Positions 1 through 64,000 of a stretch of 64,000 nucleotides of DNA are shown one piece after another. The notes under the pieces were generated by a model, which was not told the DNA's origin, searched no databases, and was given only the letters and a program-made list of their open reading frames with translations. Source of the stretch: Antedon mediterranea (Eukaryota; Echinodermata; Crinoidea; Comatulida; Antedonidae). The position numbers and the translations under genes were made by a program. The stretch covers positions 14,442,501 to 14,506,500 of the forward strand of contig NC_092672.1 of assembly GCF_964355755.1 (NCBI RefSeq), read 5' to 3'. Each line of letters opens with the position of its first letter. Position 1 is the first letter of the stretch.

Positions 1-2124
1 TTTTCCAACACTGGTCCCCTAGGCTACACAACAAAATCATCTAGTGGCTGGAAAGGAGACCAATCGGCGCCATAACGCATCATAGCAACTGAAGAAGTCA
101 AGCTGACAGCTAGACGAAACTGTCTTGCCAACGTAAGTTTTATTGGTTTACTATCAAAGAACTACTTATATTATTAAAATAAACTCTGTTATTCAAATTG
201 AGTTTATATTATGCTATATTATCCTATATTGCCGTTTTAATTTCCATTTTCTATTATACAGTATTTTACCATGATTTTACATCACGTTGTTGTCGTGTAA
301 GAACATTCGATTTATTGTAATTAAAATCCAATTTCCATTTATATACATGAAATCTCACTTGCTGCTATAAGTAGGAGGTTTTTATCTTCACCGATCAGCC
401 TAAAACAACATAAAATATATTAACTCCAGTTTTTCTGTCTATTTTTGCTTTGCTTTTGATACAATTGAATATGCGAGGGTGTTTAAAAACTATAAAGAAA
501 ACAATAGGCCAACAAGTTATATTCATAAATATACCATTAGACTAGAACAATCCGACTCTCATACTAAAGGATGTGGTAAAACATGGAAGTTAGCTAACAA
601 ACAAAATAATCCGCCACGCCTTCGCGGTGTGAAAAACAAAACAAAGCTGTGATAGCATAGAAAGTGATAATAATTACCCTTCTTATTCTTAACTACCTGT
701 GATTTCCTATGAATTGGTAAGGAGCTAAAGCTGACTTCTCGTGGTCTAGTGCAAATTTGATTTGAAAGTCTTAAGAATTATGCAAAGCCAGAATATCGCG
801 CTTGCTGATCAAATAATTTATATTACAGTTCCAATTACTGTATGCCTATTATTTGTTTAAAAAAATCGACCATGAAATGGCACCGAAAACGAGCGATGTT
901 CAAACTCAATATGGAGTGATCAGGGGAGTCCCTTATATTTAACAACAACAAAAAGAAAAGGAATTCTTAAAAAATGAGTAAGAAACAGTCACAGACTTCT
1001 GTATAATTATATATCATATTATATTACGCAATGAATTATTATATTAACTTAAAAATCTGTGCGTGCAGACTAACCAGGATCTGGGCGCACCACCCAGCCC
1101 CTGCATGCAATGTTATAACTTTGCCGCCGCCCCCAAATTTTCCTGTTTTTTTTTTTTTTAAATAATAAATAAATCAATACCTATTAATATTGATATTATA
1201 TTAATTTCCTCAACAAATTGATGTAAATACATATATTGAGCTTTAATAATAAGCTTTTTTCGGGGCTTCCCCTAGACGTACGTTCGCATTGAACTACTTC
1301 AACGCAACGCAACAAAACAAAATACTGAGTGAATGAAATCGGCAACAAAATGTTGTTTAATTTAATTCGTTAATTAGTTAGGTGTGTTTATGATCGTTTT
1401 CCTCATTTGTAGCATGCTACATGATTTCCGGCCACTGGGGCGTCATTTAACTATAAAGTTCGCTTCGCCACAGGTCCCGTCGATGGCCCTGGACAAGCAC
1501 TTTTTTTCAGCCGTGCAAACGCTGACTTGCCCTGTTGTGACGTTTTTACTAAAAATAGGCCTATGGGGGGGAAATGCCACCTTTTAATAGGCATATTTAA
1601 AGTATCAGTTTTTAATACATTTATAATAACATGAGAGTGCCATTTCCGACTATATCTATAGAGGTGTTATATTTTCAAAATTGCCTCGACTCAGCACCAA
1701 CCATGGTAGGGCTGAGTTGGTGTCGACTCTCTACAGTTGCGCATCCACCTACTCCCCTTTCACAAAATCCTGGCCCCTGGTGATGTACAAAAATTGGGCA
1801 ATGTGTATAGACTCGACGCGCGAAATGCAAACTCGACATGTACGACATTTATGTCCGTCCTGGCGTGCCATAAACATGACTACCGTTGCGACGATCGAAA
1901 CGGTTAGTTATAATTTCCGAAAGAAAAGGCAATCTACCAATAGAACGCTGTTCGGCCAGATCAATGAGTTTACATCTAGTTGCCTCACGCCCCTACTTGA
2001 CTGATTTTCGATTGGCCAATTGGCTTCCTCTATTCTGTTTCTATTCTGGAAATATCTGTATACTATACTATCCATAGTGGCCATATAGCCTAATTCAAGG
2101 TAAGTAGGCCTACAGTATTCATGA
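1..2124. other. Upstream flank without a recognised gene
   Basis: AT-rich sequence with no reading frame that resembles a protein. Bases 1-132 end at a good splice-donor sequence (CAAC|GTAAGT) and could be a 5' untranslated exon of the downstream monooxygenase gene, but nothing in the sequence proves this. A poly-T run lies near 1147-1161. Confidence 0.3.
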
Positions 2125-2260
2125 TTGATTGATTTTATTTGTCATCATAAAAACATACTGAACATATTTACAAGATCGAGACTGCGGTAAAATTGGGAAA
2201 GGATGACATTTTGATGACATGACATTTGAAAAGCCAATGTCAAAGAAGAAAAACGAAATA
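2125..2260 (-). repeat. Candidate LINE/SINE 3' end
   Basis: Read on the minus strand, this stretch runs into a short tail of repeated ATCA units after AATAAA. That is the usual 3' end of CR1/L2-like retroelements. No coding part is present, so the call rests on the tail alone. Confidence 0.35.
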
Positions 2261-2430
2261 TGTTTTAAAAATACTATGTTTCTACCTTTTCAGCAGTTAA
2301 AGTGTGTATAGTATTTCCCGGCTCAAATTTGGATTTCGGGAATTATAAAATATTGTCACGTCAAAGAAACAATAGCAGTCAATCAGTGTGATTGCAATAG
2401 CCGGAAGGAAACTGTCAAAGGAATACTATA

Positions 2431-5400
2431 ATGTACATGTCAATGTTAATCGTTTGTTCACTTACCGTTCCTATTAAGATGGAATTCAGCCACCAAGTAT
2501 ATCTAGATCCCCTGGATAATGTTCAACTACTATGGAGCACAGACAACAGTATGATTAAATTTGAAGTTCGAGCATATACAACTGGCTACGTTGGAATTGG
2601 ATTTTCAAGTAACGGTGGAATGAGAGGATCTGATGTGGTACTTGTATGGGTGAAGGACGGCGTACCTTACATCTCGGTAACGTTCAGTTTTATTTTACTT
2701 TCATATTCATAAATGTTACAGAACCTTTTACTTTTAACTGTCGTTACATCTCATGCCTATTTTACTGTATTACCTGAATTCAGTGTTGCAATTATAATGA
2801 TTTGTAGTTGGCTTTTGCCATATCACTTTTGAAGTGTAGGCCTACCGTAGCAATTTAACATTGTAGTTTTGTAAGATATGATTAATTTATGATATGCCAA
2901 AATTAATATTGAAAATGTGATGATATCTTATTTTAAGGATCGTCACTGTATTGGTAACGAAGAACCCCGTGTTGATACACAAAATGATTATGAATTGCTG
3001 TATGGGAGTGAGGTAGATGGCTTAACAGTAGTTGGATATCAACGCAAAATGATCACATGTGACGTCAACGATTACGACATTACCGTAACTATTTTTCTTT
3101 ATTGTATTATTAATCAATACTAATAATTAATTAATACATACGTTCATTTATAAAGGTTATAGCCGTTTAAATGTAAATGGTTCCTGTCGTATACATGTCT
3201 ATTACTTGAATAGGAACGCTTTATTCAAAAGACAATGTGATTGGATTAGATTGAATTAAATTGATTAAAATGTATTGCGATCATGTAGTGTTTTACGCAA
3301 CACGAAACGGAGATTCACATAACATATATATTTATTTACAGGCTGATACAGTGAGAGTAATCTGGTCATATCACTCGGAGGACCCATTTAATTACACGAA
3401 AGCAACATATCACGGTCCTCGACATCGAGGTGTACGATCAATTATATTTATGGATGTTATTCCTCCAAATGATACTTTGCCGGAAGACGCAAGCAGTTTT
3501 GACTTTCTGATAGATAACGTGAGTCTACTACACAAACATACCAATGTCAATTGTAGAATAAATACTAGGCTACAGCATAGGCCTATAACCATTTTAGATT
3601 ATATATTTTTTAAATCATTTTATTTTCATAACTCTATTATGTAGTAGAGGCCTATCTAATTTACCTTTTTTAGATTCACCCACTTTTATTCACTTCTTTT
3701 TTGCATGTTATAATGTTACATAATGTAACATTTATTTTTGGAAACTAAAGTATTTGGAATAAACAATTTGTGTATACCATGTATTGTATAAACAATGTTT
3801 GTAATACATTTTCTTCATTTTAATAACATTTGATGATAGCTTAGATTGAGAGAAGTAGGCCTACCTAAATTACGTTACCTACCGGTATGCCAGTATTCGT
3901 TGCTTGTATTTCTGTATTTGATTGTAGTTAACGTTTATTGCCTTCCTATTATTGCTATTTTTCCTACTTCAACATAACTTATTTATTTCATTACAGCACT
4001 TTTTAATTGATGTACATTTGTTTGTATTAGACTAGTCCAGATAGTCATATTTCCACTCTAATAAGATGCTGTAGGCATTTCGTGTTAAAAGCAAATAAAC
4101 ATGTGTTTTAGGGTAATTTTGGGGTGCTGAATTCAAATCTGCCCAATTTTTAGATCTTCACCCTTAAAATGTGAAAAAAAAAACATGGCGGCTGAAATAG
4201 AGTATTTAAAACTCTAATAACAATATATTATTGTTATAGAAACCATTTTAAACCTGATATTCATTTAAGTCAAGTCACAAGACAAAATACATAGGTATAG
4301 ACACCATTTTAAACCTGCTATGTTACATCATTTAAGTCAAGTCACAAGACAAAATACATAGGTATAGACACCATTTTAAACCTGCTATGTTACATCATTT
4401 AAGTCAAGTCACAAGACAAAATACATAGGTATAGACACCATTTTAAACCTGCTATGTTACATCATTTAAGTCAAGTCACAAGACAAAATACATAGGTATA
4501 GACACCATTTTAAACCTGCTATGTTACATCATTTAAGTCAAGTCACAAGACAAAATACATAGGTATAGACACCATTTTTAACTTGCTATGTTACATAAAA
4601 GTCGAGTTATAAGCCAAAATACGTTTAAAATGTGGCCATCTTGGATTTCAAATTTTAAGGGTAAAGATATGAAAATAAGGCCGGGTAAACAGCAGATTTA
4701 AATTCAGCACCCCGAAATTACCCTAAAACACATTTTTATTCGCTTTTACACGAAATGCCTACAGCATTTCATTTTTCTCAAATCTTGACTAGTCTATATT
4801 TTTATAGTCCTAAAACATTTCGTATATTTTCCAGATTATCGTACCAAATGATACTGATACAACTTACTGGTTTTACCACATGCAACTTCCAAGGCTTGCA
4901 AACGAAAATCATATTATTCGGGTACGAACACTATTTTATGAAATCTATAAAGTTAATGAAATTAATAATAAACGTGTCTTCAGTATAAATAAATAACAAA
5001 ACATCATGTCATCGTTATTGAGGTTTATTAGTTGGAATTTCCTGATTATATATATTATTTCTTTTAAGATTGATCCCGTAATACAACCAGGAAATGAGGG
5101 AATTGTTCACCATTTAATTGTAAAGGAGTGTCATGGACTTGGAAGGATTAATGGCACTGGAAGTCTTAATATAAAAAGTAAAGATATGTATATGTTTAAA
5201 TCCTGTTCCAAACAGATTTATGCATGGTCCGTTGGAGGAGGAGTAAGTCAAACAATAACTACATAAAATTGATTGTTTATACCATCTTTTTTACACACTT
5301 ATTTCATTCATATAAATCATTAATGTGTATCCATTGTCCTATGTTAAAATAATGCCGCGCGGTCTACATAGGCTACATAGAGCAGTCAATATTTATGAAT

Positions 5401-8400
5401 GAAACTATATTCAACGCATAAAAAACATTCATAATTTGTTTTATAATACACCTACTATGAATTATATCAACAAACTATGGGCCTAGTCACTCGGCCAGCA
5501 CTCTAGACATCAACTCCTTCAATCATCCACCAATCCATCCACCAACTCATTTAATCGTTCACCGTAATCCATCCATCAACTCCTTCAATCGTTCACCGTA
5601 ATCCATCCATCAACTTTTTCATTCGTCCATCCGTCCATTAACTTTGTCATTCGTCCAACAATCCATTCATTAACTTCGTCATTCGTTTACAAATCCTTTC
5701 ATCAACTTCGTCATTCGTCCATCAATCCATCCATCCATCAACTTCGTCATTCGTCCACCAATCCAATCATTAACTTCGTCATTCGTCCACCAATCCATCC
5801 ATCCATCAACTTCGTCATTCGTCCACCAATCAATCAATCCATCCATCAACTTCGTCATTCGTCCACGAATCCATCCATCCGTTCATCAACTTCGTCATTC
5901 GTCCACCAATCCATCCATCCATCAACTTCGTCATTCGTCCACAAATCCATCAAATTCGTCATTTGTCCACGAATCCATCCATCAACTTTGTCATTCGACC
6001 ACCAATCCATCCATTAACTTCGTCATTCGTCCACCAACTCTGTCATTCGTCCGCCAATCCATCCATCAATTTCGTTATTTGTTCACCAATCCGTTTACCA
6101 ACTTCGTCATTTGTCCACCAATCCATCCATCTACTTCGTCATTCGTATACCAATCCTTCCATCTACTTCGTCATTGGTCTACCAATTCATCCATCTACTT
6201 CGTCATTCGTCCATCAATCCCATCCATCAACTTCGTCATTCGTCCACCAATCCATCCACCAACTTCGTCATTCGTCCACTAATTCATCCATCTACTTCGT
6301 CATTCATTGTTCACCAATCAATCCATCAGTCATTCTTTCACTACTCCATCCATCAGCTCCGTCCTTTATTCACTACTCAACCCATCAGCTCTGTCCTTCG
6401 TTCACTAATCCATCCATCAGCTCCGTCGTCGTTCGTTCACTAAATCTATCTATCAGCTCCGTCCTTCATATACTCCATCCATAAGCTCCGTCCTTCGTTC
6501 ACTAATCTTTCCATCAGCTCCGTCGTTTGTTCACTAAATCTATTCATCAACTCATTCATTCGTAAATAAGTGAATACATCCATTCGTTAATCTATTTATA
6601 GATTATGGTTAATTCTGACATAGGCGAGCACAATGCAAAAAAAACGTTGGTACAAATCTCCGACTTGGATACCTACCTTATCTATCTGAGATGTACCGCG
6701 AAACGTAGATTTGATAACGTTAGTTTTCACATCGACGCTATTGTTCCATATTTCTATCTTAGGAAGATATTATAAAGAGTTTTTTAACAAAATTTATGAT
6801 TTCAACAGTAGATTTCAAACTCAATTTCAATTCTTCACGGGTCAAAGTAATTTCCGAGTTCACCTTGCAACAACCTGGTTTCAACTATTTTTCTCTCTTT
6901 TATACACAAAGGAGCAGTTAAAATAATAGATTTGACCCTAAAGGTGACTGGAAACAGGCACTTTCCATCAATCAATACAGTGTCCCTTTGGAAGAAGGAA
7001 GAAAAAACCGATAGTAGGACTGGAGCTTAGTTGCATAGCCATTTCAGTTTATTTGTTTATTTTAGGAACGGACCGCGCGTGTGTGAAGGTACAGTGGTTA
7101 AAAAATAAAAATTATACTGCAAATTAATAAAGATCAAATTAAATATAGGCCATAAAGAATCGGAATACATTGTGGGAAATAGTATTATAAAATTACATAG
7201 GGAGATTTGATGATAAGACATTTTGTTTAAAATCGAGTGAAATCCCGATAGTTGATTGAGTAAGCTGGAAGGAATAACTGTAGGCTATCTGTGTCCCGTT
7301 AGCGATTTTTTTTTTCGTACATAAGTTGGGGTCCCCCTCATGAAACGTCACAAAATAAACATGAATAATTCATCAGTTAAATATGTTGTTCCGTGTGCAC
7401 CCAAGCGTATAGCAACAAGAAGCGATTACACAACTGCGATACGATACTTTCTACAGTAGGCCTAGGATTCTAAGTCAATTCACGCGATTGCCTTTCGCGC
7501 ACTCTTCTTCACACAAAATGTGTCGAGTCGAGGCTAATCGACAGCTAGGCAAGACATTAAACCAGGGAAGAGTTAAATTACAGTTAAAATTTAACTCTTC
7601 CCTGATTAAACTAAGTAGTAATTCATTGTACATAGCCCAAAGAAAGCTTAGACCCACAAGAATAAAGAATGTGTATAATTTGTGTACTGTATTTTTTTTA
7701 ATTCTGCTATTTTATTATCAAACAATATGCAATGTACTCAAAGGAACTTTAAAAATGCGCGTATATGAACACATGAGATGGGAAGATTAGACCCACGAGA
7801 ATAAAAACTGTATTTTTGTGTAATGTTTATTGTTTAATTTTGCTGACTTATTACTCGGATTGTGTCATACCTATAACACACACACACACAGCTCTACTAG
7901 AATAGACATATGTTTAGAGACTAATAATTAGGCCTAGGCCTAATAGTATTAATAGAAACTATAATTTTAACACGTAATTCTTTAGTAATAAATTATATTA
8001 AAAACACTATTATAAACTAAAGGCTGATTATTTCGACAATCCACACAAAACGCCGCTATTCTTCTATGAAATCGCACGCCGCAACAACAGCGCGGAGATA
8101 GGCCTAGAATCGTACCGCACTTGTGTAATCACTTCTTGTTGCTATACGCTTGGGTGCACACGGAACAAGAACATTTAACTGATGAATTATTCATGTTTAT
8201 TTTGTGACGTTTCATGAGGGGGTCCCCAACTTATGTACGAAAAAAAAAATCGCGTCCCGTTAGGACCGAGATGTCTGCCCATGTTGCAAGCCGTAATGTC
8301 TTCTTTCTTGGGCCCACTCTATAACGGCAGTTAGTTTCAAAAGATGTTTAAATTAAATAATGTATTAATAATTATTAGGATGGTATTTATTTGAATAAAC

Positions 8401-9079
8401 GCCTCTCCAATAAAACATCACTTTGAATAATAATCATTATACTATTTGTAGTAGAATTCATCGCACTGTTATCTACAATTTACCAAGCATTTGTTATTCT
8501 TTTTTACCACTTTTCATATCTATTAGAGGATTTCATTTGATTATAAATGTTACCATAAAATTATTATTAAAACTAAAAAAATTAACATATATCCCTCGAA
8601 TAACCACACCCTCAAATAAACTCCGCCTCTCCAAAGGGCCCTACCAAACAATAAACACTATACTTTAAAATGTTATTAATCATCTAAAACACTGTGAAAC
8701 AGAGTAGTTTAGTTTTACGAATGTCAAGCATTTTCAATAATGGTAACCGACAGAAAACGTACAAGGAGAACATTTTTATCATTCCGAGAACCATCGTCTA
8801 CACTTCCTAGAGGGGGAGCGAGCGAAGTTTAGTGCTAATTACAGTTAGTGCTCAGTCGATATCATCCATTGACTAGTTATATTTTAGCGTGGTTCTTACA
8901 TATTACTATATTTATGCATTTATACATGGTGTCTGCCTTTCTGTTTAAAAGTCTAAAATACCAATCTTGTGTATAGGCATTGACGTTTCCAGAGCATGTG
9001 GGGTATCGGATAGGCGGTGAAAATGAGATAAAGTATTTGCAGTTAAACATACACTACGATAATCCTCAGTTTCTTACAG
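2431..9079 (+). CDS. MOXD1: DBH-like monooxygenase (MOXD1 type), exons 1-6
   Basis: N-terminal half of a copper type II ascorbate-dependent monooxygenase of the dopamine beta-hydroxylase/MOXD1 family, expected in the secretory pathway. Exons are 2431-2676, 2938-3084, 3342-3518, 4835-4921, 5069-5242 and 8977-9079. All junctions are GT-AG; exons 1-5 end in phase 0 and exon 6 in phase 1. Residues 1-15 form a short hydrophobic leader. A DOMON domain follows (TGYVGIGFS, CDVNDYDIT), then the N-terminal copper domain with H233-H234 in HHLIVKEC and H303 in NIHYDNP, the expected CuH ligands. The start is the first ATG after an in-frame TAG at 2398-2400. A foldback element sits in the intron before exon 4, and a minisatellite plus a Mutator-like element in the intron before exon 6. 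Exon 6 ends three bases before a giant palindromic insertion. Family assignment is confident; the substrate is unknown. Confidence 0.9.
4029..4795. mobile_element. Foldback element with 67-bp tandem core
   Basis: Imperfect inverted arms at about 4029-4200 and 4620-4795 both end in the sequence AGACTAGTC. They share an ordered set of words, including GCTGTAGGCATTTCGTGT and TTTTAGGGTAATTT. The core (about 4240-4605) holds roughly five near-identical 67-bp tandem units. It lies wholly within the intron between exons 3 and 4 of the monooxygenase gene. No coding capacity and no clear target duplication. Confidence 0.75.
5515..6590. repeat. Minisatellite, about 30-bp degenerate units
   Basis: Long degenerate tandem array of units built on ATCCATCCATCAACTTCG and TCATTCGTCCACCA. 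It lies in the intron upstream of monooxygenase exon 6. The absence of stops in several frames is a by-product of the repeat, and the resulting peptides are simple Ser/Ile/His-rich repeats. Confidence 0.9.
7302..8253. mobile_element. Mutator-like non-autonomous DNA transposon
   Basis: Terminal inverted repeats of about 140 bp (7302-7443 and 8112-8253) start GCGATTTTTTTT and are flanked by a 9-bp direct repeat GTCCCGTTA at 7293-7301 and 8254-8262. Long inverted repeats with a 9-bp duplication are the hallmark of Mutator-like elements. The 952-bp element has no transposase. Its interior contains a strong hairpin (about 7563-7604) built on CAGGGAAGAGTTAAATT and its complement. Confidence 0.75.
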
Positions 9080-9082
9080 GTA
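9077..9082. repeat. Target-site duplication, left copy
   Basis: CAGGTA directly abuts the left end of the palindromic element; the same six bases follow its right end. The hexamer spans the exon 6/intron junction, CAG|GTA. Confidence 0.85.
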
Positions 9083-9144
9083 AGTAGTAAATAAGGTACT
9101 TTAGCCCAAAGTTAACCTTGAGGTATTTCCTGATTACGTAATAT

Positions 9145-9367
9145 CCGCCAGGTGTTTCTAATGAAGGTCGTTCATTTCCTGTTATTGTATTAGTTATGTA
9201 ACTTCCGCCAGGTGTTTCTAAAGAAGGTCGTTTCCGCCAGGTGTTTCTAATGAAGGTCGTTCATTTCCTGTTATTGTATTAGTTATGTAACTTCCGCCAG
9301 GTGTTTCTAATGAAGGTCGTTCTTTTCCTGGTTTCGTACTAGTTATGTAATTTCCGCCAGGTGTTTC
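9145..9367. repeat. Subterminal tandem repeats of left arm
   Basis: Five occurrences of CCGCCAGGTGTTTCT in units of about 28-60 bp, each followed by variants of AAGGTCGTTCATTTCCTG. They lie between the terminus and the first gene of the arm, and could serve as transposition-protein binding sites or promoter elements. Confidence 0.85.
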
Positions 9368-9538
9368 TTTGTCTCTTTTTTATTAATTTTTCGGCGTGAG
9401 GTTCTGGTACGTGGTGAGTGACGTCATTACTTTATTTACGATTTAAGACGGTAAAACAAAGTGAAGCGGTTATTGTTGTACTATTCTCCAGTTGTTTTGT
9501 CTATTTTTACGTAGAGTATCTCTTTACAGTATTTCATT

Positions 9539-10093
9539 ATGTCTGGAAGTATATATTTTTCGCAAGGGAGTTGTGTAGATACTGTTATAATAATTAGCGA
9601 TGATGAGGATACTGTTGTTGTTCCAGGCAGTGATATAGATGATTGTTACACGGCGGCCGAAGAGGTTATCCCCGTCGGTATAGAAGAAGGAGTCGAGAGG
9701 AGTAACAGGCCTACAAGTTGTATATTCACGTACGTGGACGAGGTGGAGAGAGAATTTTTGTTGAAAATGGAGCGTTTGGTTAAACAATTGTTTGCTGCTC
9801 AAGTGTTAGCCAAGTGTTGGGTTTTAAGTAAAGCGGCTTGTTATGGTTGTGAATTTGACAGGAGCAGTCAAAAAGATCATGATTTCTGTTGTATGAAGTC
9901 TCTAGAAGAACAGATTGACTATTTTTATCGGGAGGTTCTAGATAAGAAGTATGTTTCAGTCGATACCGTTTACAACGAACTAAATATGCAAGGAGAATAT
10001 TCATTGCCTCGGTATAGACATTTCGTTTATTTTCTTGTCAATACCCTGATTAATTCAGAGGCTATTTTTAAGCTGTTGTGCGAGGATATTTAA
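9539..10093 (+). CDS. Acidic SIM- and CCHC-containing protein of the element, left copy
   Basis: 184-aa single-exon frame starting at an ATG after the subterminal repeats. Residues 16-24 read VIIISDDED, a hydrophobic core followed by acidic residues typical of SUMO-interaction motifs. The region to residue 50 is acidic. Residues 101-117 contain C101-x2-C104-x9-H114-x2-C117, a plausible zinc-binding cluster. The rest looks helical. I do not recognise the family and no enzymatic motif is seen. The next gene starts 160 bp downstream on the same strand. The right-arm copy carries four extra bases near the end and reads to 208 aa, so the true C-terminus is uncertain. Coding status is supported by length, composition and the matching downstream gene, not by homology. 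Confidence 0.65.
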   Translation: MSGSIYFSQGSCVDTVIIISDDEDTVVVPGSDIDDCYTAAEEVIPVGIEEGVERSNRPTSCIFTYVDEVEREFLLKMERLVKQLFAAQVLAKCWVLSKAACYGCEFDRSSQKDHDFCCMKSLEEQIDYFYREVLDKKYVSVDTVYNELNMQGEYSLPRYRHFVYFLVNTLINSEAIFKLLCEDI

Positions 10094-10188
10094 ATTGTGT
10101 TTCGCACGTGTCACGGAAACGATTGACCGGAAATAGCAATCATTATCTTTTTAATTACTGAACTGGGCTACTTTCCTACTAAGCTGCA

Positions 10189-10195
10189 TATATAT
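10189..10195 (+). promoter_or_regulatory. TATA-like box of the PC4-ALKBH2 gene
   Basis: TATATAT lies 58 bases upstream of the ATG at 10253, at a reasonable distance for a short leader. The mirror copy is at 21619-21625 on the minus strand. Confidence 0.4.
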
Positions 10196-10252
10196 CCTGA
10201 TTCAAGCGTAATCGTTCGTTTCACTCTCTGTAACTCTCTACAGTCTATAAAC

Positions 10253-12045
10253 ATGAGTTTCAACTGTTTACCTACTCCGAAATTAGCAATTGGTGAGAAA
10301 GCCCGTAGGACTATGAAAAGAGTTATGGGGAGTTCTAATGGTCAAGCTGACGAGTGTAGCAGTTTAAAATTACCAACGGTGGCTTCTACATCAGCGAATA
10401 TAATGGATTCTATAAAATCTTTTAACGGTCAAACTGACGACTGTAAAGGTTTTAAAAAACCAATGATGCCGTCTACTCACCCAAAGATTACCGTAACATC
10501 AACGAATCGGATTTTCTTGTCTGAAAAACGTCATGTGGTGGCTCAGCGATGGGGTGAAGTTGTTTCTGTTTGCCTCAGAGAGTATTACCAGACGGAAGAA
10601 AATGGTGTCTACAAACCTGGTCCTCTAGGTATTAATTTACCCGTTCTGCTGTGGCAAAAACTTTTCAACAATATTGATTTAATTATTCAGGCACTGGAAG
10701 ACTTACAAAGAGACATTAACATGGTGGAGGCAGTAAGAATCCCCATTTCGGACATAATTCATGTGGTAGTTAGTAACTGGAAAGAAGAACAATTTGTGTG
10801 TATTCGCCGCTATTACCAGTCTGAAGAAGGAGGCAAGTTTAAACCCGGTAAAAAAGGTGTAAACCTTCCAAAGAGTCAGTGGTTCAAGATAATTGAAAAA
10901 CACGGTGAAATACAAAAGATGATTGAGGAGGTTGGTAATGATAATGCGGCTACTGTTGACAAAAGCGATAATGGAGGACGTTTATTCAATTCAGAACATC
11001 AATTGCTACCCCCTGATAAGTTATCGGTGCAAAAGATAATAGGGGAAAATTTAGACTGTGATTACCTTCAACTTCTTGATAAAGGAGCAGCCGATACATT
11101 GTTTAAAAAATGTGAGGAAGAGATTGACTATTTTACCGGAGATCTTGCAAAGGTTAAAGTGTACGGAAAGTGGTTTAATATTCCTAGAAAACAGGTTAGT
11201 TCCATTATGTTTTTATCCGTGGTTTTGTATTAATGACTTGTTAATTACTTGTATATCGTTTCCTTTGTTTTTTCCATAATTTACCGCTGTGTAGCTATAG
11301 GTGTTACTTACTCTTTTTCTGTAAATTATTTTATTTGGGCGTGTTCATTTACGTCTCGTCAAATAATAAATGACTTTCTTTGTATGGTTTCCCCCTCTGC
11401 AGGTTTCGTTCGGCGATTCGGGCTTAACTTACAAATATTCAGGCAATACAGTACCAGCTTTACCGTGGCCACCATTCCTGAAAGATCTCCGCGACCTTTT
11501 AAAATCGGTTACAGGACATTACTTCAATTTTGTTTTGGTCAACCGGTAAATATTCTTGTTTATTATTTTATTCATTTATTTTATTTATTGATTAAAAGGG
11601 TCCATAGTTTACCTCTAAAACGATTGAACACTATCAGTATGATTTCTGCAATTTGTTAGATAAGATTGTTTTAATGGATAATTGGGGTTTTTTTAGTCTC
11701 ATCTTAAAATATTTTATTTTCTATTGTATTTTGTCGTTACTCTATAGATATGCTACTGGAAGTGATTACATTGGCGAACACAAAGATGATGAGAAAGACA
11801 TGAATCACTTTAGTCCAATCGCCTCTGTATCATTGGGGCAGACACGTATGTTTAGATTTCGACATGGTGATGCGCGAGGTAAGAGTCCCAAAAGAATAAT
11901 TGAGCCAGTAACTGTTGATCTTAAACACGGTACATTATTAATGATGAATTATCCCACTAATGAGTACTGGTACCATTCACTGCCTAAAAATCAATCCATC
12001 AAGCTACCAAGAATAAATCTCACGTTTAGAGATATTAAAAGATGA
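10253..12045 (+). CDS. Tandem PC4-like domains fused to ALKBH2-type dioxygenase, left copy
   Basis: Three exons, 10253-11194, 11403-11545 and 11748-12045, with GT-AG introns, give a 460-aa protein. Residues 85-150 and 160-225 are two PC4-like single-stranded-DNA-binding modules (VCLREYYQTEENGVYKPG and VCIRRYYQSEEGGKFKPG, each followed by GxNLP and a W). Residues 268-460 are a full ALKBH2-type Fe(II)/2-oxoglutarate DNA dealkylase: GKWFNIPRKQ, GDSGLTY, iron ligands H373, D375 and H438, and R450 and R456 for 2-oxoglutarate. ALKBH2 removes alkyl adducts such as 1-methyladenine and 3-methylcytosine from DNA in the nucleus. The fusion suggests a protein that binds exposed single strands and repairs or demethylates them, perhaps during element replication; that role is inference. 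An N-terminal NGQ-(A/T)-D-(E/D)-C motif is repeated at residues 29-35 and 58-64. AATAAA occurs at 12551-12556. Confidence 0.88.
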
Positions 12046-15000
12046 GAGAAATGTTACGCAAACACTACAGTCTTTAATAGTGATTGCAGATCTCAAGAAT
12101 ATCAACTGTTCATGATCTGTTCTCATTTAGTATAGTAGTACCAGTTGAATTATTTTTGTGATGATATTCCTAAAAATGGTTGTATTATTGTATTGATGTT
12201 AATTCACTTAGATCTAGGCCTAATTCCATTGATCGTTAATAATCATGTGATTGTTTGTCATTGCGTGGATAATGATTAACTTTACGAATAATTTCTTAAA
12301 AGTAACTTGTAATGTATTTCTAATTGTTAAATACAATTTTTTATGTTTTTAATAAGTGTGTAAGTTTTTCTTTAAAGCGTTTTAATCGTAATTTCAAGAG
12401 TAATAGGTACTTGTAACGTTTGAAACGGACTGGTAGATTAAACAGAACAAAAACAAAAAAAAAAACCCCGTTATAATAACACTAATAATAGCACATATTT
12501 TCGTACATGTATCAATGATTTATCTACATATGTGTGATTAATATTATTACAATAAAGACCATGTAGATCTACGATATTTTTACTGTAAGTGGTATTGTAA
12601 ATAAAAATTATGAATTCAATCGTGAGAAATGACCGATATCTGTGTATTATTTTATATTACTTTTATCATAATTGCAACAACATAAAAAAACTCAGAAATC
12701 ATAATTATCGAATACAGAAAGACGTTTTGGTTACCAATTGTATTTCTTGACACTTAACAGATTTTAACAGAAAACAAGACCTTCAACCGGAGCCAAAAAT
12801 GGAAATTTGTTTACGTGCAGGTTATTGCCATTAGATATTCTTAGAACTACTTTGGTTTTTATAAATATTGTCACTTTTTTTCTACACGTTTATCTACCGA
12901 GATTTTGTTTTTCTTTTTATGAATCTTCCGTTGTTCATAAGCATTATTAATTTGTACAGGCCTTGTTCTTCGCTTTGCAGGCTAAATCTTATAACGGCAT
13001 AGGCCTACATTTTAACGGTTCTTTGTAAATATCCTCTTATTGATTGTTACCTATAGTTCTCTGAATGTTTTAATTTACCGTAGATGATGAAAAAATCCCT
13101 TAATCTAGCACCATTTAAAAAAAAAAAAAAAAAAAAGGTTCCGCAGTAAATGGTTTATTTTTTATGGTATTGATGGAATCATCGAGGCACAATATTAGGC
13201 TGAAAAACATGACGTCACTATTTTAAACTGTTTATCATACAAGAACAATTAACCAATCACAAAACTGAGCTACTGATTTGCGTAGAAGTTTCTGGAAATG
13301 ACAAATTAAGGAAACACGTACACATTAATAAATATATATTAATTTTTATATAAATAATAGACAAAACAAAAGGAAATACACCAAACAAATCATTTTCGTT
13401 ATGAATTTATAATAACTTTAAATTTTGTCCATCACAGGAGACGCGTTTAGCGTTTTCCAATTGTAAAACAGTTTCGCATTGCGTCGCAACACATGCACAT
13501 ACTGCAAGTACTGTACCGTACTGTAACAAGTCTACTGATATGTATTTTGTTGGTCACTCATCATTTTAGCCAACACATTATTTAACTCATCAGGTGTAAT
13601 ATCTTTTCACAAAACCTTTATATCTTTACTTTTTCTTGACAACTCATAACAAACAAGAATAGTACTCTGAATGAGTGTGGGAGAGGTGTGTGGGAGTCCC
13701 ATTCAACTAAACCTTGCCAATTTGTACTCGACCTACGATAAAACCATTTTTTAAAAGTCAACATAGCGACGCGAGAAAAAATTGATAATAGGGATAAAAA
13801 GTTTTTCATGCATTGTTATACAGTAATCTATGTTTTTCGGTGTTTACACCATCTCATTGTTTATAATTACGTTTGTTAATATCGATAGTGTTTCTCTAGC
13901 AGAGTTATATTACTTGTTTATACTCGTATAGTTTGAAGTCCTCCATGTTGTTCGTATATTTTGTAAAAAGTGTACTTATGATTACTTTTAAAAACCAACT
14001 CATTTTATTTGCATTTTATCTACACCTCATGGTTAAAATGTGTTGTTTTTCATAGAGTGTGATGATGCTTAAAACGTTATACTAGTATAACCACCAAAAC
14101 GGTTTATTATCTGTAGGAAATCATCAATTGTAACATGCGGTAAACAATACAAATTAGTTTCACAAATTATTAAAAAATAGCACAATTGTTACAAATGCAT
14201 TTAAGAAAATAAAGGTGTACAGATTTTATTTCGAAAAAGTGTAGGCCTAGACCTACAAAGATAATTTTACATAAAGTGTACAGAATAAATTAACAAAAAA
14301 AAAAAAGGTCACACATACATTAAACTAATTCTTATAAAAGTGTACAGTGTACTTTGGTTATCAGGTATATCAACTTTAATATTTTAAGTATAGGGCCTAT
14401 TTGTGGCCAACACACGGTCCCTTTTAATTGGGGGTAGAGGTCTTTTGCCGTTCGTAATTCAAACTGTTCGTAAAATTGAAGTTAATATTCTGAGATTAGG
14501 CCTATAGCCTATGATTGCAGCTTATACTAGTCAACGGTCTAAAAGAGCTGTAGTGCAGGAGGCGAAACATAAAAGTTCATTAATAAACAGTATATTATAT
14601 TATAACGATAAAGAAACGAATGTACGATACACCAATATAGCAATACAATAACTGATTAACTGAAAACTTGAAGTCTACTGTATTCCTACAATCATTCAAG
14701 TAGACATTGTTTGCTGAGTGTATGGTACTTTCTCCAAAGAGAATTCGAACGATGTGCTTTCGGACGTGTTTCTACGATTATCAGAACGGGTCGATAATGA
14801 AAAAAAAAAAAACCCAAAACAAACAAACTGTCTACTAACTCCCAAAAAAAAAAATCAATACCTATTAAATAAACTGAACCTACCCCACTAAATAATCTCT
14901 TCCATACATCAAAATCGACCGAAAATGATCTGGACATTGAAAAGTGGACACGGTCGTCTGTTCTTCTTTTCTGTTTCCACGGCTTGGGACGACATCCCTG

Positions 15001-15424
15001 TTAGTGATGTACGGTAGCCATGCGGTCTACACACTTATGATGACCACATCGCATAACATGTTCAGGGAACTTATTTTTCAACTCTCTGATACAATGTTTA
15101 AATACAAGTAGACTGGAAACCATTTAGGAACAGGGGGTTTCTAATAATAAAAGTTGTTTAAAACTTTAGTTATTGTCAAGGGGAATTGTTCAAGACTTGG
15201 AGTAAAAATGGTCAAGACCGGGGGAAAATGGTCAAGACAGGAAGAAAATTAAATTTCACCATTTTATAAGTTTATAGTCATTTATTGTGTTAAAATTCAT
15301 TTATTATTAGACCTGTATACGTATTCAATAACAAAAAATAACCTTGTTACATTAATAACATATCTTTAGTGGTTAAGGTAATATATTATTTCTCTGTATA
15401 CTGACGTCACAAATATAGATAAAG
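12046..15424. other. Inner left arm, no gene recognised
   Basis: About 3.4 kb of AT-rich sequence between the dioxygenase gene and the centre. Only frames under 85 codons occur, none resembling a protein. It contains AGGCCTA words common to the surrounding host DNA, a poly-A tract at about 13117-13137 and an AATAAA at 12551. The mirror copy is 16390-19768. Confidence 0.6.
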
Positions 15425-15720
15425 AGAGACTGTAACTAAATGTTTATTACTTATTAGGGTTACAGGGAGAGTTCCATGCAACATTAAAAGGTCAATTAAT
15501 GAGCCACCCAACTTAATTAAGTACCGTTACTTAACAAATGTGCTCAAACTCAATAAGGGTTACAAATCTACAAGAGACTGTAACTAAATGTTTATTACTT
15601 ATTAGGGTTACAGGGAGAGTTCCATGCAACATTAAAAGGTCAATTAATGAGCCACCCAACTTAATTAAGTACCGTTACTTAACAAATGTGCTCAAACTCA
15701 ATAAGGGTTACAAATCTACA
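15425..15720. repeat. 148-bp direct duplication in left arm
   Basis: Two near-identical consecutive units, 15425-15572 and 15573-15720, each beginning AGAGACTGTAACTAAATG. The mirror pair is at 16094-16389. The duplication therefore predates the inversion event or was copied by it. Confidence 0.85.
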
Positions 15721-15873
15721 AAAGAGGACATTTTATTTTTATACCAGGGTTAAACATTAAAAGGTCAATTACTTGAACTCTGAACATGGAAAAAATACTT
15801 GCGTCAATTGACACTTGAACTTGACCTCTACACAAGGACGAATAGACTGTGTCAATTAACCATGACCTCTGGT

Positions 15874-15940
15874 CCCAAAAGCATGGGGGTTTCAGTTTTC
15901 GACTTCGTCGAAATTTGAGAGCCCCCCAATAAAACGGCTG
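15874..15940. other. Central spacer forming an imperfect hairpin
   Basis: The 67 bases separating the perfect arms are themselves an imperfect palindrome. The centre is TTTCGAC-TTC-GTCGAAA (7-bp stem, 3-base loop), flanked by mismatched sequence and then GGGGG facing CCCCC. This resembles the mismatched hairpin left when a covalently closed terminus is copied through. Confidence 0.8.
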
Positions 15941-16389
15941 ACCAGAGGTCATGGTTAATTGACACAGTCTATTCGTCCTTGTGTAGAGGTCAAGTTCAAG
16001 TGTCAATTGACGCAAGTATTTTTTCCATGTTCAGAGTTCAAGTAATTGACCTTTTAATGTTTAACCCTGGTATAAAAATAAAATGTCCTCTTTTGTAGAT
16101 TTGTAACCCTTATTGAGTTTGAGCACATTTGTTAAGTAACGGTACTTAATTAAGTTGGGTGGCTCATTAATTGACCTTTTAATGTTGCATGGAACTCTCC
16201 CTGTAACCCTAATAAGTAATAAACATTTAGTTACAGTCTCTTGTAGATTTGTAACCCTTATTGAGTTTGAGCACATTTGTTAAGTAACGGTACTTAATTA
16301 AGTTGGGTGGCTCATTAATTGACCTTTTAATGTTGCATGGAACTCTCCCTGTAACCCTAATAAGTAATAAACATTTAGTTACAGTCTCT

Positions 16390-19300
16390 CTTTATCTATA
16401 TTTGTGACGTCAGTATACAGAGAAATAATATATTACCTTAACCACTAAAGATATGTTATTAATGTAACAAGGTTATTTTTTGTTATTGAATACGTATACA
16501 GGTCTAATAATAAATGAATTTTAACACAATAAATGACTATAAACTTATAAAATGGTGAAATTTAATTTTCTTCCTGTCTTGACCATTTTCCCCCGGTCTT
16601 GACCATTTTTACTCCAAGTCTTGAACAATTCCCCTTGACAATAACTAAAGTTTTAAACAACTTTTATTATTAGAAACCCCCTGTTCCTAAATGGTTTCCA
16701 GTCTACTTGTATTTAAACATTGTATCAGAGAGTTGAAAAATAAGTTCCCTGAACATGTTATGCGATGTGGTCATCATAAGTGTGTAGACCGCATGGCTAC
16801 CGTACATCACTAACAGGGATGTCGTCCCAAGCCGTGGAAACAGAAAAGAAGAACAGACGACCGTGTCCACTTTTCAATGTCCAGATCATTTTCGGTCGAT
16901 TTTGATGTATGGAAGAGATTATTTAGTGGGGTAGGTTCAGTTTATTTAATAGGTATTGATTTTTTTTTTTGGGAGTTAGTAGACAGTTTGTTTGTTTTGG
17001 GTTTTTTTTTTTTTCATTATCGACCCGTTCTGATAATCGTAGAAACACGTCCGAAAGCACATCGTTCGAATTCTCTTTGGAGAAAGTACCATACACTCAG
17101 CAAACAATGTCTACTTGAATGATTGTAGGAATACAGTAGACTTCAAGTTTTCAGTTAATCAGTTATTGTATTGCTATATTGGTGTATCGTACATTCGTTT
17201 CTTTATCGTTATAATATAATATACTGTTTATTAATGAACTTTTATGTTTCGCCTCCTGCACTACAGCTCTTTTAGACCGTTGACTAGTATAAGCTGCAAT
17301 CATAGGCTATAGGCCTAATCTCAGAATATTAACTTCAATTTTACGAACAGTTTGAATTACGAACGGCAAAAGACCTCTACCCCCAATTAAAAGGGACCGT
17401 GTGTTGGCCACAAATAGGCCCTATACTTAAAATATTAAAGTTGATATACCTGATAACCAAAGTACACTGTACACTTTTATAAGAATTAGTTTAATGTATG
17501 TGTGACCTTTTTTTTTTTTGTTAATTTATTCTGTACACTTTATGTAAAATTATCTTTGTAGGTCTAGGCCTACACTTTTTCGAAATAAAATCTGTACACC
17601 TTTATTTTCTTAAATGCATTTGTAACAATTGTGCTATTTTTTAATAATTTGTGAAACTAATTTGTATTGTTTACCGCATGTTACAATTGATGATTTCCTA
17701 CAGATAATAAACCGTTTTGGTGGTTATACTAGTATAACGTTTTAAGCATCATCACACTCTATGAAAAACAACACATTTTAACCATGAGGTGTAGATAAAA
17801 TGCAAATAAAATGAGTTGGTTTTTAAAAGTAATCATAAGTACACTTTTTACAAAATATACGAACAACATGGAGGACTTCAAACTATACGAGTATAAACAA
17901 GTAATATAACTCTGCTAGAGAAACACTATCGATATTAACAAACGTAATTATAAACAATGAGATGGTGTAAACACCGAAAAACATAGATTACTGTATAACA
18001 ATGCATGAAAAACTTTTTATCCCTATTATCAATTTTTTCTCGCGTCGCTATGTTGACTTTTAAAAAATGGTTTTATCGTAGGTCGAGTACAAATTGGCAA
18101 GGTTTAGTTGAATGGGACTCCCACACACCTCTCCCACACTCATTCAGAGTACTATTCTTGTTTGTTATGAGTTGTCAAGAAAAAGTAAAGATATAAAGGT
18201 TTTGTGAAAAGATATTACACCTGATGAGTTAAATAATGTGTTGGCTAAAATGATGAGTGACCAACAAAATACATATCAGTAGACTTGTTACAGTACGGTA
18301 CAGTACTTGCAGTATGTGCATGTGTTGCGACGCAATGCGAAACTGTTTTACAATTGGAAAACGCTAAACGCGTCTCCTGTGATGGACAAAATTTAAAGTT
18401 ATTATAAATTCATAACGAAAATGATTTGTTTGGTGTATTTCCTTTTGTTTTGTCTATTATTTATATAAAAATTAATATATATTTATTAATGTGTACGTGT
18501 TTCCTTAATTTGTCATTTCCAGAAACTTCTACGCAAATCAGTAGCTCAGTTTTGTGATTGGTTAATTGTTCTTGTATGATAAACAGTTTAAAATAGTGAC
18601 GTCATGTTTTTCAGCCTAATATTGTGCCTCGATGATTCCATCAATACCATAAAAAATAAACCATTTACTGCGGAACCTTTTTTTTTTTTTTTTTTTTAAA
18701 TGGTGCTAGATTAAGGGATTTTTTCATCATCTACGGTAAATTAAAACATTCAGAGAACTATAGGTAACAATCAATAAGAGGATATTTACAAAGAACCGTT
18801 AAAATGTAGGCCTATGCCGTTATAAGATTTAGCCTGCAAAGCGAAGAACAAGGCCTGTACAAATTAATAATGCTTATGAACAACGGAAGATTCATAAAAA
18901 GAAAAACAAAATCTCGGTAGATAAACGTGTAGAAAAAAAGTGACAATATTTATAAAAACCAAAGTAGTTCTAAGAATATCTAATGGCAATAACCTGCACG
19001 TAAACAAATTTCCATTTTTGGCTCCGGTTGAAGGTCTTGTTTTCTGTTAAAATCTGTTAAGTGTCAAGAAATACAATTGGTAACCAAAACGTCTTTCTGT
19101 ATTCGATAATTATGATTTCTGAGTTTTTTTATGTTGTTGCAATTATGATAAAAGTAATATAAAATAATACACAGATATCGGTCATTTCTCACGATTGAAT
19201 TCATAATTTTTATTTACAATACCACTTACAGTAAAAATATCGTAGATCTACATGGTCTTTATTGTAATAATATTAATCACACATATGTAGATAAATCATT

Positions 19301-19768
19301 GATACATGTACGAAAATATGTGCTATTATTAGTGTTATTATAACGGGGTTTTTTTTTTTGTTTTTGTTCTGTTTAATCTACCAGTCCGTTTCAAACGTTA
19401 CAAGTACCTATTACTCTTGAAATTACGATTAAAACGCTTTAAAGAAAAACTTACACACTTATTAAAAACATAAAAAATTGTATTTAACAATTAGAAATAC
19501 ATTACAAGTTACTTTTAAGAAATTATTCGTAAAGTTAATCATTATCCACGCAATGACAAACAATCACATGATTATTAACGATCAATGGAATTAGGCCTAG
19601 ATCTAAGTGAATTAACATCAATACAATAATACAACCATTTTTAGGAATATCATCACAAAAATAATTCAACTGGTACTACTATACTAAATGAGAACAGATC
19701 ATGAACAGTTGATATTCTTGAGATCTGCAATCACTATTAAAGACTGTAGTGTTTGCGTAACATTTCTC
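16390..19768. other. Inner right arm, no gene recognised
   Basis: Mirror of 12046-15424, with the same absence of recognisable coding sequence. Confidence 0.6.
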
Positions 19769-21561
19769 TCATCTTTTAATATCTCTAAACGTGAGATTTA
19801 TTCTTGGTAGCTTGATGGATTGATTTTTAGGCAGTGAATGGTACCAGTACTCATTAGTGGGATAATTCATCATTAATAATGTACCGTGTTTAAGATCAAC
19901 AGTTACTGGCTCAATTATTCTTTTGGGACTCTTACCTCGCGCATCACCATGTCGAAATCTAAACATACGTGTCTGCCCCAATGATACAGAGGCGATTGGA
20001 CTAAAGTGATTCATGTCTTTCTCATCATCTTTGTGTTCGCCAATGTAATCACTTCCAGTAGCATATCTATAGAGTAACGACAAAATACAATAGAAAATAA
20101 AATATTTTAAGATGAGACTAAAAAAACCCCAATTATCCATTAAAACAATCTTATCTAACAAATTGCAGAAATCATACTGATAGTGTTCAATCGTTTTAGA
20201 GGTAAACTATGGACCCTTTTAATCAATAAATAAAATAAATGAATAAAATAATAAACAAGAATATTTACCGGTTGACCAAAACAAAATTGAAGTAATGTCC
20301 TGTAACCGATTTTAAAAGGTCGCGGAGATCTTTCAGGAATGGTGGCCACGGTAAAGCTGGTACTGTATTGCCTGAATATTTGTAAGTTAAGCCCGAATCG
20401 CCGAACGAAACCTGCAGAGGGGGAAACCATACAAAGAAAGTCATTTATTATTTGACGAGACGTAAATGAACACGCCCAAATAAAATAATTTACAGAAAAA
20501 GAGTAAGTAACACCTATAGCTACACAGCGGTAAATTATGGAAAAAACAAAGGAAACGATATACAAGTAATTAACAAGTCATTAATACAAAACCACGGATA
20601 AAAACATAATGGAACTAACCTGTTTTCTAGGAATATTAAACCACTTTCCGTACACTTTAACCTTTGCAAGATCTCCGGTAAAATAGTCAATCTCTTCCTC
20701 ACATTTTTTAAACAATGTATCGGCTGCTCCTTTATCAAGAAGTTGAAGGTAATCACAGTCTAAATTTTCCCCTATTATCTTTTGCACCGATAACTTATCA
20801 GGGGGTAGCAATTGATGTTCTGAATTGAATAAACGTCCTCCATTATCGCTTTTGTCAACAGTAGCCGCATTATCATTACCAACCTCCTCAATCATCTTTT
20901 GTATTTCACCGTGTTTTTCAATTATCTTGAACCACTGACTCTTTGGAAGGTTTACACCTTTTTTACCGGGTTTAAACTTGCCTCCTTCTTCAGACTGGTA
21001 ATAGCGGCGAATACACACAAATTGTTCTTCTTTCCAGTTACTAACTACCACATGAATTATGTCCGAAATGGGGATTCTTACTGCCTCCACCATGTTAATG
21101 TCTCTTTGTAAGTCTTCCAGTGCCTGAATAATTAAATCAATATTGTTGAAAAGTTTTTGCCACAGCAGAACGGGTAAATTAATACCTAGAGGACCAGGTT
21201 TGTAGACACCATTTTCTTCCGTCTGGTAATACTCTCTGAGGCAAACAGAAACAACTTCACCCCATCGCTGAGCCACCACATGACGTTTTTCAGACAAGAA
21301 AATCCGATTCGTTGATGTTACGGTAATCTTTGGGTGAGTAGACGGCATCATTGGTTTTTTAAAACCTTTACAGTCGTCAGTTTGACCGTTAAAAGATTTT
21401 ATAGAATCCATTATATTCGCTGATGTAGAAGCCACCGTTGGTAATTTTAAACTGCTACACTCGTCAGCTTGACCATTAGAACTCCCCATAACTCTTTTCA
21501 TAGTCCTACGGGCTTTCTCACCAATTGCTAATTTCGGAGTAGGTAAACAGTTGAAACTCAT
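19769..21561 (-). CDS. Tandem PC4-like domains fused to ALKBH2-type dioxygenase, right copy
   Basis: Mirror copy of the left-arm gene. On the minus strand its exons are 21561-20620, 20411-20269 and 20066-19769, with the same 460-aa product. No difference from the left copy was seen. It is convergent with the left gene, so both are transcribed toward the palindrome centre. Iron ligands, PC4-like modules and splice sites are all retained, so the element carries two potentially active copies. Confidence 0.87.
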
Positions 21562-21652
21562 GTTTATAGACTGTAGAGAGTTACAGAGAGTGAAACGAAC
21601 GATTACGCTTGAATCAGGATATATATGCAGCTTAGTAGGAAAGTAGCCCAGT

Positions 21653-22279
21653 TCAGTAATTAAAAAGATAATGATTGCTATTTCCGGTCAATCGTTTCCG
21701 TGACACGTGCGAAACACAATTTAAATATCCTCGCACAATTAACAGCTTAAAAATAGCCTCTGAATTAATCAGGGTATTGACAAGAAAATAAACGAAATGT
21801 CTATACCGAGGCAATGAATATTCTCCTTGCATATTTAGTTCGTTGTAAACGGTATCGACTGAAACATACTTCTTATCTAGAACCTCCCGATAAAAATAGT
21901 CAATCTGTTCTTCTAGAGACTTCATACAACAGAAATCATGATCTTTTTGACTGCTCCTGTCAAATTCACAACCATAACAAGCCGCTTTACTTAAAACCCA
22001 ACACTTGGCTAACACTTGAGCAGCAAACAATTGTTTAACCAAACGCTCCATTTTCAACAAAAATTCTCTCTCCACCTCGTCCACGTACGTGAATATACAA
22101 CTTGTAGGCCTGTTACTCCTCTCGACTCCTTCTTCTATACCGACGGGGATAACCTCTTCGGCCGCCGTGTAACAATCATCTATATCACTGCCTGGAACAA
22201 CAACAGTATCCTCATCATCGCTAATTATTATAACAGTATCTACACAACTCCCTTGCGAAAAATATATACTTCCAGACAT
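21653..22279 (-). CDS. Acidic SIM- and CCHC-containing protein of the element, right copy
   Basis: Mirror of the left-arm gene at 9539-10093, with the same first 179 residues, including the VIIISDDED motif and the CCHC cluster. A 4-bp AATT present here but not in the left arm shifts the frame after FKLL. The product is 208 aa, with 29 further residues, instead of 184 aa. Either version could be ancestral. No recognised family. Confidence 0.62.
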   Translation of the reverse strand: MSGSIYFSQGSCVDTVIIISDDEDTVVVPGSDIDDCYTAAEEVIPVGIEEGVERSNRPTSCIFTYVDEVEREFLLKMERLVKQLFAAQVLAKCWVLSKAACYGCEFDRSSQKDHDFCCMKSLEEQIDYFYREVLDKKYVSVDTVYNELNMQGEYSLPRYRHFVYFLVNTLINSEAIFKLLIVRGYLNCVSHVSRKRLTGNSNHYLFNY

Positions 22280-22450
22280 AATGAAATACTGTAAAGAGAT
22301 ACTCTACGTAAAAATAGACAAAACAACTGGAGAATAGTACAACAATAACCGCTTCACTTTGTTTTACCGTCTTAAATCGTAAATAAAGTAATGACGTCAC
22401 TCACCACGTACCAGAACCTCACGCCGAAAAATTAATAAAAAAGAGACAAA

Positions 22451-22673
22451 GAAACACCTGGCGGAAATTACATAACTAGTACGAAACCAGGAAAAGAACG
22501 ACCTTCATTAGAAACACCTGGCGGAAGTTACATAACTAATACAATAACAGGAAATGAACGACCTTCATTAGAAACACCTGGCGGAAACGACCTTCTTTAG
22601 AAACACCTGGCGGAAGTTACATAACTAATACAATAACAGGAAATGAACGACCTTCATTAGAAACACCTGGCGG
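22451..22673. repeat. Subterminal tandem repeats of right arm
   Basis: Mirror of 9145-9367, with five occurrences of the complement AGAAACACCTGGCGG. The copy number equals that of the left arm. Confidence 0.85.
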
Positions 22674-22735
22674 ATATTACGTAATCAGGAAATACCTCAA
22701 GGTTAACTTTGGGCTAAAGTACCTTATTTACTACT

Positions 22736-22741
22736 CAGGTA
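22736..22741. repeat. Target-site duplication, right copy
   Basis: CAGGTA directly after the right terminus, matching 9077-9082. It is followed by GGCTAAC, so the pre-insertion splice donor would have read CAG|GTAGGC. Confidence 0.85.
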
Positions 22742-22839
22742 GGCTAACTAAATGTTTCCTTAATCAAAAGTGTAGTTTATGAGTGGTATACAGCGAATAA
22801 GCTACCGAATATCACAAGCTGCAGTATATATATATCTAT

Positions 22840-22985
22840 ATTATAAGTGAGAGAGTTTGTACGTCTGTTTGTCTGTTTGTTTGTTTGTTCGTTATACAAA
22901 TTTTTGTTACTGCATGTAACCTTACATATGGGGTACCAAAATGACCGTAATTGTACCGGGAAGGTTCTAAACTAGGGACCAAGTT
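22840..22985 (+). repeat. Dispersed repeat, first segment
   Basis: The stretch from TTTGTTCGTTATACAAATTT to GGAAGGTTCTAAACTA recurs at about 23750-23842 with scattered differences. A LINE relic and a SINE lie between the two copies. Confidence 0.55.
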
Positions 22986-23019
22986 GGTCCAAGTTAGGGA
23001 CCAAATGTTTTGTTGTTGT

Positions 23020-23388
23020 TAACGTTTTCCGCCCGTTTTCCGTCTTCCGACATTACGCTTTCCACAATTTGTTTCCATTTTTTCTGTTTATGGCAGGATG
23101 GTTTGTTATTGTGTTAGTGTCTACTAGTCCTTGTAAGTCTTTCTTTATTTGATTCATCCAGTTATTTCTTGGTCTTCCTACGGGTCGTTTTACTTTCCAT
23201 ATAGTTTCCTTCATTGTTTGTTTGATTGGGGTATCATCCGGTAATCTAATTATGTGTCCATACTATTTTTAGTCTCCTTCGTTTAATTCTTTTACTCCAT
23301 TCTTCTTGTTTTGTTATCTCGTATATTTTCGTGTTACACACTCTATCTGTTAATTTAATATCTATCATCTTTCGCAACATTTTAGTGA
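23020..23388 (-). mobile_element. LINE relic, C-terminal end of reverse transcriptase ORF
   Basis: Minus-strand translation, with a few stops, gives peptides such as MLRKMIDIKLTDRV and EEWSKRIKRR. They resemble the C-terminal tail of non-LTR retrotransposon polyproteins seen widely in invertebrate genomes. No intact frame remains. Confidence 0.6.
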
Positions 23389-23710
23389 GTGAGTGAGTGG
23401 CCGAGCGGTTAAGACAGTGGAACCGTAATCATGTACTAGCCATAACATCGGCAGGGGTTCGAGGCTCACTCACTCCATGGTTCTGGTGGTAGAACGAGTC
23501 TTCTCGGATAAGGACTATAAACCGTAGGTCCAGTGTACACAACTTGCTCGTGTGCACTTTAAAGAACCTAGTACATCTTTCGAGACGAGTAGGGGGTTAC
23601 CCCGGTGTATTAGTACATCACAGCCACTGATCACCAACTGGGCCCTCTGGGAGATCAGTCTTTGACTGAAGAGGTCACCCAGTATAAAGATAAAGATTTA
23701 AAAAAACAAC
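23385..23710 (+). mobile_element. tRNA-derived SINE
   Basis: Head with RNA polymerase III promoter boxes: A box TGGCCGAGCGG at 23398-23408 and B box GGTTCGAGGC at 23456-23465, 48 bases apart. The head resembles a Ser/Leu-type tRNA. The body follows and ends in an A-rich tail after CCCAGTATAAAGATAAAG. It is a SINE and not a tRNA gene because the acceptor and anticodon arms do not fold completely. A truncated relative lies at 49008-49120. Confidence 0.8.
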
Positions 23711-23749
23711 ATGACCAAAATGTGGTCAAAATGGCCCACTTTCGATGTT

Positions 23750-23842
23750 TGTTCGTTATACAAATTTCTGTTTCTGCACGTAACCATACATATAGGGTAT
23801 CAAAATGATCGCAATTGTACCCGGAAGGTTCTAAACTACATT
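23750..23842 (+). repeat. Dispersed repeat, second segment
   Basis: Diverged copy of 22885-22975, with the same order of words from GTTCGTTATACAAATTT to GGAAGGTTCTAAACTA. Confidence 0.55.
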
Positions 23843-23959
23843 TCAAAAATTCTCCTGGAAAAATTCTTTTTGGTTTGTGATGTCATTTTTGCTTGGGCTC
23901 GGGGTTGTAGGCTATCGAAATGTAAAATTATACTACAAAAGTTTTACAGTATTTGAATT

Positions 23960-24530
23960 ATCCTCAGGAAGGCCTTTGGGGAAATATAGATTTAGATATA
24001 CATATTTTAACCATTAACCAATATGACACCTATTCATTTACACATTTAGCAAAGTACTTTACCCATATCCAGCTATGTACCGTTACTGTGTTCAACTACA
24101 TCACCATGCCTCCAAGGAAAAACGCCCATTGTGGGAGAGGGGGGTTGGGAGATAGGTTTTGGTTGTTTGGGTTCAGGGGATTTTACTTAGGCTAGGAGTG
24201 GCTAACATAATTCGTACTTGAACCGTCTTAAAAACATCACCCAGTATCTGGGTATGTTGGGAGGAGAAGCGAAAATACTGGCGTAAGAAGAGAAAGAAGG
24301 CTGGGGGGCCGCAGTATAAAAATTATATATTTTAATTATCAGCCAATATGACACCTATTCATTTACACAGTTTAATTGAATCTGTCTTTCACTGGAAAGA
24401 GTGTGGGGTGTTATTAAGGGGTGCAGGTTGTAATATAATAGTTCTGTGATATTAAATTACAGGGGGGTTTTTAGGTAAATATTATATATTTTAATTGGAT
24501 CTACCAATTAGGTCAGCTGCTGTTGATTCC
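23960..24530. other. Intron sequence with short duplicated words
   Basis: CCAATATGACACCTATTCAT occurs at about 24020 and again at about 24344, each time with TATATTTTAA-like flanks. This suggests an old local duplication. No gene seen. Confidence 0.35.
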
Positions 24531-25118
24531 TTGTTTTAATGTACGCAGCTCTCACAACATACAGAAATTAAAAGAGTAAAATTAATGTTTAAAGTACTTC
24601 CTTTAATATGCACCATCCACAATAATGTCAACATTTGCAAAGTAATTCCAAAACAAATAAAATCCCAGAGATATCCAATAGTAATAAAGTGTAAATAATA
24701 AACTGTAGAGCTAGAGCTGGTAAAAGAAAAATAATGGCTGCTGTGCACTTGCACAGACCTGTACCCTTGCACAGGCAAACAACAACTGAACAGAACAAAA
24801 GAAAATTAGGACAAAGGAAAACAAAGGAGAAACAGCACACTGTGCACACTTGGAAAATAATATGTAAATGAGAATGCAAATAAGAAAGTAACAGAATAAA
24901 TGAATATTCATAGGGCAGAAACTTCTATAATAATAGGAAATAAAGTAATATAAAATAAATACATGCACTCTGCAGTAACATATATCTTTTACATTCAATT
25001 ATTGATCAAAGTGGATTATTATGTATATCTTTAATTCTCATTACCTTATTTTGATTATTTGTAAACCCATTCTTTACCATTATTTACTTAAAATTAGACT
25101 GTATTTTAATTATGTTAG

Positions 25119-28100
25119 GTATTCGTGACAGCTCGGGAGTTCGTATTTATTATACACCAACCCTTCGTCAATATGATTCAAGTATGATGATGATTGGTTT
25201 CCCTGGATCATCTTTGTTTATAATTCCCCCTAGAGAAGAAGCCTTTCGGGTATATGGTTCCTGTAGTGCCACATGTACAAAGCAGGTATTATTTTCAGTT
25301 TTATTCTTTTAAGCCTCAAAACAAGAAAAAAAAAACAATTTTGACAAATGAATACAGTAATGAAAATGAAATACCAGAGAAAGTAGGCCTACCATTATTA
25401 TGATATCCAGTTTTGTATCAATAACGATATAATTATTTGGCATCTTTTGTTGTTTTTGTTGTGGTTAAATATTGTCCCCTTGATAGACGTGTCCCCTGAG
25501 GGATTTGCTGTAGTATCAATATTTCCCCTCAGTGTCCCCTAAATCGGGGTTTCCCAAAAAGGGGTTCTACTGTACATATGTGGTGGTTTAACCGCAGGAA
25601 TAAACTATATTCATCGGTTGTGCAATTTAATATTTAATGTTTTTACATCACAATTAGGTCCAACCCCACGGGCTTTCATATTATAGATTATATTATGTAT
25701 ATTTGTTTGTGCTAAAATTAGTTTGTTTTAAATGCTCCACCATTTTGTCACTATAACCCAGTAGGTTGGAGAGCTGGATTAGGCCCTAAGCAATTAAAAC
25801 CAGGTTCAACACATAATAATGTAACAGTAAAGTATCAATTTATCTATTTATTTTATGATTTGAACATGATAATCCATCTCACAGATGTTGTCTGGGGAAG
25901 AAATGAAGATATTTGCCGTCAGTTTCCATGCACATTTAGCAGGTATGCTTAGAGAGAACGTTTGCTCATTAGTTATACAATGTTTGCTATTACACGCAGT
26001 TTCAAAATACAACACTATATAAATAAAAAATAATGAGATGAATCTAATAATGGACAACCGTAAGATATTAGTCAATACCTTCATTGGTAAAGGTTATTGG
26101 CGGCTCTATCGATTAACAATTTGATATTGTTATTAAACATGTTAATACATACGTTGTGCAAATACATTTAAATTGAAGACTGTCTTATTATTTCCTGTTA
26201 TCTCTCACAATATAATATATAGTTTATGTAGATGTTATAAGTTTATCAGCAAATTTGAATTACACGTTGTGAAAAAATAGTCAACATTTTGGTAACTTAT
26301 AGAGTGTAGGCCTAATATTTGTCTTTTTGATAGCCTGCTTTAAAATATTATTATATCATTTTTTGTAGTTTAAATAATATGAACTTATTGAGGGTTAGAT
26401 CATAGTTGAGCCTAAAGAAACACAATGAAAATATATATATATTAGATTAGCGTTAATTGTTAGGTTATTATTGATAATCAGGTTAGTTAGATCACGTCAT
26501 GGCTAAAATTAGATTCTCTATTTTTCTTAAACTACAATCTTATGAGAAATCAGATCTAAATTAACAACACTAAAATGATATTCACTTTTTACAGCAATTG
26601 CTATGCGCCTAACACACTATCGCAATGGAAAATATATCGGCGAAATTTCACGAGATAAAACATATGACTTTAATTTACAAGAATTTCGATACCTAAAAGA
26701 CGAGTGGATTGTCAAACCGGTAAGAATCACTTTATTTTAAATTCACATTTCAAAAATAAAGTTTAGTATTTATAGATTTTTTTCCGATAACATATTTTAA
26801 AAGTTATACTGTTTTATATTCATTTGTTTCAAAACATATTATAGGGAGATGATCTACTAGTTGAATGTGTATACAAGACGATGGATAGAGAAAAGGTTAC
26901 ATTTGTAAGTAGGCCTACTTATTATTAACAATATTCCTAATGGTGTAAATTATTTGTGTATATTAAACTAAAACGTTACTACGGCAACGGTAATATTTTG
27001 TTCGGAATGGAGGCTAGCGATAGTTTCTCAGAGCGCCGGAACGAATCCGGTCACGATGTGAAAGTTTGAACTTTATACATGCTATTCAGACCATTAAACC
27101 AAAGCTGTATTTTAAAGTAAAATTCAACACAAACATTTAAGTAAATAAAGTATTAATTATTATTACGAAGTAACGAATACAAATTGAAAACCACATACTT
27201 AAATCTTGATTAAGCTTAGTATATGTCACTTTTTTCCCTTCACTACTAACTCCGTAGCAACTGTATTGCAGTTTTGAAAATGTATTGCTCTGTTCGATAT
27301 TTTATTAAATTGTTTTTCAATATAATATTATTTTTCAAGGGAGGACTTTCGTCGAGAGATGAAATGTGCTCGGCGTTTATATTTTACTATCCTAAAGTAA
27401 ACGCTGGCAATTGCTACAGCGTTCCGCAACAAAAGAACCTTCATCTGAACCTTGATAATTCAAAGTAAGTTACGGTAAATTATTGGTTTTGTTGAGGTCC
27501 GGTATTCAATGTGGGTGTCGTGTAACTCCATTCCATGACGCTCATTCTGCTGTACCACTGTGGGGTTATATCAATAAAGCATAGGAATTTAGGACCAGGA
27601 ATTACAGTACCCTTTTCAACATTTTGTTTCGCTTTCCGTAATCATTTTATTGTTTATTATTTAATATTAATTCTATAATCATATAGAACTTCAACTCAGT
27701 TAAAACAACTTTTATGTATCTATCTTAAAATTGTACATTTATATTTTAATCACATTTAGTTCTAATGTCCCTAATTAAATATAGGCCCACTCTGAATCTC
27801 CTCTTAAATAGGAACTTATGCAGATTGAAAATGTCCTTGACAACACTGTCCCCAAATTATTGAATAGGTCGGAACCCTCTGGCAAATTATTGATAGATAT
27901 TGAATCGCAAAAGAGTCAGAACAACTGTCCATTACATTCTCCTCCGTGATAAGTGGGCACAGTAGCCTAAGATGCACGTAGAAGCACAAACTTCAGATAT
28001 AGGAACAAAGATAAATCTGATCTATAAAAATGTATAAATACATATAAGTATAGTGGTAATATAGCTTGGTTAATAGCTCAACAACATACAGCTTCTTACG

Positions 28101-29091
28101 TAAGGCGATGTTTGGAATTCGAAAAAGCTGATGCGGTCCTTACCTTCCACAATTGTATATGTAATCTACGGAACAATCTTGCCTATGGATGGCAATTTTT
28201 GTTTAAAATCTGGAATTTATAAAGGAACCGCACCTTCTTTCTTTGTCAACATATAGGCTACTCGTATGAATGGATGGAATATTTTATTTACAGTATAAAA
28301 ATGTCATTGGCCAAATAAACTAAAACGTCAGGTAAACCACCACCACTAGTAAGTAAGTGTAGGCCTATTATAATAATTACTCACAGCAGAATATTATGTA
28401 ATCTCTAATTTTTTTTACAATTATGTAGAGATGTACGTGAATCAATAGAAAGCATAGAATGGACAGATGAAAAAAGAAATGTTATCAGAAACTGGTGGTA
28501 TGATACACCCAGAATGTCACGGTGTACAAGCAATTTCCTTGAGGTAAGATATTATGGTATTACGATAATAGTGAATTTAAATAGGCTAAGTCGAAGTGAT
28601 ATGTTTAGTGAAAATTAATTCTTAATAAATTGTGCTGTGTTCTTTTGAAAGGGGAAATATAAAAACAATGTAGGCCTATATTGAAAGTTTTTTCGCCACT
28701 CTTAATAAACCCTTTTCTTTTGATACATTGAGTTCCATTTTTATCTCCAACTTGTATCTTTAATGTCAGTTAGGCCTATTAGGCCTACAAAAAAGAAATA
28801 TTGATTTAATAATGTATTTCTCTTTGATTTTAGGGATATAAAAATTATTATGAAGAAACAAGTTTGAAAGAGATCATTGCCTTACAAAATGGATCAGTTG
28901 AGGAGAGTAACAGTAATTGTTCAAGTTACGAAGACCGTTCAACAAGTCAGGGAAGAGTGAATCTCACTGTACCGAAATTAAATACAGTCAACTCTCCCAA
29001 TACCGGACACCCTTGGGCGGGCATATATTTTCCGGTTTTTCGAAAGTCCGGTTTCCTGAAAACATTTTTAAAGTCATCACGTTGTCACTGA
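25119..29091 (+). CDS. MOXD1: DBH-like monooxygenase (MOXD1 type), exons 7-13, altered C-terminus
   Basis: C-terminal half of the same monooxygenase. Exons are 25119-25285, 25885-25942, 26595-26719, 26845-26904, 27340-27464, 28429-28543 and 28834-29091. Phases join without a break to exon 6 (split codon G|GT). The second copper domain has H382 and H384 in FHAHLA and M457 in DEMC, the expected CuM ligands, so the active site looks intact. The last exon is interrupted after base 28984 by a 1308-bp transposon. Translation then runs 35 codons into the element and stops at 29091, for 613 aa in total. Without the element, the frame would continue at 30295 with the hydrophobic tail IILFAFLFLVF and stop at 30327-30329, giving about 589 aa. 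Human MOXD1 also ends in a hydrophobic segment, so this allele may have lost a membrane anchor. Intron 6 is 16 kb because of the palindromic insertion. Confidence 0.88.
25470..25575 (-). mobile_element. Relic of a mariner-like terminal repeat
   Basis: On the minus strand it begins TACAGTAGAACCCC and contains repeated runs such as GGGGACACTGAGGGG. This resembles the ends of pogo/Tc1-mariner elements. No partner end was found. Confidence 0.3.
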
Positions 29092-30292
29092 AAATGCTTT
29101 GAATCACCGGTCCGAATGCTGCCCGGTACGATCTCCTAGCGTAGGGAAGGCCTAGGCTATGATTGTATCAATCTAGTTTTAATTAAATAAATACTGATAG
29201 GCCTAGGCCTACTTTATTAATATTAAGCTAATTCAATTTACCTTTTTTAAAAGTTACATTATTTACTGTACCAATAAAACATGTTACAATAGTAAATTAT
29301 TGTTTCTCAATGTGTTTTTAACGGCAAAAAGGCCTACGTACGTACGTACGTACGGTGAACATAATTTCGGTCTGTTTATTGTTTTTCGTGAGCTAGCTAG
29401 CAGCAGCAGCAGCATGGTGCAGTGTGGTGGGGGTGATAAGGGCTTTGATTGATGCGCATGTGCAGAGGTGTCATAACCAAATAAAAACGCCCACACCTAG
29501 ACCACATGTTTTTTAAGCTCCTTTATTTTGACGTAATTTGATAGCAATAAACGAGCCAAGCAATAATGACACAATAATTAATTGGTAACATTTCAAAGTT
29601 TATTAACACTAGTTAAGTCAAGTTCATTCCGTTTACGTTTTGCCATAATGATTTCCAAATTTATAATGATGCACATTTTTAGTGAAACATTCCTTTTTAA
29701 AGTCCTATTGCAATTGTGAATTTAACAATAATTTAAACAAAACAAAGACACAAAGTGGAATGTAACTTGAACTTTATTAAAAAACAATTCATATGCTAAA
29801 AAACAGGGAGTTGTTAACAACTCCCTGCTAAAAACAATAGATAGCGCTTCGATGTGAAAAAGCCCACCGGAGTTCGATACGCAACAAAGCAATTGCCGCC
29901 TCGTGGGTTAACAATGAACTGACCTGTCAATCACAGTGTAGTGCTCCATGGCAACATTATTTGATCGTACCGCGAAACGTCGTGCACTTCATGCATGGTG
30001 AGGGTATGGTTAAAAGCTTTTGTACATTGTGAATGTATTGAATCCGAGTCAGCGACGACGATGTTGCGTTGTTTTCGTAAATATTTGGAGTTTTTTAACT
30101 GTCAGTCCGGTTTTCAGACGCTAATTTTCGTGTTTTGTACTTCATAATTTGTCCGGATTCCGGAATTGGGTATTCCGGTTTTCATAATAAATTACAGTAC
30201 ATTTAGAATAGGGACAAATTGGGCCCTCCAAAAATGTCCGGTTTTTCGTGAATTCCGGTTTTGGGAGAGTCCGGTATTGGGAGAGTTGACTG
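28985..30292. mobile_element. Pogo/Tc1-mariner-like non-autonomous element, copy 1, inside MOXD1 last exon
   Basis: 1308 bp with perfect terminal inverted repeats of at least 24 bp, starting CAGTCAACTCTCCC. TA lies on both sides (28983-28984 and 30293-30294), the Tc1/mariner target duplication. No transposase frame. It contains a (TACG)n run near 29335-29355, a CAG run near 29400 and a perfect 24-bp palindrome at 29804-29827. It interrupts the final coding exon of the monooxygenase gene and supplies a new C-terminus and stop codon. It appears identical to the copy at 32532-33839. Confidence 0.88.
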
Positions 30293-30399
30293 TATAATAC
30301 TCTTTGCATTCCTTTTTCTTGTATTTTAAACATGTATTCCCTCCAATCAAAAGACTTTTTATGCTGTACCATGTTTATAATGTAAAGTGCCGCCGAAAT

Positions 30400-30790
30400 G
30401 AGCGCTATAAGTGTTAATGTATGTTATGTTTTGCGGAAAATGAATCAAACTGGGCTTGATTTGATATTCTTGTTGTGTATAAAGGATATATACATTCTAT
30501 ACTGGAACATGATGTTGCTGTGTGGAACCCGTCATCTTGAAACCTTCAGGGATAGTTTTTTATACAAAGGATCGTCTTTGCTCAATGCATTACCTTTCGA
30601 AATCCAAAACTCAACATCATTTAATATTTTTAAAGTTACAACAAAAAAATATCTCACCCCTATTCCTTTTGAGGGGGGGGGGGGGGTGTTCTATTTTTCG
30701 TTTTTGTATCGTTCCCGTTTTTTCATGCATGTCAGCCTCGGCTGTTTTGATTCACCTTTATTAAACTAAGATTAATAAAAAAAATTAAAA
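30400..30790 (+). mobile_element. LINE 3' fragment (CR1/Jockey-like)
   Basis: Translated peptides RDSFLYKGSSLLNALPFEIQ and FNIFKVTTKKYL match the usual C-terminal pattern of non-LTR retrotransposon polyproteins (WNsLP followed by sLniFK). A 14-base G run follows, then an A-rich end near 30790. Not a host gene. Confidence 0.65.
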
Positions 30791-30838
30791 ACCTTTTACC
30801 GGTCTTAGACCAATGTCTGTTATCCCTTACTAAGGTTG

Positions 30839-31092
30839 TGTTTATGAACATGGATATGCCAGAGGTCTCTCCTGACAAGGCTAAATCAAAATTCTCCCTA
30901 CCGTTTACAGACATCTAGTTTTCCGGCTACTCATGGCCTTATTTTCAGCCTGATTTGCATGATTATCTCATAAAATACATTGTATTAGTATAGTATAGAC
31001 TAGAAGTCTGTAAACGGTAGGGAGAATTTTGATTTAGCCTTGTCAGGAGAGACCTCTGGCATATCCAGATACTTTAAATGTTCATAAACACT
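30839..31092. repeat. Long hairpin element
   Basis: Arms 30839-30912 and 31006-31092 are almost perfectly complementary, apart from a few extra bases near the outer end. The words TTTATGAACA and GTTTACAGAC mark the outer and inner ends of the left arm. The loop is about 93 bases. Probably a foldback-type MITE inserted next to or inside a LINE. Confidence 0.75.
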
Positions 31093-31470
31093 GGGCCAAT
31101 ACCTATCCCAACCTCAGAAAACCATATAATTTTACAAAGGAATGCTACCGCGGTCTCATTCGTTTCCTTTGTTTGCTAAAGTTGAATGTTCGCAATATTT
31201 TTGATATTAATATTTTACAACAATACATTTTATACTTGTGTAAGCATCTGTGTAATCTGTTTATTTATAAATTTGCTCGTCATGCATATTCCACAAGAAA
31301 CCGATTTGATATTTATATTCCCACTCATTGCACTAATCATTAATTACAATATAACATCAGATTTTCTGGTTATTATTTATGGAATAATTTATCACCTCCT
31401 ATCGTCAATCTTCAAGAGAACATTTTCTTTTAAACTTAAAAAAAAGTATTTACCTTTATAATGTATTATC
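31093..31470 (+). mobile_element. Degraded LINE 3' fragment
   Basis: Peptides spread over shifted frames (ARHAYSTRNRFDIY and LWNNLSPPIVNLQ) follow the C-terminal order of CR1/L2-type polyproteins. Frames are broken by stops and indels. Confidence 0.6.
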
Positions 31471-31499
31471 TTATTTAATTTTATGGATGTGAATTTCCA

Positions 31500-31760
31500 A
31501 TTCAAAAGATGAATTGATTGATAAGATTGACAATTTATTATCTTTAATTGTGGCATGGGATCGAAGCTCTTATTTTATTAATTGGCTAGAGCATTCTGAA
31601 ATCTTTCGTGATTTCCTCCCCTTGTCTAACATTCATAAATTCGATGTCCCTCTTTGTAACAAAAAAAGATACAGTCGCTCTGTCGTCCCTTTAATTACAA
31701 ATGAAATTAAATTGTTCTCGAATGAGGTCTTTTTTTCTGCAATCAATTAATTAGGTGATC
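31500..31760 (+). mobile_element. Second LINE C-terminal fragment
   Basis: Frame 31514-31750 contains FDVPLCNKKRYSRSVVP, resembling the ARYSRSFVP-type motif at the end of Jockey/CR1 polyproteins. It is a short remnant. Confidence 0.45.
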
Positions 31761-31879
31761 ATTTAGAATAAAATAATCACCTATTGTTTATTGTTTTCTT
31801 AAATTTTCTATTTATTAGCATATTTTTTATTATATTTTACGTCCTTAGGCACATGTAACCAAAGATTACCAATAGTTAA

Positions 31880-31965
31880 TTAATCACTGTCCTATCAGAT
31901 AGGTGGTAATCCCCATATATTAATCACTGTCCTATCAGATAGGTGCTAATCCCCATATATATAGT
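31880..31965. repeat. Direct tandem duplication
   Basis: Two near-identical units containing CCTATCAGATAGG (itself palindromic) and AATCCCCATATAT. Confidence 0.7.
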
Positions 31966-32249
31966 TGTAATGATATTGTCTGATTTGTCTATTATTATAA
32001 CCAATGAAATTAATTATTTGTAATAATGCTTGATCCAAACATCATTTTAAAAATCGAGGGTATTTTCTTATTGTATAGTTATTTATAGTAGACAGTCTAT
32101 GTATCGGTACCAACTCCCAACGGGTAGCACTATAAACAAACGTTAACGTCGTTTAATTGTTTAACTATTTAAACTTCATATTTGTAAAAATTCAGACACA
32201 TGGAACCTTTGAAGTAGGCATACCAAAATAAATTAAGTAGCAATACAAA

Positions 32250-32305
32250 CAATTCAACGTATGGTGTATGGCCTAGAATTCAACGTATGGTGTATGGCCT
32301 AAAAT
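32250..32305. repeat. 26-bp direct duplication
   Basis: AATTCAACGTATGGTGTATG occurs twice in succession with one base difference at the unit end. Confidence 0.7.
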
Positions 32306-32531
32306 TTGAACGGCTTTGTATGAATTCGTCGAAACCTAACCACAGATCAAAGTCTGTTACGATAGCCTATGTGTTTCGAAGTCGACCTCAGCGTCCTGTT
32401 GCTGCCTTGCCTGTGACGTGTTATAGTATTTACTTGTAATAAATTACCATTCCTTAACCTATACACAGTAGCAAGCATATATAGGAACATTCTAGAATAT
32501 AAGGGCATGTTAAAAATTAAGAAACAATGTA

Positions 32532-33839
32532 CAGTCAACTCTCCCAATACCGGACACCCTTGGGCGGGCATATATTTTCCGGTTTTTCGAAAGTCCGGTT
32601 TCCTGAAAACATTTTTAAAGTCATCACGTTGTCACTGAAAATGCTTTGAATCACCGGTCCGAATGCTGCCCGGTACGATCTCCTAGCGTAGGGAAGGCCT
32701 AGGCTATGATTGTATCAATCTAGTTTTAATTAAATAAATACTGATAGGCCTAGGCCTACTTTATTAATATTAAGCTAATTCAATTTACCTTTTTTAAAAG
32801 TTACATTATTTACTGTACCAATAAAACATGTTACAATAGTAAATTATTGTTTCTCAATGTGTTTTTAACGGCAAAAAGGCCTACGTACGTACGTACGTAC
32901 GGTGAACATAATTTCGGTCTGTTTATTGTTTTTCGTGAGCTAGCTAGCAGCAGCAGCAGCATGGTGCAGTGTGGTGGGGGTGATAAGGGCTTTGATTGAT
33001 GCGCATGTGCAGAGGTGTCATAACCAAATAAAAACGCCCACACCTAGACCACATGTTTTTTAAGCTCCTTTATTTTGACGTAATTTGATAGCAATAAACG
33101 AGCCAAGCAATAATGACACAATAATTAATTGGTAACATTTCAAAGTTTATTAACACTAGTTAAGTCAAGTTCATTCCGTTTACGTTTTGCCATAATGATT
33201 TCCAAATTTATAATGATGCACATTTTTAGTGAAACATTCCTTTTTAAAGTCCTATTGCAATTGTGAATTTAACAATAATTTAAACAAAACAAAGACACAA
33301 AGTGGAATGTAACTTGAACTTTATTAAAAAACAATTCATATGCTAAAAAACAGGGAGTTGTTAACAACTCCCTGCTAAAAACAATAGATAGCGCTTCGAT
33401 GTGAAAAAGCCCACCGGAGTTCGATACGCAACAAAGCAATTGCCGCCTCGTGGGTTAACAATGAACTGACCTGTCAATCACAGTGTAGTGCTCCATGGCA
33501 ACATTATTTGATCGTACCGCGAAACGTCGTGCACTTCATGCATGGTGAGGGTATGGTTAAAAGCTTTTGTACATTGTGAATGTATTGAATCCGAGTCAGC
33601 GACGACGATGTTGCGTTGTTTTCGTAAATATTTGGAGTTTTTTAACTGTCAGTCCGGTTTTCAGACGCTAATTTTCGTGTTTTGTACTTCATAATTTGTC
33701 CGGATTCCGGAATTGGGTATTCCGGTTTTCATAATAAATTACAGTACATTTAGAATAGGGACAAATTGGGCCCTCCAAAAATGTCCGGTTTTTCGTGAAT
33801 TCCGGTTTTGGGAGAGTCCGGTATTGGGAGAGTTGACTG
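32532..33839. mobile_element. Pogo/Tc1-mariner-like non-autonomous element, copy 2
   Basis: Same 1308-bp length and ends as copy 1, with every position offset by 3547 and no difference noticed. TA at 32530-32531 and 33840-33841. It lies in the intergenic region and carries the same perfect palindrome, here at 33351-33374. Confidence 0.88.
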
Positions 33840-33841
33840 TA

Positions 33842-34780
33842 TAATAATATAAGAACAATTAGGAACATTCCAGAAGTATACTATTAATAGAATCTGTAAA
33901 CTAAATAGAATAAGAAGTATAAGGAATGATCTAGAAGGTTATGATCATATTGTATAAGGGGAAGTAGGACAATTGTAAGAAGGAAGAAGGATTTTTGATT
34001 GAAGAATATATTTTGAAGAAGGTTGTTGGATTTTGAATTATTGTGAAGCTGTTGTTTAAAGTGTATACTGGATTGTTGAAGTTTACAACTTTGTGGATTT
34101 TGTGTGTATACTTTTATGTCACTTTTATGTTCGGCTCATGAGCGATTTCTCGATTTATATGTAATTCTTGTGTTTTTTGTAATTTGCTATAGTTTTAACA
34201 ATTAAAAAAATAAAACAAATTGGTGATACAAGTCCTGTCTCTACTGTCCATGATAATAACTAGTAAATAAATAATACAATAAGTATAATAATAATTAAGA
34301 CCTAAAAAGAGCCGGAATATTTGCAAAATCTTTTTTTTTTAAATGCGAACTCTGCAAAATCCAACTCTTGAACAGTAGAAATATGAAAATACTTTTCAAT
34401 GCAAATATTATACTATTGGGTTTTCCACAAGATTTCTTTATTTTGAGAGAGGAAAATACTGCATATAATAAATGGAGAAATATACCAATTAAACTAAAAC
34501 ACTTAGTCGAAATAAAATATCTCTAAAATGGAATGGCACTTTTTACACACACAAAAATGATGAAATGAAAAAATTAAATATCGCACAGGATGGGTAGTTT
34601 TCTTTTTATATTATAAATAATATTGTTATGTTAGTTTATTGTTTTCATTAAATTTGTTAAAAAGAGATAGTGAAAAGTATTGCTACTGTAATATTAATAT
34701 TGGATGGGCGTTAAATCTTTAAGTATAGTCTTTCCCTCCCCTGATGGAGTATTGTTGTTTACAATTGTGATTAACAATTT
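33842..34780. other. Intergenic, no gene recognised
   Basis: AT-rich sequence. The stretch to about 34240 ends TTGGTGATACAAGTCCTGTC and could belong to a solo LTR split by pogo copy 2, but no second boundary could be fixed. Confidence 0.3.
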
Positions 34781-35510
34781 CACCGACGGGTGGTCCTTGA
34801 GACATTCACCGACGGGTGGTCCTTGAGACATACACCGACGGGTGGTCGATCCTTGAGACTTATTTTGTTTCATATTTCGAAGTATAATAAGTCAATTTTC
34901 TGTGGATCTACTGTAACATCTCTATTTTTCAAAATGTTTTTTAGATCAGCCCCAATCGGGCTGGTTCTTGAGACTATAGCGTTTCATATTTTGAAGTAAA
35001 TGTCCAATTTCTGGAGACCCAAAAATGTTCTTAGCTCCATCCTAAACGTGGTAGGGCTAGTTTATTTCATATTTCGAAGTGTATAGTAAGATAAGTCAAA
35101 TTTCCGGGGACCTCAGCTCTATTTTTCAAAGTTTCATCAACCATAGTGCCGCCATAGTGGTCCTGTAGAGTCCTGTAGACTTAGTGTTTCATATTTCAAT
35201 GTATGATGTGCCACTTCTGTGGACCATATTCAGCTCTATTTTTCCAAGCAGAGTGGGGCTGAGCATGGAGGAAAAATTCATGGGCTGAGATACTGGAGAC
35301 TAGACTCTGTTTAATTTTTAAAATCAAGTGCCATTTCGGGAATCTAGAGCAGCCTATTTTTTCAAAATTATCTTAGCTCAGGCAACCATGGCCGGGCTGG
35401 TCCACGGAGACTATTATAATTTTGTTTCATATTTCGTGTAATAAGTTTTATATTTCAAATTAAGTGCCATATCCGAGGACCTAGCAGCTCTATTTTCTGA
35501 ATTTTTTTAG
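34780..35510. repeat. Degenerate tandem repeat, about 110-130 bp units
   Basis: Recurring order of words: GTTTCATATTTCGAAGTAT, then a GTCAATTTC-like word, then CAGCTCTATTTTTC, then a CTGGTCCTTGAGACT-like word. About six diverged units. The first part also repeats CACCGACGGGTGGTCCTTGA three times. Confidence 0.75.
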
Positions 35511-36293
35511 GTAAAACCAGCCAACGCTCCGAGATTCTAAAGTTAAAATTATACAATCATTCTTTGATCGTTAATCCACTTTCATTTAATATTATCTTGG
35601 ACCTTATTGATGACCTTTAGGACTATATATATTTGTATTATATATTTTCCATCTCTTTTTTGTTTAAATCTTCAACATTCTGATGGGATGGCCATAAGTA
35701 CAATACTAGAGGAAAATGTAAACTTCGACCTCCTCTTCGAAGACTAGTTTCTACAAGTCATAGTATCGCTGTTTCAGGTACTCGTGTCTGAAACAATAAA
35801 GATATAAAAAAATGCAATTTCAATTAATGTATTTTTATAAGTTTAATCTATTTAAAGTATTTCTGTCGATGCTATTGTAACTTTTCATTATTTCACTATT
35901 ATTATGTGTATTATTTTACTGTTTTATGGCTGATTAGTAAGTTTTTAGGTCATCAACCACATACAAGCTTTTGTTAGCCTTTTCATCTTTTATTGCATTT
36001 TACTCTATATTTTTAATACTATTTTTTATTTTCTCTTTGGATAAATTGAAATGAAATGTACAAATTTATGACTTTGAAACGTTTCTTCTGACGTCATTCA
36101 AATGTAATGCTGCTGCTATAGAGGGCGTCATTCCAACAATGGGGAAGAAGAAAGAAGTTAGTTTGCCAACCAACCAACAGTTACAGTGCTCAGCAACATT
36201 GACGAATTTCTAATTTTTTGATACAGTATTTGGGTCAACTATATTGGTGTTATTGTTATACTCTAACCTGTTTATAGGCCCAGGTAGTTTACG
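35511..36293. other. Upstream region of the MLF gene
   Basis: No coding frame. The last 200 bases include a less AT-rich stretch and probably hold the promoter and 5' untranslated region. No clear TATA box at a fixed distance was found. Confidence 0.3.
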
Positions 36294-39200
36294 ATGTTCG
36301 GCTCAGGCTCACTTTTCAGAGATTTTGATGAGGATCCATTTTTCAGGTATTGAAATCTAGGAGGCCTAGCTAGCCTAGCTATAGCTAGGCTAGACTTATG
36401 CTAGGCTTAGCCTACCTGCCTAGTCTCTAGAGGGAGCCAGGGGATAGGCTTGGCTAGGCCTGGCCCTAGTAGACTGCCAATACACAAATATTTGTTTAGG
36501 CTAGGCTATAAGCATCTAGGTAGGTGGTCTACTAGAGGGCGTTACTGCAGTTTCGCACCACACCGTTATATCTTCGATTTCTCACCTAAAAACTTTCCTT
36601 TTTTACACTCGCAACATAATATTATGTAACATGTTTATACGATGATTGAAAATTTTCATCTGGTTTGTAGGTATAAGTATATTGGAAATATTCTTTTTTT
36701 CAAACCAATAATTAGTAAACTAACCTTGACAGTTTCGCTAGTTAGAGGTCAGTCTGTTTGATGATAGATCGTCATTATTTCTGAAGAAGCTGTCCGATCA
36801 GGACAGCGAAACTGTCAAGGTTAGTTTACTAATTATTGGTTTGAAAAAAAGAATATTTCCAATATGTTTATACGATTCGACCACTTAGGAAGTAATTTTT
36901 TTTAAATAACAGTAATTTTCAAAACATTTTAAACAATACTGAACTCGCTGTCAACACACTGCGAAATGTTCGCCATCTTATATTTATCACTTACATAATT
37001 GCCAGAATGTAGGCCTATGCTTCATTTTCCCCAAAAAATGTAGAAACTATAGAGGGCAGTGTTATAAAATCCGATTACACATAGGCCTATTTAGTTTTGA
37101 AAGGCAACCAAGAAATGTTTTCAGCTGGCGAAATAGAGGTTACATTAATATTTCATTATTATTAGTATTATTATTCATATTAATAGGTCCTATCAAAGTA
37201 AATTATCTCGGGTCACTAATCAATACATTCACTAAAACAAAAACAAATCATTTTCTATTTTTTAATACAGTGAGATAGCAATATTTGCTATGATCATGGG
37301 TTAATCCATGCTGTGTTTTACATATTGAAATTAAAATTGAAATATGGTTTATGATTTTTAAAACTGTGAATTGTTTAAAAAAAAATAAAATGTTTCATGT
37401 ACGGACTCATATCGTCGCCGTTTTGATATGTACAGCTGGTTCTTTATAAAAACCACTCTGCAGTTTAAAAATAAAAACAGAAAATAAAACATACATTGAT
37501 TTCTGGCAATTTTCTAATTCTAAAATGGCCACAGTTCGATCGAGTATTCGAGGAAAAGGAGCTGTTTTGAAAGGCATTTTTTATTGTGATAAAGGTAATA
37601 TAACGGTGGCTAAATCATAGGAACAACATGTTACATAATGGCCCAAAATTGTATGATGTGGGTGTGAGAAAAAAAAATTAGGTGAGAAATCGAAGATATA
37701 ACAGTGTGGTGCGAAACTGCAGTAGCGCCGTCTACTAGACCACCTACCTAAAAGATAGATCATATAGATGCTCTCTCTAAAACTTAAAGCCTAGAGGGGT
37801 AGGCGTAGGGCCTGTATAGGATGCATTGAATGGATGGATGAGGGTTTACATAATATAATAATAATACTTTAATAGTACCATGGATGGAGGTAAATTGTTG
37901 GCGTCAGATGAAATCGGTCGCGATAAAATCAACATCCGGTATTTTGTATGGAGTGCTCTACATACCCTTTTTATCATATTATATTAGTTACGTTCGATAT
38001 CGGTTGCGTTTTATTTTTTATACAGGTTTCAATGAATTGTAATGTGTTCTTTTAGAAAAATGTTTTTTGTTTTATTGTGCAAGTTTTTAAAAGATTGGCA
38101 TACGCACCTATTGCATATTTTTTAATCACAGTTAATTACGAAACTCGTTCTATGCAATAAAGATGATGCATGATGATTTTTGCATTCCGCCACTCTGACG
38201 TGAGTATGGTTTTAGGATAATAATAAAATATATAGATAAATATGCCGTTATAAATCAATCTACCGAGCCTACAGTAGGCCTATGATGTACAATGATAGAT
38301 GTGAGAATAATAATGGATGGATAATAAAGGTGACGGGACACGATTCTCAAAGAGGTATTAAATCTGCAATATTTAAACAAATAGATTTACGGCGTAGGCC
38401 TATGTATGTGAGAAAGACACTGAGTTGTACTTGCTTAATTATTTACATTAAATGATTATTATAAATGAAGAAATAAAAGATTTTCAAATTAAAAACTGTG
38501 GTATCGCCGATTGTTATATACATTGTTTCACAAAACACGTGCAGGAGGCCTATAGACGTTCCAGAATGTATGGTTATTAGTAATAAGAAGACATCATCTT
38601 TACCTGGCCATGGACAATGATCGTACATGTTTTGTCCATGATTTGACACACTAACAAGTACATGTTTGTTAAAAAGGGGTAACCCCATCAGAAAAATAAC
38701 GTACTGTTAGAGGAAACAGCTGCACGGTCATAGAAGGCGCAGCTCTGATATGGTTTATTCGGGGGTTTATTTCAGTAACTTGCCTTTTAACCATCCACAT
38801 GATCAATTTACTAAAAACTATTTTAAACATTAGAAATAAAAATATACACATGATTTGCCAAAAAAATAATTATTATACACTTAATAATATCCTACATAAC
38901 GGACATAAATAAAACAGAAATAAAAATAATTGAATAATATGCTGTTTAACGACATGGATATGATATATCTGCCACAGTAGTGTATGCATATCCATTTTTA
39001 TACTTATGCAATGCATAAGTATAAAAATGGATATGCTGGCTTTATAGGCTATACATTGTAAAAATTGTTTTTTATAAATTGTTCTCTTTTACGTAATTGT
39101 GTGCATAATAAAAGACACCGACGTATATTCTCTATATATAATATATTATTAATTACAGTACATATAAATAGAGTTAACATATTATATGCTATTATTGTTA

Positions 39201-42200
39201 TAATATTTAAACGTGTTTAGAAATGGCCATTTTGAAAGACACAGATCCTTCTCCGAGACCTGTAAAATAAAAAAAACCAAATTAATTATTGATAATAAAT
39301 ATTTATTAACCAAATAAAAAATATCCACATAAATAATTAATTAAATCTATATAAACGAAGACAATGTATATTCCGCTCGCATGCATCCCGCTCCATACAA
39401 AATAGCGTGACCGTTTTCAAACGTGACTGATTTCATCAAAAGTATTATAGCTCTAGTGGCGCGCTATACAAAATATGGGAAGTTGATTTCAAACGCGACC
39501 GATTTCATCATAAACCATATCTCCATGATATGCCTAGTACATGCAAGGTTAAAAATAAGACTCCTTTCTTTTAAATAATGGTTTTTTTTTTCTTAAAGAA
39601 GTAAAATAATAATTGGAAGATCATAAATTTTGTGTTAAACAATTTCCCTGCAATTTGTTATGTTTTGTAAAAATAATGCATACCCTAGGCCTATTTATCA
39701 CCAGATCATTCCTTGTGTTGTGGTTGCATCACAGAATCACTCTTCCACGCCCATTCAGGTAAATGCTAATCTTTGCCTGGTAGTAGGGCCCGGTATTGCC
39801 CAGTAGGGTTTTATGAGATGAAATGTTATCAAAAGTACACGCTAACATAATATTTAATTTTGTTACAATATTTAATTAATGTAATTGTACATTTTTTAAT
39901 ATAAAGAATTTTCTTTTTATGAACTGAAGACCAGCCTCTGTGATAAATGGTGTTTTGGTGTTGACATGTTACGAATTTAACAATATTTTAACTGATTTTA
40001 AGTAAAATTTACGACTATATAAGAATCTTAATAACATGTACTTGACATTATTTTATATAATAAAACGCTACCTTGCGATACCGGTATTTATATTTAAACT
40101 ATTACAATCAACATTTTTTTTACATTTTTAACCATTTAAAAGACAAACAAAATTATCACAATAGGTCCATTTATAGTATTTATTTTTACATAAAATGTAG
40201 TTTATGACCTTTAAAAAAAAGGGAAAGCATGGAGGTATAATACTCCATGGGTAAAGTGTCTTTAGGGCTATTCCACGTTAACTTGTGTTACATTTTATGG
40301 GTAGGAATTAGTGTTTGTGTTGTTATTTTCATATACAATAACCTTGAGGGTACTATAAATGTTTACTGTAAGTGTAAGGGTAGTTTAAAAGTGTATGAAC
40401 TATACTAGACAAGAAAAAACCCAAAATAATCATTTGTTAACTCTTGTTACAAAAAAAGGAACATGACCAAAAAAAGGGAACACGTTCATTGAAATTCTTA
40501 TACTAGTAGTAAGCTATGGTTAAAAAGTTATTGCAACAAAATAGCACCAATATGTACTGTCAAGAATACTTTATACTTACGTTGTCCTTAGCCGTTTGGG
40601 GGCTGTTAAGCACACTGTAGATGATGTAGCAACTCTCCTCCATGTGGCCCTGTCCTCTGCCATCCTCAGTGTCTTATTGTGAATCAGTTTGGTCCATTCT
40701 TTGATGTTGTCATTCCAGTGTGTCTTGGGTCTTCTCTTTTCCTCCCACCTTGCACAGCAGTGCCTTGCATGATTGTTTTGTAGTGTGGCCGTACCATATC
40801 ATCTTTCTGATTTTGACAATGAGGTAGAGATCATCATGTGTTCGGATGGCTTCTCATAGTCTTACTCTGTTTCAGATTCCTTCATTTGTTTTTCAGTCTT
40901 TGTTTGTGACACCCAGGATCTTCCTGTAAACATCTCATCTCAAATGCTTGTATTTTTCTCTAGTTTGGCTGTAAGGGTCCATATTCATAAATGTCCATCA
41001 TTAAATTTTAAATGGTATATACTGTATGTTGGTAACTCGCGTTATATTATGCCCAGGATATAATAAAGTCTAATTGTACTGTAGAAACAATTTGTTCACA
41101 AGATTAATTAAACTTTCTTAAACGTCAACTAAAAATGCAGTACTGTACTTTAGAAAACTATAAGTCTTTTCATTTCAACCAAAAAAATTAATTCATAGAG
41201 AAAAACTTTATGCTTTTGTAACTTGTGTTTACATACGTAATTCATATTTTCAGAAATATTAAAGATGTATTGTCCCTTTGACTAATTCCAAAAAAATAAA
41301 AAATAAAAGATTTTGAAAAAGGTGGGTCATTTTGAAGTATCCTAATAGTTATTAACTATCACCAAAAATTTTGTGAAAAAAAAAAAATTTAACTGAAATA
41401 CAGACGTTGTTTTGTTTTGTTTTTGACTTCCAGTCAAAGTTTTCAATCAAAACATATCCCATAATGAAACGCGCTTGTTTGGCTACTCTGTATGCATAAT
41501 CATAAAACTTCCTCATGATCTGTGTGAACATACATACACGTACATACAATAATGCGTACTCATGGTTTGAAATCTTTGTTTACTTTCGCTCGTGACGATT
41601 TTCCAGACGAATTGAAATGTAATCAAACTAATTTACCTGTTAATTACGTAAACTTGTTGTTTTTGGCTCAAATTTTCAACTTAAAGTGAATAACTTTAAT
41701 ATTACTTTGATATGGCCACTTTAAATTTAGAATATTTTGACCTTCATTTTTTTGTGTTTCAAGGGACAATACATCTTTAAAGAAAATACGATAATTTTTT
41801 TTTCTCATAGAAGTATAACTTATGTGTAATGCAGGAAAGGTATAGCATTTATGATATTTTGAGAATGACATTTTTAGGTCATGTACATTTCTTTAGTCAA
41901 ATAATACTCAAATTATAATCAGAAATAACTTTTAGAATCTTATGCCTAGCAAATGTACACCATGTATGATTACTTTATTTTTATGAATAAATTTCCAATA
42001 CTTTATACTGTGAAACACATACAATTTCTTTTCTAACATCAACCTTTAACTTTCTAACACACAGTGATTTCCATCGTCGGCATAGGCAGAATATGTCAAG
42101 TATGCTGGGTGACTTCGGAATGGGATTTGGTCCTCATGACCCATTCTTGGCCATAACAAATGGTCATCATTCTAATAGGGCATTCAATCACCAGTCAAGA

Positions 42201-45200
42201 TCAACTAGGCATCCACAACAACAGGTATTACATGTTCTCATACTTTATTCTTGCGAGGGAGGCTTAGTGAATGCAATGCAACGTGCAATACTTCCAATTT
42301 TTTAAAAATAATTATGAAAAATAGAATAAAAAAACATTAATTTTCTAATTATAGCTTCAAATGGCACCATTTGGTATGTTTGATATGTTCTCCAATATGA
42401 ACCGCATGATGGCTGATATGCATCGCAATTTTGTAAGTTTTTTTAGCTTATATAATGATTTATTAATGCTTTACATTCAATATAAATAATTTTTAATTAT
42501 TAAAAATTAACTTTTTTAAAATAAGCCTTTTTGTAGTAAAATATTGGGGCAATTCCACGGTGACGGAATTACACATTTTCCATAATTTTACATTTTAATT
42601 CCTTGTATCTTTTTAGTTTAAGGCAGATTTCAAAACAAGTTTAATAGTTTAATAGCTAGTGATTCTACTAATTATTTCCACAAAAAAAAATAATTAAAAA
42701 ACCAACCATATTTTTTTATAATATCATAAAACATATACCGTGACGGAATTTCGCCGAAAAACCACCTCATTTTTACCCCTAAACATTTCATTAAAACTCT
42801 GTGAATTGTACTGGAAATTAAAAAAATTTATACATTAAATTTAGCCATTATTTAATGTAGTATTGAACATAAGTTTTTATTTTTTTTAAATAGTTTCAGT
42901 TTTTGATATATAGTAATAATTTGACACATGGTCCGGTGACGGAATTACAGTGACGGAATTACCTCTGAAATTGAAATCTGCAGACCATCTTTAAATTTAT
43001 TTAATAAGGGTTTCTGAATAATTTTAAAGGCAAAATACAATATATTAAGAAAAAACAGTCTTACAAAATTGTTGCAATGTTAAAAAAAAACCATTATTTC
43101 ATTTGATCTAATGGTTCTAAAAACAGATATTAATATCACAAAAATATGAACTTATTTTGTTTTAATATATGGATTATATAGAGTATTTTGAATTAGAAAT
43201 ATTACTAAATATAATAATGAACACATACCAATATCTGATAAGAATAAAATTACATTTTCTATTATTGTATTGTGATATTTAGGTGAAATATGAATATGAT
43301 TACGGAATTATACAGTTGAATTAATGTTATTTACATGTTTAAGTTAACAGTGACTATTGACCGTATTCCAAAAAAACATTTTATCCCATAGCTCTGTGGA
43401 AGTGGTTCTTTAAAGTGATACCTTTCTTTAGAGTCCATCAATGGTGCTGGGAGTACAGATACAATTTGATCTCTATTAATTATCCCATAAGTCCCAACCA
43501 AGTCTTTAACAACAAAAATCTTCCCTTATCAAACTTATATAAATGAATAATGTTAAGTTCTGGTTTGTCTTTAGGAATGTCATCAACTATTGCAACATAG
43601 TTAAACATTTTCTTGCTTCTTTCTATGGTATATTTGATAAGAACAAAATCTCCTTTCTGTGCGTTTATAGGTTCATTTGTTTCATTTAAAAAGAATTGTT
43701 TATTCCGTACTATATGGGAGTTGTTCTTTCTGTACAATGGGAATTATTCTGAGAGTGCAAGTGAGTCACATGAATAAGTTTTAGTTATGAGAAAAGTCTG
43801 GAAGTTATGTAATAACTTGTTCTGTACATTGGACATTGTTCGCATTTCGCATTTAACTTAGAAATATTTGTCATGTTCATTTTATGCATCCTTCTCATCC
43901 ACTTTTTATTTCAACCCAAACATTAAATATTTTTGACCTTTATACGAAACACACTGCTATATTTATGTATCAATATAAACATAATCTATTACCTGAATCA
44001 TTTAATAACTTATTTAGTACATCTGCCTCATTCCATAATTACTCAACTAGAAACAGGTCAAACTACTGTCCACAACTAAAACGCACCAAAGTCGGACAGC
44101 AATGTATTTCCTACCAAGGAACACATATTTGGAACAATTTAACAAACTATATAAAACAATCCCCCACTTTAAGTTTGTTTAAACAGAGATTAAAGCAATA
44201 TTATAACAATAGAAATATTTAAGTTAAGTAAATCACATTATGTTATTTTGGTTTGTTCTTTTTGTTTGTACTAATTGTTTGATCTTTTTGTTAGGGTTAC
44301 ATGCTTAAAGCACTTGTGCTTATTTTGTATCCCATTCCATTATCTTATTATTTGTATTGTATTTGTATATGTTTTTATTTTGATTATGGAATAAAAATGT
44401 CGATGAATTGAATTAATGGCAGGTGTGATAAATAACAAAATAAATTATTAGAGTTCCTAGGCCTGAGAAAAAAATCGAACAAAAGAAGCCATAGATCCAT
44501 AATAATAAACAACCACATAAACTTTGTACACATTTTGCTGGTAGCTGTGTTCATGCTAAGAAAAAGTTGCTTAAAAAATGGTTTTGCATCAATACTATGT
44601 TAAATAATAGTGTTGTGGAATTACGTAATTCCGCAACCAATGATTTGTGACGGAATTTCAGTTTTAAAACTTCAATAACTTAAGAAATAATAAAAATTAA
44701 AAACAATAATTATCATAATATAATGTCTATACTCTTGCTTGATTTGCATTAGTCTTGATTTTTTACAGAAGTTATTATTTTATAAGAAATCCTAAAAAAA
44801 AAACCACTTTTTTGTGTCGGAATTACAAAATATGATACATTATTATTATTGGGCCAAAATTAATTAATGTAAAATCAGAAATAATTTTTTTTTTGTCTTG
44901 TGTCTAAAATGTTATGTACTAAACTGAAATAACATGGATTTTAACTTTTTACACCACTCTGATTATTTATTACTGAAGCTGAAAAAGGTCATACATTTCT
45001 CATTTTCATTACATTTTTAGGTATCAATTTTTGAATCAAATTTTCCATATCATATCAAGGCGCTAATTTTTTTTTTTTCATATAACCTAATTCTCTGTAA
45101 AATAATCTTTAATTTGATACCAAATATAGTTTGATTGGTTTAATTTGAAAAAATGGAAAAAAAATCCTCTTCACTATGGAATTGCCCATTGGTTTAATTA

Positions 45201-48200
45201 TAGTCATACATGGCTTAAATTATTTTCTCCCATCAACTTTTGTAAACACCAGTAGGTGTGTTATAAATAAAACAAAAATGTAAATTTTGATTAAGGGATA
45301 ATATTTCATTTGTTGAAGTCTGACTGTTCTATCATCAATGGGCTTTGCCTCATTGATATCATCAATGGGCTTTGCCCATTGATATCATCAATGGGCTTTG
45401 CCTCATTGATATCATCAATGGTCTTTGCCTCATTGATATCATCAATGGGCTTTGCCTCATTGATATCATCAATGGTCTTTGCCTCATTGATATCATCAAT
45501 GGGCTTTGCCTCATTGATATCATCAATGGGCTTTGCCTCATTGATATCATCAATGGGCTTTGCCTCATTGAATGATAGAATAAATATATGTTCTCACCAT
45601 TCTACTCTACTATAATCATTCATTATTGATATTTGTATTCAGTTTATGATTATTTTATTAGTGTTATTATTTCTTACTAAAGAATCTGATATCCTGCAAA
45701 GCATTGATTTACCTCCCTTATGTCTTCCACATAGTTGAATTATTTATACAGGTACTGTACTATGCAGTTAATAAAAAGGGTGTTTATTATTATCTTTGCC
45801 ATTAAAATTTGTTACAGAATTGAAACTATATTTTGATTATAAAAGCAGCAAACAAGTTTTAGGAAATATCCGTTTTAAAAATCACTAATATAACAATTTT
45901 CATGATTACAATTTACATTGGAAAACTAATGAATCAAATTGTTTTAACAACAGGATGGTGTTGCTAATACTCCGAGTCCTAATGGCCACGCGTTCAGTCA
46001 TTCGTCATTTACTAGTTACTCAAATACCGGTGATGGAGCACCAAAAGTTTACCAAGCCACATCAAGTACAAGGCAAGCACCTGGAGGTGTAAGTAACCCT
46101 TACTATATACCATTTAACAAATTTTAGGTTAATGTTCAATCAGTATTGAAAAATACATAAAAGGTAAACTACTGTAGTGAGAAGAACTAGCCACTGTTAG
46201 GATTTTTAAAATAATAATTCCATCAAGAATAGGATGCAGCGTGTTATTATCAACGGGAAATTATCAGATTGATCTAGTGTCCCTCAGGGTAATGTCCTAG
46301 GTCCAATTCTTTTTTTGATAACTCTTTACCTAAAATTTGAGAATCCTAAATTAAAATAAATAGATAAAATTGTTTTAGGTGTTCCTACTCTATACAGAAG
46401 GTTAAGGGCTGATATGATTCAGGTTTATAAAGTAATACATGGTATTGACAATTTAGATATTGATACTTTTTTCCCGTTTAAAGACTTTCTAAAATAAGAA
46501 ATAATTTTCAGCAATGTTTAGGCCCGTCAGAATTTTATAGTTTTTGTTGTACTAGTACAGTCTCTTAAAAACACAAATTTATTATTATTAATTTGTAAAA
46601 TGCATTAATTGAGCCGAATCGATCATCCCTAAGGCTGAATTGTTCAGCTACCGCTCTCCACATTCATAGAAGTACTGAGGAAGAAAATCAAGTTCAGACT
46701 GTACAATGGAGTCGACCAGAGAACATACGGTTGAATACTTTAGAGATATATATCAGTACATAAAGTTATTTTTTATTTTATACTCTATTTAGATTAAAGA
46801 AATTAGAAAGACTGTTCGTGATTCGGCGGCTGGCATTGAGAAAATGGCAGTTGGCCATCATATTAGTAAGTAAAAGATAACATAATTTATTGCTTTTAAA
46901 AATAATTTGTTTGTTTGTAACGACTGCCACACTTGTTCCTCCATATTGGCCATTAAAATTGTTTCCACTTTGTCAATTCAGCCAGACAATGTGCTAGTAA
47001 AATATCACATGGTGTATTAGACACAATTTGGGAGCAGCAGTCTATGAAAAGTGCTTCCCTTTCTTTCTGTGCAATTCGGGCAAATGTTACATTGAGTGTA
47101 TCAAACCATGAATACAGGACTTACAGTACCTTATATCACTCATACCTCAATTCTATATCTTTTTTTAGACGATCGCTCCCACACTATAAAAAAGTCTCGC
47201 AACACAAGGTCCAAGGATATGGAAGAAGAACAAGAGTTTATTAATCTTGATGAATGTAAGTTTTACTAATTTAGTTTCAGGTTTCATTGAATTAAGAAAT
47301 CTACTAATCTACTATGTTAAGTTACATTTTTATAGAAAAACAGACCATTTATTTACACAAATTATTATTAGTATTTATACAATGTATATATATCAATACT
47401 ATAGATGGTTGATGCCATCTCCTTTTTCATAAAATTACAAAACAATTTGTCATAGACAGTTTTTTTTTTTTTAAAAAAAAGGTAAACTGATTTCATGGAC
47501 ATTGGTGAAATCAAATCTAACATCTAATTGTTATTTTTCAAATTGTTTAAATCAGCTGATGCAAAAGCATTTGACGATGAATGGCAGACAAAGACCAGAC
47601 ATCATAGGCCAGCAGCTGTACAAGATCGCTCTCATAAGTCAAGACCTAGATACTCTCCAGCTATTACAGACGGAAGAATGTAGGTTTTCACTCTTTTTGG
47701 GATATAACCATTTAATCATAAAATAACAGCTGGAATTGCAAGTACCTTCACAGCCATGGTTTGGTTGCCATGCATTCTACCTGTGAACATCATTTAGGTA
47801 GAAGGAAGGCTCTCAGAAGGTGTGGGCCCTGAAAGTTTGTATTCTGTTGTGGCGACTATAAAAAGAGTAGGGCAAAAAGATGGTCATTGGGTGTCAAACT
47901 TGGCTCGCACCTCCATATTAACAATTAAAATTTGATTGGCCAGTTACGCATCACCAGTTACGAATGTCATTTGGAGTTAGCCCTATCTAACAAAAAAGTG
48001 CTTTCAGCTTTCTGTAAACATTCTTTCTCTAAACGACTGATCGTGTTGGGAAATCTTCTCAGCGCATCTAATGTTTGAGCATTTCCTAATGGCCTAGTTT
48101 TCCAGCCTAACATTGGTCAATAATTTCTGATGGATGACTTGAATAAAAGTCTCACTGTTTTGTATTCGTTGAATAGAGAGAATATTTTATTCAATGAAAA

Positions 48201-48587
48201 ATTGATGCAGCTTCGCCCTGTTAAAAATAGAGCAGTCACTTTTTCAACTCATGAAATATTTTCACCATCCAACTCATAAACATTCATTTTTGTAGACTGT
48301 ATATTTTTTTATTTTTTATGTCTTGTATTTTCATTTCAATCAATTTCCTTGCTGCAAAAGAACTCAATTTTAATTGGGTTCTTTTAAAATAGCAAGCTCT
48401 TGTATATGCCTCCATGCAGCTACATTAAACAAAACATATGTCATACGTATTGTAATCATGGTTCATTTCACTTTAATTATTTTCTAGTGATACACAACAA
48501 CCTGGTGAACAAAGGAGAAAGAGAACGCACAGAGAGTCAGAAAATGATCGTACCAGAGTTGGATTCAACTCACAGCCGAAATACTAA
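36294..48587 (+). CDS. MLF: Myeloid leukemia factor homologue (MLF1/MLF2)
   Basis: Eight exons: 36294-36346, 42065-42224, 42355-42432, 45954-46088, 46793-46865, 47169-47255, 47556-47679 and 48488-48587. All have GT-AG junctions and compatible phases, for 269 aa. MLF proteins are nuclear-cytoplasmic adaptors linked to transcriptional control and protein quality control, bind 14-3-3 in mammals, and have no enzymatic domain. Diagnostic segments in order are [14 protein letters not shown], a Met-rich [68 protein letters not shown] and AFDDEW, followed by a basic variable tail. Length fits vertebrate MLFs (about 250-270 aa). Vertebrates have two paralogues and the sequence does not decide between them. 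The first intron is 5.7 kb and full of repeats. AATAAA lies 118 bases after the stop. Confidence 0.93.
36517..37750. mobile_element. TIR element of about 1.23 kb in MLF intron 1
   Basis: Inverted terminal segments 36517-36590 and 37678-37750 match closely (TAGGTAGGTGG ... TTTCGCACCACAC ... TTTCTCACCTAA and complement). Possible TA duplication at the ends. No transposase. A smaller hairpin element (36680-36863) is nested inside. Confidence 0.7.
36680..36863. repeat. Hairpin element nested in TIR element
   Basis: Arms 36680-36738 and 36804-36863 are near-perfect inverted copies (TATTGGAAATATTC ... GACAGTTTCGCT). The loop is 65 bases. Confidence 0.78.
37907..39509. mobile_element. Candidate TIR element of about 1.6 kb
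   Basis: Left end GATGAAATCGGTCGCG with GTATTTTGTATGG. The complementary, diverged right end finishes CGCGACCGATTTCATC, with a second partial copy of that end just inside (about 39393-39440). Interior bases 38530-38690 resemble part of the 800-bp foldback element at 49823-50622. Confidence 0.55.
38986..39036. repeat. Perfect 24-bp inverted repeat with 3-base loop
   Basis: GCATATCCATTTTTATAC... pairs exactly with the following complement around loop AAT. The 51-bp cruciform-prone site lies inside the TIR element. Confidence 0.9.
40575..40985 (-). mobile_element. LINE relic, C-terminal end
   Basis: Minus-strand translation gives [18 protein letters not shown] and [17 protein letters not shown], closely following the RW-DNIKEW...AEDR-WR pattern at the end of many invertebrate non-LTR retrotransposon polyproteins. 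Upstream frames carry stops. Confidence 0.68.
42547..45187. mobile_element. 2.6-kb TIR element with GTGACGGAATT subterminal words
   Basis: Ends GGGCAATTCCA(C/T)(G/A)GTGA form a 17-bp inverted repeat with two mismatches, flanked by ATTG on both sides (42543-42546 and 45188-45191). GTGACGGAATT(A/T) recurs in the left part, with related words near the right end. A LINE fragment (43880-44416) is nested inside. A minus-strand frame at 43480-43737 (85 aa, with [15 protein letters not shown]) may be a remnant of an element gene. It lies in intron 3 of MLF. Confidence 0.65.
43880..44416 (+). mobile_element. LINE 3' fragment (CR1/L2-like)
   Basis: Frame 43884-44222 has [40 protein letters not shown] and [11 protein letters not shown], the standard order at the C-terminus of CR1/L2 polyproteins. 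A 3' untranslated part follows and ends in a short GAATTGAATTAA tail. Truncated at its 5' end. Confidence 0.8.
45331..45570. repeat. 27-bp minisatellite
   Basis: About nine copies of a 27-bp unit, ATCATCAATGGGCTTTGCC followed by TCATTGAT. Each unit is a weak hairpin. The array stays open in more than one frame on both strands, so the peptides it encodes are artefacts. Confidence 0.9.
46225..46500 (+). mobile_element. Internally deleted LINE relic
   Basis: [13 protein letters not shown], the reverse transcriptase VPQGS-LGP motif, is followed after a deletion by [21 protein letters not shown] from the polyprotein's C-terminal part. Stops are present. Confidence 0.65.
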
Positions 48588-49007
48588 GGAGTGTGCAACA
48601 GTGCAAAATAATTCTATTAAGTTTATTATCTGCTTGTGTTACTAATATTTATTCATAGCGAAGTTTACATCATGGTTTTCAAATATTATTACTGTGTATA
48701 TGAAAATAAAGTATATGATTATGATGTGGACTATTTGATGTATTGAAAGTGATGAGTATTGTATGTATTAGGGGTATTGTAGCCAGAAAGAGAACAAAGT
48801 AATTTCATATAGATACAAATGAATGTTTTAGTCTAGAAACTAAACCCATTGTTCAGAAAAGAAATCCATTGTCATTTACAAATATTACATTGTGAAAATA
48901 ATTTTATTTTACAATAACATAAATTGACATTTTTCAGTTTCAACCAATTTTGGGGAAAAATACAGTATCTTTAATTGAATTGAATTGAAATTGAATTTTG
49001 AATTGAA
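48588..49007. other. 3' flank of MLF
   Basis: Likely 3' untranslated region, with AATAAA at 48705-48710. Beyond it is AT-rich sequence with a degenerate GAATTGAAATT run near 48973-49010. Confidence 0.5.
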
Positions 49008-49120
49008 ATTTATATTTATATTTATACTGGGTAACCTCTTCAGTCAAAGACTGGTCTCCCAGAGGGCCCAGTTGGTGATCAGTGGCTGTGATGTACTAAT
49101 ACACCGGGGTAACCCCCTAC
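49008..49120 (-). mobile_element. 5'-truncated SINE copy
   Basis: The complement matches the last third of the SINE at 23385-23710 (CACAGCCACTGATCACCAAC, GGGAGACCAGTCTTTGACTG), with an ATAAATATAA-type tail. The tRNA-like head is missing. Confidence 0.75.
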
Positions 49121-49822
49121 ATTTAATTAATGTTTCTGTTGTGATGTTGCTAAATGCATTGCGTTAACAGGCTTAGGGTAGATCAGATGCTTTGATTATA
49201 TTTTGCAGGACTTTCTCTACATCTTTTGAATACTAATTTTTTAGGTATTTTCAGGACTGGCTTGAAAAAAAATAATGCTAAAAACATCTGTAGGTAATGT
49301 ATATAATTAACTGAATGAAATGTTGTAGTTTTGGTTTCAACAGACGCTATGTGCATCAGTACATTTGAGCACATCAATTTGTCGCAGGCACCCACAAAAT
49401 CTAGCTTACAGGTATATACTGTTGAATTTGCAATGTAGTCTATTTATGGTAATGAAGTGTACTGTAGCCCCAACTGCAAGTTTCTGATATTCATTCCGTA
49501 CATTTGATGTAAATGTCGAATCAGATAACTACATTACTGACAACAATATAAAAGTAAATTACAATGCTTTGATTACATTTTCATGTGCTACCTGCATGAG
49601 TATTAATACACTTTCCAATATATTAATGTTATCTTTATTTAAGATTAATGATTTATTTATATCTTTCTGCTGTCAATAGCATTAACCATTTTAAAGTGAT
49701 TAGTACTTAAATCTGTTACTAAAAAAATGCAGATGTTTTGTTTATTTAGAGTAAATTGTACATCAATAAAAGTGTTCCTTTCAATTTTCTGTGGTTTTTT
49801 TTAAACAATTTGTGCATTCAAA

Positions 49823-50622
49823 GGGTGCAGGTCAAGTCGGCCCCAAACCGTCTCGGTCAAGTCGGCCCCACGTCAAGTCGGCCCCAAGTCAACTCGGCCT
49901 CAAGTCAACTCGGCCTCAAGTCAACTCGGCCTCACGTCAACTCGGCCAAAAACTAATCGGTCAACTCGGCCACAATAAAGTATGGAACGCAAAAAGTGCT
50001 TAATATTACGATTCTTACTATCCACGTTTTAAAAAAAATGAAGAAATAAAAAATATAATATATAAAAAAATGAACTAATTGCCGATATGAATAGAAGTAC
50101 CCGCGTGTTACAAAAAAACACGTGCAGGTACCGTATTTTAGGAAATCGAAGACGGAGGCCTACGTTCCACCATTTGGCCATAGAAAAAATGATCGTACAT
50201 CGTTTTTGTGCATGATTTGCGTTTTTAAAAAAGGGGAATCCCCCGGTCAGCGAAAACACGTCGCAGTTGTAGATATCGAAAAAGCTGGCAAACGCGCAGG
50301 GAGGCTCAGCTACGAAATTTTATTAAACGTAAATAATTAAAGGAAAGTTGGTGAAATCATTCCTATTTTTTTTGCTAAATATATTATTGTCTAAATAATA
50401 TTATTCATTAAAAGTCAGAATTATTCATAGTTAAAAAAGAAGAAATATTATTTTATCAATCCCCTTCATTTACACTTTTTGCGTTCCATACTTTAACGGG
50501 GCCGAGTTGACCGATTATTTTTTGGCCGAGTTGACTTGGGGCCGACTTGACTTGGGCCGACTTGACTTGGGGCCGACTTGACTTTGGCCGAGACGGTTTA
50601 GGGCCGACTTGGATCGAAACCC
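49823..50622. mobile_element. 800-bp foldback element with GGCCGA repeats
   Basis: Both ends carry short tandem units (CAAGTCGGCCCC and CAACTCGGCC), inverted at the right side. They are followed inward by an inverted pair TATGGAACGCAAAAAGTG (from about 49980) and its complement (to about 50494). ATTCAAA flanks both ends (49816-49822 and 50623-50629), an apparent 7- to 8-bp target duplication. The frames in it are repeat-derived. Confidence 0.7.
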
Positions 50623-51140
50623 ATTCAAATTATCATATTACCTAGCCAATTTTAAGATATTAATAGCAAAAAGCGGAAAAAACGAAAACTTTGAATATAT
50701 GAGACAATTCAGGAGGAAGGGAAAATGTAGGATGCTGTTGTGAATGGTACTGGATTGTTCATTTCCAAATTTTCATAGACTGTGATAAAATAACTTTGTG
50801 CAATGTTTCATTCTTTAGATTGAACAAAAAAAAAATATTTCAAACCAACAGTGAAAAAATATTCAATCATAAATCATAGAGATATTATAGTGAACTCTCT
50901 CTGGTTAAATTGGGAAAGGTTAAACGACAGGAACTTTACAACAAAGAAATTTCAACATGAAGTTTAACAGGGATTTTTACACGGAGAGTGCTATAACATA
51001 TAATATTAACAGTCTGTCAAAAGTAGATCTCAGTAGTTTTTTAGGTGGATGGATTTTTTCCTGTTTACAGCAAAGATTACAGAGACAATAAAAGTAGTAA
51101 ACAAGATTAAAATAACACAATTAGACATAATTATTTCTTC

Positions 51141-51146
51141 TTTATT
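51141..51146 (-). terminator. Polyadenylation signal candidate of the MTARC-like gene
   Basis: AATAAA on the minus strand about 250 bases after the stop codon at 51395-51397. Confidence 0.35.
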
Positions 51147-51394
51147 ATGCTGAATATTATTTAATTCAATTGAAACACTGTACTGTATCATTGGAAGACT
51201 AAAAGTACGCAAAGCAGCAAACCACCCTTTGTCTTTGGCCATTAGAGCATTGCAACTTATGAAAAATATTCTATCCATTACACAACATTCATTATTAGTA
51301 CTTAATCATCAATCAATATACAATATAGACGTATTAGTATTACTTTTTTTAGAAATGGCATATTTAAACATACAGTACTGTAGGTTTGATTTAA

Positions 51395-54300
51395 TTACTC
51401 AACAATAGCATATACTATGTCTCCAACTTTGATGTTTCCAACTTCAACAATGTTGAAATTGACACCAAACACAGGTGCCACACCTAATGCTTTTGCATCT
51501 GGATGAGAACTATCAACCATTCTAAACCTAAACAAAACAACAAAAAAGAAAGATCTATAGTGTACAGTTAAGAAATGCATCATAAGTATACTATTATAGC
51601 TCACAGAACTTTTCACACCAAGAAAATGGTCCTATACCCTGTGCCATCTAGAAATATTCTAATTCGCTATCAATATTCACGACCACGTTTCTCAAGGTAG
51701 TGTGATATAAAGATATACTTTTATATTTAAGAAATTGACCTTTGTATCGGAATTCAAATAGGTTCACAAACTTGACCCAGAAAGTCCAAAGGAGAGTTTG
51801 TCCAGATGTTTTAATGACCATTTAGTTTATAATAGAGTCCCTAAAGAAAACACTTAGCTTAATTTTGTGACTTTCCCATCGAGTGATCGACACTATTTAA
51901 GTACAGATTTGACAGTGTCATCCATCACAGAAATACCTTATTATACCGTTAATCACTCCCACTTAAACACCCCTGGATCAACTTAGGACCAATCGTTACC
52001 CTCACAGATGATGTAATGACATTATGCAAATGAACTGAGCCAATATACTCCCAAGTTTCAGAAGGGCCCAGACACACCTTACAACCACTTCTCCAGAAGC
52101 AGACCTACACACACCACACCTCACCGACAGCATCATTGATCCTCCGCGTTCCTTATCTATACTTATAGTTGTATATTGTACTGAAGTATTATACTGAATA
52201 AATAATATATGTGTTACGACAGTCAAGCGAGTTAGAGTCTTTCATTAGTACCTCAACAACCCAACATTATATTACATGGTGGAAGACCCAAATTTCATAA
52301 GGAACGGAGTGAGAAAACAAGAAATAAACACTTAACAAGACACGAAGACACGAAGACGAAGACAAAAATAACCATATTTGTTTGAAAGGAGAAAACCATA
52401 AATTTACTTTGACTCAAAAGACAAGCTGAAATTATATTTGAATGAGATCGAGACAAGCAGAAATTTGATCAAATTATTACCATTGGATGAAGACAAAAAA
52501 GATAATCGAGGAAGACACAAAAGACAAGCTGAAATTATATTTGAATGAAATCGAGACAAGCAGAAATTTTATGAAATTATAACCATTGGATAAAGACAAA
52601 GAAAATAATCGAGGAAGACCCAAGAAGAATCAAAACAGAAGCAAGCGGACAAGAACTGTTTCGTTTAGAGACTTTCAACTTCACGCCGTTTTTTTTTCGA
52701 TCGTTTTTTTAACATTTACCCTTTTTTGAACATTGATGAACACCTATCGCATTTTTTTAATTCGTTGTTTGAAAATTTGAACATTGATGAGCACCTTTAA
52801 CATTTCTTTAATTCGTTGTTTGAACATTTAGACATTTTTGAACACTTTTTGCATTCCTTTAATTCATTTTTAATTGGATCCGAAGCATTTGGGGTAAGTC
52901 AAAACCATTTTGATTTTTGATTTGTAACCTAGTTTGATTGAAAAGTGAGAGTTTACATATACACTAAATTGTTTTTGATATTTGATTAATAATTAATATT
53001 ATAAAGTATGGTCGACATTGTTGATAACGAAGTAATTTTAAATGAGCCCGTCAATCCTCACCCCGTGCCCCACCTAAGACAAACCGATTTCCTTCCCAAA
53101 AGATATGACGGTTCCATAACCGATCACGACCAATGTAGTGCACATTACTTATCGTTTACCGACTACCTTGAGGCCCACACGTTAGAAAACCCTGTAAACA
53201 ATGCCCAATTAATTAATGTAATAAGTATTTTTAAACGTAGCCTTCAGGGCCAAGCTAGACTCTGGATTGAGGGAAAGCAGTTCGATTCACTAGAATCCTT
53301 AAAAACCCAATTCATCAACAGGTTTAGTAAAAACAAATCAATCTATGCGCACATAAGAGAATACGATTCAATTACATACACCACTGGCGACAACGCCGAA
53401 AAGCACTTAACCAAAATCAAACAAGCCGCAGACAGAATTGGATACGCTGACCAGCAGATAAAGAATAAATTTATTTCGACCCTTCCACCAAAATGTAGAG
53501 CAGCTGTAGCCATGTCCACCCCAATCGATGCCACTATTGAAAATATTGTAAATAGCACACAAAATTACCTTGACCTTTCCGTAGATGATGCCACACGGGA
53601 AGTTTCATTCAATATCAATAAGGAAACAGATAGGCCTAATAGTCTCGAATCGCTCCAACATGAGATAAATTCTCTCAAGTTAGACATGGCCACAACAAAA
53701 CGATCCCTTAATGATGATACTCGACGCTCACGTTCCCCCACCCGAAATTATATCCCAAGACGAAACCGAAGCCCAAGCCCATACAAACCCCGATTCCAGA
53801 CCCCACCGACCCCAAGATATAGACAACCTCCCCCAACCTGTTATTACTGCGGGAAACCAGGCCACATAGCAAGGCACTGCCGACAACAAAACCGCTCTTA
53901 CGGAAACTATCCCCCGCCATACCCATACCAACAGTCAAACAATTACTACCCTAGCCACCAGCAGGATTTTTAAAAAGGGGACTAGATGCCGCCTATAATC
54001 TGGCCCCCCATACTAAATACGACAATTTTAAGGCAAAATACTTAGGAAATTCAGATAATATTGATTTGTTACTTAACGACAGAAATTACGTTAAAGGAAA
54101 TTTACCAGATGGTAGAAATGTTTTAACTTTATTTGACAGTGGTTCAACTAGAACTATAATCTCACAATCGTACGTTAATTCCTCACTTTATTTATCGCGT
54201 TTAAAGCCAGTTAAAGTGAACACAACCAAATTTCGATTAGGTAACGGTGACTTCTTATATGCCAACCACTTAGTGCAATTCGAATTAATTATCCAAGGAC

Positions 54301-57300
54301 ACAAATTTAAAATTTCAGCATTAATCGTTAAAAATTTGACAGGTATTGACCTGATACTTGGAACCGAAACATTGTCTGAACTCGACGGTACTTTAAATTT
54401 TAAGGAAAACACATTTCGCATTAGACCAAAGATTTTTAGCTTTCGTCCAGTACACAAGATTTTTCTTAAACCCGGTGATACTAAAACAGTTAAATTAAAA
54501 GGAAGGGTTCCCGCCTTCGTACGCAATTCTGATGTTGTTCTACATGCAACCACCCATATTTCAAAACTTTGTCCATCAGATATGTTAGTAAAATTACATA
54601 GAGGAGAAACCAACATTGATATCACTAACAACACAAACAGAAACGTATCTCTAAATACACATCAACCTATCGCGAGCCTTCACTTAACCAACCTTGTAAC
54701 AGTTACTAACGACCTACCAATTGATAGAATAAAGTTGACCAATGACAACGCAAACAAGTACCCACATTTAGAACGTACAGACCCATTGCTAACTTTAACC
54801 GAGGAAGAAATAATTAGAAAACAAGTTGATTTAACAGACAGCGTTTTAACACATAGAGAAAAAGAAGATTTGTATAAAACCTTACAACAAAACAGAAACG
54901 CATTTTCACTATACGGTGAACTATCTAGCTGCCCAAACTTCAAAGCTGACATACACCTCTCTAACGATGAACCATTTTTTATTCGCCCATACTTTGCGAC
55001 AGACAAAGACAAACATGTTATTGAGGCCGAATTGAACAAATTAGTCAAATTAGGAATCTTAGCAGTAGGACACCAATCGTATACTTCCCCTGTCCTTCTT
55101 GTTTCAAAGAAAAATTCAAAAGATAAAAGAGTTGTCACAGACTTTCGCTATCTAAATTCCAGGATAAAACGTATTAATCACCCATTCCCATTATTGGCCG
55201 AAACTTTGAAAACAATAGGTAACGCTAATGCACAGATTCTTAGCGTAATTGATTTGAAATCAGCGTTCCACTGTGTACCATTAGCCGAACATGCCCAACA
55301 ATATACAGGTATAGCTTCATATCATGGTGGAAAACATTATTATTATAAGAGATTAGCACAAGGATTAAACGTTTCACCAGGTATATTTCAAGCAAAGATT
55401 GACGAAATTTTAAATGAAATCCCAAATTCTAGAGAATTCTGTATCGCCCATCATGATGATATTATTTTATTTAGCCAAGACAAATTTGCTCATAAGCAGC
55501 ACCTTGTTTCCGTTTTACAAGCCCTACAATTAAATGGTTTTAGAATTTGCCCAAAGAAATGTAAGTTATTCAAGAATAAAGTGCAATATATGGGACACAC
55601 CATCCTGATTAATTCTTCAGGACACGCATGTATCACACCATTAGGCGACAGGTGTGCAGCTATCCGAAATTTGCCAGTCCCACGAACCCATAAAGAAACT
55701 AAACGATTTATTGGTGCAGTAAATTATGTATCCCATTTTTTCCCTCAAATACAATCAATTTTACGTCCGTTACACACACTCGCAAGCAAACGCCGAAAAT
55801 TTTGTTGGTCTACTGAACACCAGAAAGCATTTGACGAAATTAAACACTTAATGGTTAAACCACCAACTCTTCAAATGCCTAGAAAAGAAGGTAGATTTAC
55901 GCTATATAGCGACACTTCAAGAACCGCAACAGGTTCATATTTAACACAAACAGTAAACGGTAAAGAACACATAATAGGTTATTATTCCAAAATCTTACCA
56001 CAAGCCTGTCAACGATATAGCGTCACAGAACTAGAGTTATTTGGACTTTACATTAACGTTTCAGCATTTCGACACTTACTAAAGGGTTGCGAATTTGATG
56101 CATTCGTAGACCACTCAGCAATTGTACAAATTTGGAATTCAAAAGATCAGCCATGTACACCCCGTTTACAGAAACTAATATTACGATTGTCCGGATACAT
56201 TTTCCAAATTGGTTATAAGAAAGGAACTGAATTAGTTTTAGCAGATTTCCTCTCCCGAGCCCCTCGTGATGACGATTCCGAAATTGATCAAGTTGTACCC
56301 ATTGCATTTAATATTACAGAGACTGCATCTCTTAACCCGATTACAAACACATCTACTAGCAGACCAGTAACAAGGTCATACGCCAAGCAAATGGGAATAA
56401 ATATACCTGACCTACATAAACCCAAACCCAAACAAACGCCTGTCATTAATCAAAACCCAGTGACAACAAACACGCGACCTACACCTCAACCTTCCACTAC
56501 ACCACAGATAATCACGAGACAACAAACAAACGCACATCGATCACCGCCTATCATAACGCCACCTATCGCAACACCACCCCCAATACGTAATGTAAACATT
56601 CGACAACCTCCAGAGGAACGACTAGTAGACAAAAATAAACAAAGCAAAGACACTACACATCGAAATGTACCAGTTGAATTGTATACATCGCCCAAACCAC
56701 TAGTACCAAACATAACTGAATTTAAGTCAGCACACATCCCAAAACAACAAGACTTAGATAGATTAATGGATGTTATTCAAAGAAAGATAATTAGAGATTA
56801 TAACCTCCCAGTAGATGTTAAACAATTACGCGTTGAACAAGAAACTTCACCATTTTTTAAGCCAGTTTACGATTATTTAGTTCATGATATCCTTCCAGCT
56901 GATAAGAAAGCAGCTCGTGCAGTTCAGAATAAGTCAGAGCAGTACATATTGTGCAACGGTTTACTATTCCGTTTATTTTTCCAAGATAAAGGTGGAGAAT
57001 TTGTATTGCAATTAGCTGTTCCTGAAAACTTAGCAGAGACTGTTATTTCTCAGTATCACGACAATTTGTTAAGTAGCCACCAAGGTACGATGCGTACTTA
57101 CCTTACCATTAGGAAATTATTTTACATGCCCCTTATGTTCGAGAAAGTCAACAATTATACCCAAGCGTGTCTTAGATGTCAACAATTTCGTCCCAAAACC
57201 GATAAATTACGTCCTTTACACGATCGAGTACCAGCAACTTACCGTCCCTTTCATACACTCAGTCTAGATTTTAAGAGTATGCCAACTTCACCTTCAGGTT

Positions 57301-60300
57301 TTAAACATATTATGGTAGTATGTGATGAGATAACTAGATTTTTGATTTGTGTACCTTTGAAATCCATTGATGCCGAAACAATTTGTGAAGCACTAATTCA
57401 AAAGGTCATCAGTATTTTTGGACCCCCATCTCGTCTTATTTCAGATGCAGCAACCTCCCTTACAGGAAAATTATTAACACTATTATGTAACACCCTTAAT
57501 ATTGATAGGAAAATCATCAGCGTCCACAATCACGGTAGTTTACAAGTTGAACGTCATATCCGCACCGTATCGGACCTGTTAAAGGTCAACCTTAACCAAT
57601 TCGGAACAGATTGGGTTAGATTTGTATCAACAACATGTTATGCTTATAATTCGTTTTCATCCCCACATCTAGGAAACCACTCCCCTTACGAATTAGTTTT
57701 TGGCCGCCAACCTCCAAGTTTGACCTCATTAGCATTTAACCCTATTTCAGGATTGTCTCATTCCTATGAAGAATACTTTGAACATCTCAAGAAGAAATTT
57801 CAAAACATTTCACAGACAATGCTACAATTACAGCGAACACAACAAAACGTCCAAAACTCAAAGATTTCCCAACGCTTAGAAAAAAGTCCAATTTACTCAG
57901 TAGGACAACTCGTATATTTATACAAGCCAACATCATCATCACTAACGGCAAATTCAAAGAAAATCGCCGCAGAATGGGTCGGACCATTAGTAATTCATGA
58001 AGTACTAGACAGAACACACTACATCCTAGCGACGATTAAAGGAGAAATACTTCGCGACGTATTCAATTATAACAGACTGAAACCTTGTTTTATGAGAACA
58101 CCCAAAGAACGCAAAAATTTTACACATCTACAAAAACTTAAACAATTGTTGAATGAACCCATCGATGATAATAACGAGAAAATCCAAAACACCATTAATG
58201 TAGTAAATGACGAAAGCAATGTTGAATTTGTAGACGAACATGATAGGACACCCGCCCAATTGCAATCAGATACCCTTACACATCCAACTAAGATAGAACC
58301 CCTTAACTTGCAACCTTACATTGACTGTGTAGAGAATAACATGGGATTAGCAGCCCCATTCCAAATGAAAGAAGAACAAATTAAGGAACAAACTAATTTA
58401 ATTATGACAGCACCTAATGATTCCAACATGACATTAAACCGAGGTAGATTTAAAGCAGGACATTTCCAAGTTTTAGTTTCATATTCTAAACCGACTTCAG
58501 CCAAACGCAACACCGATAAAACAAAACACGAATCTAATGATCGCAAATTTTGGTGGAATATTGACAGATATAACGATACAGATAAATTGATTAAAGAGAT
58601 CATTAAAGATAAACAGATACCGATAAGTGGATCGCCAAAACGATTCATAAAACGTTTGTATAATGCAACAAGTTACTGATTTAATTTTTTTTGCAAGATT
58701 ATTTTTAAATTACGACATTTGCTAAATTAATGATAGCATAGTCTACGTATTTGATGAGATTTGTTAAATAATAATGTGATTTCAGTTAAAAGAGAATTGA
58801 ATTTATGTGTAAGTATTGATTTTGTAACGAGTTTGATAATGATTAATTTTGAATTTTGATGATCGATATATTGAGATATTGAAAAAGAACGACAATCATT
58901 TTGTAACAAATATTTTGTTGAACCTTTGAGTCGTTAATCTCAAGCATTAATTAATTGATATACAATAACAGGAGATTTTCTTAGTACTTTTAATCGTAAT
59001 TTTGTTGACATTGAGTACAAAAGTCGAATTTGTCGACCGATTGAAATCGTAATTACCTGTGAATATAAATGCTTAAATCGATAAAGTTGTGACGATAACG
59101 ATATATTGTGGATAAGTTTGTGTCAACGGGACACACACATTTGTTTCTTTTAAAGTTTTAAGTGATTAAGTTTGATATTTGATTTTAGGCTAATCAGCCA
59201 CAGTTTCTTGAGTTTTATGTTTTGATTTGATGATTTATGTTTGAAGGCCATTAGAATGCGATGAGTTGTCGCACGATTTGATGTATGTTCAATGTAACAT
59301 ACTATTTTTAAGTTTTGTATTTTTATTTTAACTGATTTATGTTTGATTTACGCGAATTTTTATACCAAATTCATTTTTAATTTTAATTTTTTTTAAGAGA
59401 GAGAAGAGAGAGAGTGAAAGTGATAAGGTTACACTTCAGAGTCAATGGTTTTGGCTAACTCAATTTTTGCATATATGTATAATAATGTTTTTTTCTTTTA
59501 TATAACTTTAATTTTGCATGCCACTATTATAACCATTTTTATATGTTAAATAGATTAGAAAAAAAAAAAAGGGAAACAGAGGGATGTGATATAAAGATAT
59601 ACTTTTATATTTAAGAAATTGACCTTTGTATCGGAATTCAAATAGGTTCACAAACTTGACCCAGAAAGTCCAAAGGAGAGTTTGTCCAGATGTTTTAATG
59701 ACCATTTAGTTTATAATAGAGTCCCTAAAGAAAACACTTAGCTTAATTTTGTGACTTTCCCATCGAGTGATCGACACTATTTAAGTACAGATTTGACAGT
59801 GTCATCCATCACAGAAATACCTTATTATACCGTTAATCACTCCCACTTAAACACCCCTGGATCAACTTAGGACCAATCGTTACCCTCACAGATGATGTAA
59901 TGACATTATGCAAATGAACTGAGCCAATATACTCCCAAGTTTCAGAAGGGCCCAGACACACCTTACAACCACTTCTCCAGAAGCAGACCTACACACACCA
60001 CACCTCACCGACAGCATCATTGATCCTCCGCGTTCCTTATCTATACTTATAGTTGTATATTGTACTGAAGTATTATACTGAATAAATAATATATGTGTTA
60101 CGACAGTCAAGCGAGTTAGAGTCTTTCATTAGTACCTCAACAACCCAACATTATATTACAGTAGCTTACTGTAGGTATCACACTAACTGTAAATAAGTCA
60201 CTGATTCCCACTCTCCAAATTCTCTCCTTTATAACATTGTCTTTATAGACATAACCACCACAATTCTGTACTTTTGTACAGTACCTTTCAACTTGGATGA

Positions 60301-63300
60301 ACATATGGAAAAAATGCACAACATAATCATTTAAGCTTACACAAATTGTAAAAATATTTGTTTTCAACATTTAAACGTTTCCATTATTCAATTGTTCAAT
60401 TGCTCCCATGTCAGAAACCTCACTAAAATTACCCACTTATCACACTATCACAACATAAACCGTTTACAACAAGTCAAATTGAGCTTTCTGTTAGACTTAG
60501 GAAAAGAAAAAGATTTGTTGAGCCCCTATGTAAAACAAATCGATACTATAATAGCCCTATGCTTTATCTTACACGCCTCCTTAATGAGATAGACTTTAAC
60601 TCAGTAAAACTAAAGAAATTTTGTGAAGATGTATAAATAATAATAATATAATAAATCACTTAATAACTCCACATTTTATAATTATATCAAATTCTATAAT
60701 ATTACCAATTTTCTTATTTTCCTTACTTATTTAATTGAATTTTTAAATTTGTAGATAAATTTTAGCTAAATTTGTATTTTTATGTATTTTTCTTGTGCAA
60801 TATGTTTGATTCCACTTTTATTTGTTCTTTGATTTGTACGTGCAATTTATATTCTGTTTTATGCCTGTTTTAAATGTTTTTATATTTGTAAGTATCATGT
60901 AATTCAGCCATTGGCTGCGATTTTGATATACAATAAAATTAAATGAAATGTGACAATCGTACATAATTAAATCATGGTGTACCATCACAACCACTGGATA
61001 CACCAACCTAAATAACAGTTCATGTGAAGTACGGTTCAACTATCACATCCCATCAGTATCAAAATAGTAATACAGTTAATTGATACATACTGTAAGTAGC
61101 AACAGTGATAGATTGATGTACTATTATTACCAATTACCATTATGACATTATAATATTTTCACTGTATAGGGTTTGAACTTTTTGAATACACCTGATGATA
61201 AGACCAGGTCAAAGGTCAAACTACCAGAAACTATAGTAGCGGCCAATTTTGGACAAAATTTTCTGTTAGAGCAAATAGGAATGTATATACTGTGAACTAT
61301 TTGACACCGAAACCATTACTCTATGACAAGCGGTTACAAAGTTATAGACTAATTAAAATGGCAGCCATTTTGGACGCCATCTTGGATTTCTCGGAGAGCA
61401 CAAGGAGGATTTTTCAGGACTTTTAGTATGATGTTCCAATCATAGTTCTGGACCTTTCCTGAAAAAATTAGCTTGTTACCAAAAATGTCCGGGTCTGCCT
61501 ATACTTATGAACTAATGCTCTTGGACTATAGAGGATTCTCAACATTTTCTCTCTCACTTCCTACCATTAAATCCTGCACTGCACACAGGTATAACATAAC
61601 AACTGTCAGTGTACTTACTTTCGTAGTGTTTTAAGAGGCTCATTTTGGGCCATTACGCCAGTTTCTGGGTCAACCAATGTCATACGACATCTACCAATGA
61701 TAAAATATTTGAAAAAATTACTGAAGAAAATATGCAAATAATGAATGTGGGGAATATTTCATGAGTCAGCCATCAGTAGGGTTGGTAAGGTTTCAACTTG
61801 ATCAATTTTTCAGTGAAATCTTTGACAACCATGTGGCTTTTTTTCCCCCACTGCACCACATTATTTTTTGTGGCTACGCAAATATAAATATAACAGTCAG
61901 GCTTTTAGTAAATTCAAAATGTTTGTCTGGTCAGTCAACAGCCATTATTTTACAAGTATATTGAAAATTATCTCATTTTGTTCCATTTTTTTGGTAACAT
62001 TTTTTTTTTTTTTTTTAAATAAAAAACATTCATTTTTGTCAAACCTACCATAAGTCATCTTATTAAGACAAACTAGATATAATTTTCACTATGACGAATT
62101 ATACTTATAGGTTATATGCACTGATTTAAATACAGATAATTGATTTTTTTTAAGATATATTGATTGATTGATATCAAAGCTTCTTTTAATTCAATTTTTA
62201 GGGTAGGAGTGTATTTGCAGAAGTTGAGAATTGTGAAACAAATTTTGAAAAGATTTTTGATATGAGTATAATCAGTATTTTACATATACAACCTCTAATT
62301 GTAACGTAAATTAAAAATGTCTTAGGGCAGGACATATAGTTAGGGTAGTTTTTAAAAGTTGTTTGAAAAAAATTCAAGCATATGTTACAAAAAAATTGTT
62401 ATTACCAAATTTTACCCCAAAAATGGTAAAAATTTGTATATTTTCCATATATTTCGTAAAATAATGACTCTGGTTTTCAGAGTGTCTCACACAAAAATCT
62501 TATTAAGACCAATAGTAAAAAAAAAAATCGACTCATCTCTCAGACTAATTCCTTTATTCATGTTTAAACTTTCATGCTCAACTGTTTTAGGATAGGTAAA
62601 GATAACATTTGTCATTTTCAATACATACCTTCCACACAAATGAGTTTGGTAAAGATGAGCACTACCAATTTTGATCTCTGACCAAGTATCCTGTAAAATG
62701 CAATGCAAGTGTGAGATTAATATACAAATAAAGTATTAAATGTATGTAAGTTAATGAATTGAATGAGGAGAATTGTTTAAAAACTATATTTCGATTTATT
62801 AATTTTTAAATAATCAACAATTTGGTGAAGCTCAGATTTTGGATGCATATATTTTATGGACTATAAGTTTATTTTGTTGCCACATTAGTACTGTCACTCA
62901 CATCAAGCTGACATTATTCCGATAGAATAGTAGCACAATTATGCACTTGTGGAAGAAAGCATGAGCATGAACATTTCCAGTGGTCCTAATTAACACTAAC
63001 AAAATAAGACCACCAATATCTTGTTTTATCAATATTTTTTATTTATGTGTTACGGATATTGGCTGAAATTGTAGCTTATATTTTGGCAGCCATTTATAAT
63101 TTCAATGGGAGGTCTATTTTTTTTATCCTTTGGTATTATAGAGCAGCTGTGTACAGTTTCATGCCATTCTTTTCTAAAATCTTACTCTTTTTATATACAT
63201 TTTTCAAGAAACAAACACATTTCCATCTTTTACCTAGCTTATGCTAACTGATCTAATGGAGACAACTAAGACAAGTATCAGCCATCCTTTAACTATTATT

Positions 63301-63506
63301 TAACTTCTCACAAAATGTTTAATAACTCTAATGAAATATAAAAGTCGATCCAATTCTGCTCTTACCTCAGCAAATGCACTACATCTATTAACAACAATGT
63401 TTGGTCTAAAGCGAGCCATAGTTACAGACTTGTCTAATCTGGTATTAAGGTCATCAAGTGATGCTTCACTTATTAGCAAGTACTGTGCCAGATCAGTAAA
63501 CAAAGC
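51395..63506 (-). CDS. MTARC: MTARC-like MOSC-domain protein, C-terminal part
   Basis: Four exons in transcript order, 63506-63366, 62690-62629, 61690-61619 and 51527-51395, give the last 135 residues. The N-terminus lies beyond the window. The family (mitochondrial amidoxime reducing component) carries molybdenum cofactor and reduces N-hydroxylated compounds with cytochrome b5 at the outer mitochondrial membrane. Diagnostic segments are [47 protein letters not shown] and the C-terminal [11 protein letters not shown]. The Cys in [10 protein letters not shown] aligns with the molybdenum-binding cysteine. Splice sites are all GT-AG and phases agree (0, 2, 2). The last intron (about 10 kb) contains a complete LTR retrotransposon in the opposite orientation. 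A bacterial-type MOSC protein or MOCOS C-terminus is a less likely alternative. Confidence 0.88.
51697..51700. repeat. Target-site duplication of LTR element, left
   Basis: GTAG before the 5' LTR; the same four bases follow the 3' LTR at 60161-60164. Confidence 0.7.
51701..52276 (+). repeat. 5' LTR
   Basis: Starts TGTGATAT and ends ATTACA (TG...CA). Contains AATAAA at 52197-52202. Matches 59585-60160 at an offset of 7884, with no difference noticed. Confidence 0.93.
52277..52292 (+). promoter_or_regulatory. Primer binding site candidate
   Basis: TGGTGGAAGACCC begins immediately after the 5' LTR, where the tRNA primer anneals. TGG matches the CCA end of a tRNA; the tRNA species was not determined. 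Confidence 0.6.
52416..52625. repeat. About 103-bp duplication in the retrotransposon leader
   Basis: Two near-identical units, each containing AGACAAGCTGAAATTATA and ATAATCGAGGAAGAC. A second, shorter duplication around GAACATTGATGA follows at about 52729-52800. Confidence 0.75.
53008..53973 (+). CDS. gag: Gag of LTR retrotransposon
   Basis: 321-aa structural protein expected to form the virus-like particle in the cytoplasm. A capsid-like helical region occupies roughly residues 45-190, with the conserved-type segment [12 protein letters not shown]. An Arg/Ser/Pro-rich stretch follows, then one zinc knuckle C278-x2-C281-x4-H286-x4-C291 ([14 protein letters not shown]) that would bind the RNA. 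It starts at the first ATG of the frame after the leader. The stop TAA at 53971-53973 overlaps the beginning of the pol frame. Confidence 0.9.
   Translation: MVDIVDNEVILNEPVNPHPVPHLRQTDFLPKRYDGSITDHDQCSAHYLSFTDYLEAHTLENPVNNAQLINVISIFKRSLQGQARLWIEGKQFDSLESLKTQFINRFSKNKSIYAHIREYDSITYTTGDNAEKHLTKIKQAADRIGYADQQIKNKFISTLPPKCRAAVAMSTPIDATIENIVNSTQNYLDLSVDDATREVSFNINKETDRPNSLESLQHEINSLKLDMATTKRSLNDDTRRSRSPTRNYIPRRNRSPSPYKPRFQTPPTPRYRQPPPTCYYCGKPGHIARHCRQQNRSYGNYPPPYPYQQSNNYYPSHQQDF
53955..58679 (+). CDS. pol: Pol polyprotein of LTR retrotransposon
   Basis: Open from 53955 to the stop at 58679, in the -1 frame relative to gag. Counting from 54066: aspartic protease DSG at 24-26; reverse transcriptase with [11 protein letters not shown] and [10 protein letters not shown], whose catalytic box reads HHDD (462-465) instead of the usual Y-x-D-D; RNase H about 605-735. 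A proline/threonine-rich linker spans about 775-860. The integrase has a zinc-binding H...H...CLRC (C at 1035) and catalytic D1068, D1127 and E1162, exact D35E spacing. A GPY/F-like segment (WVGPLVI ... FNYNRLKPC) follows, then a long C-terminal extension without a chromodomain. Gag-Pol is probably made by -1 frameshifting. I see no stop or frameshift within pol. Confidence 0.92.
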   Translation, partial: PPAGFLKRGLDAAYNLAPHTKYDNFKAKYLGNSDNIDLLLNDRNYVKGNLPDGRNVLTLFDSGSTRTIISQSYVNSSLYLSRLKPVKVNTTKFRLGNGDFLYANHLVQFELIIQGHKFKISALIVKNLTGIDLILGTETLSELDGTLNFKENTFRIRPKIFSFRPVHKIFLKPGDTKTVKLKGRVPAFVRNSDVVLHATTHISKLCPSDMLVKLHRGETNIDITNNTNRNVSLNTHQPIASLHLTNLVTVTNDLPIDRIKLTNDNANKYPHLERTDPLLTLTEEEIIRKQVDLTDSVLTHREKEDLYKTLQQNRNAFSLYGELSSCPNFKADIHLSNDEPFFIRPYFATDKDKHVIEAELNKLVKLGILAVGHQSYTSPVLLVSKKNSKDKRVVTDFRYLNSRIKRINHPFPLLAETLKTIGNANAQILSVIDLKSAFHCVPLAEHAQQYTGIASYHGGKHYYYKRLAQGLNVSPGIFQAKIDEILNEIPNSREFCIAHHDDIILFSQDKFAHKQHLVSVLQALQLNGFRICPKKCKLFKNKVQYMGHTILINSSGHACITPLGDRCAAIRNLPVPRTHKETKRFIGAVNYVSHFFPQIQSILRPLHTLASKRRKFCWSTEHQKAFDEIKHLMVKPPTLQMPRKEGRFTLYSDTSRTATGSYLTQTVNGKEHIIGYYSKILPQACQRYSVTELELFGLYINVSAFRHLLKGCEFDAFVDHSAIVQIWNSKDQPCTPRLQKLILRLSGYIFQIGYKKGTELVLADFLSRAPRDDDSEIDQVVPIAFNITETASLNPITNTSTSRPVTRSYAKQMGINIPDLHKPKPKQTPVINQNPVTTNTRPTPQPSTTPQIITRQQTNAHRSPPIITPPIATPPPIRNVNIRQPPEERLVDKNKQSKDTTHRNVPVELYTSPKPLVPNITEFKSAHIPKQQDLDRLMDVIQRKIIRDYNLPVDVKQLRVEQETSPFFKPVYDYLVHDILPADKKAARAVQNKSEQYILCNGLLFRLFFQDKGGEFVLQLAVPENLAETVISQYHDNLLSSHQGTMRTYLTIRKLFYMPLMFEKVNNYTQACLRCQQFRPKTDKLRPLHDRVPATYRPFHTLSLDFKSMPTSPSGFKHIMVVCDEITRFLICVPLKSIDAETICEALIQKVISIFGPPSRLISDAATSLTGKLLTLLCNTLNIDRKIISVHNHGSLQVERHIRTVSDLLKVNLNQFGTDWVRFVSTTCYAYNSFSSPHLGNHSPYELVFGRQPPSLTSLAFNPISGLSHSYEEYFEHLKKKFQNISQTMLQLQRTQQNVQNSKISQRLEKSPIYSVGQLVYLYKPTSSSLTANSKKIAAEWVGPLVIHEVLDRTHYILATIKGEILRDVFNYNRLKPCFMRTPKERKNFTHLQKLKQLLNEPIDDNNEKIQNTINVVNDESNVEFVDEHDRTPAQLQSDTLTHPTKIEPLNLQPYIDCVENNMGLAAPFQMKEEQIKEQTNLIMTAPNDSNMTLNRGRFKAGHFQVLVSYSKPTSAKRNTDKTKHESNDRKFWWNIDRYNDTDKLIKEIIKDKQIPISGSPKRFIKRLYNATSY
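58680..59556. other. Retrotransposon 3' untranslated region
   Basis: No env-like or other frame. AT-rich sequence with several TTTGAT words. Confidence 0.6.
59557..59584 (+). promoter_or_regulatory. Polypurine tract
   Basis: 28 bases, purines except for one C, directly before the 3' LTR. This is the plus-strand primer site. Confidence 0.8.
59585..60160 (+). repeat. 3' LTR
   Basis: Counterpart of 51701-52276, with AATAAA at 60081-60086. Followed by the GTAG duplication. Confidence 0.93.
60640..60955 (+). mobile_element. Candidate LINE 3' untranslated end
   Basis: Ends with a small hairpin around CAGCCATTGGCTG, followed by ACAATAAAATTAAATG. This is the structure of CR1/Jockey-type 3' ends. 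No clear coding part. Confidence 0.4.
61190..61500. repeat. Candidate dispersed repeat
   Basis: Contains GCCATTTTGGACGCCATCTT and GGATTTCTCGG. Related words occur near the right arm of the foldback element at about 4628-4650. Element boundaries not found. Confidence 0.25.
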
Positions 63507-64000
63507 CTAAAATGTAAATAAATGCACAGCAATGTATACTTGTTTCAAAATGTCAAAAAAACAAGCAGAAACGTTGATGGAAAACTCTGAAAAGTGATTT
63601 AAACAAGAAATACAGTATCACAAATTTGGAACTAAATGGCATGCATTTGGTTTGTTGCAGTTGTTTATTATCATTTGGAGATTATAAATCATCAACAAAC
63701 ATTGCACATCTTCAATTGGGAGGGATCATTTCTGGTATCATGCTGTAAATAGAAGTGGCCGAATAGTCCAGTCCCTAAGGGGAGAAAAGGGGGTGGGATG
63801 TTACCAGACTGGATACAAATTTTTCAGTATAGCAGTTTGGTAGAGTATAGTGTGGAGGTGCCAAAACAAAGTTACTGGAAATCTGATTTGACCTCTGTGA
63901 CCTCTGACCTCAATTTTTATATTTTTCTATTATATAACTAAAAATCGCCATATCTTGACAACGCATGGACATTTTACATTTATTTTTTTTTCAAAATGCT
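63507..64000. other. Right flank, no gene recognised
   Basis: Probably intron of the MTARC-like gene, as its missing N-terminal exons must lie further right. No splice-bounded frame with MTARC similarity was found here. Confidence 0.4.

Follow-up and report, generated by a model that had tools for sequence, protein, structure and literature searches.

A 64-kb stretch of the Antedon mediterranea genome (hereafter, the window) raises the question of how a nearly perfect palindrome, with the ends of a Maverick/Polinton and no recognised Maverick core gene, came to lie within a host gene. We conclude that it is probably a non-autonomous satellite of Mavericks in the same genome, and we set out below the evidence for this reading and the alternatives to it.

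The palindrome and its insertion site

A first-pass annotation had described two long arms about a short spacer, and self-BLAST and arm alignment confirmed this structure (Table 1). Positions 9083-22735 match their own reverse complement at 99.7%, and the sole difference between the arms is one 4-bp indel (TTAA at 21739-21742, in the right arm only). The spacer folds modestly better than its shuffles (z -2.2; 5 of 200 shuffles were as good), and because the excess is modest we claim no telomere-like hairpin. Rfam and tRNA scans of the 64-kb window gave no matches. The termini had been read as 5'-AG; this was correct, and the motif is more specific, being the Maverick end motif AGTAGT//ACTACT (PMC8097293).

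The window contains 10 AGTAGT and 11 ACTACT sites, and the ends at 9083 and 22735 are the only pair 0.3-40 kb apart with an identical flanking 6-mer. This 6-mer, CAGGTA, flanks the palindrome exactly, as had been claimed. The 40 bp beyond one end are no mirror image of those beyond the other (14 of 40 positions alike). Across the insertion, one reading frame continues from an exon that ends at 9079 into an exon that starts at ~25119, which supports the earlier placement of host exons in order on either side. A DOMON domain is encoded upstream in this gene, which we take to be DBH/MOXD1-like.

Table 1. Features of the palindrome and its insertion site (window coordinates).
Feature	Position	Strand	Details or basis
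Host exon upstream of insertion, start inferred	8977..9079	+	reading frame
Left target-site duplication CAGGTA	9077..9082	.	host exon 3' end CAG + intron GTA
Left arm of palindrome	9083..15873	+	6791 bp; self-BLAST, arm alignment
Left terminus AGTAGT, Maverick end motif	9083..9088	+	sequence; motif in PMC8097293
Subterminal tandem repeats, left	9144..9368	.	periods 29/60/89 bp
ORF1, left arm	9539..10093	+	184 aa from own ATG; SIM-like motif, Cys/His cluster
Fusion exon 1, left arm	10253..11194	+	two PC4 domains, ALKBH2 start; splice sites predicted
Fusion exon 2, left arm	11403..11545	+	ALKBH2; splice sites predicted
Fusion exon 3, left arm	11748..12045	+	ALKBH2 2OG-Fe(II) core; splice sites predicted
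148-bp direct duplication, centre-proximal, left arm	15425..15725	.	
Spacer between arms	15874..15940	.	67 bp, asymmetric; holds smaller imperfect hairpin
Right arm of palindrome	15941..22735	-	6795 bp; self-BLAST, arm alignment
148-bp direct duplication, centre-proximal, right arm	16089..16389	.	
Fusion exon 3, right arm	19769..20066	-	mirrored coordinates
Fusion exon 2, right arm	20269..20411	-	mirrored coordinates
Fusion exon 1, right arm	20620..21561	-	mirrored coordinates
ORF1, right arm	21653..22279	-	last residues altered by 4-bp insertion
Subterminal tandem repeats, right	22450..22674	.	
Right terminus ACTACT, reverse complement of AGTAGT	22730..22735	-	sequence; PMC8097293
Right target-site duplication CAGGTA	22736..22741	.	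sequence
Next host exon downstream, end approximate	25119..25287	+	reading frame

Maverick relatives and a host-derived gene

Five frames of the palindrome searched against Pfam gave only PC4 and ALKBH2-type matches above cut-off, and none of the matches listed by an integrase search lay inside it. Frames of at least 45 aa were listed at 12046-15873 and one of them was Pfam-scanned; the absence of recognised core genes rests on the Pfam frames and the integrase search. On this basis, the claim of Polinton-type ends without core genes holds, as far as recognised genes go, for this copy.

The genome had also been proposed as a place to look for related copies with polymerase or integrase. We found three Maverick-length elements (16.3, 17.0 and 16.8 kb) with AGTAGT ends and 6-bp duplications (CCTATT, TAGGAT and GTCACT). 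Gene content (PolB, integrase, ATPase and protease) was scanned in one of the three, the C10 copy, which has both enzymes: Pfam identified DNA_pol_B_2 (4.6e-45), rve (4.7e-13) with Chromo, Pox_A32 (4.2e-5), Peptidase_C5 (1.4e-4) and PC4. Adjoining its integrase are a tandem-PC4 gene without ALKBH2 and a relative of ORF1; ORF1 is thus related to a Maverick ORF that lies at the integrase-side end. The integrase-side terminus of the C10 Maverick is identical to that of the window palindrome over the 45 bp compared, and in the C10, C9 and C3 Mavericks the main homology to the arm begins at the terminus and reaches position 1851 of the arm, inside PC4, at ~92-93%. Because Mavericks with such termini, duplications, ORF1 and PC4 reside in the same genome, the puzzle of Polinton ends without core genes is largely resolved, and the palindrome should not be set apart from Polintons as it had been.

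The ALKBH2 sequence of the element nests within crinoid ALKBH2; this part of the fusion is a crinoid host gene joined to the Maverick's PC4 gene. Terminal inverted repeats (TIRs) have not swallowed a whole element, as previously suggested; instead, one Maverick end appears to have been duplicated in inverted orientation after gaining the host ALKBH2. The PC4 part had no relative among phage records or viral contigs, and a literature search on adintovirus and PC4 returned no paper. For ORF1, we found no relative in a large protein collection or in viral contigs, and searches of Pfam, PHROGs and PDB gave no match. The small SIM/CCHC protein of the first-pass annotation is recognisable in its acidic SIM-type stretch and Cys/His cluster; no family was matched. 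Between the palindromes of the window and C5, ORF1 shows no clear constraint (dS 3/109, dN 11/443).

Palindromic copies elsewhere in the genome

Eight elements have the window's centre (centre A), with eight different 6-bp duplications, and the flanks examined are not inverted copies. The spacer itself was matched in 6 of the 8 (that of the C5 palindrome is identical to the window's); the middle of the C11 element is changed and longer, and C2:34.22 was matched on one arm only. A second centre (centre B), with no clear hairpin, is shared by two palindromes, whose duplications are CGTGTC and TAAAAG. Other loci show centre matches, paired inverted termini and paired inverted ORF1, including C3:31.22 (paired ORF1 and a centre match) and further centre matches at C3:21.95, C9:14.86, C5:20.87 and C6:26.87. 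The copies at C5 (left arm), C2:20.96, C2:23.17, C4:32.03, C3:0.47 and C8:19.37 have both exon 2 and exon 3 of ALKBH2; at C3:13.89, exon 2 only was seen. The C8:20.17 element was excluded as a proven palindrome; its ends and duplication match, and its middle self-matches over 148 bp only in the piece examined.

Duplication length and termini were as expected from the window. Among 15 terminus pairs of related elements, window included, 11 have a 6-bp duplication with AGTAG-type ends, two have inverted flanks without their own duplication and two were unreadable; no other length was seen. One of the inverted cases, at C3:13.86 Mb, has flanks that are inverted continuously over ~1.8 kb, and a 601-bp probe ~9 kb out was found at 100% at the mirror position. 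At C4:32.03 Mb, the inverted match is 985 bp long (98.8%), and about half of it is flank. We take these two loci as a warning of assembly trouble or local instability.

They also bear on whether fold-back reads, or a mis-traversed inverted repeat, doubled a single arm during assembly. Such an artefact would fit the near identity of the window arms and the C11 element, whose centre-proximal arms are 100% alike over 1311 bp. However, different flanks share a 6-bp duplication at the window and 10 other loci, the spacer is asymmetric, and the arms are imperfectly identical at C5 (5/1283), C10:20.26 (5/1294), C8:7.70 (2/542) and C3:21.74 (1/543). We therefore regard an artefact as very improbable. 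For centre B and C10:20.26, spacer mismatches are counted in the self-match values of 97.5-98.6%.

Arms of the same element differ by 0-5 per ~1300 positions, and those of different elements usually by 11-28, with the exception of one close pair (2-6 per ~1300). For centre B, the corresponding values per 543 positions are 1-2 and 7-8. The shared centre, together with arms that are alike within and different between elements, indicates that the palindrome spreads as a unit and that its arms are homogenised. Integration as a unit, which had been argued from the duplication, holds for the window palindrome.

These comparisons also weigh against growth of the TIRs in place, in which one TIR of an inserted short-TIR element was lengthened at this locus, by break-induced replication or gene conversion, until it had replaced the other half. 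There is precedent in long-TIR derivatives of Galileo, which recruited inner sequence into the TIR (PMC3573991), and a short-TIR copy with the ALKBH2 gene exists at C2:23171167-23176033 (duplication TACATA), but this copy may have arisen from a palindrome by deletion. Because one centre sequence recurs in eight insertions with different duplications, the palindrome is mostly older than its insertion, and growth in place seems quite improbable.

The inner arm (~12046-15873) is absent, except for 115 bp, from the Maverick stretches examined, and the turning point therefore cannot be mapped onto a parent Maverick. This absence would suit a chimera, in which the inner arms and centre come from an independent fold-back transposon to which Maverick ends became attached, and gene conversion rather than hairpin replication homogenises the arms. 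Centre A is found with two ORF1 subfamilies ~25% different, as if ends had been swapped, and the palindrome has a mosaic pattern, its ORF1 being closer to the C10 Maverick (dS 5/111) than its PC4 (dS 28.5/140). Nevertheless, no self-bounded copy of the inner part was recognised among the 14 of 149 candidates scored and the centre matches examined, and centre B is adjoined by Maverick-like sequence in one of its two copies; we consider a chimera improbable.

Origin and place among known systems

We consider it likely that the element is a non-autonomous palindromic Maverick/Polinton satellite, mobilised by Maverick enzymes and probably both formed and renewed by fold-back copying in the course of protein-primed replication. 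A Maverick end bearing the terminus, ORF1 and the tandem-PC4 gene would have gained host ALKBH2 fused to PC4, and would then have been joined to its own inverted copy at a fixed centre. This inverted dimer would move and insert as a palindrome with Maverick enzymes acting in trans, the integrase producing the 6-bp duplications and protein-primed PolB the copies. In fold-back (snap-back) copying, a displaced strand would fold on itself and be copied round a hairpin, giving a new copy whose two arms come from one strand. Gene conversion between arms would likewise make them alike.

More tentatively, and in our estimate doubtfully, the palindromes, of which we saw integrated copies only, may represent a satellite replicon whose ends differ, one being a protein-primed Maverick-type terminus and the other a hairpin. 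In each round, a strand copied round the hairpin would give an inverted dimer with identical arms, which a helper Maverick would integrate. The replicon would form a persistent lineage with host DNA-repair cargo, predating the split of the ORF1 subfamilies unless ends were swapped. In the yeast hairpin plasmid of Kikuchi (1985), one half of a protein-capped linear plasmid reportedly became a hairpin and the inverted dimer of that hairpin; this plasmid would resemble the palindrome in form, but it is cytoplasmic and unintegrated. It is cited in PMC4443254.

The end motif, the 6-bp duplication and the sequence shared with Mavericks of the same genome place the satellite among Maverick-derived non-autonomous elements; with no recognised core gene in the Pfam frames or integrase search, it is not an autonomous Maverick. 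It resembles Mavericks as described in PMC8097293 in its ends, its duplication length and its accessory ORFs outside the core modules. Unlike intact vertebrate Mavericks, whose TIRs are 46-1447 bp (PMC8097293), it has arms of 6.8 kb, and it differs from Mavericks in lacking any recognised core gene and in bearing a spliced gene of host origin that is fused to PC4. Like the 2-TIR Galileo/Foldback elements described in PMC3573991, it is non-autonomous and almost all inverted arms. Galileo, however, belongs to the P superfamily, with 7-bp duplications and described TIRs up to ~1.3 kb, whereas the palindrome has 6.8-kb gene-bearing arms and Maverick ends; its 6-bp duplications and Maverick relatives rule out Foldback/Galileo membership. 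The length of the duplications brought IS3EU and IS481EU into consideration, and the termini led us to reject both: IS3EU/GingerRoot elements have 6-bp duplications and TA..TA (or TG..CA) termini (PMC10045372), and the palindrome has AGTAGT termini.

Two replication products are also similar. Snap-back defective AAV genomes are self-complementary and derive from one viral genome end (PMC8235507), but these are packaged parvovirus genomes, whereas ours are integrated Maverick-type copies whose mechanism we infer. ODIRA inverted dimers form when replication goes wrong at short inverted repeats, and they integrate later (PMC4689423); unlike the palindrome, they belong to a yeast-tested chromosomal model with homologous integration. 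The suggestion of an undescribed non-autonomous or self-folding class stands for a multi-copy palindromic Maverick derivative, but not for one detached from Polintons. In the open-licence literature, with broader literature covered in part, we found no paper on non-autonomous, defective or palindromic Mavericks/Polintons or on palindromic transposons.

As of PMC8097293, Maverick particles were unobserved, and palindromic satellites of this kind would offer a handle on Maverick replication and integration. The window presents a spliced host gene for DNA repair, borne by a virus-like element and joined to that element's PC4 gene, and it shows that an animal genome can maintain long palindromes with nearly identical arms. 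In a mirror-image satellite family with such homogenised arms, the germline would have recorded fold-back copying.

Structure and insertion site of the palindrome

As the first-pass annotation had described, positions 9083–22735 of the window hold a palindrome with arms of 6791 and 6795 bp, a 67-bp spacer between them and CAGGTA on each flank. Its termini are AGTAGT//ACTACT; in the excerpted text of PMC8097293, 5′-(AGT)2//(ACT)2-3′ is the most frequent terminal motif of vertebrate Mavericks, whose duplications are also 6 bp. The sole difference between the arms is one 4-bp indel: the right arm has an extra TTAA (21739–21742), which alters the end of its copy of the small arm gene, ORF1; at this site two Maverick-length elements of the same genome (C10 and C9) show the left-arm form, without the insertion. 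The flanks of the window palindrome are unlike each other apart from the common duplication, with none of the flank inversion seen at the related loci C3:13.86 and C4:32.03.

The element abuts the 3′ end of a host exon, which closes ...CTTACAG; GTA and the element's initial AGT form the splice donor GTAAGT. Because duplication and AGT restore the donor CAG/GTAAGT at the exon end (9077–9085), splicing of the host gene across the insertion may persist. Its next in-frame exon begins at about 25119. The gene has a DOMON match (3.1e-14) and, by its appearance, is presumably a MOXD1/DBH-type monooxygenase.

Elsewhere in the window lie an LTR element, which we take from its frames to be Ty3/gypsy-like, a 100% identical 1317-bp direct repeat (28983–30299 and 32530–33846, starts 3.5 kb apart), and a minisatellite of nine copies of a 27-bp unit with 97% matches (45330–45571).

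Coordinates and target-site duplications of the features discussed (handles give contig and position in Mb; C3 is the contig of the window)
Feature	Position	Length	Duplication	Remark
LTR element	51701–60160			two identical 576-bp repeats, 51701–52276 and 59585–60160
gag-like frame	53005–53973			long; in LTR element
pol-like frame	53955–58679			long; in LTR element
C10 Maverick	C10:12376826–12393133	16,308 bp	CCTATT	AGTAGT ends
C9 Maverick	C9:13250080–13267053	16,974 bp	TAGGAT	AGTAGT ends
C3 Maverick	C3:20019616–20036366	16,751 bp	GTCACT	AGTAGT ends
C9 copy of 115-bp inner-arm stretch	8086–8200 of fetched C9 stretch			near polymerase-side end
Window palindrome	9083–22735		CAGGTA	centre-A sequence
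Element	C5:20.98		CACATC	centre-A sequence
Element	C10:20.26		AATTAA	centre-A sequence
Element	C2:34.22		TCCATC	centre-A sequence
Element	C11:12.52		GGCAAT	centre-A sequence
Element	C6:27.40		CACCCC	centre-A sequence
Element	C9:17.51		AGAGAG	centre-A sequence
Element	C4:35.60		AGCGCT	centre-A sequence
Element	C3:21.74		TAAAAG	not among the eight centre-A elements
Element	C8:7.70		CGTGTC	not among the eight centre-A elements
Element	C8:20.17		CTTGTG	not among the eight centre-A elements

Mavericks in the same genome and the cargo of the arms

We searched the genome (354.4 Mb, 18 contigs; the window is C3:14442501–14506500) with the arm and obtained at least 32 matches, a lower bound because 14 of 149 candidates were scored. 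Looking for copies with polymerase or integrase, a step proposed in the first-pass annotation, was productive: the C10 Maverick codes for PolB, for an ATPase of the A32 kind, for an adenovirus-type protease and for an integrase that bears a chromodomain. Its putative capsid genes were assigned by size and order, as in the module set out in part of PMC8097293; the putative major capsid and PW frames had no Pfam match, and the putative minor capsid a sub-cut-off match only. The fetched parts of the C9 Maverick match C10 at 94–97% over long stretches, and those of the C3 Maverick at 99.4%.

ORF1 is present in both arms (184 aa from ATG in the left arm), and searches of Pfam, PHROGs, PDB, a large protein collection and viral contigs gave no family match and no relative beyond this genome. 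Each arm also carries a predicted three-exon gene in which two PC4 domains are fused to ALKBH2. The HxD, H and R..R positions which we would expect of an ALKBH2 enzyme are present. The top four relatives of the fusion protein are Antedon mediterranea proteins on contigs that differ in length, and further Antedon proteins have ALKBH2 alone or PC4 alone. In a tree of 20 sequences, the fused ALKBH2 copies cluster at 99/97, the closest host copy joins at 82/80, and all nest within crinoid ALKBH2 (support for the crinoid set, 100/100); ALKBH2 thus derives from the host lineage.

Arm homology to all three Mavericks spans the terminus to arm position 1851, within PC4. In C10 and C9, ORF1 and a tandem-PC4 gene adjoin the integrase-side terminus, and the PC4 gene ends before any ALKBH2. 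Judged by this homology, the palindrome arm is an integrase-side Maverick end with ALKBH2 fused on, followed by ∼3.8 kb otherwise absent from these Mavericks and then by the centre. Within the inner arm, a non-coding stretch of 115 bp (arm 3697–3811; window 12779–12893) recurs without mismatch in the C9 Maverick, and the rest had no match in the Maverick stretches compared. Likely parents of the palindrome family are present in the same genome. Between the window arms and the C10 Maverick, ORF1 is far closer (dS 5/111) than PC4 (dS 28.5/140), which suggests that the terminal kilobase has been exchanged.

In ALKBH2 exons 2 and 3, the window copy differs mostly by silent changes from both the short-TIR copy at C2:23.17 (dS 4/95, dN 2/340) and the C5 element (dS 4/95, dN 3/340); with so few changes, this is weak evidence of selection. 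ORF1 showed no silent-site bias between window and C5 (dS 3/109, dN 11/443).

Related palindromes and their duplications

A 516-bp centre query gave 28 genome matches, and a terminal 460-bp query at least 64 (40 of 57 candidates scored), many as inverted pairs. ORF1 gave 74, including ten inverted pairs: six (the window included) are near the C10 Maverick form (95–99% identity), and four make up a second subfamily (75–76%), with pair midpoints no more than 0.4 kb from centre matches. ORF1 lacks an internal stop across the match in 18 of the 20 paired arms, the C5 right-arm match being partial; the C3:31.22 pair has one stop in each. In addition, ten partial ORF1 matches on a single strand within 8.3 kb (C5:21376047–21384311) look like a tandem array.

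The first-pass annotation had also advised tabulating duplications in other copies. Among 15 terminus pairs, surveyed with the Mavericks and the short C2:23.17 copy excluded, 11 (counting the window) have a 6-bp duplication. Palindromes with Maverick ends have integrated whole at several sites. C4:35.60 is a weaker case because its duplication equals its own reverse complement; beyond it, 22/40 flank positions agree when inverted, as against 7–15/40 in other elements. Two further pairs (C9:14.28 and C3:21.94) have one end that could not be located, and the last two (C3:13.86 and C4:32.03) have inverted flanks without a duplication of their own. At C3:13.86 the palindrome runs on past the element, over 2986 bp at 99.1% of which ∼1.8 kb is flank, and a 601-bp probe from ∼9 kb outside the left end recurs at 100% in mirror position; at C4:32.03 the figure is 985 bp at 98.8%, roughly half of it flank. 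Either assembly mis-traversal or locus instability could account for both. Across C3:13854112–13889016, the inverted-flank palindrome is followed by a third partial arm, and CATGTT is common to the left end and the partial copy at C3:13889016.

The eight elements with the middle sequence of the window palindrome (centre A) are 12.0–14.6 kb long, five of them 13.6–13.8 kb. The spacer proper is matched in six of the eight; in C11 the middle is changed and longer, with arms 100% alike over 1311 bp, C2:34.22 gave a match on one arm only, and the right arm of C5 is interrupted. Three second-subfamily elements, whose ends are 99–100% alike over 530–578 bp, appear palindromic from their ends, paired ORF1 and centre. 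A different centre (centre B) occurs in C8:7.70 and C3:21.74, which are palindromic through the middle (98.6 and 97.5%, spacer mismatches counted) around a common 37–39-bp spacer unlike that of centre A. A Maverick integrase query returned longer matches and at least 45 that cover the integrase start only (109 of 543 candidates scored). Among the matches listed, the latter form 14 neighbouring pairs, 1–15 kb apart, all facing each other; two sit in C8:7.70 and C8:20.17, and the remaining twelve are candidate elements only.

Arm likeness and a possible origin

Over 1.3 kb beside centre A, arms within an element differ at 0 (window), 5 (C5), 1 (C3:13.86) and 5 (C10:20.26) positions, and those of C11 at 0 over 664 bp. 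Differences between elements number 11–28, or 9–13 over 660 bp of C11's second arm, with the exception of C5 and C3:13.86 (only 2–6). For centre B (543 homologous bp), the two elements show 2 and 1 differences between their own arms and 7–8 from one another. This pattern indicates that arms were made alike, or kept alike, separately in each element. It is consistent with each transposition involving copying round a hairpin, and also with gene conversion between arms; the data do not separate the two readings.

Integrase and polymerase would, we infer, be supplied by helper Mavericks. More tentatively, protein-primed replication would expose long single strands, a strand folding back near a short inverted repeat would prime its own copying, and such fold-back copying would give an inverted dimer, both of whose ends are functional. 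According to excerpts of the sources, self-complementary AAV genomes built from one viral genome end are known (PMC8235507), a model in yeast has inverted dimers arising via replication errors at short inverted repeats (PMC4689423), and PMC4443254 refers to a hairpin plasmid. The family is one of palindromic, non-autonomous Mavericks carrying captured host cargo.
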